DNA of 43,044 bases. It comes from Bacteroidota bacterium (GTDB lineage Bacteria; Bacteroidota; Rhodothermia; Rhodothermales; UBA10348). The stretch is from positions 1-43,044 of the forward strand of contig JAJCYP010000059.1 in the NCBI GenBank assembly GCA_029262855.1, read 5' to 3'. Under the pieces are notes generated by a model. It searched no databases. It had not been told where the DNA came from and saw nothing but the letters and a program-made list of their open reading frames with translations. This document shows positions 1-43,044 of this stretch, in pieces (position 1 is the first letter of the stretch; every line of letters begins with the position of its first letter). The position numbers and the translations under genes were made by a program.

Positions 1-27
1 GGTCTGCTCGGGCTGTAGGCGCGGCAG

Positions 28-1668
28 CTAGCGCCGCGTCACCTCCCAGGAGGCCAGAAGGCGCGTATCCGGGTCGACAACGACTTCCGAGACCTCAGCA
101 TCGTACTCCTTCCTCACGGACGCCGCCTCGCTCCCGCCCACCGGTATCGTCACGCGCTCGGTTGAGCCGTCCACGAATCGAATCTCAAGGTCCACCTCGA
201 TGTCGAACGCGTAGGTCTCCTGGGTCTGTCGGACGGAGACTCCAAGCCCTCCGTCCCGCTGACTCCAGGTCAAAGCCAGATGTGGAATCCCCCCCTGGAA
301 CAGCCACTGATCGAAGTGCTGATCCAGATCGAGTCCCGAGGCCTCCTCCATACTCTGCTTGAAGTCCGCCGTCTGGGCGTTTCCGTTGAAATGCTCGGCG
401 TAGTAGGCGCGGACGCCCTTGGTGTAGGTATCGATCCCAAGCCTCTCGCGAAGCATGTGCAGGGTCCAGGCACCCTTCTGGTACATCATGGCCCCGGAGA
501 CGTCGTTCAGGTTTTCGATGTAGGGGCGAACCAGTTGGAAGTCGTAGTTGTCATCGTTTCCGTAGAACGCGATGACCCGGTCCCGCGAATCCTTCAGTCC
601 CGCGATGAAGTCATCCTGTCCATAGGCGTACTGCCGGAACAGCAGGGTGTAGTAGGTGGCGAAGCCCTCGCTGAGCCAGACATCATTCCAGTGGTGTTCG
701 GTCACGGCGTTTCCGAACCATTGATGAGCGATCTCATGGATGATCACATGTTGCCAGCGACGGCTCCGGGTCCCGGTGACAGACGCCTCCGAATACGCCG
801 GGGTGGATGCCGCCTCCATGCCGCCTCCGGTGGCTGGCGAGACCACGTTGGCCAGGCGCTCATAGGCGTAGGGACCGATCAGATCCGAGTAGAACGCCAG
901 AACCTGCTTTGAGGGAATGGCGAAGTCGTGGAAGCCCTGCTCCCTGTCCTGCCGGTACACCCAGGTCTCGATGGCCTTGCCGTCAAACGTGTCCACCTGC
1001 TCCATCGCGAATTCCGCCACGCCCAGGAAGTAGAGCCAGGTGGCGACAGGCACAGAGTTCTTCCAGTGGGTCCGACGCATGTTGTCGCCCAGATCGGTCT
1101 CTTCGACCAGGACGCCGTTGGAAACCACCTGGTAGTGGGAGGGGGCGGTCACCACGAATTCGTTGGCCGATTTGTCATACGGATGGTCCACGGTGGGCAC
1201 CCAGTTGCGCACGCGAGATGACCAGTTGTCGGAGAAGAAGGTTCGGTCCCCGTACTTGTTGTCTCCGATTCGAAGGCCGGCGGCCGGGGTGCCCGAGTAC
1301 TCTACCGTCACCTGAATGCGTTCGCCCGCCGCAACAAGCCGGCCCAGATCGATGAGTACCGCGTCGTTGTCGTGCTGCCAGCTGAGTCGGGCGCCACCCA
1401 TCAACACCAACTTGACGGTCATGCCCTTTTCTTCCAGGGCTTCCGAGCGCTCAATGAGGTCAAGGCGGAGCGTTCGGCCTGCTTCCAGGAATCGGGCATC
1501 CACGGTGGTCCGGCCCTCGATGGAATCCAACTCATCCGACAGCGTGAGTTCGAAGACGTAGTTCTGGACGTCGATCCCGGGGTTCTTGGGATAGCTGTCT
1601 GAGTAGGTGTGCTGCGCCTGGGCGGTGGGGACGAGCAGGAGGGCGAGAAGGAGCAGGAGAGAGCGCAT
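28..1668 (-). CDS. M1 family zinc metallopeptidase (aminopeptidase N-like)
   Basis: Secreted or periplasmic aminopeptidase of the M1 (gluzincin) family, 546 residues from the chosen start. The ATG at 1668 begins a classic signal peptide (MRSLLLLLALLLVPTAQAQ); a longer frame upstream would place a non-signal-like 19-residue leader before it. The zinc site is explicit: HEIAH at about residues 311-315, followed by the third ligand in WLSEGFATY about 18 residues later. The substrate N-terminus-binding motif is GGGMEA (family consensus GxMEN). The N-terminal part is the beta-sandwich typical of M1 enzymes. It is shorter than the roughly 870-residue E. coli PepN and lacks the large C-terminal helical domain, as in many Bacteroidota M1 enzymes. 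A terminator just upstream separates it from the respiratory operon, so it is probably transcribed alone. Family assignment is secure; the substrate is not known. Confidence 0.93.
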   Translation of the reverse strand: MRSLLLLLALLLVPTAQAQHTYSDSYPKNPGIDVQNYVFELTLSDELDSIEGRTTVDARFLEAGRTLRLDLIERSEALEEKGMTVKLVLMGGARLSWQHDNDAVLIDLGRLVAAGERIQVTVEYSGTPAAGLRIGDNKYGDRTFFSDNWSSRVRNWVPTVDHPYDKSANEFVVTAPSHYQVVSNGVLVEETDLGDNMRRTHWKNSVPVATWLYFLGVAEFAMEQVDTFDGKAIETWVYRQDREQGFHDFAIPSKQVLAFYSDLIGPYAYERLANVVSPATGGGMEAASTPAYSEASVTGTRSRRWQHVIIHEIAHQWFGNAVTEHHWNDVWLSEGFATYYTLLFRQYAYGQDDFIAGLKDSRDRVIAFYGNDDNYDFQLVRPYIENLNDVSGAMMYQKGAWTLHMLRERLGIDTYTKGVRAYYAEHFNGNAQTADFKQSMEEASGLDLDQHFDQWLFQGGIPHLALTWSQRDGGLGVSVRQTQETYAFDIEVDLEIRFVDGSTERVTIPVGGSEAASVRKEYDAEVSEVVVDPDTRLLASWEVTRR

Positions 1669-1706
1669 GGTCGGTAGTTTGGGTGAGCCGGGATAAATCT
1701 CGGACC

Positions 1707-1741
1707 AAAGAAAAAAGGTCGGCAACCCTGAGGCTACCGAC
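1707..1741 (-). terminator. Rho-independent terminator of the respiratory operon
   Basis: Read on the minus strand, GTCGGTAGCC and GGTTGCCGAC form a 10-bp stem (two G-U pairs) closed by a TCAG loop and followed directly by CTTTTTTC. It lies 72 bases after the stop codon at 1813 and before the start of the M1 peptidase gene at 1668, so it should end the operon running from about 8.4 kb. It is the only hairpin with a proper U-tract that I found in the window. Confidence 0.85.
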
Positions 1742-1812
1742 TCTTCTAGAATAAGCAGGAGAACCTACCAGAACCTGTGGCCGACCGTCTCGGCGAGAAA
1801 GGTCGGGGCCGT

Positions 1813-2250
1813 TCACCCCTGCACTTCATCCGCCAGCACACACAGCATCTGGTAGTAGTCGTCCACGCTCATTCCCAGCGCGGCCGCCCCGAACGCCTCG
1901 GCGTCCTCCTCTGCCACGAAGGCTCCGTAGTTGACCACGACCAGCTGGTACAGAACGACCGCCGGTACCAGGTTGGGCCGGTCCTCGAGTCCCGGATGAA
2001 CGAAGATCGTGAAGCCGTCCTCGGGGCTGTCGCCGCTGGGGCGGGGCCAGGCGACTTCACCGGACTGAAGCGGGGCGGCGTCGAAAACGATTTGGCACGG
2101 GTAGCGGACAAATGCACGGTCTTCGAGAAGCTCAAGCAACCGGTCCCAGCCGAGGAGTGGCCCGTAGGCTGCGCGTACTGCCTGTCCCTTGGCCGCCGCG
2201 TGCTCCCGCATTGACTCTCGCGCGTCCTGCTCGGTCAGTTGACGGGCCAT
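1813..2250 (-). CDS. Small protein of unknown function, last gene of electron-conduit operon
   Basis: A 145-residue protein with no signal peptide and no membrane segment, probably cytoplasmic. I do not recognise a family. It is acidic and mostly helical in appearance, starts MARQLTEQDARE, and contains two cysteines (in RYPCQIVF and YQMLCVLAD) but no CXXC or heme motif. Its ATG overlaps the stop of the NrfD-type gene by one base (TGATG), so it is probably translationally coupled to it. The terminator follows 72 bases after its stop, which makes it a true operon member. From context it may be an assembly or accessory factor for the membrane complex, comparable in position to system-specific chaperones of other NrfD-type complexes, but nothing in the sequence proves that. 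Confidence 0.8.
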   Translation of the reverse strand: MARQLTEQDARESMREHAAAKGQAVRAAYGPLLGWDRLLELLEDRAFVRYPCQIVFDAAPLQSGEVAWPRPSGDSPEDGFTIFVHPGLEDRPNLVPAVVLYQLVVVNYGAFVAEEDAEAFGAAALGMSVDDYYQMLCVLADEVQG

Positions 2251-3497
2251 CAGGCCTGGGCGAGAGCGGTGCCTTCGACAGGCAGGGCAGGGTAGATCTT
2301 GTCCGAGAGGCGCCCTTGAATAACCGCAAGCGCAACGCGGACCAGCATGGAATACAGCATAACGCCGAAAGCCCAGATCCCGACGCCCACCAGGATTTCG
2401 TTGATACTGGGGGTGTACACCAGCATCTCTCCGAGAGGCGTAGGCAGGAATCCGGGCACGACCAGTCCGAGTCCTTTCTCAACCCACAGCCCGGTAATCG
2501 ACAGCGCACAAGCTATGGTGAGCCAGGTCAAGTTCTTCGAAATGGGAAGGACGAAGATGATCAGCGCCACGAAGTCAAAGAGGAGCGCAGTCCAGATCCG
2601 CGGGACGAGCTCCGAGAAGCCTTCGAGCCCGAAGTACAGATAGGTGGCAGAGTTGGAGTGCAGGCTCGACGAGTAGAATTCGGCGAACAGCTCGTTCATC
2701 AGAAGGAACAGGTTGACGACGATGGCAACCTGGATGATGCTGCGGAGCATCAGGAGGGCATCGTCGCCGAATACGAGGTTGGCCACCCTGCGAATCACGA
2801 GGAGGGTGATGACGATGAGTGCAGGTCCCGCTGTGAACGCCGAGGCGATGAACCGGGGACCGAGAATAGCCGTATTCCAGAAGGGTCGTCCGGCCAGTCC
2901 CATGTAGAGGAACGCGGTGACCGTGTGGATAGAGATCGCCCACACAATGGACACCATCACGACCGGGATGTAAAAGGCTGGACGCGGCCTGCGTCCGCGG
3001 TAGCGCGCGTACACGATATACGCACCCAAGTACAGGTTGATGACCAGGTATCCCAACAGGACGATGACGTCCCAGGCCAGAATGGAGGTCGGGAAGTTGA
3101 CCCGGCCCCAGAACGGGATCATGTGCCAGAACCGGTCGGGTCGCCCGAGATCCACAAGTACGAACGCGATACACATCAGCAGGGCCGCCACGGCCATCGC
3201 CTCCCCGAAGACGACCAGGTCTCGCAGTGCCTTGTTCCTGTAGACGTAGACCGGAATCACCACCAGGACCGCGGCCGCCGCGATTCCCACCAGGTAAGTG
3301 AAGTTGGCGATATAAAAGCCCCAGGAGATCTGGTCGCTCAGGCCGGTCGTTTCCAGACCGTGGACCAGTTGCCGCGCATAGGCATTCAGACCGACCAGGG
3401 TGATGGCAGCCAAGAGCGCCAGCCATGCCTTGTAGCGGACGCTGCCCGAAAAGGCCGTCGCCGTGCACCTGCCAAGAAACGTGAGGAAGTGCCGCAT
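2250..3497 (-). CDS. NrfD/PsrC-family quinol-interacting membrane subunit (DsrP-like)
   Basis: Integral membrane protein of 415 residues with about nine to ten hydrophobic segments across its whole length, matching NrfD/PsrC/DsrP-type proteins that exchange electrons between the quinone pool and a periplasmic ferredoxin. Family-like features include the early ISWGFYIANFTYLVGI stretch, the loop LVDLGRPDRFWHM, which resembles the LGRP motif in this family, and SIHTVTAFLYMG. The ATG at 3497 overlaps the ferredoxin stop (TGATG); an in-frame GTG one codon earlier is also possible. The gene directly upstream encodes the matching four-cluster ferredoxin, the standard pairing for this family. In the conduit model it oxidises menaquinol and passes electrons to the ferredoxin and cytochromes. 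Family call is strong; the direction of electron flow is inferred. Confidence 0.9.
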   Translation of the reverse strand: MRHFLTFLGRCTATAFSGSVRYKAWLALLAAITLVGLNAYARQLVHGLETTGLSDQISWGFYIANFTYLVGIAAAAVLVVIPVYVYRNKALRDLVVFGEAMAVAALLMCIAFVLVDLGRPDRFWHMIPFWGRVNFPTSILAWDVIVLLGYLVINLYLGAYIVYARYRGRRPRPAFYIPVVMVSIVWAISIHTVTAFLYMGLAGRPFWNTAILGPRFIASAFTAGPALIVITLLVIRRVANLVFGDDALLMLRSIIQVAIVVNLFLLMNELFAEFYSSSLHSNSATYLYFGLEGFSELVPRIWTALLFDFVALIIFVLPISKNLTWLTIACALSITGLWVEKGLGLVVPGFLPTPLGEMLVYTPSINEILVGVGIWAFGVMLYSMLVRVALAVIQGRLSDKIYPALPVEGTALAQA

Positions 3498-4396
3498 CAC
3501 ACGTCGAAGTAGTAGAAAAAACGGGGACGGGTGCCGTGCTCTTCCTTAAGCACGAAGACCCGCTTGTCACGAAGGATCTGCGAAACCTCGCTGTTCGGGT
3601 CGAGGATGTTTCCGAACTTTCGGGCACCCGTAGGACACGCCTCAAGGCAGGCCGGATACCGGCCGGCGCGGGTCCGCTGAATGCAGGAGTGGCATTTCTC
3701 GACCACACCCCGAGGCCGGGGTCGGTTGCCGAGATAGGCCATGTCGGGATTGATATCCTCGGCGGACAGGCTCGGCTTGGAGAAGTTGAACCGGCGGGCC
3801 CAATATGGGCAAGCCGCCTCACAGTACCGGCAGCCGATGCACCAGTCGTAGTCGATCACCGTGATGCCGTCTGCGTCCTGCCAGGTGGCCTCCACCGGGC
3901 ACACTTTTACGCATGGCGGCTGCCGACACTGCTGGCACTGAACCGGCATGTAGTAGAAGCCCTCCCGAGGCACGGTTTCCGGATCGTAGTCGTGACTCGA
4001 CTGCTCAACGTCGAACGTCCCGTTGGGCATCTCCAGGACGCGGATATACTGTATTTCCGGATTACGGGACTGGTTGTTTTCGGCCACACACGCGTGGACA
4101 CATTTCCGGCAGCCGATGCAGCGGGTCAGGTTGAGCGCGGTCACGAACTCCACGCCGGCCATCGGTTTCAGGTCCCGCACGTGCGGCCTGACGCCGTACT
4201 CGTGCTCGACCTCCTGTGTAATCTTCGCGAGCATCACCTCCATCTCCTCGGGCTCAATTTCCTTGTAGTGCTTGCGCAGAAAATCGTCGAGTGAGATGTC
4301 GTCGTCGTAGTCCCTCAGCGGCGCCAGCGACGCTGCGATGGCCGCCATCCCCGTGGCAGCGTAGGCCGACTTTCGGAGGAAGCTCCGCCGGTTCAT
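3497..4396 (-). CDS. TAT-exported ferredoxin with four [4Fe-4S] sites (NrfC/DsrO-like)
   Basis: A 299-residue iron-sulfur protein. The ATG at 4396 gives MNRRSFLRKSAYAATG, a good twin-arginine signal (RRSFLRK) before a hydrophobic run; the longer open frame upstream is not convincing. Cysteine clusters in order are CIGCRKCVHAC, CQQCRQPPCVKVCP, CIGCRYCEAACP and CHSCIQ...CLEACP, the arrangement of electron-transfer subunits such as NrfC, DsrO, PsrB and HybA. It therefore acts outside the cytoplasmic membrane, docked on the adjacent NrfD-type protein. It begins 22 bases after the tetraheme cytochrome gene and its stop overlaps the next start. No molybdopterin catalytic subunit accompanies it, so its electrons probably go to (or come from) the cytochromes encoded upstream. 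Confidence 0.92.
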   Translation of the reverse strand: MNRRSFLRKSAYAATGMAAIAASLAPLRDYDDDISLDDFLRKHYKEIEPEEMEVMLAKITQEVEHEYGVRPHVRDLKPMAGVEFVTALNLTRCIGCRKCVHACVAENNQSRNPEIQYIRVLEMPNGTFDVEQSSHDYDPETVPREGFYYMPVQCQQCRQPPCVKVCPVEATWQDADGITVIDYDWCIGCRYCEAACPYWARRFNFSKPSLSAEDINPDMAYLGNRPRPRGVVEKCHSCIQRTRAGRYPACLEACPTGARKFGNILDPNSEVSQILRDKRVFVLKEEHGTRPRFFYYFDV

Positions 4397-4418
4397 GGTG
4401 CCGGAACTGGACCGGGAC

Positions 4419-5060
4419 TCAGGCATCTTCGTGCACCTCCGTGGAATCCCCTGCCTCGCCACGCTGTGGGCGGAACGGCTGCGGGGCGCGCCACGGCTTG
4501 AGCGACGGAAAGGCGGGCGAATGCGCGTTGTGGCAGGCCGTGCAGTCTTCCTTTCGTTGTGGGCCGAGGTCGGCGTTCCAGTAGCCGGAAACCCGACCGT
4601 GCAATCCGCTCTCCCAGTCCCGGTAGGTGGTTCCGTGGCACCCACCGCAGAGCACATTACCCTCGGTGATCGGAATCAGGGTGCCGTCCACCTTGCGGAG
4701 CATCTCCAGATTACTCTGCTCGTGGCATTGGAAGCAGTTCTCGTTTCGGTGGCTCGCTCCGTGTCTGAGTTCGAAATCGAAAGAGTGCTCCTCCATGAGG
4801 ATCCGCCCGTCTGCGTCCAATTGCAGTTCGGGCGGGTCGTCCGCTTCGTGACAGGAGTAGCACGCCAGCATTGACGTGTCTCCATCCAGTCGGACGAGTT
4901 CGGCTGCGGACGTGCGGACGGTCGAGATACCGGCGGCGGACGAATCTGCCGGAGCAACCTCGCTTATCTCATAGGGAAACGCCCACCAATCCATTGCCAG
5001 CGTTACCGCCAGGACCAGAAAACCCACCACGAAGATTACGCCTGCGCGACCGGAGTTCAC
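4419..5060 (-). CDS. Membrane-anchored tetraheme cytochrome c
   Basis: A 213-residue protein with one N-terminal membrane anchor (about residues 7-23) and four CXXCH heme sites: CYSCH (from residue 67), CFQCH, CGGCH and CTACH. Extra His residues (for example HSFDFELRH, HRNENC, SGLHG, HNAH) could supply bis-His ligation. It starts with GTG at 5060; no convincing upstream ATG exists. The layout resembles NrfB/NapC-type or cytochrome c3-type small shuttles, but I cannot place it in one subfamily. It sits between the monoheme cytochrome and ferredoxin genes of a tight operon (22-23-base gaps), consistent with a periplasmic relay between the ferredoxin/NrfD module and the outer-membrane cytochrome. 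The charged C-terminal tail after the last heme has no obvious function. Confidence 0.9.
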   Translation of the reverse strand: MNSGRAGVIFVVGFLVLAVTLAMDWWAFPYEISEVAPADSSAAGISTVRTSAAELVRLDGDTSMLACYSCHEADDPPELQLDADGRILMEEHSFDFELRHGASHRNENCFQCHEQSNLEMLRKVDGTLIPITEGNVLCGGCHGTTYRDWESGLHGRVSGYWNADLGPQRKEDCTACHNAHSPAFPSLKPWRAPQPFRPQRGEAGDSTEVHEDA

Positions 5061-5083
5061 GGTAGTTCAGATGGAGAGGGTGA

Positions 5084-5494
5084 TCACGATCCGGTCTCCG
5101 CGAAGGACCGGACGTGGGAAATCAGTCCGTCGATCTGGGCGGCGGTGAGCTTCTCTGCAAACGGCTTCTTGTTCTTGAGCTGCTTTCCGTCCTTCTTGGA
5201 CGTGCGGATTACTTCGGCGGCCTCCTCGTCCGTCCACCCGGCCTGGTACTCCGCATCAGTGAAGTCCTTTGTCCCTGCGCGCTTTCCGGCGCGCGTCTGG
5301 CCCTTTCCGTCGACCCCGTGGCAGGAGGAACATTCCCGCTTGAATAGTCCGACTATCGCCGTGTCGGGAGGCGCGAGTCCGAGCTCAGCTCGGGATTCGG
5401 TCGGAACCACGGGGTCGGCGGGAAGCAGGAGGAACAGAAGGAACACAAGGAGCGGGAGAGCTCCTGCCAGCAGGATCGGACGGATGGTGCGCAT
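5084..5494 (-). CDS. Monoheme class I-type cytochrome c lacking the usual Met ligand
   Basis: A 136-residue protein with an N-terminal hydrophobic anchor or signal (residues 4-24) and one heme site, CSSCH at 55-59, followed by GVDGKGQT as in class I cytochromes. The ATG at 5494 is chosen because it starts the hydrophobic signal; an in-frame codon 57 bases earlier lacks one. The C-terminal motif where this family normally reads KMPPF..KLS reads NKKPFAEKLTAAQ here, and there is no Met anywhere after the heme motif. The sixth ligand must therefore be Lys, another residue or absent. It lies 22 bases after the beta-barrel gene stop and 23 before the tetraheme gene, so it belongs to the conduit operon as a periplasmic carrier. 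Confidence 0.88.
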   Translation of the reverse strand: MRTIRPILLAGALPLLVFLLFLLLPADPVVPTESRAELGLAPPDTAIVGLFKRECSSCHGVDGKGQTRAGKRAGTKDFTDAEYQAGWTDEEAAEVIRTSKKDGKQLKNKKPFAEKLTAAQIDGLISHVRSFAETGS

Positions 5495-5516
5495 GGATGG
5501 AATGTCTTGGATATGA

Positions 5517-7616
5517 TTAGAAGCGGTATCCCAAGCTGAGGAATACGGCATTCAGGTCATAGTCCTGAGTCCCGCCAAACGTTCCGTCCCGGTTCAGGAA
5601 GTGATAGAATCGTACCGAAGTCGTCATGCCTGGTCGGACCTCGTAGGAGCCTCCGAGGGTGACGCCCTGTTCTTCAGCACTGATCGCGTACGGGTGCCCA
5701 ACATCCGAGTTGTCGATGAAGTTGTCGGCTTCGAAGTAGAAGAGCCTGGCCTCCACACTGGCCTTCTCGCTCACCGCCGCGCCCGCCGAGACACTGGCGT
5801 TCAGGTAGTCACTCCTTGCCTCCAGAACAATGTCTGCGGCATCGCCCGTCAGTTCATTGATGGGGGTCACGAACCGGTTGCGCGATGAGGAAACCTGTGC
5901 CCGGATGAATGACTGGGCGTTGGGCTTGAACGCCACGGTTCCAGTCAGAGCCCGGCTCGTGATTTCCGCGCTCTCGAACGTGTCCAGTCCATCGGCGGTA
6001 CCTTCATTTATGGTTCGGCGCACGTCGAGCCGCGCGCTCAGCGTAACCCGAGCATCCGGTCGGAGCCGAATCTGGATGTTCGCATCGTCGGTGGTGTAAT
6101 CCTGACTCTGCAGGAAGCCCGGATAGGTGAGTGGTCCATCGGCGTTCTCGAAGTGGTCATATGTGACCGAGCGCAGCTTGCGGTACGCCTGACCGTTGAC
6201 CCGCACCATGGTGGAGGGATGCCAGTTGAAGCCGCCCAGAACCCGATAGGATGATCGCGTGTCATCCGTCTCGCGGCTGAATTCAACGGAGGAGGTTTCG
6301 GTCTCAACCTCCTGCTCGAAGATGCTGCCGCTGCGGTCGATGTACTCGCCGCGGGTGTAGAGCGTCAGGTTATCGATACCTGTAAACCGGACCTCAAGGC
6401 TTCCGGTCACGTCCGTCAGGTCACGGTTTCCGCTGTTCCTGAGCGGTGTCAGCGTCACAGAGCCGTCCGACTGCACGTTGGTGTCTGTCACCTTGACTTC
6501 CCCGTCGCGGTTCATGGTCTCGTACCGTATGGCCGGCACCACGGTGAAATCGCCCTTGCGCATGCGAAGCTCCGCTCCTACACTCGTCATGGTTCGGTCG
6601 GCCACGCCGTCAATGTCCAAGAATCCATGGTCCCGCCGCTGGCCGTTCGGGAACCCGGCGTCGAACGCCGCCCCGAAGGTCGCCCCGTAGATGCGGTTGC
6701 CGCCGTACTCGTTTTCCGCGGTCTGGTGGATGAACCGCGTGGCCAAGGAGAGTCCCTCCCCGAGTTGGGTAACCGTCCCGGCATGGACACTCAGTGCGTC
6801 CGACTTGATGGTCTCCCGGTCGGTCAGGAACCGTTCGCTTGACTCGCCGGGTCGACGCCAGATGTTGAGCGAGTTGTCGGCCTCGCCCGACTCAAGGCTG
6901 GCCCCGATCGAGACGTCCGTCTTTCCGAACGTGTGTTCCACATCGGCAGTGAGGGTATTTCGAGAATCGTCGCTCACCCAGAACGAGGGACTGATGTTGC
7001 GCGTGCCAAGATCGTCCAAATCCCGGCTGTCCCCCCAGGACAGGGACGGCTTGGTGCCGTCCCTGAACATCCGCGCGAAGCGGACGGTCAGTTTCGGCAG
7101 ATCCGGCTTGCGTAGGCCGGCCTCGATAAACGTGGTGCCGCGATCGATGGCCAGTTCCTGGTCCGCCGGCGTGAACTGGCGGTCCAGGGGCACGAAGTAG
7201 CCACCGGCACCGTCATAGCGGACCTTGAAATTTTCCAGGCCGACGCGCGCATAGCCCACGTCGGGGACATCGAGCGCGACCTTCACCCGGTAGTCGTCAT
7301 TTCCCGGAATGGCCCGTCCATCGACCAGGAGAATGCCTCGTTCGCCAACAAATCGCTCCAGGTGCAGTTCTTCGATGCCGCCCCAGAGCGCATCCGGGAC
7401 ACGGTGCCGCTGCATGTATTGGGCCGCCGAACCATCCACCGATGGAACGCCGAGCGAGAACTGAATGAAGTTACTTGTCTGCCCTGTGGGGGCCGGCTTC
7501 AACCCCTTGGAGAATTGGGCAGGCCCCTGCGCGAGGGTGGGACCAGCCACGATTGCCATCAACAGGGCGAGTGCCAGACTGCGTCGGATAGCAGTCCGAT
7601 TGTCCAGATTGTTCAT
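5517..7616 (-). CDS. Large outer-membrane beta-barrel of porin-cytochrome type
   Basis: A 699-residue protein with a signal peptide ending near residue 29 (GPTLAQ) and then a long series of alternating amphipathic strands with turns rich in D, G, N and R. It ends in LSLGYRF, an aromatic C-terminus typical of outer-membrane barrels. Start at 7616 is supported by GGAGGT four bases upstream. Length and position next to a multiheme lipoprotein match the MtrB/PioB/DmsF-type sheath of porin-cytochrome conduits. I see no cysteines, so the N-terminal CXXC described for Shewanella MtrB is absent and the exact family is uncertain. Its start lies 13 bases after the multiheme gene stop, arguing for co-translation. 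A plain porin is the main alternative, but the context of six redox genes makes an electron-conduit sheath more likely. Confidence 0.82.
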   Translation of the reverse strand: MNNLDNRTAIRRSLALALLMAIVAGPTLAQGPAQFSKGLKPAPTGQTSNFIQFSLGVPSVDGSAAQYMQRHRVPDALWGGIEELHLERFVGERGILLVDGRAIPGNDDYRVKVALDVPDVGYARVGLENFKVRYDGAGGYFVPLDRQFTPADQELAIDRGTTFIEAGLRKPDLPKLTVRFARMFRDGTKPSLSWGDSRDLDDLGTRNISPSFWVSDDSRNTLTADVEHTFGKTDVSIGASLESGEADNSLNIWRRPGESSERFLTDRETIKSDALSVHAGTVTQLGEGLSLATRFIHQTAENEYGGNRIYGATFGAAFDAGFPNGQRRDHGFLDIDGVADRTMTSVGAELRMRKGDFTVVPAIRYETMNRDGEVKVTDTNVQSDGSVTLTPLRNSGNRDLTDVTGSLEVRFTGIDNLTLYTRGEYIDRSGSIFEQEVETETSSVEFSRETDDTRSSYRVLGGFNWHPSTMVRVNGQAYRKLRSVTYDHFENADGPLTYPGFLQSQDYTTDDANIQIRLRPDARVTLSARLDVRRTINEGTADGLDTFESAEITSRALTGTVAFKPNAQSFIRAQVSSSRNRFVTPINELTGDAADIVLEARSDYLNASVSAGAAVSEKASVEARLFYFEADNFIDNSDVGHPYAISAEEQGVTLGGSYEVRPGMTTSVRFYHFLNRDGTFGGTQDYDLNAVFLSLGYRF

Positions 7617-7629
7617 TTCGACCTCCGGG

Positions 7630-8415
7630 TCAGTAGCGCAGACGTTCGCTCACGTTGGAGCCATGAATCGCTTCATGGCATCCGGCAGACCAGCATGTGC
7701 CACGGGGCAGGAAGCTGATATGGTTTCGATCCCCAATCAGGATCTGATCCACGCCAGTCTGTGCCTGTGCATGGCATTGCAGACACAGGTCTGCATTGCG
7801 AGCCTTGAGCATCTTGGGATTAACGGAGCCGTGAGGCGAGTGGCAGGTAGCACACCCTTCCCGCAAGGCTTCGTGCTCGAAGACGAACGGCCCCTTCTGT
7901 GCGCCGTGGCACTGGAAGCAGGTGTCGTTCTGGGTCAACGAACCCAGGCCGGCAGAAACGACATCGCCGCTATGGGGATCGTGACAGTTGGAGCAACTGA
8001 CCTGCCCTTCGATCACCGGATGCCGGTGCTGAAGGGAGAACTCGCTCTCCTTGTCAATATGGCAGTTGAAACACGTCTCAGGTGAGGCGCCTGGGTTGAC
8101 GATGGTCTCGACCGCTCCTCCGGATTCCACGTGGAGGCTTCCGCCACCGTGACAGGACTCGCATCCGATCTCGACGGCGTTTTCGCCTGAACCTTCGATC
8201 CACGCGTGGGTCGCGCTTTCGAAGGAACGGTTCTTCTCTTCGTGACAATCGGCACAGGAGGCCGAGCCTACATACGAGGCGCCGGCGATCTGTGGGGGAG
8301 AGACCAGTGTGCGTTCGACCGTACCGCAGGACATGAGGCCCCAGGTACCGAACATCAACCCAAAAGCCACCACCCAGATCGAACTATTCCCGAAAGACGG
8401 TAATCGAGGCGTCAT
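7630..8415 (-). CDS. Multiheme cytochrome c lipoprotein (up to eight hemes, DmsE/MtrA-like)
   Basis: A 261-residue protein. The ATG at 8415 is preceded by GGAGGT with four-base spacing; the open frame further upstream is not signal-like. The signal ends in a lipobox, L27-M-S-C30, so it is likely a lipoprotein. Heme sites in order are CADCH (54-58), CESCH, CFNCH, CSNCH, CFQCH, CATCH and CLQCH, then CWSAGCH near the C-terminus, a CX4CH spacing. Spacing and motifs (CHDPH, CHSPH, CHGAQ) resemble DmsE/MtrA-type conduits and cytochrome c3-like repeats, though these usually carry ten hemes. First gene of the operon, directly ahead of the barrel gene. Expected to sit inside the barrel or on an outer-membrane face and pass electrons across it. 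The palindrome at 8531-8545 is a candidate control site. Confidence 0.9.
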   Translation of the reverse strand: MTPRLPSFGNSSIWVVAFGLMFGTWGLMSCGTVERTLVSPPQIAGASYVGSASCADCHEEKNRSFESATHAWIEGSGENAVEIGCESCHGGGSLHVESGGAVETIVNPGASPETCFNCHIDKESEFSLQHRHPVIEGQVSCSNCHDPHSGDVVSAGLGSLTQNDTCFQCHGAQKGPFVFEHEALREGCATCHSPHGSVNPKMLKARNADLCLQCHAQAQTGVDQILIGDRNHISFLPRGTCWSAGCHEAIHGSNVSERLRY

Positions 8416-8530
8416 GTGTACCTCCACTGGGTATATGGCACCCGCTTGCCACCGATGAGGTGGACCACTTCCTGCTTGGATGGGGTACGGGCTCGGACCC
8501 CAGGGTAAACGTGGCATTTTGGCTTCCGTG

Positions 8531-8545
8531 TAGGGGAATCCCCTA
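8531..8545. promoter_or_regulatory. Perfect 15-bp palindrome upstream of electron-conduit operon
   Basis: TAGGGGA-A-TCCCCTA is a perfect inverted repeat of 7-base arms around one central base. It is centred about 123 bases upstream of the first ATG of the conduit operon (8415) and in the gap before the serine hydrolase stop at 8695. Size and symmetry fit a homodimeric activator or repressor. No regulator gene sits next to it, so the protein is unknown. I found no second copy by eye. Confidence 0.55.
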
Positions 8546-8600
8546 ACGTCCTGTCGGCGAATAGCGCGTCCCCTTGCAGGCAGGTGAGGGGTAGCACTGA

Positions 8601-8690
8601 GACCCTACCAAGTCATCCAAGGAGCAGGGCGATGCGATCTGGGAGATCGTGATCCGGCACCTGACGGCGTTCGTCGAGGAACTGCGTCGA
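8601..8690 (+). pseudogene. Possible creatininase-family C-terminal remnant
   Basis: One plus-strand frame from 8601 reads DPTKSSKEQGDAIWEIV and then IRHLTAFVEELRR. This resembles the C-terminal helix of creatininase (creatinine amidohydrolase) family proteins, which typically end with a GDP..A..EKG start followed by an amphipathic helix. There is a stop codon (TGA at 8598-8600) directly before it and no start or body of such a gene, so if real it is a relic about 30 codons long, running up to the end of the convergent serine hydrolase gene. Recognition is from memory of the family pattern and could be chance. Confidence 0.35.
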
Positions 8691-8694
8691 CCGG

Positions 8695-10686
8695 CTACTG
8701 CTTCGCGAACCGCACGTCACGGGTCCGCGCGTTGGAGGCGTAGAACGCGAGGATGCGGCCATTGCGGTCACGCTCAAAGTTGATCTCTGAAAACATGCCT
8801 CCAGAGAAGGTGTCCCGCTCGCCGGAATTGAGTTTGAACGCCGCGATCCGGCGCTGCGACATCATCAGGTCTCCGTCGACCAACTCGATTGTGTAGAAGG
8901 TCTCGATTTCCTCCGAGAAAAAGCGGCCCACAAACTCTTCGAGGTCTTCAGATTCTGGCTTCCAGACCCCCCCTCCGTCATCCACTCGCGTGGCTGGTTG
9001 GTCTCCGTTCTGATGCAGAGTCATCCGCATGACCGACCCATCGGCGTCCCGATGGAACGTCATGGAGGCCTCGACCACGGTCAATTTGAATGTGGAATCC
9101 GAGGTTGGGAAGATCTCAAACTGGGGCTGTCCGGTGGCCTGAAGGAAGAACTTGTCTTCCTCACGCGTGAGTGTCAGTATGAACGCTGGGACGGCGTCCA
9201 GAGCAAATCGCCCGGCGTAATCGTCAAAGGTCCCTTGATCAAAATTCTCGGGGTTGAAGGCCTCTTCGTCGACGGGCTCCTTCTCGACTTCCGGCTCCAT
9301 GTCGTCTCCGAAGAAGGCCTCCGCGATCTTCCATGCGATGCCACCATCAAACCCGGCATGATTGCTCTGCGTGGTCAGGCCCGCACCTATTTCAGGGTAG
9401 CGAACCAGTTGGGACCTATGCGCCACATCGGCTCCACCGTGCTGGATACGTCGCAGCCCACGATGTTCGTCCAGGAATAGGCCGAGTCCATAGCCGGTCT
9501 CGTTGCCATCATTCAGGACGAAGCTCGTTTGCATTTCGTCAACGATGGCCAGAGTCCCCACGACCGGGTTGCGGAGGTTTTCTGCCCATTTCTGCAAGTC
9601 GCCCACGGTGGAATAGATACCGCCCGCTCCCATGGCCCCGCCCAGATCGGCAACCTCGAGAAAACGCCCACCGGGGCCGGGGGTGTAGCCGATGGAACGG
9701 TCCGGCACGATGTACTCGCGGCTTTCGCGCACCATGGTTCGAGTCATCCCAAGGGGCCCGAACACGTTTTCCTCCATGAACTCTCCGAAGGACATCCCGG
9801 AGATCTCGGCGACCAGATCGGCCGCCAGCGCGAAGGCCGTGTTGTTGTAGTTGAACTCACCACCCGGCTCATTCTGAAGTGCCGGCTGGCGTTGGACCAT
9901 CGCCGTGATTTCGGAGCGATCGATCCAGTCACTGTGCCCCAGTTGCCGTCCGTCCATAAGGGCAAGATTGAGGAATTCCCGATACCCCGTCGTGTGCGTG
10001 AGCAGATTCCGAACGGTCACTGGGGTGCCGAAGTCTTTCAGATCCGGCAGGTGATCGCGAACGTCGTCATCCAGTGAGAGAGAATCGGCCTCAACCAGGA
10101 GCATCACGGCAAACGCGGTGAACTGCTTTGACGTGGAGCCAATATTGGTCGGGGTATCGACGGTATTCTCGATGCCGTAGGTCAGGTTTGCCGTGCCATA
10201 TGCCTTGCTGAAGAGCGTGCGTCCGTCCCGCCAAACCTGGACGGCGACCCCGGGCGTGCCTTCGCCGCTGTAGGCAGAGACCAACTGATCTACTCGTCTG
10301 CCAGGATCGGTCGCCATCCCTTCGTGCATCACGAGTTCGATGGTGTAGTCACCCTCCTCGTCCTCGAAGGGGGTGACGACGACACGGAATGCGCCAGCAG
10401 TCTCGGTCTCAAACCGAAAGATCTCGTGACCGCGCGCGGGTCCGTCAACTGTCAAGAGGGACGTGCCATCCGGGCCGAAGACCTCCACCACAACGTCCAC
10501 CGTCAGTTGGTTCACGCGGCCGTAGACGAAGCGGCCAACGCGTGTCTCCAGCACGTAGCCATCGGCGTCGCCAGCAAGAAGAGATCCGGACAGGACATGG
10601 CCTATTCGTAGCGGAGTGTCCTGGGCTCGGGCTTTCGGCGCGACACCAAGGGCGAGAACGAGTGCGAGGAGGGAGGAGATTCGCAT
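8695..10686 (-). CDS. Serine beta-lactamase-like hydrolase with N-terminal PPC-type domain
   Basis: A 663-residue secreted protein. The start at 10686 begins the signal peptide MRISSLLALVLALGVAPKARAQ; a longer frame upstream is not signal-like. Residues about 25-125 look like a bacterial pre-peptidase C-terminal (PPC) beta-sandwich (GDADGYVLE..., FRVVVTPFEDEEGDYTIEL). The following domain is a class C beta-lactamase/PBP4*/esterase fold: SxxK in GSTSKQF, YxN in FNYNNTAF and the HGG triad element in IQHGGADV. The last roughly 180 residues form the beta-rich extra domain often found after this fold in Bacteroidota. Likely a periplasmic or exported esterase, D-aminopeptidase or peptidoglycan-modifying enzyme; the motifs do not decide which. 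Divergent from the FtsX-type permease gene. Confidence 0.9.
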   Translation of the reverse strand: MRISSLLALVLALGVAPKARAQDTPLRIGHVLSGSLLAGDADGYVLETRVGRFVYGRVNQLTVDVVVEVFGPDGTSLLTVDGPARGHEIFRFETETAGAFRVVVTPFEDEEGDYTIELVMHEGMATDPGRRVDQLVSAYSGEGTPGVAVQVWRDGRTLFSKAYGTANLTYGIENTVDTPTNIGSTSKQFTAFAVMLLVEADSLSLDDDVRDHLPDLKDFGTPVTVRNLLTHTTGYREFLNLALMDGRQLGHSDWIDRSEITAMVQRQPALQNEPGGEFNYNNTAFALAADLVAEISGMSFGEFMEENVFGPLGMTRTMVRESREYIVPDRSIGYTPGPGGRFLEVADLGGAMGAGGIYSTVGDLQKWAENLRNPVVGTLAIVDEMQTSFVLNDGNETGYGLGLFLDEHRGLRRIQHGGADVAHRSQLVRYPEIGAGLTTQSNHAGFDGGIAWKIAEAFFGDDMEPEVEKEPVDEEAFNPENFDQGTFDDYAGRFALDAVPAFILTLTREEDKFFLQATGQPQFEIFPTSDSTFKLTVVEASMTFHRDADGSVMRMTLHQNGDQPATRVDDGGGVWKPESEDLEEFVGRFFSEEIETFYTIELVDGDLMMSQRRIAAFKLNSGERDTFSGGMFSEINFERDRNGRILAFYASNARTRDVRFAKQ

Positions 10687-10896
10687 GGTGGGGAGGCGGT
10701 TCTGAGTTACACCCACAGTACGGACGACGGACCGCTTGTTGCACGTAATGGTGTTCGACTGCCCGAACCTCCAGAGCCCGCATGACTCCGACGGAGGGCA
10801 CGGGGAGTGTCCGGAAACGAACATCCGCTGTGCGGTTGTCGGGCACGGCCGGCCGGTCTGGCATCCCAAACGGACCCTTCAGGACCAACTGCCCCG

Positions 10897-10914
10897 TTGG
10901 CATGCATCTTGACA
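10897..10914 (+). promoter_or_regulatory. Candidate sigma-54-like promoter for the FtsX-type permease
   Basis: TTGGCATGCATCTTGACA lies 47 bases ahead of the ATG at 10961. It has the sigma-54 spacing GG-N10 and a TTGGCA -24 element, but the -12 dinucleotide is GA instead of the near-invariant GC, so the match is incomplete. The predicted start point would be near 10923. The rest of the 274-base gap between the two divergent starts (10687-10960) shows no gene. Confidence 0.3.
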
Positions 10915-10960
10915 AGGCGTAGATCCCAGCTCGTCTCGTCTCTTCAACGGTTGCTCAGTC

Positions 10961-13384
10961 ATGCTTCGGAACTACCTGCGTATTGCTCTACGTCACCTCG
11001 CAAGGCACCGCGCCTACACCGTGATCAACGTTGGGGGACTTGCAGTGGCTCTGGCGTGCTGCCTGGCCATCTTCCTGTTCGTCCGGGACGAGTGGCGATT
11101 CGACGCGCACGTTCCGGAGGCGGAAAGGGTAGTCCGGGTGGTAGAAGGCTACAGTACGCCTGAAGGGGAGCAGTTCCGAGCGACTACCATGATGCCTTTG
11201 GGGGCCACCCTCAGCGAGAGCCTCCCGGAGGTCGAATCTGCTGTCGGGATGATATCCCGGAACGCCACTGGGCGCTTCACCGTCCAGCATGAAGCCAATC
11301 GACATTACGAAGGAGACCATCTCTTCGCCGGCCCCGCCGTGCCCGGATTCTTCGGGTTGAGTTGGCGTGGTCCGGACGCGTCTGCCGAGCTGGCCCGTCC
11401 CCAAACCGTGGTGTTGACTCCTGAGTCAGCCGAACGCTATTTCGGAGCAGAGAACCCGGTGGGACAGTCGCTCTCAGTGGAGCGCTTCGGAGACTTTGAG
11501 GTGGTGGGTGTGCTTGAGACCCTGCCCTCGAACGGCCACCTGCAGTTCAGTATGCTTTTCTCGATGGCCACGTTGACCTCGAATCCGAACTGGGGTCCGT
11601 ATTTCGATGTCTGGGACTCGGCCGAGATGCTCACGTATCTGCGCCTCTCAGAGGACGCAGATAGGCCTGAGCTGGAGCGATCCATTCCTACGGTTTTGGC
11701 TGGCCTCGCTGATGCGGAGCTGCTGCAGTCGCGGCGCATCATTCTGCAGCCGCTTCGCGAGGTTCACTTCGGTTCGTCGTACATCGCGCAGGAGCGAAAC
11801 GCAGCCGAATCAGACATCGCGTATGTCTGGCTGTTCTCGTCCATCGCGCTTTTCATCCTCATCGTCGCGGCGGTCAACTACATGAATCTGGCGACGGCAC
11901 GGTCCATGAGGCGTGCCCGTGAGATCGGGATTCGCAAGGCGACCGGAGCCAACCGGTCCCAACTGGTGCGGCAATTCCTGGGAGAGTCGGTGCTGATCTC
12001 CACCGCAGGCGCCATCCTCGCCCTTGCTGCCGTGAGCGTCTTGGTAGGGCCCTTCAATGTGCTGACCGGCAAGTCCATTTCGTTCGGCTTGGCCAGCGAT
12101 GTGGGGCCAATCGTCCTGCTATTCCTGGTTGCTGTTGTCGTCGGAGTTGTATCCGGGGCCTATCCGGCTGCGTATCTCTCGGGGTTCAGCCCGATCGAAG
12201 CCCTCCGCGGGGCAGAGGGTGGAACCGGTTCGGCGGCCCTTCGCCAGGTTCTGGTAGGATTCCAGTTCACGGTGACTCTGTTCCTGATAGCCGCGACGCT
12301 GGTGGTCTGGCAGCAGATGCGATTCGTGCAGGGAGCCCGGCTTGCCTCGGCCTCTGACGAACTGCTCGTTGTCGACATTAACGACGGCGGTGTTCGGCGT
12401 GATTTCGCCTCGGTTCGGAACGAGTTTGCGCGGGTGCCCGGCGTGAAGTCTGTTTCGGTCAGCAACAACATTCCTGGTGATTGGAAGCCGCTGCCCCGAG
12501 TCGACGTGGCCGTCCCTGGAGAGGATCGGCCGGTCACAGCCGTATTCCTCGGCGTGGACGAAGCGTTCCAGACCACCTATGACCTGGAGCTAATTGAGGG
12601 GCGGACCTTCTCGGGTGAGTTTGGCTCTGACTCGCTTTCGGTGCTACTGAACCAGACGGCTGCAGTGGCTCTTGGCGTCGGCCTGGGAGATCAGATTTCA
12701 GTCCCCGGCGCAGAGTTGTTCTCGCGATTCTCCGAAACGACGTTCGCGCCGCGCGTTATCGGAATCGTTGCCGACTTCCACGTCGAGTCACTGCACACAT
12801 CGATAGCCCCCGTTCTGATTGGATATCGCAGCAATCCGATCGACGTCATCGACTACTTCACGATCCGTGCTGCGGGTGGCGTCACGCCTGCCATGCTTGC
12901 GCAACTTCAGACGGTGGGCGAGCGGTTCGATCCCGGCCACCCGTTCGAGTACAACTTCCTGGATGATCGCATGCGCGACTTCTATCGCTCGGAGTTCCGC
13001 GCCGGGCGCCTGTTCGGGGTTGCTGCCCTTCTCGCCATCCTGATTGCATGCCTCGGCGTTTTTGGCCTGAGCGCATTTGCCGCCGAGCGGAGGACCAAGG
13101 AGATTGGTGTCCGTAAGGTTCTGGGGGCCTCGGTCACGGGGATTGCGGCGATGCTGAGTCAGGATGTGCTTCGCGTTGTGCTCGTCGCCCTCGTGGTTTC
13201 CGTGCCTTTGGTATTCGTCGTCATGACCCGGTGGCTGGATTCCTTCGCCTACCGTGTCTTTCCCGCTTGGTGGGTGTTCGTCATTGCCGGACTTCTGGCG
13301 ATCGCGCTTGCGGTGGGAACCACGGGGTATCACGCGGTGCGGGCGGCACGTGGCAACCCGATTGACAGCTTGCGATACGAATAG
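10961..13384 (+). CDS. FtsX/MacB-family ABC transporter permease
   Basis: An 807-residue inner-membrane protein with the two-repeat layout of FtsX-type permeases. It begins MLRNYLRIALRHLARHR, typical of this family, with a first membrane segment at about 20-41 and a periplasmic MacB-PCD-like domain (LPEVESAVGM, ESAERYFGAENPVGQSL). Three membrane segments follow at about 285-405 with the conserved RAREIGIRKATGAN loop. The second half repeats the pattern and ends with three segments carrying RRTKEIGVRKVLGAS. Such proteins export or sense peptides, antibiotics or lipoproteins with a separate ATPase; none is adjacent here, so the partner must be encoded elsewhere. It is probably monocistronic. 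Confidence 0.92.
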   Translation: MLRNYLRIALRHLARHRAYTVINVGGLAVALACCLAIFLFVRDEWRFDAHVPEAERVVRVVEGYSTPEGEQFRATTMMPLGATLSESLPEVESAVGMISRNATGRFTVQHEANRHYEGDHLFAGPAVPGFFGLSWRGPDASAELARPQTVVLTPESAERYFGAENPVGQSLSVERFGDFEVVGVLETLPSNGHLQFSMLFSMATLTSNPNWGPYFDVWDSAEMLTYLRLSEDADRPELERSIPTVLAGLADAELLQSRRIILQPLREVHFGSSYIAQERNAAESDIAYVWLFSSIALFILIVAAVNYMNLATARSMRRAREIGIRKATGANRSQLVRQFLGESVLISTAGAILALAAVSVLVGPFNVLTGKSISFGLASDVGPIVLLFLVAVVVGVVSGAYPAAYLSGFSPIEALRGAEGGTGSAALRQVLVGFQFTVTLFLIAATLVVWQQMRFVQGARLASASDELLVVDINDGGVRRDFASVRNEFARVPGVKSVSVSNNIPGDWKPLPRVDVAVPGEDRPVTAVFLGVDEAFQTTYDLELIEGRTFSGEFGSDSLSVLLNQTAAVALGVGLGDQISVPGAELFSRFSETTFAPRVIGIVADFHVESLHTSIAPVLIGYRSNPIDVIDYFTIRAAGGVTPAMLAQLQTVGERFDPGHPFEYNFLDDRMRDFYRSEFRAGRLFGVAALLAILIACLGVFGLSAFAAERRTKEIGVRKVLGASVTGIAAMLSQDVLRVVLVALVVSVPLVFVVMTRWLDSFAYRVFPAWWVFVIAGLLAIALAVGTTGYHAVRAARGNPIDSLRYE

Positions 13385-13447
13385 GGTGTCGAGTCGGCAC
13401 GCGGCCCCGCTCGTCGGCAGGCCAAAGGCGGTCATCCTTGGCGGGGG

Positions 13448-13477
13448 TTGCACGGCCGCGCGCTTCCGTCGTATACA
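13448..13477 (+). promoter_or_regulatory. Candidate sigma-70-type promoter for the tricorn-like protease
   Basis: TTGCAC (13448-13453) and TATACA (13472-13477) are separated by 18 bases and lie 27 bases before the start codon at 13505. Each box matches four of six consensus positions. The 120-base gap after the permease gene has no other feature, and no terminator hairpin with a U-tract was found in it. Confidence 0.4.
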
Positions 13478-13504
13478 ACCGTCATCAAAAACCCGCCGTG
13501 ACCC

Positions 13505-16500
13505 ATGATGTCCCGACTCTCCCTGTTCGCTGTCATCCTGGTTGTGTCGACCGCACCTGCGGTAGCCCAGGGGACTCGTGTCCTGCGAACCCCGACGGTT
13601 TCGTCTTCCCACGTGGCCTTCGTTCATGCCAACGACATCTGGGTTGCTCCCCGGGCCGGGGCCGACGCGTACAGGCTCACCAGTGGTGAGGGCGCCGAGA
13701 CGAACCCCCACTTCTCAGAGGATGGGGCCTGGGTGGCGTTTTCCGCCGAGTACGGAGGCAACACAGACGTCTATGTGGTACCGACGTCGGGAGGCCAGCC
13801 GACAAGGCTGACCTGGCATCCCGGGGCGGATGTGGTCCAGGGATGGGCATCCGATGGACAGATCCTCTTCCAGTCAGGACGGGAAGCTGCACCCACGCGG
13901 CTGTGGAAGTTCTATACGGTGTCTGCCACAGGCGGACTGCCACAGGCGTTGGCGATTCCGCAGGCGTACGCCGGAGAGCTTTCGGCCGATGGGACACTGG
14001 TGGCCTATCAGGAACTCGGTTTTTGGGACCCGGAGTGGAGGAACTATCGTGGGGGTCAGGCGCAGCCCATCTCCGTGGTCGACATGAAGACCTTCCAACG
14101 CACGACGCCGGAATGGGAAGGCGAGAGGCAAGTGGACCCCGCGTGGCTGGACGGAATCGTGTATTTCCTGTCTGAGCGGGACTTCGCCAATAATGTCTGG
14201 TCATTCGACCCCACGACAGGCGAAACCCGCCAGCGGACCTTCCACGCGGACTTCGATGTGAAGAGCCTGGATGCCGGCGCAGGTGTGGTGGTCTACGAAA
14301 AGGGGGGGTACCTGCATGAATTGAATCCTGCGACCGGGTCAACCAGACAACTGGAAATCAACGTGGCGGGCGACCAGAACTGGGCGAGTCCGAGATGGGA
14401 GTCTGTCCTTACCGCCCGCCTTCGGGACGCGCGGCTTTCACCCACGGGAAAACGTGCGTTGTTCGAGTACCGGGGCGACCTCTTCACGGTCCCCGAAGGC
14501 GAGGGTAGTTGGCGCAATATCACACGCTCACCCGGGATTGCCGACCGGCACGCCGTATGGTCGCCAGATGGAAGTCAAATCGCCTGGTTCAACGATGCGG
14601 GGGACTCGTACGGACTCGTCGTGGCCAACCAAGACGGCTCCGATGCTCATCGCATGGAGTTCGACAACGCAACCTTCTACTACCGGCCCGAGTGGTCCCC
14701 GGACGGGACCCGCCTGGCGCTGACGGATACAGACTATCGCGTTCTGATCGTCGATGTGAAGGACGGTTCCGTGACCCACGTGGACACCGACCGATTCGCC
14801 CATCCCGAGCGGTCCATGAATCCGGTATGGTCTCCAGACAGCCGCTGGATTGCCTACTCCCGGCGACTCGATAATCAGCTCCGGGCCATCTTTGTCCACG
14901 ATACCGAATCCGGAGAAACCCGGCAGTACACCGATCATATGGCCGACGCAATCGCGCCGGTCTGGGACGCTTCTGGAGACTACCTCTACTTCCTGGCTTC
15001 GACCGACTACGGCCTGAATACCGGTTGGCTCGACATGAGCTCGTATGACCGACCGGTCACGCGGGCGCTGTATGTGGCTCTGCTTTCCGACGGGGCGGTG
15101 TCACCATTCCTACCGACCAGCGAGGAGGAGGGCGCTGCTGCGGAGGATGAGGATGAGGACGACGAAGAGGGCGACCACGTGAAGGTCGCGATCGAATTTG
15201 AGGGTCGGGCTGCGCGGATCCTGGCGGCTCCCGGACTTCCGCTGCGGGACTACCCGGACCTGGTTATGGGTCCGGAAGGCACCGTCTTCGTTGGGGAGGC
15301 CATTCCGAATCAGAGCGGCCTGACCGTTCACAAGTACACCGTGTCCGAAGCGGAAGCCACTGAATTTGCCACCGAGGTTTCCCAAACAACGGTGTCGCAC
15401 GACCGAAAGAAGATGCTTGTCCGGTCCGGCGGGAGTTGGTCTGTGGTAGGAACCGCTGGCGACTCGGCAAAACTCGCTGACGGGCGACTCGATCTCGGGG
15501 GGCTTCGGATTCGAGTGGAGCCCAAGGCGGAGTGGCGCCAGATGCTGGCAGACGGGTGGCGATTCATGCGTGATTATCTGTACGTGGACAACGTCCACGG
15601 AGCGCCGTGGGACGAGGTCTGGCAGTGGTACTCGCCCTGGCTCAAGGACGTCAATCATCGGTCCGACTTCAACTACCTCCTGGACATGCTTTCGGGCGAA
15701 GTCGCCGTCGGACATTCGTATGTGCGGGGTGGGGACTACCCGGACCTCGAGAACCCGCAAACGGGCTTGCTCGGAGCGGATCTGATCAGGGATCGTCGTG
15801 GCGTCAGGCTGGGCCGGATATACACGGGGGAAGCATGGAACCCCGGACTTTCCGGACCGCTGTCGGCTCCAGGTCTGGATGCGCGAGAAGGGGACTACCT
15901 CGTTGCGATCGATGGTCGCGAGGTAGGGACGGATGGCAATCCGTTTGCGCTTCTTGAGGGCACCCGAGGGCGCGCGATTTCCATTCACGTCAACGCCCGG
16001 CCTGGAATGGATGGTGCCCGCGAACTGCTTGTGGAGCCCACGGGGAGCGAGAGCCAACTCCGTACGTGGGCCTGGGTCGAGGACAATCGAAGGAAAGTGG
16101 ACGAGATGTCCGACGGCCGGCTTGCCTACGTCTGGCTTCCCAATACCGGTCAAGGAGGGTACTCGAACTTCAACCGGATGTACTTTGCCCAACAGGATCG
16201 CCAAGGGGCGGTGATCGATGAGCGCAACAACGGGGGCGGCTCGGCGGCCGACTACTTCGTGGACATCATGGCGCGAGAGTTGACTGGCTACTTCAATTCC
16301 CGTGCGGGTGACCGAAAGCCCTTCACTCAGCCCATGGCAGGCCTCTTCGGGCCCAAGGTGATGATCATCAACGGCCGGGCCGGATCGGGCGGAGACCTCC
16401 TGCCCTACCTGTTCCGGGCCTACGGAATTGGGCCCCTCATCGGGACGCTGACCTGGGGCGGCCTCGTGGGGACCTGGGACACCCCACCGCTGATTGATGG

Positions 16501-16741
16501 CGGCCGCTTTGTCGCTCCGCGAGGCGGCTTCATCGATGTGGACGGAAACTGGGCGGTCGAGGGCGATGGCGTGGCCCCGGACATTGAGGTCCGCAACAAC
16601 CCGGCTGAGGTCATCGCGGGGCGGGATCCGCAGTTGGAGGCTGCCGTCGCTGAAGCCCTGAGGCTCCTCGAGACGGAGAGGGTGGTCTTCAAGCCTGAGC
16701 CGCCCGCGCCGGTGAGGTACCGGAGGCCGTCGAGGAATTAG
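13505..16741 (+). CDS. Tricorn-like S41 protease with beta-propeller domains
   Basis: A 1078-residue secreted protease with a signal peptide at residues 1-23 (VSTAPAVAQ). The N-terminal half has repeated propeller blades (HFSEDGAWVAFS, AVWSPDGSQIAWF, EWSPDGTRLALT, VWSPDSRWIAYS), followed by an acidic linker (EEEGAAAEDEDEDDEEGD), a core domain, a PDZ-like segment (GPLSAPGLDAREGDYLVAIDG) and the S41 catalytic domain. The nucleophile is Ser961 in GRAGSGGD and the catalytic His is His737 in VGHSY; the archaeal tricorn residues are Ser965 and His746. The Ser preceding His in archaeal tricorn is Gly here, as I recall for many bacterial homologues. The last region has IIDGGRF-like and PDIEVRNNP motifs. 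Expected to degrade oligopeptides in the periplasm. A second in-frame ATG follows immediately. Confidence 0.93.
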   Translation: MMSRLSLFAVILVVSTAPAVAQGTRVLRTPTVSSSHVAFVHANDIWVAPRAGADAYRLTSGEGAETNPHFSEDGAWVAFSAEYGGNTDVYVVPTSGGQPTRLTWHPGADVVQGWASDGQILFQSGREAAPTRLWKFYTVSATGGLPQALAIPQAYAGELSADGTLVAYQELGFWDPEWRNYRGGQAQPISVVDMKTFQRTTPEWEGERQVDPAWLDGIVYFLSERDFANNVWSFDPTTGETRQRTFHADFDVKSLDAGAGVVVYEKGGYLHELNPATGSTRQLEINVAGDQNWASPRWESVLTARLRDARLSPTGKRALFEYRGDLFTVPEGEGSWRNITRSPGIADRHAVWSPDGSQIAWFNDAGDSYGLVVANQDGSDAHRMEFDNATFYYRPEWSPDGTRLALTDTDYRVLIVDVKDGSVTHVDTDRFAHPERSMNPVWSPDSRWIAYSRRLDNQLRAIFVHDTESGETRQYTDHMADAIAPVWDASGDYLYFLASTDYGLNTGWLDMSSYDRPVTRALYVALLSDGAVSPFLPTSEEEGAAAEDEDEDDEEGDHVKVAIEFEGRAARILAAPGLPLRDYPDLVMGPEGTVFVGEAIPNQSGLTVHKYTVSEAEATEFATEVSQTTVSHDRKKMLVRSGGSWSVVGTAGDSAKLADGRLDLGGLRIRVEPKAEWRQMLADGWRFMRDYLYVDNVHGAPWDEVWQWYSPWLKDVNHRSDFNYLLDMLSGEVAVGHSYVRGGDYPDLENPQTGLLGADLIRDRRGVRLGRIYTGEAWNPGLSGPLSAPGLDAREGDYLVAIDGREVGTDGNPFALLEGTRGRAISIHVNARPGMDGARELLVEPTGSESQLRTWAWVEDNRRKVDEMSDGRLAYVWLPNTGQGGYSNFNRMYFAQQDRQGAVIDERNNGGGSAADYFVDIMARELTGYFNSRAGDRKPFTQPMAGLFGPKVMIINGRAGSGGDLLPYLFRAYGIGPLIGTLTWGGLVGTWDTPPLIDGGRFVAPRGGFIDVDGNWAVEGDGVAPDIEVRNNPAEVIAGRDPQLEAAVAEALRLLETERVVFKPEPPAPVRYRRPSRN

Positions 16742-16800
16742 GTGGTCAGGCTCCGCAATTTCGGCTGTCAGCGGGATCGACCTTGCGGGGCCTCACTGGT

Positions 16801-16829
16801 TTGTTCCTCACCTCGCTAAGATTACATTA
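16801..16829 (+). promoter_or_regulatory. Weak candidate promoter for TonB-dependent receptor
   Basis: TTGTTC (16801-16806) is followed 16-17 bases later by TACATTA (16823-16829), 33 bases before the ATG at 16862, in an AT-richer part of the 120-base gap. The match is partial and Bacteroidota promoters differ from the E. coli consensus, so this is tentative. Confidence 0.3.
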
Positions 16830-16861
16830 ATCGCTCCGAAATTCATTCTTCCGTTGAAACC

Positions 16862-19555
16862 ATGCCCCAGCTACGTCCCACAATCGGCATCGCGCTGATA
16901 GCAGCGCTGACCTTCCTTCTCTCGCTTCCAGCCACAGCCCAAACCGGTACCATCAGCGGTCGCGTTACGGATGCCGAGTCCGGCGATGCGCTTCCCGGCG
17001 CAAACGTCGCGATTGTCGGCACAACCGTTGGTGTGATCTCGACGTTGGACGGTAGTTATTCATTTACCGCTTCGGCCGGGACTCATGTAGTCAGGGCCAG
17101 CTTCGTTGGCTTCAAGATGGTGGAAGCCACCGTCATCGTCAGCTCGGGCGGCACCTCGACGCAGAATTTTGCGCTGGTTCCCGACCTGATTGGTGCCGGC
17201 GAGGTTGTCGTCATCGGTACCCGCCGGGAAGGTCGGACGGTGATTGAGTCCCCCGTACCGGTAGACGTGATTTCGACGGCAGACATCGAGGCCTCCGGAC
17301 TATCGGAGACCACGCAGATCCTTCAGATGCTCATCCCGTCCTACAACGCGCCTCAGGCGTCAATTACGGACGGCTCCGATCACGTTCGGCCCGCGACCCT
17401 CAGAGGCCTGGGTCCCGACCAAGTCCTCATTCTTGTCAACGGGAAGCGCCGTCACACCAGTGCCCTGGTTCATGTAAATGGATCAGTTGGCCGCGGCTCC
17501 ACGGGTGTTGATCTGAACGCCATTCCCGCAAGCTCCATTGAGAGGGTGGAGGTATTGCGTGATGGGGCCGCCGCCCAGTACGGGTCCGATGCGATTGCCG
17601 GTGTCATCAACATCGTCCTGAAGGAACGCGCGGGACTGGACGCTTCGATCAGTTATGGCCAGCACGCGAGTTCCACCGAGCGTGGGACCGAGGACGTCAC
17701 CTACAGCGACGGAGAGACCGTCAACGTGAATCTCGGCTACGGATTCGAAGTCGCCGACGGCAATTTCTACGTGAGTGCCTCTCTCCGCGACCGGGGCTTC
17801 GTGAATCGCGCCGGGCTCGACCCGCGCCAGCAGTACTACGACGGGTTCACAGGCGGCACGTTCACGGAGGATACTTTCCCTCGCCTGAATCACCGCTACG
17901 GGAACGGGGAGTTTGAGGACAAGAGTGTCTTCCTGAACGGCTCCGTTCCGATCGGAGACTCCGGCGCTCAATTCTACATGTTCTCCGGCCTCAGTGCGCG
18001 TGAGGGACTCTCTGGCTGTTTCTACCGGCGGTCGCTGGACAACCGCACCAACCGCTCGTTGTATCCGGACGGATTCCTTCCCAAGATCAATTCCAAGGTG
18101 AATGACATTTCCGGCGCCGCGGGCGTAAAGGGATCCGCCGGTGGCTGGGCCTACGATGTCTCCGAGACTGTGGGCACCAACTCCTTCACCTTTGATATGG
18201 TTGACACGCACAATGCGTCCATGTCCGGCAGCCCTACCGAATTCGATGCGGGTACGCTGAACTTCAGCCAGTCCAACACCAATGTGGACCTGTTTCGAAG
18301 TGTGGATATCGGAACCGCTTCTCCCATGTCCGTGGCCATAGGCGGCGAGTTTCGTTGGGAGAACTACAAGATTGACGCAGGCGATCCGAACTCCTATGCA
18401 AACGGTGGACGACTGGTTGCCGACGGGCCCAATGCGGGAGCCTCGACAGCTCCAGGCTCGCAGTGCTTCCCGGGCTTCCAGCCAGCAAGTGCCCAGGACG
18501 AGACCCGCTCCAACGTCGGTGTCTATATCGATCTGGAGAACAACATGACCAGCCGCTTCCTCTGGACGCTTGCGGCCCGTTTCGAGAACTACAGCGATTT
18601 CGGCTCGACTGCCACGGGGAAGTTGGGCCTGCGGTACGAGATCACACCCGAGATCGCCGCCCGAGGTGCTGTCAGCACCGGGTTCAGGGCGCCCTCGCTG
18701 GCGCAGGCCTGGTTCACCTCCATCGCCACCAACTTCATTGACGGAGTGCCATTTGAGGTGGGTACGTTCCCCGTGTCATCACAGGTAGCCCGGGCACTCG
18801 GTGCCCAGGATCTCGATCCGGAGAAATCGCTCAACATCAGTGCGGGGCTGACTTTCTCGAAGAACAACACCTCGCTGAGTGTGGATGCCTTCCAGATTGA
18901 GATCGACGATCGGATCACGTTCACGGAGAACTTTACCGACCCAGCGGTGGCAGACTTCCTGAATGCCAGCGGTATCACCGCGACAGGGGGACGGTTCTTT
19001 ACCAATGCCATCGATACCCGTACGCGTGGCTTGGATGTCATCGCCCGCCACGGACTTCGCATGGGCCCGGGTACGGCCAGGTTCACGTTTGCGATGAACA
19101 TCAATGAGACGGAGGTCACCAACAAGGGTTCAGACGGTGCAATCGCCGCGCCTGCCAGCCTTCAGGCGCTGAACGAGAACGACCTTGTGGGCCGCGTTCG
19201 AGTTGGCGATTTCGAGGTGGCGCAGCCAGGCAGCAAGGTTAACTTCCAGGTCAATTATGACGTGAACGATTTCAGGTTCATGGTGCGCGCCAATCGCTAT
19301 GGCGAGGTCACCTCACTGAACAGTAATTCGTCTCGAGATCAGACGTTCAGCAGTAAGGTCCTTACTGATCTGGAGGCCGCGTACACCGTGCGTGACGGCG
19401 TCTCGATTGCGGTCGGAGCCAATAACCTGTTTGATGTCTATCCGGACAAGCAGATAGATGCCAATTCGTTTAACGGGGTTTTTCCATATAACGGATTCTC
19501 GCCGTTCGGATTCTTCGGCCGATTCATCTACACGCGTGTGAACCTGCACTTCTAG
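16862..19555 (+). CDS. TonB-dependent outer-membrane receptor with CarboxypepD_reg-like domain
   Basis: An 897-residue protein with a signal peptide at 1-26 (LLSLPATAQ). A carboxypeptidase-regulatory-like beta-sandwich follows at about 27-115 (TISGRVTDAESGDALPGAN and TLDGSYSF). The plug domain starts near residue 125 (VVVIGTRREGRTVIESPVPV) and includes DGAAAQYGSDAIAGVINI. The remainder is the barrel, ending in TRVNLHF. The shape is that of a Bacteroidota TonB receptor, shorter than most SusC proteins, and no SusD partner follows. The plug features VLILVNGKRRHTSALVHVNG and RGSTGVDLNAIP match a subfamily often annotated as iron or vitamin receptors, but the ligand cannot be read from sequence. 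Probably its own transcription unit. Confidence 0.94.
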   Translation: MPQLRPTIGIALIAALTFLLSLPATAQTGTISGRVTDAESGDALPGANVAIVGTTVGVISTLDGSYSFTASAGTHVVRASFVGFKMVEATVIVSSGGTSTQNFALVPDLIGAGEVVVIGTRREGRTVIESPVPVDVISTADIEASGLSETTQILQMLIPSYNAPQASITDGSDHVRPATLRGLGPDQVLILVNGKRRHTSALVHVNGSVGRGSTGVDLNAIPASSIERVEVLRDGAAAQYGSDAIAGVINIVLKERAGLDASISYGQHASSTERGTEDVTYSDGETVNVNLGYGFEVADGNFYVSASLRDRGFVNRAGLDPRQQYYDGFTGGTFTEDTFPRLNHRYGNGEFEDKSVFLNGSVPIGDSGAQFYMFSGLSAREGLSGCFYRRSLDNRTNRSLYPDGFLPKINSKVNDISGAAGVKGSAGGWAYDVSETVGTNSFTFDMVDTHNASMSGSPTEFDAGTLNFSQSNTNVDLFRSVDIGTASPMSVAIGGEFRWENYKIDAGDPNSYANGGRLVADGPNAGASTAPGSQCFPGFQPASAQDETRSNVGVYIDLENNMTSRFLWTLAARFENYSDFGSTATGKLGLRYEITPEIAARGAVSTGFRAPSLAQAWFTSIATNFIDGVPFEVGTFPVSSQVARALGAQDLDPEKSLNISAGLTFSKNNTSLSVDAFQIEIDDRITFTENFTDPAVADFLNASGITATGGRFFTNAIDTRTRGLDVIARHGLRMGPGTARFTFAMNINETEVTNKGSDGAIAAPASLQALNENDLVGRVRVGDFEVAQPGSKVNFQVNYDVNDFRFMVRANRYGEVTSLNSNSSRDQTFSSKVLTDLEAAYTVRDGVSIAVGANNLFDVYPDKQIDANSFNGVFPYNGFSPFGFFGRFIYTRVNLHF

Positions 19556-19587
19556 GACCAGCGCGGCGTGGCATCCCGCAGCTGGTC
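19556..19587. terminator. Hairpin between convergent genes (no U-tract)
   Basis: GACCAGC-GCGG and CCGC-A-GCTGGTC form an 11-bp stem with one bulged A and a roughly 9-base loop. It starts one base after the TonB receptor stop and ends before the stop of the minus-strand gene at 19595. No run of T follows on either strand, so it may end transcription in both directions by a factor-aided route or just protect the 3' ends. Confidence 0.5.
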
Positions 19588-19594
19588 GGTCGTG

Positions 19595-20041
19595 TCAGCT
19601 CGTCGGCCGGAGTTTCGAGAGCACTTCGGCCTCCAATTTCGCCACGATGGCCTCGCACATAAAGGTCGGATTGTCCGCTGGCGCGAGGATAAACGAGGAG
19701 TAGAGAGGTACCCACTCGAATTGTGCTCCGCGGAAGAGCCCCCCGGAATGCATGACGCGATACACCCCCAGGTATCCACTTCGGATGGCATACCCCTCGA
19801 GGTGGAGCAGGATACGGGCCGATTCGTCGAACTTGTCTGCGCGCGCGGCGACAGACACCAATTCCACATCTCCCAATGCCTGTATTCGCTCCTCCATACA
19901 AGACTTCACCGTGGCGGCCACGGGTGCCTTTTGTAGGGTGAGCCCAACCAGGTCCACGGTCAGTTCAACGGCGGCAACCGGAGTCTGCCCGAAAGCTGTG
20001 CCGCAAACCAGCAGCAGCACGGCGAGCAGGAAGGTCTTCAT
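19595..20041 (-). CDS. Small secreted protein of unknown function
   Basis: A 148-residue protein. The ATG at 20041 begins a clean signal peptide (MKTFLLAVLLLVCGTAFGQ) and is preceded by GAGGG about five bases upstream; an upstream in-frame ATG at 20053 adds only four residues. The mature part is about 128 residues, with two cysteines (in KSCMEERIQ and TFMCEAIVA) that could form a disulfide. I recognise no family. Mixed alpha/beta character and export to the periplasm or outer membrane are all that can be said. It lies 84 bases beyond the hipA stop and could be carried on the same minus-strand transcript, but nothing links the functions. Confidence 0.75.
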   Translation of the reverse strand: MKTFLLAVLLLVCGTAFGQTPVAAVELTVDLVGLTLQKAPVAATVKSCMEERIQALGDVELVSVAARADKFDESARILLHLEGYAIRSGYLGVYRVMHSGGLFRGAQFEWVPLYSSFILAPADNPTFMCEAIVAKLEAEVLSKLRPTS

Positions 20042-20125
20042 GACGTCCCTCATTCTTGTGTTCCCCAACCCTTCACTAATAAGCATCCAGAGATTGAAGA
20101 GCAACATTTCGAGCCTTGACACCGC

Positions 20126-21418
20126 CTAGCCCATCACCTCTGCCCGCCGCTCAGCCAATGCCAGGCGAATCGCCGTAACCACATCCAGTGGTACGCCACG
20201 GAGCCGCGCCGCCGCCTCCCAGCCCGACAGCGACTCCACCACAGCCTCCAAAATGGCGTCGGCACTCTTGACGGCGAAGGTCTCGGCCACCTGCTTCAAG
20301 TCGAGTCGCGTAATCCCCGTCACCTTGCCGTTCACCCGCATTTGATGGTGCCGGGTCCAGCCGGAACCGCGCGCGAAGGTCAGATCATAGGCCGGCGTCA
20401 GTCGCCATGATCTGTCCGGGAGCATGTGAAACGACAGGTTTTTCACGTGGTCGTCCTGGTTGATTGCGACCACGTTGAAGACCATCCGCCGATACGCCTC
20501 CTGCAGTGCTCCGCCGGACATGCCGAGCGCCAGAGCGGCCCGGAGGTATTCCTCATAGCTGCTCGAGGCAGGCTCGTTGTAGTCCACGTGCAGTAGACCC
20601 CCAAGAGTATGCTGGTGCAGGTGACTGCCTTCCTGGTCCATGTCAAACCGCGGGATCAGCAGATGCGCGTGCCCGTCCGAAGTCTCCAGTAGGGAAGCCT
20701 CAACCGCATCCAGACCGGCACGTCGAGCGAGGTCGGCATACGCAGCCTCCACGCGATTGTAAGGCTGGGGTCTCCCCATCATCCCGGGCGGGGCTTGAGG
20801 GTCGACGCCATCGAACTTGAGGAGGGCGGGCGTGTCGCCATCGCGGGGGGAGGCGAAGGCGGATCGGATCTCGCCGTCGTTGTGCAAGACCACCGCCTTC
20901 GGACGCATGCCGCCCGCGGAGCTTCCGATTCTATAAATTTCGGGTACCGCCACTTCGGCCGTTCCTTCCACGATAGCGCGAGCGTCACGCACCAGAGCGG
21001 CGATCTCCAGGGCCTCCTGGTCCTCAGCACGGGTCTCCAGGTCCGCGGCCGGGCGAAATTCCAGCGCGCCGATCGCACGCTCGCCCACGTACAAGAGATG
21101 CTGCACGGGACTGAGCGCCTTTTCCACCTCCCCTCGGGCTGTGAAATAGGTCCGGATTACGGCCTTTCCGAAGGAATCTGGCAACGAGTCGGCCAGAACA
21201 CCAGGCAACCCGCCAAAGCCAGGCTTGCGGGCGAGTTCGGGGAACGCGAATACACCTTCCCGCAGCGGCAGATGGAGGGGAGAGATGTCGAGTCGCTCGG
21301 GCAGAAACCCAGGATCGTACTCGAACAGAATTCGGCCGTCCTCGAGTTCGGCAACCGCTCCGACGAACCGGTCCCAAAGCCAGATCTCGGCTATCGCGCT
21401 CGGGTCAGCCACGGCCAC
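20126..21418 (-). CDS. hipA: HipA-type serine/threonine kinase toxin
   Basis: A 430-residue protein close in length to E. coli HipA (440). The N-terminal domain (IAEIWLWDRFVGAVAELEDG, LPLREGV, GLPGVLADSLPDSFG) is the HipA N-terminal subdomain. IGSSAGGMRPKAV contains the Ser-rich P-loop-like segment that is autophosphorylated in E. coli HipA. The kinase catalytic core follows: NVVAINQDDHVKNLSF with the catalytic Asp, and TPAYDLTFA with the metal-binding Asp. In E. coli HipA phosphorylates glutamyl-tRNA synthetase and causes dormancy; the target here is unproven. It overlaps hipB by 14 bases (start 21418 inside the antitoxin gene), the classical antitoxin-first order. All key motifs are present, so it looks active. 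Confidence 0.93.
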   Translation of the reverse strand: MAVADPSAIAEIWLWDRFVGAVAELEDGRILFEYDPGFLPERLDISPLHLPLREGVFAFPELARKPGFGGLPGVLADSLPDSFGKAVIRTYFTARGEVEKALSPVQHLLYVGERAIGALEFRPAADLETRAEDQEALEIAALVRDARAIVEGTAEVAVPEIYRIGSSAGGMRPKAVVLHNDGEIRSAFASPRDGDTPALLKFDGVDPQAPPGMMGRPQPYNRVEAAYADLARRAGLDAVEASLLETSDGHAHLLIPRFDMDQEGSHLHQHTLGGLLHVDYNEPASSSYEEYLRAALALGMSGGALQEAYRRMVFNVVAINQDDHVKNLSFHMLPDRSWRLTPAYDLTFARGSGWTRHHQMRVNGKVTGITRLDLKQVAETFAVKSADAILEAVVESLSGWEAAARLRGVPLDVVTAIRLALAERRAEVMG

Positions 21419-21686
21419 GAGCCAACTCGAGCGGACTCACCTCGGGTTCGGGGATGAACTCGGAGACCGCGCCGACCCGCCCGTACGCCCGCAGTAAGCG
21501 AAGCACCGTGAGCAGGGTCGGGTTGCGCCCTTTCTCGGCCTGCACGACCGTGGATTTGTTGAGCGATGCCCTCTGGGCTGCCTCCCCAAGGGTGAGGGCT
21601 TGATCCTTACGAAGAGCCCGGAGTCGCCTACCGAGCAGCTGCATGAGCTCGGGGTCAGAACTGAAGATGGCGGACTTATTGGGCAC
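21405..21686 (-). CDS. hipB: HipB-type XRE-family antitoxin
   Basis: A 93-residue DNA-binding protein with a helix-turn-helix of the XRE/Cro type at about residues 18-70 (LRALRKDQALTLGEAAQRAS, then LNKSTVVQAEKGRNP). A flexible C-terminal tail (EPEVSPLELARGRG) resembles the tail by which HipB is degraded in other systems. It starts at a GTG (21686); an internal ATG at residue 15 would still leave the whole helix-turn-helix. The gene precedes and overlaps hipA, and two dyad sites lie 85-140 bases upstream, consistent with autorepression by the HipBA complex. Confidence 0.88.
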   Translation of the reverse strand: MPNKSAIFSSDPELMQLLGRRLRALRKDQALTLGEAAQRASLNKSTVVQAEKGRNPTLLTVLRLLRAYGRVGAVSEFIPEPEVSPLELARGRG

Positions 21687-21770
21687 TCTCCGATCCCGTA
21701 GACATTATTTGCGGGTATGCTCGTCAACGGGCAGCTTAGGCGCAGGTTTCGACCGCAGCGAAAACAACGG

Positions 21771-21823
21771 CGGATATAACCGTATAAACGTCAGCTATAG
21801 ACGATAAATGATGGATATATCCG
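21771..21823. promoter_or_regulatory. Pair of operator-like dyads upstream of hipBA
   Basis: CGGATATAACCG (21771-21782) and TGGATATATCCG (21812-21823) agree at ten of twelve positions; GGATATATCC within the second is a perfect palindrome. Their centres are 41 bases apart, about four helical turns. They lie in the 269-base intergenic region between hipB (minus) and the sensor kinase (plus). The core GGATA/TATCC resembles the half-sites of E. coli hip operators, though in a different arrangement. Likely bound by HipB/HipA, and possibly influencing the divergent kinase gene. Confidence 0.55.
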
Positions 21824-21898
21824 TATTGAGATCTGAAATGGGCGCGGGCCACGGCCGCGTATTCGGACGTCGCGTGGGGCATGCAGGCCGCTCTGCGC

Positions 21899-21927
21899 TT
21901 GACACGCGGCGCCTTGGTGGGTATACC
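21899..21927 (+). promoter_or_regulatory. Near-consensus sigma-70 promoter for sensor kinase
   Basis: TTGACA (21899-21904), 17-base spacer, TATACC (21922-21927). The -35 box is perfect and the -10 box matches four of six. The predicted start point at about 21934 lies 22 bases before the ATG at 21956. GGTATACC (21920-21927) is itself a palindrome overlapping the -10 box and could be a protein-binding site. Confidence 0.65.
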
Positions 21928-21955
21928 ATAACATCCGGCCTTCCCCACCACCGCG

Positions 21956-24913
21956 ATGGCCCCCCGCCTGCTTCTTGCCGCGGCATTCCTGGCTATGGCT
22001 CTGCCCGTCAGCGCGCGCCAGGAGGCCCGCGTTACGCGCATCGATGCTCGTGACGGCTTGTCCCACAACACCGTCAACGACATCCTGCAGAGTCAGGATG
22101 GTTACCTCTGGGTGGCCACCTACGACGGGCTCAATCGGTACAACGGCCGGGAGTTCGAGGTTCTTCGGTTGCCGCCCGGGTTTCGGAGCGAAAGGCAGGC
22201 CCATTCGAACGTGATCGACAATCTCGTCGAGGACGACCAGGGAAGGATCTGGTTCACGTCAGGTGGTGTAGGATACCTCGACCGGTCGGAGAGCCGGCTT
22301 ATCATGGTGAATCCGACGGATGGCCCGAATTTCCGGGGGCAGGTGTATCGGGCGACGGTGGACACTGGTGGCAGGGTCTGGGAGTGTGGCTCCCTCCTGC
22401 CCGGCGGCTGCCGCCCGGTGTCCACGGCTTCTCCGATAGCAGTTTCGGAGGACCAGCATATTTGGGACCCGGCTCCCGATGACACCGGCCGAATATGGTG
22501 GGTCGAGACGGACTCGCTTGGGGCGAGCATGCAAATGTTCGTGGCGCATGAAGGGAACGTGTCCTCCAGGCTCGTTCCGGGGGCGCGTCTTAAACCATCG
22601 GTCCAGCAGGCAATTACACTGAGCGGTGATGGCAAGGCGTGGATCGCTGGCGAACATCCTGGCCTCTTCGATTTTTGGACGGGTTCGTTTGAAGCCGTTG
22701 AAGAGTGGCCGGATGGCCAGCTCGCTGCGACCGTTCAGGAGCTCTCAGATGGCTCGGTACTCTTCGGAACGGAAAACGGACTGGTCCGGATGGATGCACG
22801 CTCCGGCCATCTGACCAAAATCTCGTTGACCGAAGGCACGTCGCCAATCGGCCTGTGGATCCAGGAAATCATGGAGGATCGGGAGGGACTCGTGTGGCTG
22901 GGCACCCGAAGCGGCCTTTATCGGCTGGACTGGGCCCCGCTTCCGTTCCGTCACTTGGGCACCGGTTCCGCCAACGATTCGGACGGGCTGCCCGTCGCGT
23001 TGGAGATGATTGCGCATGCACGGGGCATCTGGGTGGGCACCCTCGGGAGGGGTGTTGTTCGAGTCGAAGACGGCCGGTACGTGGAATACAGCCGGCGACA
23101 GGGAACGCTGTGCGGAGACCAGGTGTGGTCCCTCCAGCAGGCCATGGGAGCGATGTGGACACTGACTGAAGCTGGATTGTGCCGACTGGATCCGGGATCC
23201 GCCGAGGCGTCAATGCGTGTCTTGCGGCCGTCCAAGGACGGGGGAGTCCTCGCGCCCGCGCGGCCAACCGGACTCTGGTTCTGGCCGGGCGACAGCCACA
23301 GTCCAATTGTCAGGCTGGATGTGGATGGCGCGGAGATAGAGAGCCTGGATCCGGAGATGGGCCCCTGGAGCATTTTCGATGACGGGCGCTACCTGTGGCT
23401 GGGCGGGTACGGAATCCACCGGATCGATCTGGCCTCGGGCGACGGACTGGAGACCTTCGGGATGATCTCGAACATCGTCTTCGATATCCGGGAGGGAGCC
23501 GATTCACTTCTCTGGCTTGCCACGGACGCAGGCCCCGCCGTCCTCGACAGGCGAACCACTGAGCTACGGCTCCTGGAAACGGAGCGTCCGCTCCCCGGCC
23601 GTGTAACCTACACGGCCATCGAGGACGAAGAAGGTTGGCTCTGGCTTGGCTCGAACCGGGGCCTGATTAAGCTGGAACCGGGCACCGGGAGGTTTCGGGT
23701 CTTCGGCCCGGAGGACGGTGTGATGAACATCGAATTCGACCGGAGAGCGTTTGCTCGCGGTCCGGACGGGACTTTTTATTTTGGCGGGCTGGACGGCGTT
23801 ACCGCGTTTCATCCGGACCTCGTAAGACCCAACAGATTCGCGCCGACAGTTGCTCTCGCCAGTGCGAGAATAGAAGAGTCAGGCCGTCCGATCAGATCTC
23901 TTCCGGTTGTTGAGCAAGCGCTGCGCGTTCCGCCGGGCGCACACTCGTTCACCTTTCGGCTCGACCCCATGTTGTTCTCGGATCCGACGAGGGTGGAGGC
24001 CCGATATCGGCTGCTGGACTATGATCCTGACTGGGTCTCCGGGCACGAGGTTCGCTACACACGGGTACCACCGGGGCGCTACACCTTCGAGGCGGCGGCG
24101 GCGAGTATTGACGGCCTGGCCGGTCCCGTCACCTCGCTCGAGGTGAATGTGATGCCACGGGCGTGGCAGACCTGGTGGTTTCGGTTGATGGTGCTGATTG
24201 CAGCCGTGAGCATCGTGTGGGCGTTTGCCTCGGTTCGGGCCGGGCATCGGCGCCGACTGGAGGCGCTGCGGCTTCGAATTGCCACCGATCTCCATGATGA
24301 GGTAGGAAGCCACCTCAGCGGTATCGCCATGATGGCGGACGTCATCCGGGGTCGCGTCACGGATCCACGCCTGGAGAAGATCTCCTCGTCTGCTCGGGAA
24401 ATGGTTCAGCGGCTGCGCGAGATCGTTTGGGCGGTGGATCCTGCCGCGGATCGGGCAGGGACCCTGATCGAGCACCTGGATGAGATTGCAGCCACCATGC
24501 TCGCCGGACGCTCATGGGTGATCGACGTGGACGGCTTTGACGAGGAGCGTCCCATGGGCATGGAAGTCCGGCATCAGGTGGCGTTGGTGGTCCGCGAGGC
24601 GCTCCACAATGCCGTCCGCCACGCAGACCCCGGACACGTCGCCATCGAATTGAGCGACCAGCGGGACTGGCTGGAGGTTGCCGTTGTGGACGACGGCTGT
24701 GGTTTCGAGAACCCCAAGCCCGGCCACGGCTTGGCGAGCATGACGGAGAGGGCAGAGTCAGTCGGCGGTACGTTTTCCGTCGACAGCTCCCCAGGGTTGG
24801 GTACCCGCGCGACCATTCGTGTGCCCTGGATCAGTGCCGCCGGAAGGCGCGATCGCGCCATGCGTCGGCCTGGCCCGGTTCCTACTGTGGAAGCAACACC
24901 CGGGAGAGAATGA
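21956..24913 (+). CDS. Hybrid-sensor-like NarL-type histidine kinase with Reg_prop propellers
   Basis: A 985-residue membrane sensor. Signal peptide at 1-21 (MALPVSARQ). Then two seven-bladed propeller-type repeats with Reg_prop motifs (DGYLWVATYDGLNRY, QGRIWFTSGGVGYLDR, EGLVWLGTRSGLYRLD, EGWLWLGSNRGLIKL), a Y_Y_Y domain (RVEARYRLLDYDPDWV) and one membrane segment near 740-760. The cytoplasmic HisKA_3 dimerisation domain has the phospho-accepting His780 in DLHDEVGSHLSG, and the HATPase region has REALHNAVRHA, DDGCGFE and GHGLASM. This is the SusR-like extracellular architecture joined to a LiaS/NarX-type kinase core. Unlike hybrid sensors, no receiver or AraC domain is fused; its stop overlaps the start of the response regulator gene (ATGA). 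The ligand is unknown. Confidence 0.93.
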   Translation: MAPRLLLAAAFLAMALPVSARQEARVTRIDARDGLSHNTVNDILQSQDGYLWVATYDGLNRYNGREFEVLRLPPGFRSERQAHSNVIDNLVEDDQGRIWFTSGGVGYLDRSESRLIMVNPTDGPNFRGQVYRATVDTGGRVWECGSLLPGGCRPVSTASPIAVSEDQHIWDPAPDDTGRIWWVETDSLGASMQMFVAHEGNVSSRLVPGARLKPSVQQAITLSGDGKAWIAGEHPGLFDFWTGSFEAVEEWPDGQLAATVQELSDGSVLFGTENGLVRMDARSGHLTKISLTEGTSPIGLWIQEIMEDREGLVWLGTRSGLYRLDWAPLPFRHLGTGSANDSDGLPVALEMIAHARGIWVGTLGRGVVRVEDGRYVEYSRRQGTLCGDQVWSLQQAMGAMWTLTEAGLCRLDPGSAEASMRVLRPSKDGGVLAPARPTGLWFWPGDSHSPIVRLDVDGAEIESLDPEMGPWSIFDDGRYLWLGGYGIHRIDLASGDGLETFGMISNIVFDIREGADSLLWLATDAGPAVLDRRTTELRLLETERPLPGRVTYTAIEDEEGWLWLGSNRGLIKLEPGTGRFRVFGPEDGVMNIEFDRRAFARGPDGTFYFGGLDGVTAFHPDLVRPNRFAPTVALASARIEESGRPIRSLPVVEQALRVPPGAHSFTFRLDPMLFSDPTRVEARYRLLDYDPDWVSGHEVRYTRVPPGRYTFEAAAASIDGLAGPVTSLEVNVMPRAWQTWWFRLMVLIAAVSIVWAFASVRAGHRRRLEALRLRIATDLHDEVGSHLSGIAMMADVIRGRVTDPRLEKISSSAREMVQRLREIVWAVDPAADRAGTLIEHLDEIAATMLAGRSWVIDVDGFDEERPMGMEVRHQVALVVREALHNAVRHADPGHVAIELSDQRDWLEVAVVDDGCGFENPKPGHGLASMTERAESVGGTFSVDSSPGLGTRATIRVPWISAAGRRDRAMRRPGPVPTVEATPGRE

Positions 24914-25551
24914 GTCGTCCGTATGACGTCTGGCTGGTAGAGGATCACGAGTACTTCAGGGAATCCGTGGCCGAGGTACTGGCGAATGCACCCGGCCTGA
25001 TGTCCACCTACCAGTTCGGCTCTGCCGAGGGGCTTTTGTCGATGGTGGAAGGCGGCTCGCTCCCCGACGCTGTCCTGATGGACATCGAACTCCCGGGAAT
25101 GAACGGCCTGGAGTGCATCCGCAGTCTGAAGCGGGTGGCTCCCCGGGTCGAGGTAGTGATGCTCACGATCCATCATGACACTGACCGGATCTTCGAGGCC
25201 GTCTGTGCGGGAGCGTCCGGCTACCTGCTAAAGACCGCCACTCCAGGCGAGATCGTAGAGGCCCTGCACCAGGTTAGAGAGGGCGGGGCGCCCATGAACG
25301 CGCGAACCGCCCGGCGCGTGCTCGAGATGTTTCGCCGCGAAACCGTGCCTGACGAGGACCACGGCCTGACGGAGCGCGAGGTGGAAATACTCCGCGGCCT
25401 GGTGGACGGGCTGACCAAGAGGGAAGTCGGAGAGCGGCTGTTCATCAGCCCCCACACCGTAGACAACCACGTCCGCAACGTCTACGAGAAGTTGCACGTG
25501 CATTCACGCAGCGCCGCGGTAGCGGCGGCGATCAAGGGGCGAATTGTGTAG
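24910..25551 (+). CDS. NarL/FixJ-family response regulator
   Basis: A 213-residue cytoplasmic regulator. The receiver domain (about 5-120) has the acidic pair E11-D12, phosphoacceptor D58 in VLMDIELPGMNG and the conserved Lys in YLLKTATPGE. The C-terminal LuxR-type helix-turn-helix begins LTEREVEILRGLVDGLTKRE and includes LFISPHTVDNHVRNVYEKL. It shares a four-base ATGA overlap with the kinase gene, so the two form a coupled pair. Target genes are not evident; none of the nearby intergenic regions carries an obvious LuxR-type repeat that can be assigned to it, although the palindrome at 8531-8545 has the right size. Confidence 0.95.
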   Translation: MSRPYDVWLVEDHEYFRESVAEVLANAPGLMSTYQFGSAEGLLSMVEGGSLPDAVLMDIELPGMNGLECIRSLKRVAPRVEVVMLTIHHDTDRIFEAVCAGASGYLLKTATPGEIVEALHQVREGGAPMNARTARRVLEMFRRETVPDEDHGLTEREVEILRGLVDGLTKREVGERLFISPHTVDNHVRNVYEKLHVHSRSAAVAAAIKGRIV

Positions 25552-25556
25552 GGTGG

Positions 25557-25586
25557 CCATAGGGCCGGACACCTCCGGCCCCATGG
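25557..25586. terminator. Bidirectional hairpin between response regulator and cupin gene
   Basis: CCAT-A-GGGCCGG and CCGGCCC-C-ATGG form an 11-bp G/C-rich stem with one A/C mismatch and loop ACACCT. It starts six bases after the response-regulator stop and ends 11 bases before the stop of the convergent cupin gene. There is no U-tract, as with the hairpin at 19556-19587, so a shared style of 3' end is likely in this genome. Confidence 0.6.
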
Positions 25587-25597
25587 CTGCCTCAGCC

Positions 25598-26338
25598 TCA
25601 GTCTTTCACTTCAACCGCAAACCCATGGATATTCGAATCGGAGCGATTCAGCGCTTTGTGCACAACCGCGTCGGTCCAGTAAGGCTCACCTGCGTTAAGC
25701 TCGGCCTCGATCTCAGTCCCATCGCCGAGCGTGACGAGCGCGGAGCCGCTCGCCAGCGGAATGACCACTCCCTCTGGGTGTGAGTGCATGTTGCTCTCAG
25801 CCCCGGCGGCGTAGTCAAAACGGATGACCCGGATCAGGTCGTTCTCGAACACAACCGTGTGGCGCTCGGCGTCCGCTACGGTCGAGTCCAGGGCGGGGTC
25901 CATGGCGACATCGTCGTCCTCGTCTCCCTCCTCGCCGTCGTCCTCATCTGCACCCTCGTCGTCCTTGAGTTCTACCAGGATCACCTCGCCGGCGGTCTCG
26001 CCAACATTGGAGACGGTGTGGGCTTCGGCCTCGCTGTACAGCGGGGTCCCGGCCGGAAGGTCCACCTCGGTTTCCGTGCCGTCGAGCGCAGTGAACAGGA
26101 AGTGGGCGTCTTTCAGCACCACGGCCTCAAGATTCGGGTGACGGTGCAGGTTGGAGGTGTGTCCTGGCTCGTAAATGACGTGGAGGACGCGGACATCCTC
26201 ATTCTCGAAGAGCAGGTGGTAGTTTTCCGGGTCCGAGACGGTCGCGTCGGCGGCGGGCTCGGGCGCTGTGGGCTCCGTTTCGGGGGGTGTGCAGCCGGCA
26301 ACAAAAATGAGTGCCGCTGCAAGAACGAAATAGCGCAT
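25598..26338 (-). CDS. Double-cupin lipoprotein
   Basis: A 246-residue protein. Start at 26338 gives MRYFVLAAALIFVAGC, a signal with lipobox V-A-G-C; an in-frame TTG four codons earlier is less likely. Two similar cupin beta-barrels follow: NYHLLFENEDVRVLHVIYEP...NLHRHP...EAHTVSN and RHTVVFENDLIRVIRFDYAA...NMHSHPEG...DAVVHKAL. Both retain H-x-H metal-ligand patterns (HRHP, HSHP). They are joined by a very acidic linker (DDEGADEDDGEEGDEDDD). Probably a periplasmic or surface metal- or small-molecule-binding protein arisen by domain duplication; enzymatic function cannot be told. Confidence 0.82.
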   Translation of the reverse strand: MRYFVLAAALIFVAGCTPPETEPTAPEPAADATVSDPENYHLLFENEDVRVLHVIYEPGHTSNLHRHPNLEAVVLKDAHFLFTALDGTETEVDLPAGTPLYSEAEAHTVSNVGETAGEVILVELKDDEGADEDDGEEGDEDDDVAMDPALDSTVADAERHTVVFENDLIRVIRFDYAAGAESNMHSHPEGVVIPLASGSALVTLGDGTEIEAELNAGEPYWTDAVVHKALNRSDSNIHGFAVEVKD

Positions 26339-26431
26339 TTCGGTAGGCAAGTCTGGTGGTGGGGTTTAAAAGAAAGGCATTCCGGAGTACCCTTGCAAGT
26401 ATCGCCAATCGCAGACCCCTTCAATGCGCCG

Positions 26432-27436
26432 TCAGGCGTCAAATTCTAGTCCATGGGGTTCGACAACCTCTTTCAGAGCGGCCACGTCATCGACCAGGAT
26501 TCCGACCGAATGCGCCGGGCGGCGGAGGCCATAGGGACCGGTGGCTTCCAGTGGGCTCCTAAACTCAATGATCACCCGGGGATCACCGATGGGCGCAAGG
26601 TTCAGGAAGTGGTCGGGTGACCGGGGTTTCCGAGATCTCGAGATTCGTGCGATCTGATCAAACGGGACCTCAACCTGCCAGCGGAGGCCGCACCGGAGGA
26701 TCAATCCGCCGGGCACGATCTGGTGGGGCCGCGCTCGCATCGCTCGAAAGTCGCCAAGTAGCCACAGGAACCCGTATATGGACAGCGCGGCGTGAATCAG
26801 AGCCGCAAGCACACCCCACTGGATCAGGAGGAAATGTATCCCCACCAGTTCTACCAGCATGGCCATCAGGATACCGGCCAGAACTGCCCCATATCCCGAC
26901 TTCTCGGCGTACCGGAGCGTTTCTCCAGGAGGAGGTCGGGAGGGGAGGAGCGCGTACCGAAACAGGGCCGCCTCGAAGGCCATCACACGCGCCAAGGGGG
27001 CTGGGAGGTCTTTTTCGAGCGCATCCCGGAGACTGTCGTGGAAATCGCGCGATCCAGTGGCGGTGGCAGCGACCATCTCGGCAATACGGGTGCCCCGATA
27101 GATCAGGTAACCGATGGCGCCGAGTTCGAGGACGGGGAGGCCGTAGCCGACACCATCAAGCGTGCCGTGATATTCTCCCGGCACCAGTAGGCGTGCGGCC
27201 AGAAAACTGAGCAGAAAGACGGGAATGATCGAGAGGAGCGGCCAGCCTCTCCCTCGGACCAGTAGTAATATGTAAGCGGCCGGAACAACGACGATCAGAT
27301 CCAACGTCAATCCGAACGCGACGACTTCCGAATGCTCAATAGTCGGAAGGGCCGACACGACAAACCATGCGACCGGGTACACAAACAGGAGCACGGCCGG
27401 AAACCAGAACGGCGAAGTCAGTTGGCGCTGGTTCAT
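26432..27436 (-). CDS. Multipass membrane protein with C-terminal PH-like domain, unknown function
   Basis: A 334-residue inner-membrane protein from the ATG at 27436 (MNQRQLTSPFWFPAVLLFV); the frame open further upstream adds a non-helical leader. About seven hydrophobic segments lie in the first roughly 240 residues, separated by a soluble loop at about 125-175. A roughly 80-residue C-terminal domain follows with a bacterial PH-like pattern (GLILRCGLRWQVEVPFDQIARI) and a hydrophobic VDDVAALKEVVEPHG helix. Proteins of this shape occur in Bacteroidota as hypothetical proteins. No catalytic motif was recognised. The gene upstream on the same strand is the small lysine-rich protein, 48 bases away. 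Confidence 0.75.
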   Translation of the reverse strand: MNQRQLTSPFWFPAVLLFVYPVAWFVVSALPTIEHSEVVAFGLTLDLIVVVPAAYILLLVRGRGWPLLSIIPVFLLSFLAARLLVPGEYHGTLDGVGYGLPVLELGAIGYLIYRGTRIAEMVAATATGSRDFHDSLRDALEKDLPAPLARVMAFEAALFRYALLPSRPPPGETLRYAEKSGYGAVLAGILMAMLVELVGIHFLLIQWGVLAALIHAALSIYGFLWLLGDFRAMRARPHQIVPGGLILRCGLRWQVEVPFDQIARISRSRKPRSPDHFLNLAPIGDPRVIIEFRSPLEATGPYGLRRPAHSVGILVDDVAALKEVVEPHGLEFDA

Positions 27437-27484
27437 GGTCGATGGACATCCCACCCCGGGCCGGCGTCAGCCGAAGGGCGGGGC

Positions 27485-27625
27485 CTATTTTTTCTTCTTC
27501 GCTTTCGGGGCGAGCATTCCGCTGGCTGCGTCCTTGGCGGCCTGCTTCGCCCGCTTCACTTCGTCGGTCCGGGCCTTCTTCTGTCCGGACTTCTTCTTGG
27601 TGTCCTTTGGCGACTTGTCACCCAT
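27485..27625 (-). CDS. 46-residue lysine-rich basic protein (MGDKSPK type)
   Basis: ATG at 27625, stop at 27485-27487. The protein begins MGDKSPKDTKKKSGQKKA, continues RTDEVKRAKQAAKDAA and ends MLAPKAKKKK. It is about one third lysine and has no hydrophobic segment, so it is a basic, probably disordered cytoplasmic protein likely to bind nucleic acid or ribosomes. I recall very small proteins beginning MGDKSPK as hypothetical proteins in several phyla; no function is established to my knowledge. AGGGA lies about five bases ahead of the start. It ends 48 bases before the membrane protein gene and may share its transcript. Confidence 0.7.
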   Translation of the reverse strand: MGDKSPKDTKKKSGQKKARTDEVKRAKQAAKDAASGMLAPKAKKKK

Positions 27626-27771
27626 GTGTGTCCCTGCTCGAGGTGCGGCGCAGTGGCAAGGCCGTAGCCGGGCTGTTTGTCCGGATGGTTCTGGACCGCC
27701 GCGCGCGCGAGTTGCCTACACGGTACGACGATGGATGACAGGCCGCAAGCGCCTTTCGCGGCGCCCGGTGA

Positions 27772-28020
27772 TCAACAACCGCTCAGTCCGTACACCCGCT
27801 CAGCGGTCCCTCCCCAGAGCGAAGCCTGCTCGCCGGCGCTCAGGGCGCAGGCAGCACTGAGCAGTTCTTGGCTGGCGCCACCACATACTCGGCGAAACAC
27901 CCGTCGCTGGGCGGGTCTACGCTGGCCGATCCGAAGTAGACCATTTCAGGGCAGAGATTGCAGCGTCCCTGCCGGCAAAGTGGGCATCGGCCGCAGGCCC
28001 GCGAGGAGCGCAAGGAGGGA
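27772..28020 (-). pseudogene. Chimeric relic: zinc alcohol dehydrogenase fragment joined to amidohydrolase C-terminus
   Basis: On the minus strand one frame reads SRACGRCPLCRQGRCNLC, then PEMVYFGSASVDPPSDG and CFAEYVVAPAKNCSVLP before a stop at 27840. This is the structural-zinc lobe of medium-chain dehydrogenases, C-X2-C-X2-C-X7-C, closest in pattern to L-idonate/sorbitol dehydrogenases. A second frame overlapping its end reads ALSAGEQASLWGGTAERVYG and stops at 27772. This matches the conserved C-terminus of amidohydrolases of the fuconolactonase/TIM-barrel type (S..E...I.GG.A.R.YGL). The junction is at about 27845-27855. Neither fragment has a start or the rest of its gene, so these are leftovers, probably of a sugar-acid catabolic cluster fused by a deletion. 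The family resemblance is from memory. Confidence 0.6.
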
Positions 28021-28065
28021 CACGACTGCAAAAAAAGCGAGCCCTCATCGCAAATGCAGACTTCT

Positions 28066-28078
28066 TTGTCGTTAATTA
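28066..28078. promoter_or_regulatory. Possible Rrf2-regulator half-operator upstream of the di-heme peroxidase
   Basis: TTGTCGTTAATTA occurs here and, identically, at 40250-40262 in the promoter of the Rrf2-family gene, where it is part of the dyad TCGTTAATTACGA. Here the second arm is lost (TTTC instead of CGA), so the site would be a half or weak operator. It lies 207 bases before the ATG of the peroxidase gene. Confidence 0.35.
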
Positions 28079-28254
28079 TTTCTGACGGACCGTGGGTTGC
28101 GCCCTTCGCGACTCCGTCCAACGCTGCCGAGCGGCGTTGCCAGCTCCCCCGACGCGTTTGACATTCACTCGTTGTTTCGAGTCATGCCAGACGCGTAGCG
28201 AATTGCAGGCGCTCAGCCTGTGCTGCGACACTGATGTGGCTCGACGCGACATAA

Positions 28255-28270
28255 CCAACGCTCACGTTGG
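28255..28270 (+). promoter_or_regulatory. Leader hairpin just upstream of the di-heme peroxidase start
   Basis: CCAACG-CTCA-CGTTGG is a perfect 6-bp stem with a four-base loop, ending 14 bases before the ATG at 28285. In mRNA it would sit where a ribosome binds, so it may affect translation; as DNA it may be a protein site. Confidence 0.35.
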
Positions 28271-28284
28271 AATCGTCCCGCGTC

Positions 28285-31200
28285 ATGAAGCCTTCTTACA
28301 ACTCTCGTTTCGGCGTACTTGCTCTCGCCATTGTAGCCCTTATCACGGGCTGGAGCCTCTCGGTAGGTAGTCACAGTATCGACACGCTTCAGGGAAAGGA
28401 AGTCCCTCTTCCGGAGAACCTGGACGACTTCGTGAAAAACCGGGACGCGGCGATCCAACTCGGGAAAGCGCTCTTCTGGGACATGCAGCTCGGGGCCGAT
28501 GGGGTCCAAACCTGCGCCAGTTGCCACTTCGCCGGTGGAGCCGACAATCGCATCAAAAACCAGATGCGGCCCGCCGGAAAGGATCAGGCCGAGATCATCT
28601 TCTCGTTCGGCGGCCCGAACTACACATTCCGGCCCGGTGACTTTCCGTTCCCGAAGCCTGCCAACGAGGTGTCCGGCTCGCAGGGTACCTACCACACACG
28701 GTTCCTGGGCACGACGCCGGGTGCCGGCCAGGACGATACGTCTCTGGAGCCCGATCCCGTGTTCAACGTGGGGGGCATCAACACCAGGCAGGTAGCGCTC
28801 CGCAACGCGCCGACCGTGGTGAACGCCATCTTCATGTCCCGTGGCCTGTGGGACGGGCGCGCCAACAACCAGTTCAACGGCCGAAATCCGTTCGGTCCAA
28901 GGGACACTGACGCCCGCATCTGGGTGAATAACGGGTATTCCATCTGGGACGAGGCCGTCGCATTTGACAACGCGGCCATGGCGTCGGTCGCGACCGGTCC
29001 GCCGTTGGATAATGTCGAGGTCTCCAGCGTGGGACGAACGTGGCCCTTCGTTGGGAAACGCCTGCTGCCAGTCCGGGCACTAGCGCAGCAGGAAGTGGCC
29101 GCCGACGACTCTCATCTGGCGAGTATTCGCGCCCCGTACGGCGGACTGAACCTGGACTATCAAGCCCTCATTGAGCGCGCCTTTTATCCGAAATACATCG
29201 GCAACCAGATCGTCCGGACCGAGGTGTACGAGGGGACGACCTACGACTTCACGCAGACCGAGGAAAACTTCTCTCTCTATGCGGGTCTCTCAATCATGAT
29301 GTACCTGTCGACGCAGGTTTCGGACCAGTCCGCCTACGACGACTACGCCAACGGGAATACCTATGCGCTGAACGCACAGGAGCTGGAGGGGTTGGACCTC
29401 TTCTTGAACAAGGCCAAATGCGTCGAGTGTCACTCCGGGCCTGACTTTACGAATGCTGGATTCGATCTAAAGGGTGCGTTTGGCGACGGCAGTCTGGTCA
29501 ACACATTTCGACGTCGCGATGGCAAGGTCGCTCTCCACGATCGAGGTTTCTTCAACGTGGGCGTACGCGCCAATGAAGAGGACCATGGTCTGGGTCGAGA
29601 CGACGATTTCGGAAATGACCTCTCTTTTGCCGAGCAGTTTGCGGGTGGTCCCCAACTCGATCCGTTCTCAACAAATCCGGCCACCTTTGACGTGCCGGTG
29701 GGCTACGGCACCCCTGAGCTTGCCGTTGAGGGCGCTATCAAGACTCCGGGTCTCCGCAACATCGGACTGACGGCTCCCTACATGCGCAACGGTGGTTTTG
29801 CCACCCTCCGCCAGGTGGTCGACTTCTTTGATCGCGGAGGGGACTTCGCGGCGGAGAGTGCGGACCTCCTGCACCCGGCGGTTCAGAAGCTGTACCTCTC
29901 GGACTCCGAGAAGGACGCCCTGGTGGCCTTCATGCTGGCCCTGACCGATCAGCGAGTCCGCAACCACCAGGCCCCGTTTGATCACCCGCAGATCCTGCTG
30001 CCCAATGGGCACGAGGGGGATCATACCCAGGTGTGGGATGACGGGACCGGCAAGGCGGCGACCGACTTCATTGAAATTCCGGCTGTGGGTCGCTACGGTT
30101 ACTCAAGCCTTCCCTCCGAGCTGATCCCGTTCGAAGAGCAGCTTGGTCTCGACCATTTCGACGGCGCATCCGCTCCAACCCCGCCGGGCCTCGCCCTGTG
30201 CTACGTCATCGCAGACAACGACGCCGACGGGCAGGCCAGCCACGATGTGCTGACCTCACTGCCCACGGGAGCCTATGGCGCTGACATCCGCATTGGAAGG
30301 ACCGGCACGCAGCACATCGAGGCAGCCGCCTTCAATCCATGGACGCGGGAACTCCTTGCGGCCGACGCGCAAACGCTCGGCAAGGTGGATCTGAATTCAG
30401 GCTTGTTCACCCCGATCGGTGAATTCGGCTGGGGCGAAGGCTTCGATCTCTATGGCAATGCCCGGAGCCGGGAATTCCTGGATGTCGATGGGCTTGCCTT
30501 TGATCCGGTGCGAAGTGCGTACCGTCCCCTGCTTTACGGAACCGTGAGGAAGACCGGAGAACCTGATCTCCTCATCCAAATCGATCCCGCGACCGGCGCA
30601 GTGGTCAAGAACGCTTTCGGGGGACAGGACTACGTCACGATCCGCGGCGTGAACTACCTGACCGACATCGACGACATCGCCATCAGTCCGTGGGACGGGA
30701 AGCTGTACGCAGTGAACAACCGGGACGGCCAGAGCAGCCGACTGGTGACGCTTGACAGGCACACCGGAGAGGCCACCCTGGTCCTGGATCTGCCACTCGA
30801 GAACGTCGAGGGTCTCGCCTTCTTTGGCGACGGTACGATGTACGGAACGGCGGGCGAGGGCGATGAGGCCATCGTCGTGATCGATCTCTACTCCAACACC
30901 GCGACCGTGCAGGCCAATCTCGGAGCCGGCGGCCGTGACTACGAGTCCATCGACTGCCTGACCAACGCCTACAACCGTGTGGCAGTGACTGTCTTCGGCG
31001 ATGCCAACCACGACGGCTCGATGCAAGTGACGGAAGGTGGAGAGGGAGGCATCGCTGTCGAACTCTTCCGGGATGTCAACCGGAACGGGACGCTGGATCA
31101 GTCAGACCTCTTCCTTGAGGAACTGGTGACAGACACCGACGGCAATGTAGCCTTCTCCCCAGCAGCCAATGGCGATTTCCTCCTGCGGGCTGACTCGAAG

Positions 31201-31566
31201 GTGCAGGCCGTCACGTTCGATGGATTCGGCGAGACGGCCGGTGATCGCTACTTCGGAATGAGTGGCATCTCGACGAACAGCCAGTCCTTAGCGGACGTGC
31301 CTTCCGAGTTCGCGCTGCTGGCCAACTATCCCAATCCCTTCAACCCGCAGACGACCACCGCATTCCAGCTGCCGAAGGCATCCCAGGTTCGGCTTGCGGT
31401 CTACAACCTGCTCGGTCGAGAGGTGGCCGTACTCGTAGATCAGACCATGGAGGCCGGGACACACCAGGTCACTTTCCAGGCAGGCAACCTCCCGAGTGGA
31501 ACCTACCTCCTGCGAATGGCAGCGGACGGCGCGGAGTTCAGTCGGGCAATCACGCTACTGAAATAG
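28285..31566 (+). CDS. T9SS-exported di-heme cytochrome c peroxidase (MauG/CCP family) with C-terminal repeats
   Basis: A 1093-residue secreted protein. The ATG at 28285 begins the signal segment MKPSYNSRFGVLALAIVALI; a TTG six codons earlier is less likely. The first roughly 570 residues are a bacterial di-heme cytochrome c peroxidase: CASCH at 77-81 and CVECH at 379-383, with ALFWDMQLGADGVQTC and GLRNIGLTAPYMRNGGF characteristic of the family. Next comes a propeller-like region (IDPATGAVVKNAFGG, YAVNNRDGQSSRLVTLD) of about 300 residues. A SdrD-B/dockerin-like segment follows (VFGDANHDGSMQVTEGG, DVNRNGTLDQSDLFLEE). The last roughly 80 residues are a T9SS type A sorting domain (LLANYPNPFNPQTTTAFQLP, VYNLLGREVAVLVDQ, SGTYLLRM). 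Expected at the cell surface, reducing peroxide or oxidising a substrate. Confidence 0.93.
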   Translation: MKPSYNSRFGVLALAIVALITGWSLSVGSHSIDTLQGKEVPLPENLDDFVKNRDAAIQLGKALFWDMQLGADGVQTCASCHFAGGADNRIKNQMRPAGKDQAEIIFSFGGPNYTFRPGDFPFPKPANEVSGSQGTYHTRFLGTTPGAGQDDTSLEPDPVFNVGGINTRQVALRNAPTVVNAIFMSRGLWDGRANNQFNGRNPFGPRDTDARIWVNNGYSIWDEAVAFDNAAMASVATGPPLDNVEVSSVGRTWPFVGKRLLPVRALAQQEVAADDSHLASIRAPYGGLNLDYQALIERAFYPKYIGNQIVRTEVYEGTTYDFTQTEENFSLYAGLSIMMYLSTQVSDQSAYDDYANGNTYALNAQELEGLDLFLNKAKCVECHSGPDFTNAGFDLKGAFGDGSLVNTFRRRDGKVALHDRGFFNVGVRANEEDHGLGRDDDFGNDLSFAEQFAGGPQLDPFSTNPATFDVPVGYGTPELAVEGAIKTPGLRNIGLTAPYMRNGGFATLRQVVDFFDRGGDFAAESADLLHPAVQKLYLSDSEKDALVAFMLALTDQRVRNHQAPFDHPQILLPNGHEGDHTQVWDDGTGKAATDFIEIPAVGRYGYSSLPSELIPFEEQLGLDHFDGASAPTPPGLALCYVIADNDADGQASHDVLTSLPTGAYGADIRIGRTGTQHIEAAAFNPWTRELLAADAQTLGKVDLNSGLFTPIGEFGWGEGFDLYGNARSREFLDVDGLAFDPVRSAYRPLLYGTVRKTGEPDLLIQIDPATGAVVKNAFGGQDYVTIRGVNYLTDIDDIAISPWDGKLYAVNNRDGQSSRLVTLDRHTGEATLVLDLPLENVEGLAFFGDGTMYGTAGEGDEAIVVIDLYSNTATVQANLGAGGRDYESIDCLTNAYNRVAVTVFGDANHDGSMQVTEGGEGGIAVELFRDVNRNGTLDQSDLFLEELVTDTDGNVAFSPAANGDFLLRADSKVQAVTFDGFGETAGDRYFGMSGISTNSQSLADVPSEFALLANYPNPFNPQTTTAFQLPKASQVRLAVYNLLGREVAVLVDQTMEAGTHQVTFQAGNLPSGTYLLRMAADGAEFSRAITLLK

Positions 31567-31584
31567 GCTGGGCGACGAGGCTGG

Positions 31585-32096
31585 TCATCCCAAGAACAGG
31601 TACAGCACCACCATGAGCGCAAAGAGAATCAAGGCGATCGATCGTGGGTCACTCCATCCTGATGGGCGCCCTTCAAGCGCCTTCACCGGGCTACCCCAAC
31701 AGGCATTCTCCAGCCGCTCGGGAGGCGGGGGAGGAGTGGCCAAGGATACCCCGACGAACGTGACGACGCAGAGGGCCAACAGAATCCCAGGAAGCCAGCA
31801 GGCGGGCTATCCAGTATCCAGATCCCGACCACCTTCATGTCCACAATGAAATAGACGAGGCCGACAAGACATCCAACCGCAAATGTGGCGAGGGCGGCCT
31901 CGTTGGTACCCCGCCTCCAGAACACGCCGAGGACCAGGACCGCCGTCACCGCCGGCGCGAAGATCATCAGGATCTTGTTGATGGCCTCGAGGGTGTTGGC
32001 GAACTGATCGCCCTGTGTGGACCAGAGTTTCGCCAGCACCATCACCACCGCCGCGCTGTTGGCCTTGGTACTAATCGAAGTACTAGTCGATGTCAT
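31585..32096 (-). pseudogene. Truncated, frameshifted sodium/solute symporter (SSS family) C-terminus
   Basis: On the minus strand one frame from 32096 reads VVMVLAKLWSTQGDQFANTL, then EAINKILMIFAPAVTAVLVL, GVFWRRGTNEAALATFAVGC and LVGLVYFIVDM, the last membrane segments of SGLT-type symporters. Near 31790-31800 the frame breaks (FLGFCWPSAS instead of FLGILLALCVV), and the true C-terminus continues in another frame (VTFVGVSLATPPPPPERLE ... ALILFALMVVLYLFLG) to a stop at 31585. About two thirds of the protein, the N-terminal part, is missing; the sequence abruptly becomes a repeat encoding STSTSIST at the iteron array. So this is a decayed gene cut off at the fic side. Confidence 0.85.
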
Positions 32097-32155
32097 TTTA
32101 GTACTACGCGAAAGCGGGGCGACGGAAACTTCTACTAAATGAAGACTGTCTAGTA
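32069..32155. repeat. TACTA iteron array upstream of fic
   Basis: TACTA occurs at 32069, 32081, 32102 and 32133, and its inverse TAGTA at 32151. The first two lie in a 12-base direct repeat (TACTAATCGAAG then TACTAGTCGATG, ten of twelve identical), and the third is inside the palindrome TAGTACTA (32099-32106). The array spans the end of the symporter remnant and ends 28 bases before the fic ATG. It looks like a multi-site operator; the binding protein is unknown, possibly the Fic protein itself through its C-terminal winged-helix-like region. Confidence 0.5.
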
Positions 32156-32182
32156 TTTAACTGAACGTCCAGGCGGCAGCAT

Positions 32183-33511
32183 ATGAAAATCCCAGAGACT
32201 CCACCGGACATACTGAAGCTCGTCGCGGCCAGCAGTCCAGAGCGCCTGAGTGAGGTCGTGGCGGCTGAGTGGGGTGCCGCCCCTGACGGCAAGTATCGCC
32301 ATTGGGATACCTTACGGCGGATTGGGCCACCAGAGGGATTCACACCGGAGGAATACTGGCTGGGACTCAAGCTCTCTCGGAGGGGCTCGAGGCGGGAGAT
32401 CCCCGGCCTGCGCGACAAAAACGGCAAACCGTTCTGGTTCAGCTTGGTCGACCCGGTCTTGGACAAGACCCACGCGATCGACCAAAGGGCGGCAGGCGGA
32501 ATTGCGCTCCCAGGGATTGCGACCGGTGAGAATGCTCGCAGGTACGCCAGGTCGAATATCGTCGAGGAGTCCATTACGTCGAGCCAGCTGGAAGGAGCTT
32601 CGACAACCCGTAGAGTCGCAAAAGAGATGATTTACTCGGGCCGAAAGCCTCGAAATCGAAGCGAGCAAATGATTCTCAACAACTACCAGGCCATGCTTGG
32701 TATCGAGAATATGGTCAAGTCCGAGTTGACCGTAAGAGCGATTGAGGAGCTGCATGGGATGCTCACCAGCGGGACGGCCAATGAGCCTGTATCGCATCGG
32801 CAGCTCGGTGACGGGATCGCTGTCTACGACAACACCTCCAACACGCTCCTGCATGACCCACCCGCGGCTTCCGAGAGCAGGGATCGCCTTGATCGCTTGT
32901 GCGAGTTCGCCAATCACACCGGGCCCAGCCCGTTTGTTCACCCCGTAATTCGAGCGATAACCCTTCATTTCTGGCTCGCCTACATACATCCGTTTACAGA
33001 CGGCAACGGCAGAACCGCGAGGGCGCTGTTCTACTGGAGCCTCATGAGGAGCGGCTACTGGCTGTCTGAATACGTCTCGATCTCCAGGCTCCTTCGCAAA
33101 GCACCGGCGCGATACGGGCGCTCTTTCCTCTATTCCGAAACGGACGAAAATGATCTTACATACTTCGTCCTTCACCACCTGGACGTGTTCCTGCGTGCCA
33201 TCGAGGACTTCGAAAAGCACCTCGAGAGGAAAGAGACCGAACACAGGTCATTAGCAAAGGCGCTCCGACCAGGGGGAGATTTTAATCACCGCCAAGTCGC
33301 GCTTCTGTCTCACGCGGTAAAGCACCCCGGAGCGGAGTACAGCATCGAAGCCCATAGGAGTCACCACGGGGTAGTCTATCAAACTGCAAGGACCGACCTC
33401 CTTTCCCTCGCGGATGCCGGCCTGCTTGAAAAGCATACGCGAGGACGGGCCTTCTATTTCAACGCCGTGATCGACCTTCCAGAGCGGTTGAAGGGCGCAT
33501 TGCGGCCCTAG
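32183..33511 (+). CDS. Class II Fic-domain protein (AMPylase) with N-terminal inhibitory helix
   Basis: A 442-residue protein. The catalytic loop HPFTDGNGRTAR starts at His269 and is canonical (HPFxxGNGRxxR), indicating an active nucleotidyl transferase that AMPylates a protein hydroxyl. The inhibitory motif [S/T]xxxE[G/N] lies before it as SSQLEG (residues 133-138, Glu137), the class II arrangement in which an N-terminal helix blocks ATP. The N-terminal segment (about 1-110) is longer than a minimal Fic_N, and the C-terminal roughly 70 residues (YSIEAHRSHHGVVYQTARTD) look like a winged helix, as in Fic proteins that also bind DNA. No separate antitoxin gene is seen, consistent with built-in inhibition. 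Its stop shares CTAG with the convergent nosY stop. Confidence 0.92.
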   Translation: MKIPETPPDILKLVAASSPERLSEVVAAEWGAAPDGKYRHWDTLRRIGPPEGFTPEEYWLGLKLSRRGSRREIPGLRDKNGKPFWFSLVDPVLDKTHAIDQRAAGGIALPGIATGENARRYARSNIVEESITSSQLEGASTTRRVAKEMIYSGRKPRNRSEQMILNNYQAMLGIENMVKSELTVRAIEELHGMLTSGTANEPVSHRQLGDGIAVYDNTSNTLLHDPPAASESRDRLDRLCEFANHTGPSPFVHPVIRAITLHFWLAYIHPFTDGNGRTARALFYWSLMRSGYWLSEYVSISRLLRKAPARYGRSFLYSETDENDLTYFVLHHLDVFLRAIEDFEKHLERKETEHRSLAKALRPGGDFNHRQVALLSHAVKHPGAEYSIEAHRSHHGVVYQTARTDLLSLADAGLLEKHTRGRAFYFNAVIDLPERLKGALRP

Positions 33512-34299
33512 AAGTCCCTCCGCTCAAACGCGCGGCGCGTCAAATGGAACGGCACCACGACCCACGCCAACAGCGCAATCGTTACGAGTCCGTAGCCCAG
33601 GGGCGACCCAAAGAAGCGAGAGAAAACGGCGCCGGTGTATCCCATCAATGCCTGGGCCTCCAGGGAGAGTAGCAGAATCACCCGGACAAGGTCCACTGGA
33701 TTGAGGAGCATGATGCCCAAGAGAGGCCGTTCCAGTGGGAATCGGGAAAGGGTCTCAACGGCCAGCAGCACGATGCCGTCGTAGGCGATGGCCATGGCTA
33801 CCCACACCCCCAAGGCCACGCCAATGCAGCGAACCCGATCCTTGATGTGAGTCGCAATCAAGAGGGCCAGAGCGGTGAATACAAACGTCAGCACCACGGC
33901 CAGCCCGATAAGGAGAGCAAGTTCGCCCGCAACTCCGCCCGACAGCTTGCCATGAATAGCGAATGGCAGAGCCAACCCCGCTGCCAGCCCGAGGGATTGA
34001 GGGATTGCCAACCCAAGATAGATACCGCTGAAGAGGGAGTTCCGGCGTATGGGCTGGGTGAGCAGAAGCAGGATGAAATCCCGGATGCTGTACAGATGCA
34101 TGGTGCCAAATACCAATGCCCCCAGCGGGACCAACAGCAGCACCACATTGATGAGACTGGCCAGCGCGCGGTCGCCGGTTCCGGCGGCCAGCACCAGTCC
34201 TTCCGCAATGATCAGGTAGATGAGCGTGTGCTGCATGAGCCAGCGGCTCTTCAGCGCACCGCTGAGTTGGTAGCGCACCACGGCTCGTACGGTGTTCAT
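33508..34299 (-). CDS. nosY: ABC-2 type permease of the nos maturation transporter
   Basis: A 263-residue inner-membrane protein with six hydrophobic segments (for example INVVLLLVPLGALVFGTMHL, LALLIGLAVVLTFVFTALAL, GLVTIALLAWVVVPFHL). NosY is the membrane part of the NosFY exporter that, with NosD, supports assembly of the copper-sulfide CuZ site of N2O reductase, probably by supplying a sulfur species. Its start overlaps the nosF stop by four bases (ATGA), and it is the last gene of the nos operon. The stop overlaps that of fic in CTAG, so the two genes converge without any spacer or terminator. Confidence 0.92.
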   Translation of the reverse strand: MNTVRAVVRYQLSGALKSRWLMQHTLIYLIIAEGLVLAAGTGDRALASLINVVLLLVPLGALVFGTMHLYSIRDFILLLLTQPIRRNSLFSGIYLGLAIPQSLGLAAGLALPFAIHGKLSGGVAGELALLIGLAVVLTFVFTALALLIATHIKDRVRCIGVALGVWVAMAIAYDGIVLLAVETLSRFPLERPLLGIMLLNPVDLVRVILLLSLEAQALMGYTGAVFSRFFGSPLGYGLVTIALLAWVVVPFHLTRRAFERRDF

Positions 34300-35033
34300 G
34301 CCACGTCCCTCCGCAGTAGCTGCGCTATGGCACGCTCCAGGGTGGGCTCGCCGGTCTGGTCGCGAAGCAATTCGAGCGGCCCGTCAAACCGTACGCGCCC
34401 GTCCATTAGGAAAATCACTCTGTCGCAAAGCTCTTCGAGGTCGGCCATCACGTGGGATGTCAGAATCACAGTGGCACCGGTCTCTGTCCTTCGATGCAGG
34501 TAGTCTTTCAGCGAGGCGCTGGCCAAGGGATCAAGGCCCGCCGTCGGTTCATCAAGAATCAGGATGGGAGGGTCAAACATGAAAGCAAGCAGGGCACTCA
34601 GGCGCTGCCTGGTCCCACCGGAAAGCGTGCGGACCTGTTTGTCCAGCATGCCGTCCAGCTGAAAGAGACGGATCAGGTCCAGCTCACGCGTGTTTTCGAC
34701 GTCCCGAAACGTTTGGATCAGCCTGATCACCTCTCTTCCCGAGAGACCATCCGGGAAAGTGGGGTTCTGGGGCATGTAGCCAATGTGACGGCGGTACGAG
34801 TGGCCCTCCAGAACCGACTCGCCCAACACGTGGATGCTCCCTTTTCCCGGTCGGACCAACCCCAGAATGGCCTTGATCAGCGTGGTCTTACCCGCACCGT
34901 TGGGGCCGATGATGGCCGTAGTCTGAGATGGAGAGAACTCAAGGTCCACGTCCATGAGGACATCCAGCGATCCGAACGACTTGCTCACGTTCCGAACGCT
35001 GATGGACGCATTCGCCGGCTGGACAACTCTCAT
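34296..35033 (-). CDS. nosF: ABC transporter ATPase of nos maturation
   Basis: A 245-residue cytoplasmic ATPase with Walker A GPNGAGKTT at about residues 42-50, Q-loop in IGYMPQNPTFP, signature LSGGTRQRLS, Walker B ILILDEPTAGLD and switch His in LTSHVMADLEE. All ATP-site motifs are intact. It pairs with nosY (four-base overlap) and follows nosD (four-base overlap), the standard nosDFY order. It powers the transporter that matures the CuZ cluster of NosZ. Confidence 0.94.
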   Translation of the reverse strand: MRVVQPANASISVRNVSKSFGSLDVLMDVDLEFSPSQTTAIIGPNGAGKTTLIKAILGLVRPGKGSIHVLGESVLEGHSYRRHIGYMPQNPTFPDGLSGREVIRLIQTFRDVENTRELDLIRLFQLDGMLDKQVRTLSGGTRQRLSALLAFMFDPPILILDEPTAGLDPLASASLKDYLHRRTETGATVILTSHVMADLEELCDRVIFLMDGRVRFDGPLELLRDQTGEPTLERAIAQLLRRDVA

Positions 35034-36253
35034 TGGTTTAGTTCGGCGAAGGGTTCCATGGAGGGCGCGAGGTCTACCAGTGATTGCGGCGTCAGAAGCG
35101 GGACCAGGTATTCCATGGCATCCAGCGCTACGACCAGCGGACTTCTCAGCAGAAACAGGGCCGGCTCGTGGCGCTCCACCAGCAGGGAATACAGTCGAAC
35201 CGGGTGAAACGGTTGGTCGCCCCAGCCGTCGCGATCCAGGTCGTACCCGGTATAGCGGTCCCAGTAGTTCCTCTCGAACGTACTGCGGGACGTGTGACGG
35301 CTGTTGGTGGACACGTCAAATGTGTTTCGCACAAAACTGTTGTGACGGAACGTGTTGGAAACGGCATCGGCCATTACCCGCACCGCCCAGCCGTTCTGGA
35401 CAAAGTGGTTTCCCAGGAACTCAATGCGGTCCGTGCTTTCCACATGAAGGGCCACGGTGTTCCTGCGGAAGAGATTATCGGTGACCGAGCCTCCTTTGAT
35501 TTCTTTGAGCAACAGGCCAAAGGACGAAGGCCCCCACGAGTCTCCAAAGAGGTTGCCCAGCATCTCCACATCTTCGGCGTACATCACGGCCACGCCGGCA
35601 CCATTTCGCTCGAACGTATTGTCACGATAGACACATCGGTCGGAGAACATGAAATGGAGGCCGTAGCGGAGGTTGTCAAATGAGGCGTTGTCCGCAATAT
35701 GGCTGTCCGTGGTGAACTCCAGGTAGATGCCGTCTCGGTGGCCCGAGATAGTATTGCCGGTGATGGAGAGGGCGTGCGAGTACCAGGAGTGGATGGCATT
35801 TCCGCCATTGACTTCCCGGTCTGGTTGGCCAACAAAGACATTGTTGGACACCGTACAATCGCTTGACTCGGCCAGGTACAGGCCAAAGAAGGTATTTTCG
35901 AACCTGTTTCCAGAGACATCACAGGCCGTGCGTTCCACGACCCGGACCGCGGCGCGATCCTCCATGAACGTGACGCCGGTGTTTCGGAAGACGAACCCTT
36001 GGATGGACACGCTATCTGAGTGGATCTCCACCATGCCACGCTCTCCCTGGCCGTCCAGAACCGGCCAATCCTGACCAATGAGAGTCAACGGGACGTCGAT
36101 CCGCAGGACCGGCCCGGTGTGGGTGCCTGCCTTCACGAGGACGGTGTCACCCGGTAGCGCGCGCTCAAGCAGTTCAGCAAGCGTGGCCTGCCCGTGTGCT
36201 GCCTCAGGGAGCAGCACCAGAAAAACGGCAAGGGCCACCGCGCGCATCATCAT
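35030..36253 (-). CDS. nosD: Periplasmic copper-site maturation protein with beta-helix repeats
   Basis: A 407-residue protein with a signal peptide (VALAVFLVLLPEAAHGQ) and a right-handed beta-helix made of parallel-helix repeats (NRFENTFFGLYLAESSDCTV, NTISGHRDGIYLEFTTDSHI, NASFDNLRYGLHFMFSDRCV), the NosD/CASH pattern. The tail NYWDRYTGYDLDRDGWGD is a NosD hallmark. Three consecutive ATGs begin the gene; the first (36253) gives a four-base overlap with the NosL-fusion stop. NosD interacts with NosFY to build the CuZ centre. Confidence 0.94.
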   Translation of the reverse strand: MMMRAVALAVFLVLLPEAAHGQATLAELLERALPGDTVLVKAGTHTGPVLRIDVPLTLIGQDWPVLDGQGERGMVEIHSDSVSIQGFVFRNTGVTFMEDRAAVRVVERTACDVSGNRFENTFFGLYLAESSDCTVSNNVFVGQPDREVNGGNAIHSWYSHALSITGNTISGHRDGIYLEFTTDSHIADNASFDNLRYGLHFMFSDRCVYRDNTFERNGAGVAVMYAEDVEMLGNLFGDSWGPSSFGLLLKEIKGGSVTDNLFRRNTVALHVESTDRIEFLGNHFVQNGWAVRVMADAVSNTFRHNSFVRNTFDVSTNSRHTSRSTFERNYWDRYTGYDLDRDGWGDQPFHPVRLYSLLVERHEPALFLLRSPLVVALDAMEYLVPLLTPQSLVDLAPSMEPFAELNQ

Positions 36254-37272
36254 CGCAGCGGGGTGAGATCAGACCACAAAAGCACCTCCCCGCCGGCCGC
36301 TTGCGCGGCCGCCGATGCCTGGTCTTCCCGGGCAAAGGCCTGAAGACCTGCACCCATGGGACTCCTGATGGAGGAGGCCTGGACAAACCAGGCCTCCCCA
36401 GCAGGAATCAACGTATCGGGCGCAGCGGAATCCGTGACCCAGAGGCCGTGAACGGCCTCTGGGTCAACCCGGCCCTCGGCCAGGAATCCGCTCATGCACT
36501 CGATGGAATCAAACCGATAGATCTTGCCGGTGTCCATCACCACCTGCGTGGCAAACCGCGCGTCGGTGATGGTCATGCGGCAGAAGTCATCGACGTCAGA
36601 GCCAAAGGCAAATGCCTCGGGTTGCGGCCGGCAGCCCACAAGGAGCAGTCCGATAACCGCGGCGGCCGCCAACGGGGCGCCCGAGCGTGCACCGCTCCCA
36701 CGGCCCCGCCACGTGAACCACGACAGCACAAAACCAATCGCCAGAGAAATGAACGCCGCCCAGCCGCCCAGCGCCGGCCACGAGTGGGCCGTGAAGTTGA
36801 GCAATTGCTTGCTCCCCAATATGGGCGGCTGGTAGGTCATTCCCGGCACCTTGATGGCTGCGGTTTCGGTGTCCAGGTTGTGGCCGTAGTCGTACGCCCA
36901 CAGCCAGAAGTCCACCAGCCCGGCAATTGCCACTATAAGAAACACTCCGGTCCAGATGTACAGCAGCACCCGCTGACCAGAGGCCGCAGCAATGAGCCCA
37001 AACACGATCAGAAACCCGACAATCCACGGCATGATGCGCAGCTCCGGAATGGCATCCGGCTCAATACGTTTCATTCCGATGTAGTGGTTCAGATTGTTGA
37101 TGTTGGTCAGGTCATGCTGCTTCTGTCCCTGGACATCGGTAAGCATAATCTTCAGGCCCAGCCCTTCCGGGTACTGCGGAGCCTCAAGAGTAATGTTCCA
37201 GAGGGGCGCCGCGAACATCATCAGGAGCATTACGCTGGCCACGGCGAGCGTAATGCGGGATTGCTTGGTCAT
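36250..37272 (-). CDS. nosL: Fusion of a multipass membrane domain with NosL copper chaperone
   Basis: A 340-residue protein from the ATG at 37272 (MTKQSRITLAVASVML); the longer upstream frame enters the nosZ coding end. Residues about 1-205 hold a four- to five-segment membrane domain with an extracytoplasmic loop (NNLNHYIGMKRIEPDAIPEL) of a kind I associate with Bacteroidota nos operons. Without a stop, the sequence runs through APLAAAAVIGLLLVGC, which is also a good lipobox (L-V-G-C), into NosL: CRPQPEAFAFGSDVDDFCRM, DARFATQVVMDTGKIYRFDS, IECMSGFL. FCRM and FDSIECM are the copper-ligand motifs of NosL, which delivers Cu(I) to NosZ. It begins 14 bases after nosZ and overlaps nosD. Confidence 0.85.
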   Translation of the reverse strand: MTKQSRITLAVASVMLLMMFAAPLWNITLEAPQYPEGLGLKIMLTDVQGQKQHDLTNINNLNHYIGMKRIEPDAIPELRIMPWIVGFLIVFGLIAAASGQRVLLYIWTGVFLIVAIAGLVDFWLWAYDYGHNLDTETAAIKVPGMTYQPPILGSKQLLNFTAHSWPALGGWAAFISLAIGFVLSWFTWRGRGSGARSGAPLAAAAVIGLLLVGCRPQPEAFAFGSDVDDFCRMTITDARFATQVVMDTGKIYRFDSIECMSGFLAEGRVDPEAVHGLWVTDSAAPDTLIPAGEAWFVQASSIRSPMGAGLQAFAREDQASAAAQAAGGEVLLWSDLTPLR

Positions 37273-37286
37273 GGCGACGTAGGTGA

Positions 37287-39248
37287 TCAGTTTCCCGCAT
37301 TGTGAGTCAGTGGCACTCCACTTCCGCGGGCCGAAACCCGGACGTATCCCTGCATCTCCTGGTGCAACGCCGAGCAGAAGTCCGTGCAGTAGAACGGGAA
37401 TACGCCGACCGACTGCGGCGTCCACGTGAGAGTCTTGGTCTCTCCCGGCATGACCAGCAGCTCAGAGGTGCGGGCACCGGTGATGGCGAATCCGTGCGGG
37501 ACATCCCAATCCTGCTCCAGGTTGGTGATGTGGAAATAGACCGTGTCACCCAATAGGATGCCCTCGATGTTGTCAGGGGCAAAGTGTGACCTGATCGAGC
37601 TCATGTAGACGTGCACATCGTTGCCGTCACGTTCCAGTCTGGCCTCGGCCTCAGAGTTGATGGCGTATGGATGCGTGTTCTCTGTGAGCTGGAACATCTG
37701 CACCTGGTTGCCCATCAGTTTGTCCGCCGCGATCGCCTGGGCATAGTGAGGCTCACCCATGGTCGGGAAGTCCAGGAGCATCTCCATCTTGTCGCCCGAG
37801 ATATCAATCAATTGGGCCGAGTGGGCCAGTTCCGGACCCGTGGGCAGATAGCGGTCCTTGGTCATCTTGTTCAGCGCAACCAGGTACTTGCCGGAGGGCT
37901 CTCTACTGTCGCCGCCAGGTATCATCAGGTGGCCCACCGAGTAATACACGGGGATGCGATCCACTACCTGAAAGGTGGCCAACTCCCACTTCACGATCTC
38001 GGAGGACAGAAACGCGGTGGTGTAGGCAAAGCCTTTGTCGTCAAACTCGGTATGGAGTGGTCCAAGACCGGCATTCTCGACCTCACCCGCAATCACGGCC
38101 TCGTATTGAAGTACGGGGATGCCGTCTACGTTGCCCTCAAAGGACTCACTTGCGATGGCGTCCAGCATCTTGCTGAAGGAGTGCACGGGAAGCACGGTGG
38201 AGAGCTTGCCGCCGCCCACGATGTACTCGCCGGTCGGATCAACATCCACGCCATGCGGTGACTTGGGAGTGGGCAGGAAGTAGACCAGTCCCGTGCAATC
38301 CACGGGGTCGATCACATTCACGCCGTTACGCTCATGGGACATGGCCGAGCGCGATCCGTGCGTCATCATGTTGTGCCGGTAGGCTCCGGCCATACGGCTG
38401 GAGGCACCGTTTTCAACACATTCCTCGGCGCGCATCCAGTTGACCGCTGCGATGAAATCCTTGTCATTCTGTGACGCGTGGACTTCTTTGAGTGTGTTGG
38501 CCTGCTCCGTGTTGTAGGTGGAGAAGAACGCCCAGCCGTGGCTGGGGCCCATGCCCGCGTGGCTGACGTCGTAGTCAAAGCCGGGCATCATGATCTGGAA
38601 CGCCACGTCCATCTGTCCGGGCTGGTCTGCACGGATAAAGGATATGTTTCCCTTGAACTGCTCCTTGTAGTCGGAGATGGGAATATCACGCTGTGGAATC
38701 GGAACGGAGAAGCGGGTGGCCGCCACGATGTATTCCGAGTTCTCAGTGATGAACGGACTTGCGTGGTTACCGGCCGAGTTCGGGATCTCCAGGATTTCTT
38801 CGGTCTCAAACGTGGTGAGGTTCAGGCGCGCCACGCGAGGCGTGTTGTTGGCGTTGATGAACAGCCAGCGGCCATCGGTGACCCCGTTTGTCTGCGACAA
38901 CTGAGGATGGTGCGAGTCATCCCACGGAATAAAACCGTAGGAGGTCTCCAGCATGGGCTTGGTTTCCTCCGAATAGCCCCACCCATTCTCTGCGTGTTGA
39001 CTGAACACCGCCACTGTTTTGAGCAGTCGGCCGGAGGGCAGGCCCATCACGGTTACCTGTCCCGAGAAGCCGCCGGACATGAAGGCGTAGTATTCGTCGT
39101 ACTCGCCCGGTGGGACGTACACTTTGGTAGCGGCGTCGGTTTGTCCGGATCCGAGGGGTTGGTTGGATTGGCAGGAGATGGCGGCCATCGAGATGGCTAG
39201 GAGAATCGCCATCACACCAATAGTGGATTTGAGTGTGGAGCGTTTCAT
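37287..39248 (-). CDS. nosZ: Nitrous-oxide reductase, clade II type
   Basis: Reduces N2O to N2 in the periplasm. A 653-residue protein; the ATG at 39248 starts MKRSTLKSTIGVMAILLAIS with a hydrophobic run ending AAISC, so a Sec-type lipoprotein-like signal and not the twin-arginine signal of clade I. The N-terminal seven-bladed propeller carries the CuZ histidines: DDSHHP, AGNHAS, MTHGSRSAMSH, KSPHGVD, GPLHTEFD, GEPHYAQ. The C-terminal CuA cupredoxin domain has DVPHGFAI and FYCTDFCSALHQEMQG, the C-X3-C-X3-H-X2-M ligand set. All cluster motifs seem complete, so it should be active. It is preceded by a cytochrome c lipoprotein gene and followed by the NosL fusion. Terminal electron acceptor enzyme of the operon. 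Confidence 0.97.
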   Translation of the reverse strand: MKRSTLKSTIGVMAILLAISMAAISCQSNQPLGSGQTDAATKVYVPPGEYDEYYAFMSGGFSGQVTVMGLPSGRLLKTVAVFSQHAENGWGYSEETKPMLETSYGFIPWDDSHHPQLSQTNGVTDGRWLFINANNTPRVARLNLTTFETEEILEIPNSAGNHASPFITENSEYIVAATRFSVPIPQRDIPISDYKEQFKGNISFIRADQPGQMDVAFQIMMPGFDYDVSHAGMGPSHGWAFFSTYNTEQANTLKEVHASQNDKDFIAAVNWMRAEECVENGASSRMAGAYRHNMMTHGSRSAMSHERNGVNVIDPVDCTGLVYFLPTPKSPHGVDVDPTGEYIVGGGKLSTVLPVHSFSKMLDAIASESFEGNVDGIPVLQYEAVIAGEVENAGLGPLHTEFDDKGFAYTTAFLSSEIVKWELATFQVVDRIPVYYSVGHLMIPGGDSREPSGKYLVALNKMTKDRYLPTGPELAHSAQLIDISGDKMEMLLDFPTMGEPHYAQAIAADKLMGNQVQMFQLTENTHPYAINSEAEARLERDGNDVHVYMSSIRSHFAPDNIEGILLGDTVYFHITNLEQDWDVPHGFAITGARTSELLVMPGETKTLTWTPQSVGVFPFYCTDFCSALHQEMQGYVRVSARGSGVPLTHNAGN

Positions 39249-39284
39249 GTGACTTACTTCGGTTCGTGTAGGGGATGTTGTAGT

Positions 39285-39301
39285 GCCCGGCGAGTCCGGG
39301 C
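39285..39301 (-). promoter_or_regulatory. Hairpin in the gap between cytochrome c gene and nosZ
   Basis: GCCCGG-CGAGT-CCGGGC (plus strand) is a perfect 6-bp G/C stem with a five-base loop, 37 bases ahead of the nosZ ATG in the 91-base intergenic gap. With no U-tract after it, it may be an mRNA stabiliser or processing site that raises nosZ levels relative to the upstream genes. Confidence 0.4.
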
Positions 39302-39339
39302 TGGGGAATCGAATCCTGGCTGCCTTGGAGGCGGCGCAG

Positions 39340-39786
39340 CTATTCAATGTTGCTGCGGAGAAACTCCAGAACGGCGCGAGCCTCGTCCTCCGTCAGATGC
39401 TGATTGGGCATGAAGCTCAAGAACTCCGCGAGCAGTTCCTTCACGTCCGGATGCTTCTGAATCATCTCCTCAGGATTGAGAATCATGTTCATCACGAAGG
39501 CCGGCGATCTCTGCGCTGCGACCTCTCCCAGCGGAGGACCCACGTAGCGTTCGTCCATCTTGTGGCAGGCCGAGCATTTGACCTGAAAGAGTTCCTGGCC
39601 TCGTGCGGCCATTTCGGGATCCATCGGCTCCAACTGAAAAGAGGAGATGGGCCCGACGCCGTGCTCCAGCTGAGAGGTCGTCAAACCAGAAGGATCCGCC
39701 GGAGCCGCGGGAGACTCTGCATCGGACGATGCGGAGCCGCAGCCCAGGAAAGTCGCAGAGAGAAGAAGTACAAGGAGCGTACGCAT
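39340..39786 (-). CDS. Lipoprotein monoheme cytochrome c, likely electron donor to NosZ
   Basis: A 148-residue protein with a lipoprotein signal (MRTLLVLLLSATFLGC), a Ser/Ala/Pro-rich linker and a class I cytochrome c domain: CSACH with the following KMDERYVGPPLGEV loop, and the axial Met in SFMPNQHLTEDEARAVLEFL. This form of small cytochrome is found next to clade II nosZ genes, often as nosC, and would pass electrons from the quinone-cytochrome chain to CuA of NosZ. It lies 24 bases after the Rrf2 gene stop and 91 before nosZ. Complete, with all heme ligands. Confidence 0.93.
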   Translation of the reverse strand: MRTLLVLLLSATFLGCGSASSDAESPAAPADPSGLTTSQLEHGVGPISSFQLEPMDPEMAARGQELFQVKCSACHKMDERYVGPPLGEVAAQRSPAFVMNMILNPEEMIQKHPDVKELLAEFLSFMPNQHLTEDEARAVLEFLRSNIE

Positions 39787-39810
39787 AGTCTATTTCGGAG
39801 GTCGTTTGCT

Positions 39811-40230
39811 TTAATGGAGTTCGGACACGGCCAGGGGTCCGCACCGATCGGCGATATCGCCGATGGATATTCGGGCGAGGGTAGAGCGCAGGGGTGCGAG
39901 GCCCAGCTGCGCCAGGACGCAATCCTCGGTGCCCAGGCATGGCCCCGGCCTGAGCAAGCACTCCTGCTCTGGTGTTTTTTCGTCCAGCGCCACCGCCAGG
40001 TCGGCCAATGTGAGGCTGGAGGCCTCCGGGTTGAGTCGGCACCCACCACTGGGTCCACGCAAAGTCTCGATCACGCCGGCCGCTTGCAGCCTGTGAAGCA
40101 CCTTGGCCAGCATGGACTGCGATACGCCCAGTCTCTGGCTCAGGTCGTGTACCTTCACAAAGCCCGTGTCCTCTCTGGAGGCCAGAAAGGTCACCGCCCT
40201 GATGCCGTACCCGAACGTCTTCGAAAACAT
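39811..40230 (-). CDS. Rrf2-family iron-sulfur transcriptional regulator (NsrR/IscR-like)
   Basis: A 139-residue regulator. Start at 40230 gives MFSKTFGYGIRAVTFLASRE, the usual family start; a longer frame upstream would run through the promoter dyad. The winged helix-turn-helix is VKVHDLSQRLGVSQSMLAKV with the wing RGPSGGCRL. The cluster cysteines are ECLLRPGPCLGTEDC, spacing C-X6-C-X5-C, slightly longer than the C-X5-C-X5-C I recall for IscR. It should carry an Fe-S cluster and respond to NO, oxygen or iron. It is the first gene of a minus-strand unit with the cytochrome, nosZ and maturation genes, so it very likely controls nos expression and its own. Confidence 0.92.
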   Translation of the reverse strand: MFSKTFGYGIRAVTFLASREDTGFVKVHDLSQRLGVSQSMLAKVLHRLQAAGVIETLRGPSGGCRLNPEASSLTLADLAVALDEKTPEQECLLRPGPCLGTEDCVLAQLGLAPLRSTLARISIGDIADRCGPLAVSELH

Positions 40231-40252
40231 AATACGATTTGCGACTCGCTTG

Positions 40253-40265
40253 TCGTTAATTACGA
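40253..40265. promoter_or_regulatory. Operator-like dyad in the Rrf2/nos promoter
   Basis: TCGTTAATTACGA (plus strand) is a 13-base dyad with one mismatched pair, centred 29 bases upstream of the Rrf2 ATG at 40230. It is the likely binding site for the encoded regulator. Thirteen bases covering its left arm (TTGTCGTTAATTA, 40250-40262) recur at 28066-28078. Confidence 0.55.
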
Positions 40266-40315
40266 CCAAGCCACCACTTGTCCAATGACCAGGGGCCACT
40301 TTCACATAACTTTCC

Positions 40316-40339
40316 ATTTACGAGTCTGAAGTCGTAAAT
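40316..40339. promoter_or_regulatory. Perfect inverted repeat upstream of the nos operon
   Basis: ATTTACGA-N8-TCGTAAAT spans 24 bases with perfect 8-base arms. It lies 86 bases upstream of the Rrf2 start. The half-site TACGA also appears in the dyad at 40253-40265 and at 40233-40237, suggesting one regulator with several sites, or a second activator acting upstream. Confidence 0.55.
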
Positions 40340-40370
40340 ACCGTGAAGATCGTCTGATGTGGAGATGAAT

Positions 40371-40408
40371 CAACCTGATGCAAGAAGTGCGCTCGTTGCA
40401 TCAGGTTG
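40371..40408. terminator. Perfect 13-bp inverted repeat after the FAAL gene
   Basis: CAACCTGATGCAA and TTGCATCAGGTTG are perfect 13-base arms around a 12-base loop (GAAGTGCGCTCG). It lies 88 bases beyond the stop of the minus-strand FAAL gene and 140 bases before the Rrf2 start. No U-tract follows on either strand, so it resembles the other U-less hairpins here and may end the FAAL transcript, or it may be an operator. Confidence 0.5.
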
Positions 40409-40495
40409 CCTGCTGAAGGGCCTCGTCTACTCAGACGGGCTTACGGCCCACTCCCGGTTACGGTGCGATTCCGTCTTGCGCCCAATTGACTCCAG

Positions 40496-43044
40496 CTAAA
40501 CGAGCGCGTTGCGTCTCAGGAAATTGACGATACCCACCACTGTGTCCCTGAGCGACGGATCGGGTTTTCCGTACGGGCTGGAGTTGCGGGCCGCCTGATA
40601 CTCCGAGCTGTCGTACCGTTTGAACTCCATCGCCGAGATGTTGTCCACGGAACCGGTCAGAAAATCGAGTAATGGAAAGAGCAAGTCGTCTCGTGTGCAA
40701 CGCCTGATCACCTCGGGTATGAAATCTCGAAGCCCGAAATGCTCGAATCGTTGTCCGGTGAGCTCGGTAATTATGTCTGTGACGTCCGACATGTTGGAAT
40801 AGTCGTCACGCGTGACGTGGTAGGTGCCACCGACAGTATCGGGCAGATTCGCGATGCTGACGATATTGTTCGCCGTTACATCGGCGGGCAGGAAACTCAC
40901 CTGATTGAGTGCATCGACTCCTATCCCGTACTTGATCATGAAAGCCAGGAGCCTCATTGTAATATCGAAGTTGTTGCCGCCGCCCTCCACCGTTGGAGTG
41001 ATGAGCGCTGGCCGGAAGACACGGGTACTGAGGCCGCATCGGGCAGCATCTGCCACAACTTGCTCGGAGACCCACTTGGACTGGCTGTAACCAAAGTCCA
41101 GCAGCTCCATGTCCGGGTTGTTATCGGTTTCTGACAACCGCTGTTTCGTCGCCCAGCCGAAGATGAACGTCGTGGAGACATGGTTGAAGACCTTCGATTG
41201 TCGGCTGAAGGCGAGTCGGAGCAGTTCGTTGGTACCGGTGACGTTGGCAGCGCGCATGCCCGCATAAGTGAGCAGATAGTTGACGACCGCGCCATTGTGA
41301 TAGATCGTGTCCACCTCCTCGGCAAGCCGGTCCCAATTCGCGGCGTCCAAGCCCAGAGAGGGTCTCTCCAGGTCACCGCAGACTGCTACGACCCGCTGCT
41401 CGAATCGCTCAATCAATTTCGGATCGGTCTCTGCGGCCGCATTCAAGGCAGAGCGCAAGCGCTCAAGTCCCGCCTCGGGCGTAGCCGCGCGCACCAGCAC
41501 GTGGAGGGCCGCGTCGGTCTGTTCCAGCAGACTGCGCAGCAGAAATGGCCCAAGAAAGCCGGTACCACCCGTCAGCAGGATTGAGCGAGGCGATTCCAGG
41601 GATGGTGCGGGCAGAACCGGATTCGGAGGCGAAAAGGTGAGCGACCGGTCTTTGATCATCAGCGCTCGTTCCTCCGCGACCTGCTCGTCCTGGAAGGATC
41701 GGAGCAGGCTCTGGAACTGCACGATGGCCTGGTCGGGCGCTTTCTCGAAATACGAAACGAGGCGAAATAGATCGGCGATGCTGAGGTGGAGCACCAGCCG
41801 AATGTCAATCTTGTCAGCTAACGCCGGCGCGCCCTGCGCCAGAAGCATCTCCTTCAGGTCGTGCATCAACATCACGAGGTCGATGGAGTCGATACCGACG
41901 TCCACCAGAGATTCCTCTTCATCGCCAGTGAACCCATAGCGATGCCTCAGGTCTGCCAGGGGCGATTGGCCGTTCCCCGCTGGCGTCTCGTCCCGGTTGG
42001 CTTCGTAGTCGAACTGCTCCAGGACCCGGAACTCGCCGCCGAGCCACATCTCCAGGGCCCGGTGGCGCATGATCTTGCCCGAGCTGGTTTTGGGTACTGA
42101 CTTGGATGGGACGAAGGCCAGCAGGCCAACCTCCACATTCAGGTAGCTTCTGACTGCAGCCGATACGGCGCGGGCATCCGGCTTGGATTTCGGGTTGAGT
42201 ACCTCGGCCACTACGCCGACCGTAACTTCTTGACTACCATTCTCACCTTGGAGTTCGAAGGCCGCAACACAACCGTCGCGTATCAGAGGCGAGGCTTGCT
42301 CGACGATGGTCTCGATGTCCTGCGGATAGTAGTTCTGACCGCGGACGATAATCATGTCCTTTCGGCGCCCGCAGACGTAAAGCTCGCCCTCATGGAGAAA
42401 GCCCATGTCGCCAGTCCGCAAATACTCGCCAGGATCGGTGTGATCGCCGCTGATTCGGGCGCGGAAGGCGTGTTCGGTCAGGTCAGCGTCATTCCAATAG
42501 CCGAGGCATTTGCTGCTGCCTGTCACCCAGATTTCGCCGACCTGGCTCTCACCGAGAACGGCCCGCGTCTCCGGTTCGACAATCCGGATCGATACATCGC
42601 CGATTGGCCGCCCACAACTCATCAGGTGAATTGCACCTGAGACTTCGGATACCGCTCGCGTCGTCTGTACAAGGCCTCTGTTCAGTCTTCGCCTGTTTAG
42701 CGAGAGCGTCTTCGTTCCGTAGCTGGTGACAGCCAGGGTGTTTTCGGCAAGTCCATAGGCTACGTAGAAGCTTTCGGGATTGAGTCCATACGGCTCGAAC
42801 TTGTGCAGGAACCGGCGATAGGTGTCGGTCTTGATGGGTTCGGCCGCGGCCATCAGGACACGGAGCGAACTGAGATCTATCTCCTCGAGAGTTGCATCGG
42901 ATACCCGTCCCGGTCGGAGGCAATACTCGTAGGCGAAGTTCGGCGCGGAAGATGCCGTGCCACCGTATTTGGTGATGGTCTTGAGCCAAAGGGCGGGCCG
43001 CTGCAGGAAAGAAGTAGGGGAGAACCCATGAGTCGTCCCGCCCA
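40496..43044 (-). CDS. Fatty acyl-AMP ligase-ACP-thioester reductase (5' end beyond window)
   Basis: Partial at its 5' end: the same frame continues past the internal Met at 42853 to the window edge, reading GGTTHGFSPTSFLQRPALWL, KTITKYGGTASSAPNFAYEY and so on, typical of the FAAL core. The stop is at 40496. Domains in order are: FAAL adenylation (GRRKDMIIVRGQNYYPQDIE, KTSSGKIMRH); a carrier protein with the 4'-phosphopantetheine Ser in DVGIDSIDLV; and a thioester reductase with TGGTGFLGPFLLRSLLEQ (NADPH-binding) and YSQSKWVSEQV (YxxxK). The enzyme would adenylate a fatty acid, load it on its own carrier and release it reductively as an aldehyde or alcohol. This is like carboxylic acid reductases but with a FAAL-type loader. 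It may belong to a biosynthetic cluster to the right. Confidence 0.9.
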   Translation of the reverse strand, partial: GGTTHGFSPTSFLQRPALWLKTITKYGGTASSAPNFAYEYCLRPGRVSDATLEEIDLSSLRVLMAAAEPIKTDTYRRFLHKFEPYGLNPESFYVAYGLAENTLAVTSYGTKTLSLNRRRLNRGLVQTTRAVSEVSGAIHLMSCGRPIGDVSIRIVEPETRAVLGESQVGEIWVTGSSKCLGYWNDADLTEHAFRARISGDHTDPGEYLRTGDMGFLHEGELYVCGRRKDMIIVRGQNYYPQDIETIVEQASPLIRDGCVAAFELQGENGSQEVTVGVVAEVLNPKSKPDARAVSAAVRSYLNVEVGLLAFVPSKSVPKTSSGKIMRHRALEMWLGGEFRVLEQFDYEANRDETPAGNGQSPLADLRHRYGFTGDEEESLVDVGIDSIDLVMLMHDLKEMLLAQGAPALADKIDIRLVLHLSIADLFRLVSYFEKAPDQAIVQFQSLLRSFQDEQVAEERALMIKDRSLTFSPPNPVLPAPSLESPRSILLTGGTGFLGPFLLRSLLEQTDAALHVLVRAATPEAGLERLRSALNAAAETDPKLIERFEQRVVAVCGDLERPSLGLDAANWDRLAEEVDTIYHNGAVVNYLLTYAGMRAANVTGTNELLRLAFSRQSKVFNHVSTTFIFGWATKQRLSETDNNPDMELLDFGYSQSKWVSEQVVADAARCGLSTRVFRPALITPTVEGGGNNFDITMRLLAFMIKYGIGVDALNQVSFLPADVTANNIVSIANLPDTVGGTYHVTRDDYSNMSDVTDIITELTGQRFEHFGLRDFIPEVIRRCTRDDLLFPLLDFLTGSVDNISAMEFKRYDSSEYQAARNSSPYGKPDPSLRDTVVGIVNFLRRNALV

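Follow-up and report, generated by a model that had tools for sequence, protein, structure and literature searches.

A seven-gene operon in a Bacteroidota genome that probably encodes a quinone-linked electron conduit across the cell envelope

The window, that is, the whole stretch of 43,044 nt that was analysed, contains seven open reading frames at 8415-1813 on the minus strand (Table 1). The open reading frame list and a check of the sequence show that all seven are co-directional and tightly packed, with spacings of 13, 22, 23, 22, -4, and -1 bases between successive genes, the first being the 13 bases that separate the start of gene 2 from gene 1. An earlier note on this DNA had described a compact seven-gene operon with a multiheme lipoprotein, an outer membrane barrel, monoheme and tetraheme cytochromes, a four-cluster Tat ferredoxin, and an NrfD-type protein. 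The order, strand, and spacings, heme motif counts, lipobox, cysteine sets, RRSFL motif, and Pfam NrfD match all agree with that description. As the note also claimed, the operon has no molybdoenzyme or other reductase; no catalytic subunit was found among its open reading frames or in family searches of them. We found no sigma-70-like promoter within 1500-9000 and no FNR-like palindrome in the window. The source assembly is a draft of 146 contigs. Elsewhere in the window is the respiratory enzyme NosZ (37287-39347), in a nos cluster ~29 kb from the operon.

Table 1. Genes of the operon, with window coordinates and basis of assignment
Gene	Assignment	Position	Strand	Basis
1	Octaheme cytochrome with lipid anchor, shortened form of MtrA/DmsE	7630..8415	-	TIGR03508, 6r2q_A, heme count, lipobox, alignment
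2	699-aa predicted outer membrane beta barrel, orphan	5517..7616	-	Strand periodicity, C-terminus
3	Monoheme cytochrome c, hydrophobic N-terminal stretch	5084..5494	-	PF00034 (6e-8), one CXXCH
4	Tetraheme cytochrome, N-terminal membrane anchor, GTG start	4419..5060	-	Four CXXCH
5	Tat-exported DsrO-like ferredoxin, four 4Fe-4S sets	3497..4396	-	NF045797, Cys sets
6	DsrP-clade membrane protein of the NrfD superfamily, with quinone site	2250..3500	-	Pfam NrfD, NF045798, tree
7	145-aa accessory protein, module-linked, without evident signal peptide	1813..2250	-	Predicted structure, fold searches

Gene 1 has seven CXXCH motifs and one CX4CH motif, and a search with a PROSITE-like pattern places a lipobox at Cys30. 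The protein matches chain A of 6r2q, which is MtrA in the solved MtrCAB complex, at 1.9e-32, and scores 164 bits (3e-48) against the DmsE family model TIGR03508, below the cut-off of 192. An alignment with six decaheme homologues shows a gap where hemes 3-4 of a ten-heme chain would be, and the C-terminal HGSN end of the family is retained. All six of these decaheme MtrA-type proteins directly precede a large barrel-like gene. Judged by sequence, gene 1 is an MtrA/DmsE homologue, as is the cytochrome of MtrAB/PioAB/MtoAB porin-cytochromes; with eight motifs it falls short of the ten hemes of that group. Matches to gene 1 at E ≤ 0.001 occur in 23 of 60 relatives (source genome included), the best outside the source genome being to large multiheme proteins at 6e-7.

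Gene 2 is very probably an outer membrane barrel, as the earlier note proposed, because of its amphipathic strand density and its C-terminus, which reads ...LSLGYRF. The strand density is 30, compared with 18.8 ± 3.2 in shuffled sequence (z 3.5). The six MtrA-adjacent barrels give z values of 2.5-3.9 and four non-barrel controls give -0.9 to 0.0, while four other outer membrane protein-like controls are spread more widely (2.6 and 1.5 for TonB types, 1.8 for a 402-aa outer membrane protein, and -0.6 for a 443-aa putative porin). No family match was obtained in Pfam and NCBIfam (both to E 0.1) or in PHROGs, and PF11854 (MtrB_PioB) was not matched. Using hhalign against the six MtrA-adjacent barrels, both singly and as three alignments, the best E value was 0.096, compared with 0.11 for eight control proteins. 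A phmmer search of the six barrels only, without controls, gave a best E of 0.012 for that six-sequence set. The barrels of two loci (L189 and L190), which sit beside MtrA-type proteins scoring over the cut-off, likewise escape the Pfam MtrB_PioB model. Single-sequence searches, which diverged kin could escape, found gene 2 in the source genome only, both among the 60 relatives and among the 395 genomes of a phylum sample (with no more than two candidates scored for each genome among the matches listed). No relatives were found in plasmids, and two stretches of viral contigs fit a pattern, neither being a relative. The pairing of gene 2 with gene 1, in which the barrel would sheathe the cytochrome, is drawn from their adjacency, since no MtrB-type similarity was detected and the AlphaFold model of gene 2 alone, built without homologues, reached a pLDDT of 31.

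In the inner half of the operon, genes 4-6 form a quinol:cytochrome module of a kind already known. The four 4Fe-4S cysteine sets and the RRSFL Tat motif of gene 5 were read by eye; a regular expression counted three sets, as its pattern does not fit the second. Gene 5 scores 177 bits against NF045797 (cut-off 200). Gene 6 matches Pfam NrfD at 2e-36 and passes the DsrP model NF045798 with 393.7 bits (cut-off 350). Such an annotation by name can mislead: DsrA was found in none of three genomes searched, including the source genome, yet gene 6 passes the DsrP model. We therefore rejected membership in DsrMKJOP, which the operon resembles through gene 6 and the DsrO-like gene 5, since DsrM and DsrK are also missing from the operon. 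The predicted structure of gene 7 has a pLDDT of 92. The protein has no Pfam family at cut-off and no HEXXH, and Foldseek returned nothing significant (best E 0.83). VIA-align gave IrrE/PprI and minigluzincin at Z 8.0-8.6, barely exceeding a usual background of 7-8. Gene 7 is perhaps a pseudo-enzyme with a zincin-like fold.

Genes 4-6 recur as a unit, with gene 5 homologues at 78 and gene 4 homologues at 73 of 80 gene 6 loci. In an 82-row tree of gene 6, the window and genome G030 join locus L049 with support of 99/76, which is not starred, and long branches meet there according to a warning from the tool. The earlier note had held that a catalytic subunit at this locus in relatives would count against its reading, and for the inner half this is what we found: a NapA-type gene adjoins the module in 17 of the 20 loci of the clade of genes 4-7. 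Two of these 17 labels were checked by family model (L049 above the cut-off, L032 just below), and the others, apart from L046 (a fragment scoring 43 bits at the end of its contig), have 71-76% BLAST identity to the L032 gene. The Nap-linked quinol module of Phycisphaerae is homologous to genes 4-5-6-7 in the same order, although gene 7 follows in most rather than all cases, with 53-57% identity for gene 6 and 69-75% for gene 5. There, the NapA-type gene lies divergently next door, whereas here the outer membrane pair and the monoheme cytochrome take that place. The source genome has five PF00384 matches, all on contigs other than that of the operon, and none is NapA (two, C50 and C47, were compared with NapA only). 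Because the clade adjoins a NapA-type gene and these five matches are not NapA, it seems that a donor module for nitrate reductase was reconnected to an outer membrane conduit.

Among the genomes searched, only the source genome showed all seven genes in this order. At 1e-5, gene 4 was found in just one other of the 114 genomes of the order, G030, whose contig begins inside gene 4 so that whatever precedes gene 4 lies off it. The rest of this 77% complete genome yielded neither gene 1 nor gene 2.

The overall design of such a conduit is already known from other bacteria, so the novelty that the earlier note saw in joining a porin-cytochrome pair to an NrfD module does not stand. The mtrCAB/pdsA/netBCD cluster is described as uniting a quinol dehydrogenase with a porin-cytochrome conduit and a small cytochrome of the periplasm (PMC8805035), and one MAG is described with a PCC beside an NrfD cluster (PMC10732223). 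Like our operon, whose porin is predicted, the Aeromonas cluster combines a cytochrome, ferredoxin, and NrfD protein with a porin-cytochrome pair; the operon differs in having no MtrC, an octaheme rather than decaheme cytochrome, and a monoheme rather than diheme one. In Aeromonas, NetBCD consists of a cytochrome, a ferredoxin, and an NrfD protein, and the cluster is not known to hold a reductase gene. Genes 1, 3, and 4 reach only E 0.03-0.08 against NetB (NF049875) or PdsA (NF049874), far below the cut-offs, and gene 6 matches DsrP instead.

A third precedent is the Nitrospinota locus L110, in which a tetraheme-ferredoxin-NrfD module precedes genes for an MtrA-type protein, for an MtrB (PF11854, 346 bits), and for a membrane cytochrome with 19 hemes. 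L110 differs from our operon in that its MtrA is decaheme, its MtrB is recognized by Pfam, and the 19-heme protein is present. The two unions probably arose separately, because the L110 NrfD sits in a clade of the tree distant from gene 6. Geobacter pcc (OmaB-OmbB-OmcB) is described as an 8-heme cytochrome with a porin, often clustered with cytoplasmic membrane cytochromes (PMC4245776), and cbcSTU (Cbc4) as a menaquinol:cytochrome module of cytochrome, ferredoxin, and membrane subunit (PMC11434368). The likeness to Pcc is in heme number and in the adjacent barrel, which is predicted here; the operon has no 12-heme outer membrane surface cytochrome and its gene 1 is homologous to MtrA/DmsE. CbcSTU was compared with genes 4-6 by gene composition, in which they are alike.

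We consider a trans-envelope, quinone-linked electron conduit the best explanation of the operon, with a probability of about 0.65. This part of the earlier note stands as the best reading because gene 1 matches MtrA, a predicted barrel is adjacent, and the quinol:cytochrome module is of a known kind. The DsrP-type gene 6 would exchange electrons with the quinone pool, and the ferredoxin (gene 5) would pass them to the membrane-anchored tetraheme protein (gene 4). The monoheme gene 3 may be the shuttle that crosses the periplasm. Passage through the outer membrane would be the task of gene 1, the lipid-anchored octaheme protein, with the gene 2 barrel as its sheath. Gene 7 is likely to help in assembling the inner half. 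This half is a member of a clade that mostly adjoins a gene for periplasmic nitrate reductase (NapA), and it is here joined to a porin-cytochrome pair. Weighing against a conduit are the lack of a surface cytochrome (no decaheme MtrC/OmcA in the operon and none above the TIGR03507 cut-off in the source genome), the score of gene 1 under the DmsE cut-off, a barrel without MtrB similarity, a gene order from a single genome, and the draft assembly.

We slightly favour electrons flowing outward to an external acceptor, soluble or solid, over electron uptake. In the latter, the conduit would be a porin-cytochrome of two parts, like Pio or Mto, that draws electrons from outside the cell (from Fe(II) or a different donor). 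Gene 3 would hand them on to an oxidase or N-oxide reductases, and genes 4-6 would work backwards to feed the quinone pool. PioAB and MtoAB are described as lacking an MtrC-type gene (PMC8805035), as this locus does, and NarG (narHJI by eye) and NosZ in the source genome are possible acceptors. However, the family that gene 1 scores to is DmsE, and the closest kin of genes 4-7 adjoin the reductase NapA, implying quinol oxidation, so that uptake seems unlikely. Still less probable is a conduit that serves a catalytic subunit, at the surface or in the periplasm, whose gene lies outside the operon, in the way that DmsEF supplies DmsAB. Such an arrangement would suit the DmsE-family match of gene 1 and the frequency of partners among relatives, with a molybdoenzyme match over 100 bits (only these were counted) within 8 kb of 41 of the 80 gene 6 loci. 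The molybdoenzymes examined in the source genome argue against it, being a NarG with NarHJI-like neighbours, an ArrA-like enzyme that has NrfD-like and ferredoxin-like genes of its own, and one of the FdhF/YdeP type; an orphan partner could lie among the other two, C50 and C47. A purely periplasmic quinol:cytochrome c oxidoreductase, serving for example NosZ, with gene 1 and the barrel as an unrelated pair in the same operon, would fit the nos cluster in the window and the 19 of 49 module loci (those flanked by 5 kb or more on each side) with no molybdoenzyme detected nearby, but is very improbable given seven genes tightly packed in one direction and the homology of gene 1 to MtrA.

What looks distinctive about the proposed conduit is that a multiheme cytochrome, shortened and lipid-anchored, is combined with a barrel outside any known family and with an inner half whose nearest kin are usually Nap-linked. 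More tentatively, it might represent a new conduit family, in which a lipid-tethered eight-heme mini-MtrA sits in a barrel with no sequence relation to MtrB and the NapA of a pre-existing quinol dehydrogenase was swapped for an outer membrane wire. A donor module of nitrate respiration would thereby have turned into a complete single-operon chain for extracellular electron transfer, with an origin separate from those of the Aeromonas and Nitrospinota clusters. If the conduit reading is true, one-operon quinone-to-surface chains extend to a lineage where the barrel was detected in 1 of 395 phylum genomes. It also suggests that quinol dehydrogenase modules may move between nitrate reductase and an outer membrane wire, and the eight-heme lipoprotein would be a natural test of the minimum length for an MtrA-type wire.

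The M1 peptidase neighbouring the operon has a match in all eight relatives searched (best 48-75% identity). At the peptidase sites of G001, G002, G003, G007, and G011, no operon gene lies beside it, and the other flanking genes of the window are unmatched too. In G011, an unrelated-looking 8-heme protein with a 39-bit match to gene 1 lies 6 kb from the peptidase site.

The earlier note had read seven minus-strand genes as a quinone-linked electron conduit across the outer membrane. All seven ORFs were confirmed at the positions and on the strand it gave. Their spacing is operon-like, with intergenic distances of 13, 22, 23, 22, −4, and −1 bases, and the operon and its near flanks have a GC content of 0.60–0.62 over five 2-kb windows. 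Based on its parts and their homology, the operon likely encodes a trans-envelope conduit.

Features of the operon, the rest of the window, and related loci
Feature	Coordinates	Strand	Description
Gene 1	7630–8415	−	7 CXXCH and 1 CX4CH; lipobox with Cys30
Gene 2	5517–7616	−	Predicted barrel, from strand periodicity and C-terminus
Gene 3		−	Monoheme cytochrome
Gene 4		−	Tetraheme cytochrome, anchored
Gene 5		−	Tat ferredoxin, four clusters (by eye)
Gene 6		−	NrfD-superfamily protein
Gene 7		−	Accessory protein
nos cluster (window)	34296–39347		Includes NosZ
MauG-domain protein (window)	28267–31566		1099 aa
8-heme protein, L033	1735–3222		Immediately 3′ of gene 6
8-heme protein, L038	11168–12613		Immediately 3′ of gene 6
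8-heme protein, L049	11220–12737		Immediately 3′ of gene 6

Gene 1 matches chain A of 6r2q, which we take to be the Shewanella baltica MtrCAB complex although the molecule name tabulated for the entry belongs to another protein, with an E value of 1.9e-32, and scores 164 bits against the DmsE-type decaheme model, under its cut-off of 192. Alignment to six decaheme MtrA-type proteins shows that it lacks hemes 3 and 4 but keeps the C-terminal HGSN end. MtrB contacts are more extensive for the C-terminal half of MtrA, according to PMC7198977. No lipobox was found in any of the six homologues, with starts as given by the ORF caller; the lipid of gene 1 would anchor the protein at the outer membrane.

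Gene 2 has no family match in Pfam, NCBIfam, or PHROG. Its strand periodicity is barrel-like at z 3.5, compared with 2.5–3.9 for six MtrA-adjacent barrels and −0.9 to 0.0 for non-barrel controls (permease, tricorn-like, NosZ, and NapA); OMP-like controls gave 2.6 and 1.5 (two TonB types), 1.8 (a 402-aa OMP), and −0.6 (a 443-aa putative porin). The C-terminus is OMP-type, and the signal looks Sec-like by eye. Similarity to MtrB-type barrels was no greater than for controls. In a phylum sample of 395 genomes, 54 have a DmsE-type match at 1e-10 and three pass the cut-off. In those three (L188, L189, and L190), a decaheme MtrA/DmsE-type gene lies immediately 5′ of a large barrel-like gene of 783–841 aa, and two of the three large proteins also have no Pfam match. 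Therefore, the missing MtrB likeness of gene 2 need not exclude a sheath role. Gene 2 itself was found in 1 of the 395 genomes, the one that holds the window.

Gene 6 passes the DsrP equivalog cut-off (394 versus 350), and gene 5 misses the DsrO model (177 versus 200). Scanning one genome per species for gene 6 confirmed 224 stretches, and the best 80 loci were retained; 78 of these best 80 have a gene 5 homologue and 73 have a gene 4 homologue. Of 114 genomes of the order, two have gene 4: the window's own and G030, a relative with 83% identity in gene 6. In two Gammaproteobacteria (L092 and L100, with no molybdoenzyme detected nearby) and in L049 of the clade described below, a monoheme cytochrome likewise lies ahead of the tetraheme-ferredoxin-NrfD unit, so genes 3–6 may be an older four-gene unit.

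The earlier note held that a catalytic subunit regularly present at this locus in relatives would count against its reading; for the inner half (genes 4–6), relatives do carry one. In a gene 6 tree of 82 rows, the window and G030 group with 20 loci (support 99/85), 19 from Planctomycetota (one titled Leptolyngbya) and one from Acidobacteria, and 17 of the 20 have a NapA-type gene. Against the NapA model cut-off of 904, the L049 gene scores 1352 bits and the L032 gene 873, just under; the other 15 calls were made by BLAST to the L032 gene, that of L046 from a 43-bit fragment. The loci without one are L033 and L034, whose upstream sequence is short or absent, and L038, where an 8-heme protein lies downstream instead. 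Among the best 80 of 224 gene-6 loci, 41 have a molybdoenzyme within 8 kb; of the 49 loci whose sequence extends 5 kb or more to either side, 30 do. The window's own genome has five PF00384 hits (NarG, ArrA-like, FdhF/YdeP type, and two on contigs C50 and C47 that were compared with NapA only), with a highest identity to the L032 or L049 NapA of 26%. G030, at 77% completeness, has no PF00384 hit. The catalytic partner usual for relatives of the inner half is therefore missing here.

The 8-heme proteins of L033, L038, and L049 are ~480–505 aa long; that of L038 has no NCBIfam match at 1e-20. Our guess is an octaheme nitrite or hydroxylamine enzyme.

From these parts, we infer a path in which electrons would pass from the quinone pool through genes 6, 5, 4, and 3 to gene 1, sheathed inside gene 2, and then outside. 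Outward flow is favored by analogy, as relatives of the inner module adjoin a reductase. The genome was searched for MtrC-type proteins and none passed the family cut-off, so a soluble external acceptor and Pio/Mto-like electron uptake are both possible.

In locus L110 (Nitrospinota), MtrA-type and barrel genes come after genes 4-5-6. Its MtrA type has ten hemes and passes the cut-off at 235 bits, its barrel scores 346 bits as MtrB_PioB, and a gene for a 19-heme membrane cytochrome completes the set. Because its gene 6 falls in a clade distant from the window's, conduit and quinol module seem to have been united more than once. When a profile was built from six barrels adjacent to MtrA types, that of L110 among them, it found no barrel at the other gene-6 loci searched. 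NetBCD presumably consists of a cytochrome, a ferredoxin, and an NrfD protein. In published work, mtrCAB is clustered with NetBCD and PdsA (PMC8805035); pcc clusters hold two to nine genes, often including cytoplasmic-membrane cytochromes, with one in Ignavibacterium album (PMC4245776); CbcSTU and SirCD are quinol modules (PMC11434368); MBNT15 has a multiheme cytochrome together with a ferredoxin-NrfD module (PMC9386147); and NrfD complexes are reviewed with no porin named (PMC8076601). "Rhodotherm" does not occur in PMC8805035, PMC4245776, or PMC11475568, and neither Rhodothermota nor Rhodothermales is named among the papers listed by literature searches on such conduits, which cover few subscription papers. 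No description of this operon came to light, which is weak evidence of its absence from the literature. The novelty claimed in the earlier note belongs to the variant, namely, the octaheme lipoprotein, orphan barrel, and Nap-clade inner half; the principle of joining a conduit to a quinol module is already known from L110 and mtrCAB/NetBCD.

Gene 7 adjoins gene 6 in G030 and was detected at 16 of the best 80 of 224 gene-6 loci, all 16 inside the 20-locus Nap-linked clade; in L049, it sits at the end of the nap cluster. It may act in assembly or maturation of the inner module. Foldseek with its structure model (pLDDT 92) returned nothing significant, and VIA-align placed the model near IrrE/PprI and minigluzincin with Z scores of 8.0–8.6, barely over background. 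HEXXH is not present in the sequence; therefore, gene 7 would be a pseudo-enzyme if the zincin-like fold is right.

Elsewhere in the genome, L140 (contig C76) carries an ArrA-like molybdoenzyme (1125 bits, under the cut-off of 1600) with NrfD-like and ferredoxin-like neighbors and, by eye, arsR- and arsA-like genes and a mercuric-reductase-like flavoprotein nearby. L139 (contig C31) has NarG over the cut-off, narHJI-looking genes, and a protein with two CXXCH upstream. The window's nos cluster encodes a Sec-dependent-type NosZ (929 bits, cut-off 625), followed by nosL-, nosD-, nosF-, and nosY-like genes recognized by eye only. Together, the NarG locus and nosZ suggest partial denitrification. 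The 1099-aa window protein carries a Por secretion tail, which fits a Bacteroidota-like host. With its di-haem cytochrome c peroxidase (MauG) domain and a DUF4394 match that is weak, it is putatively a secreted peroxidase-like cytochrome.
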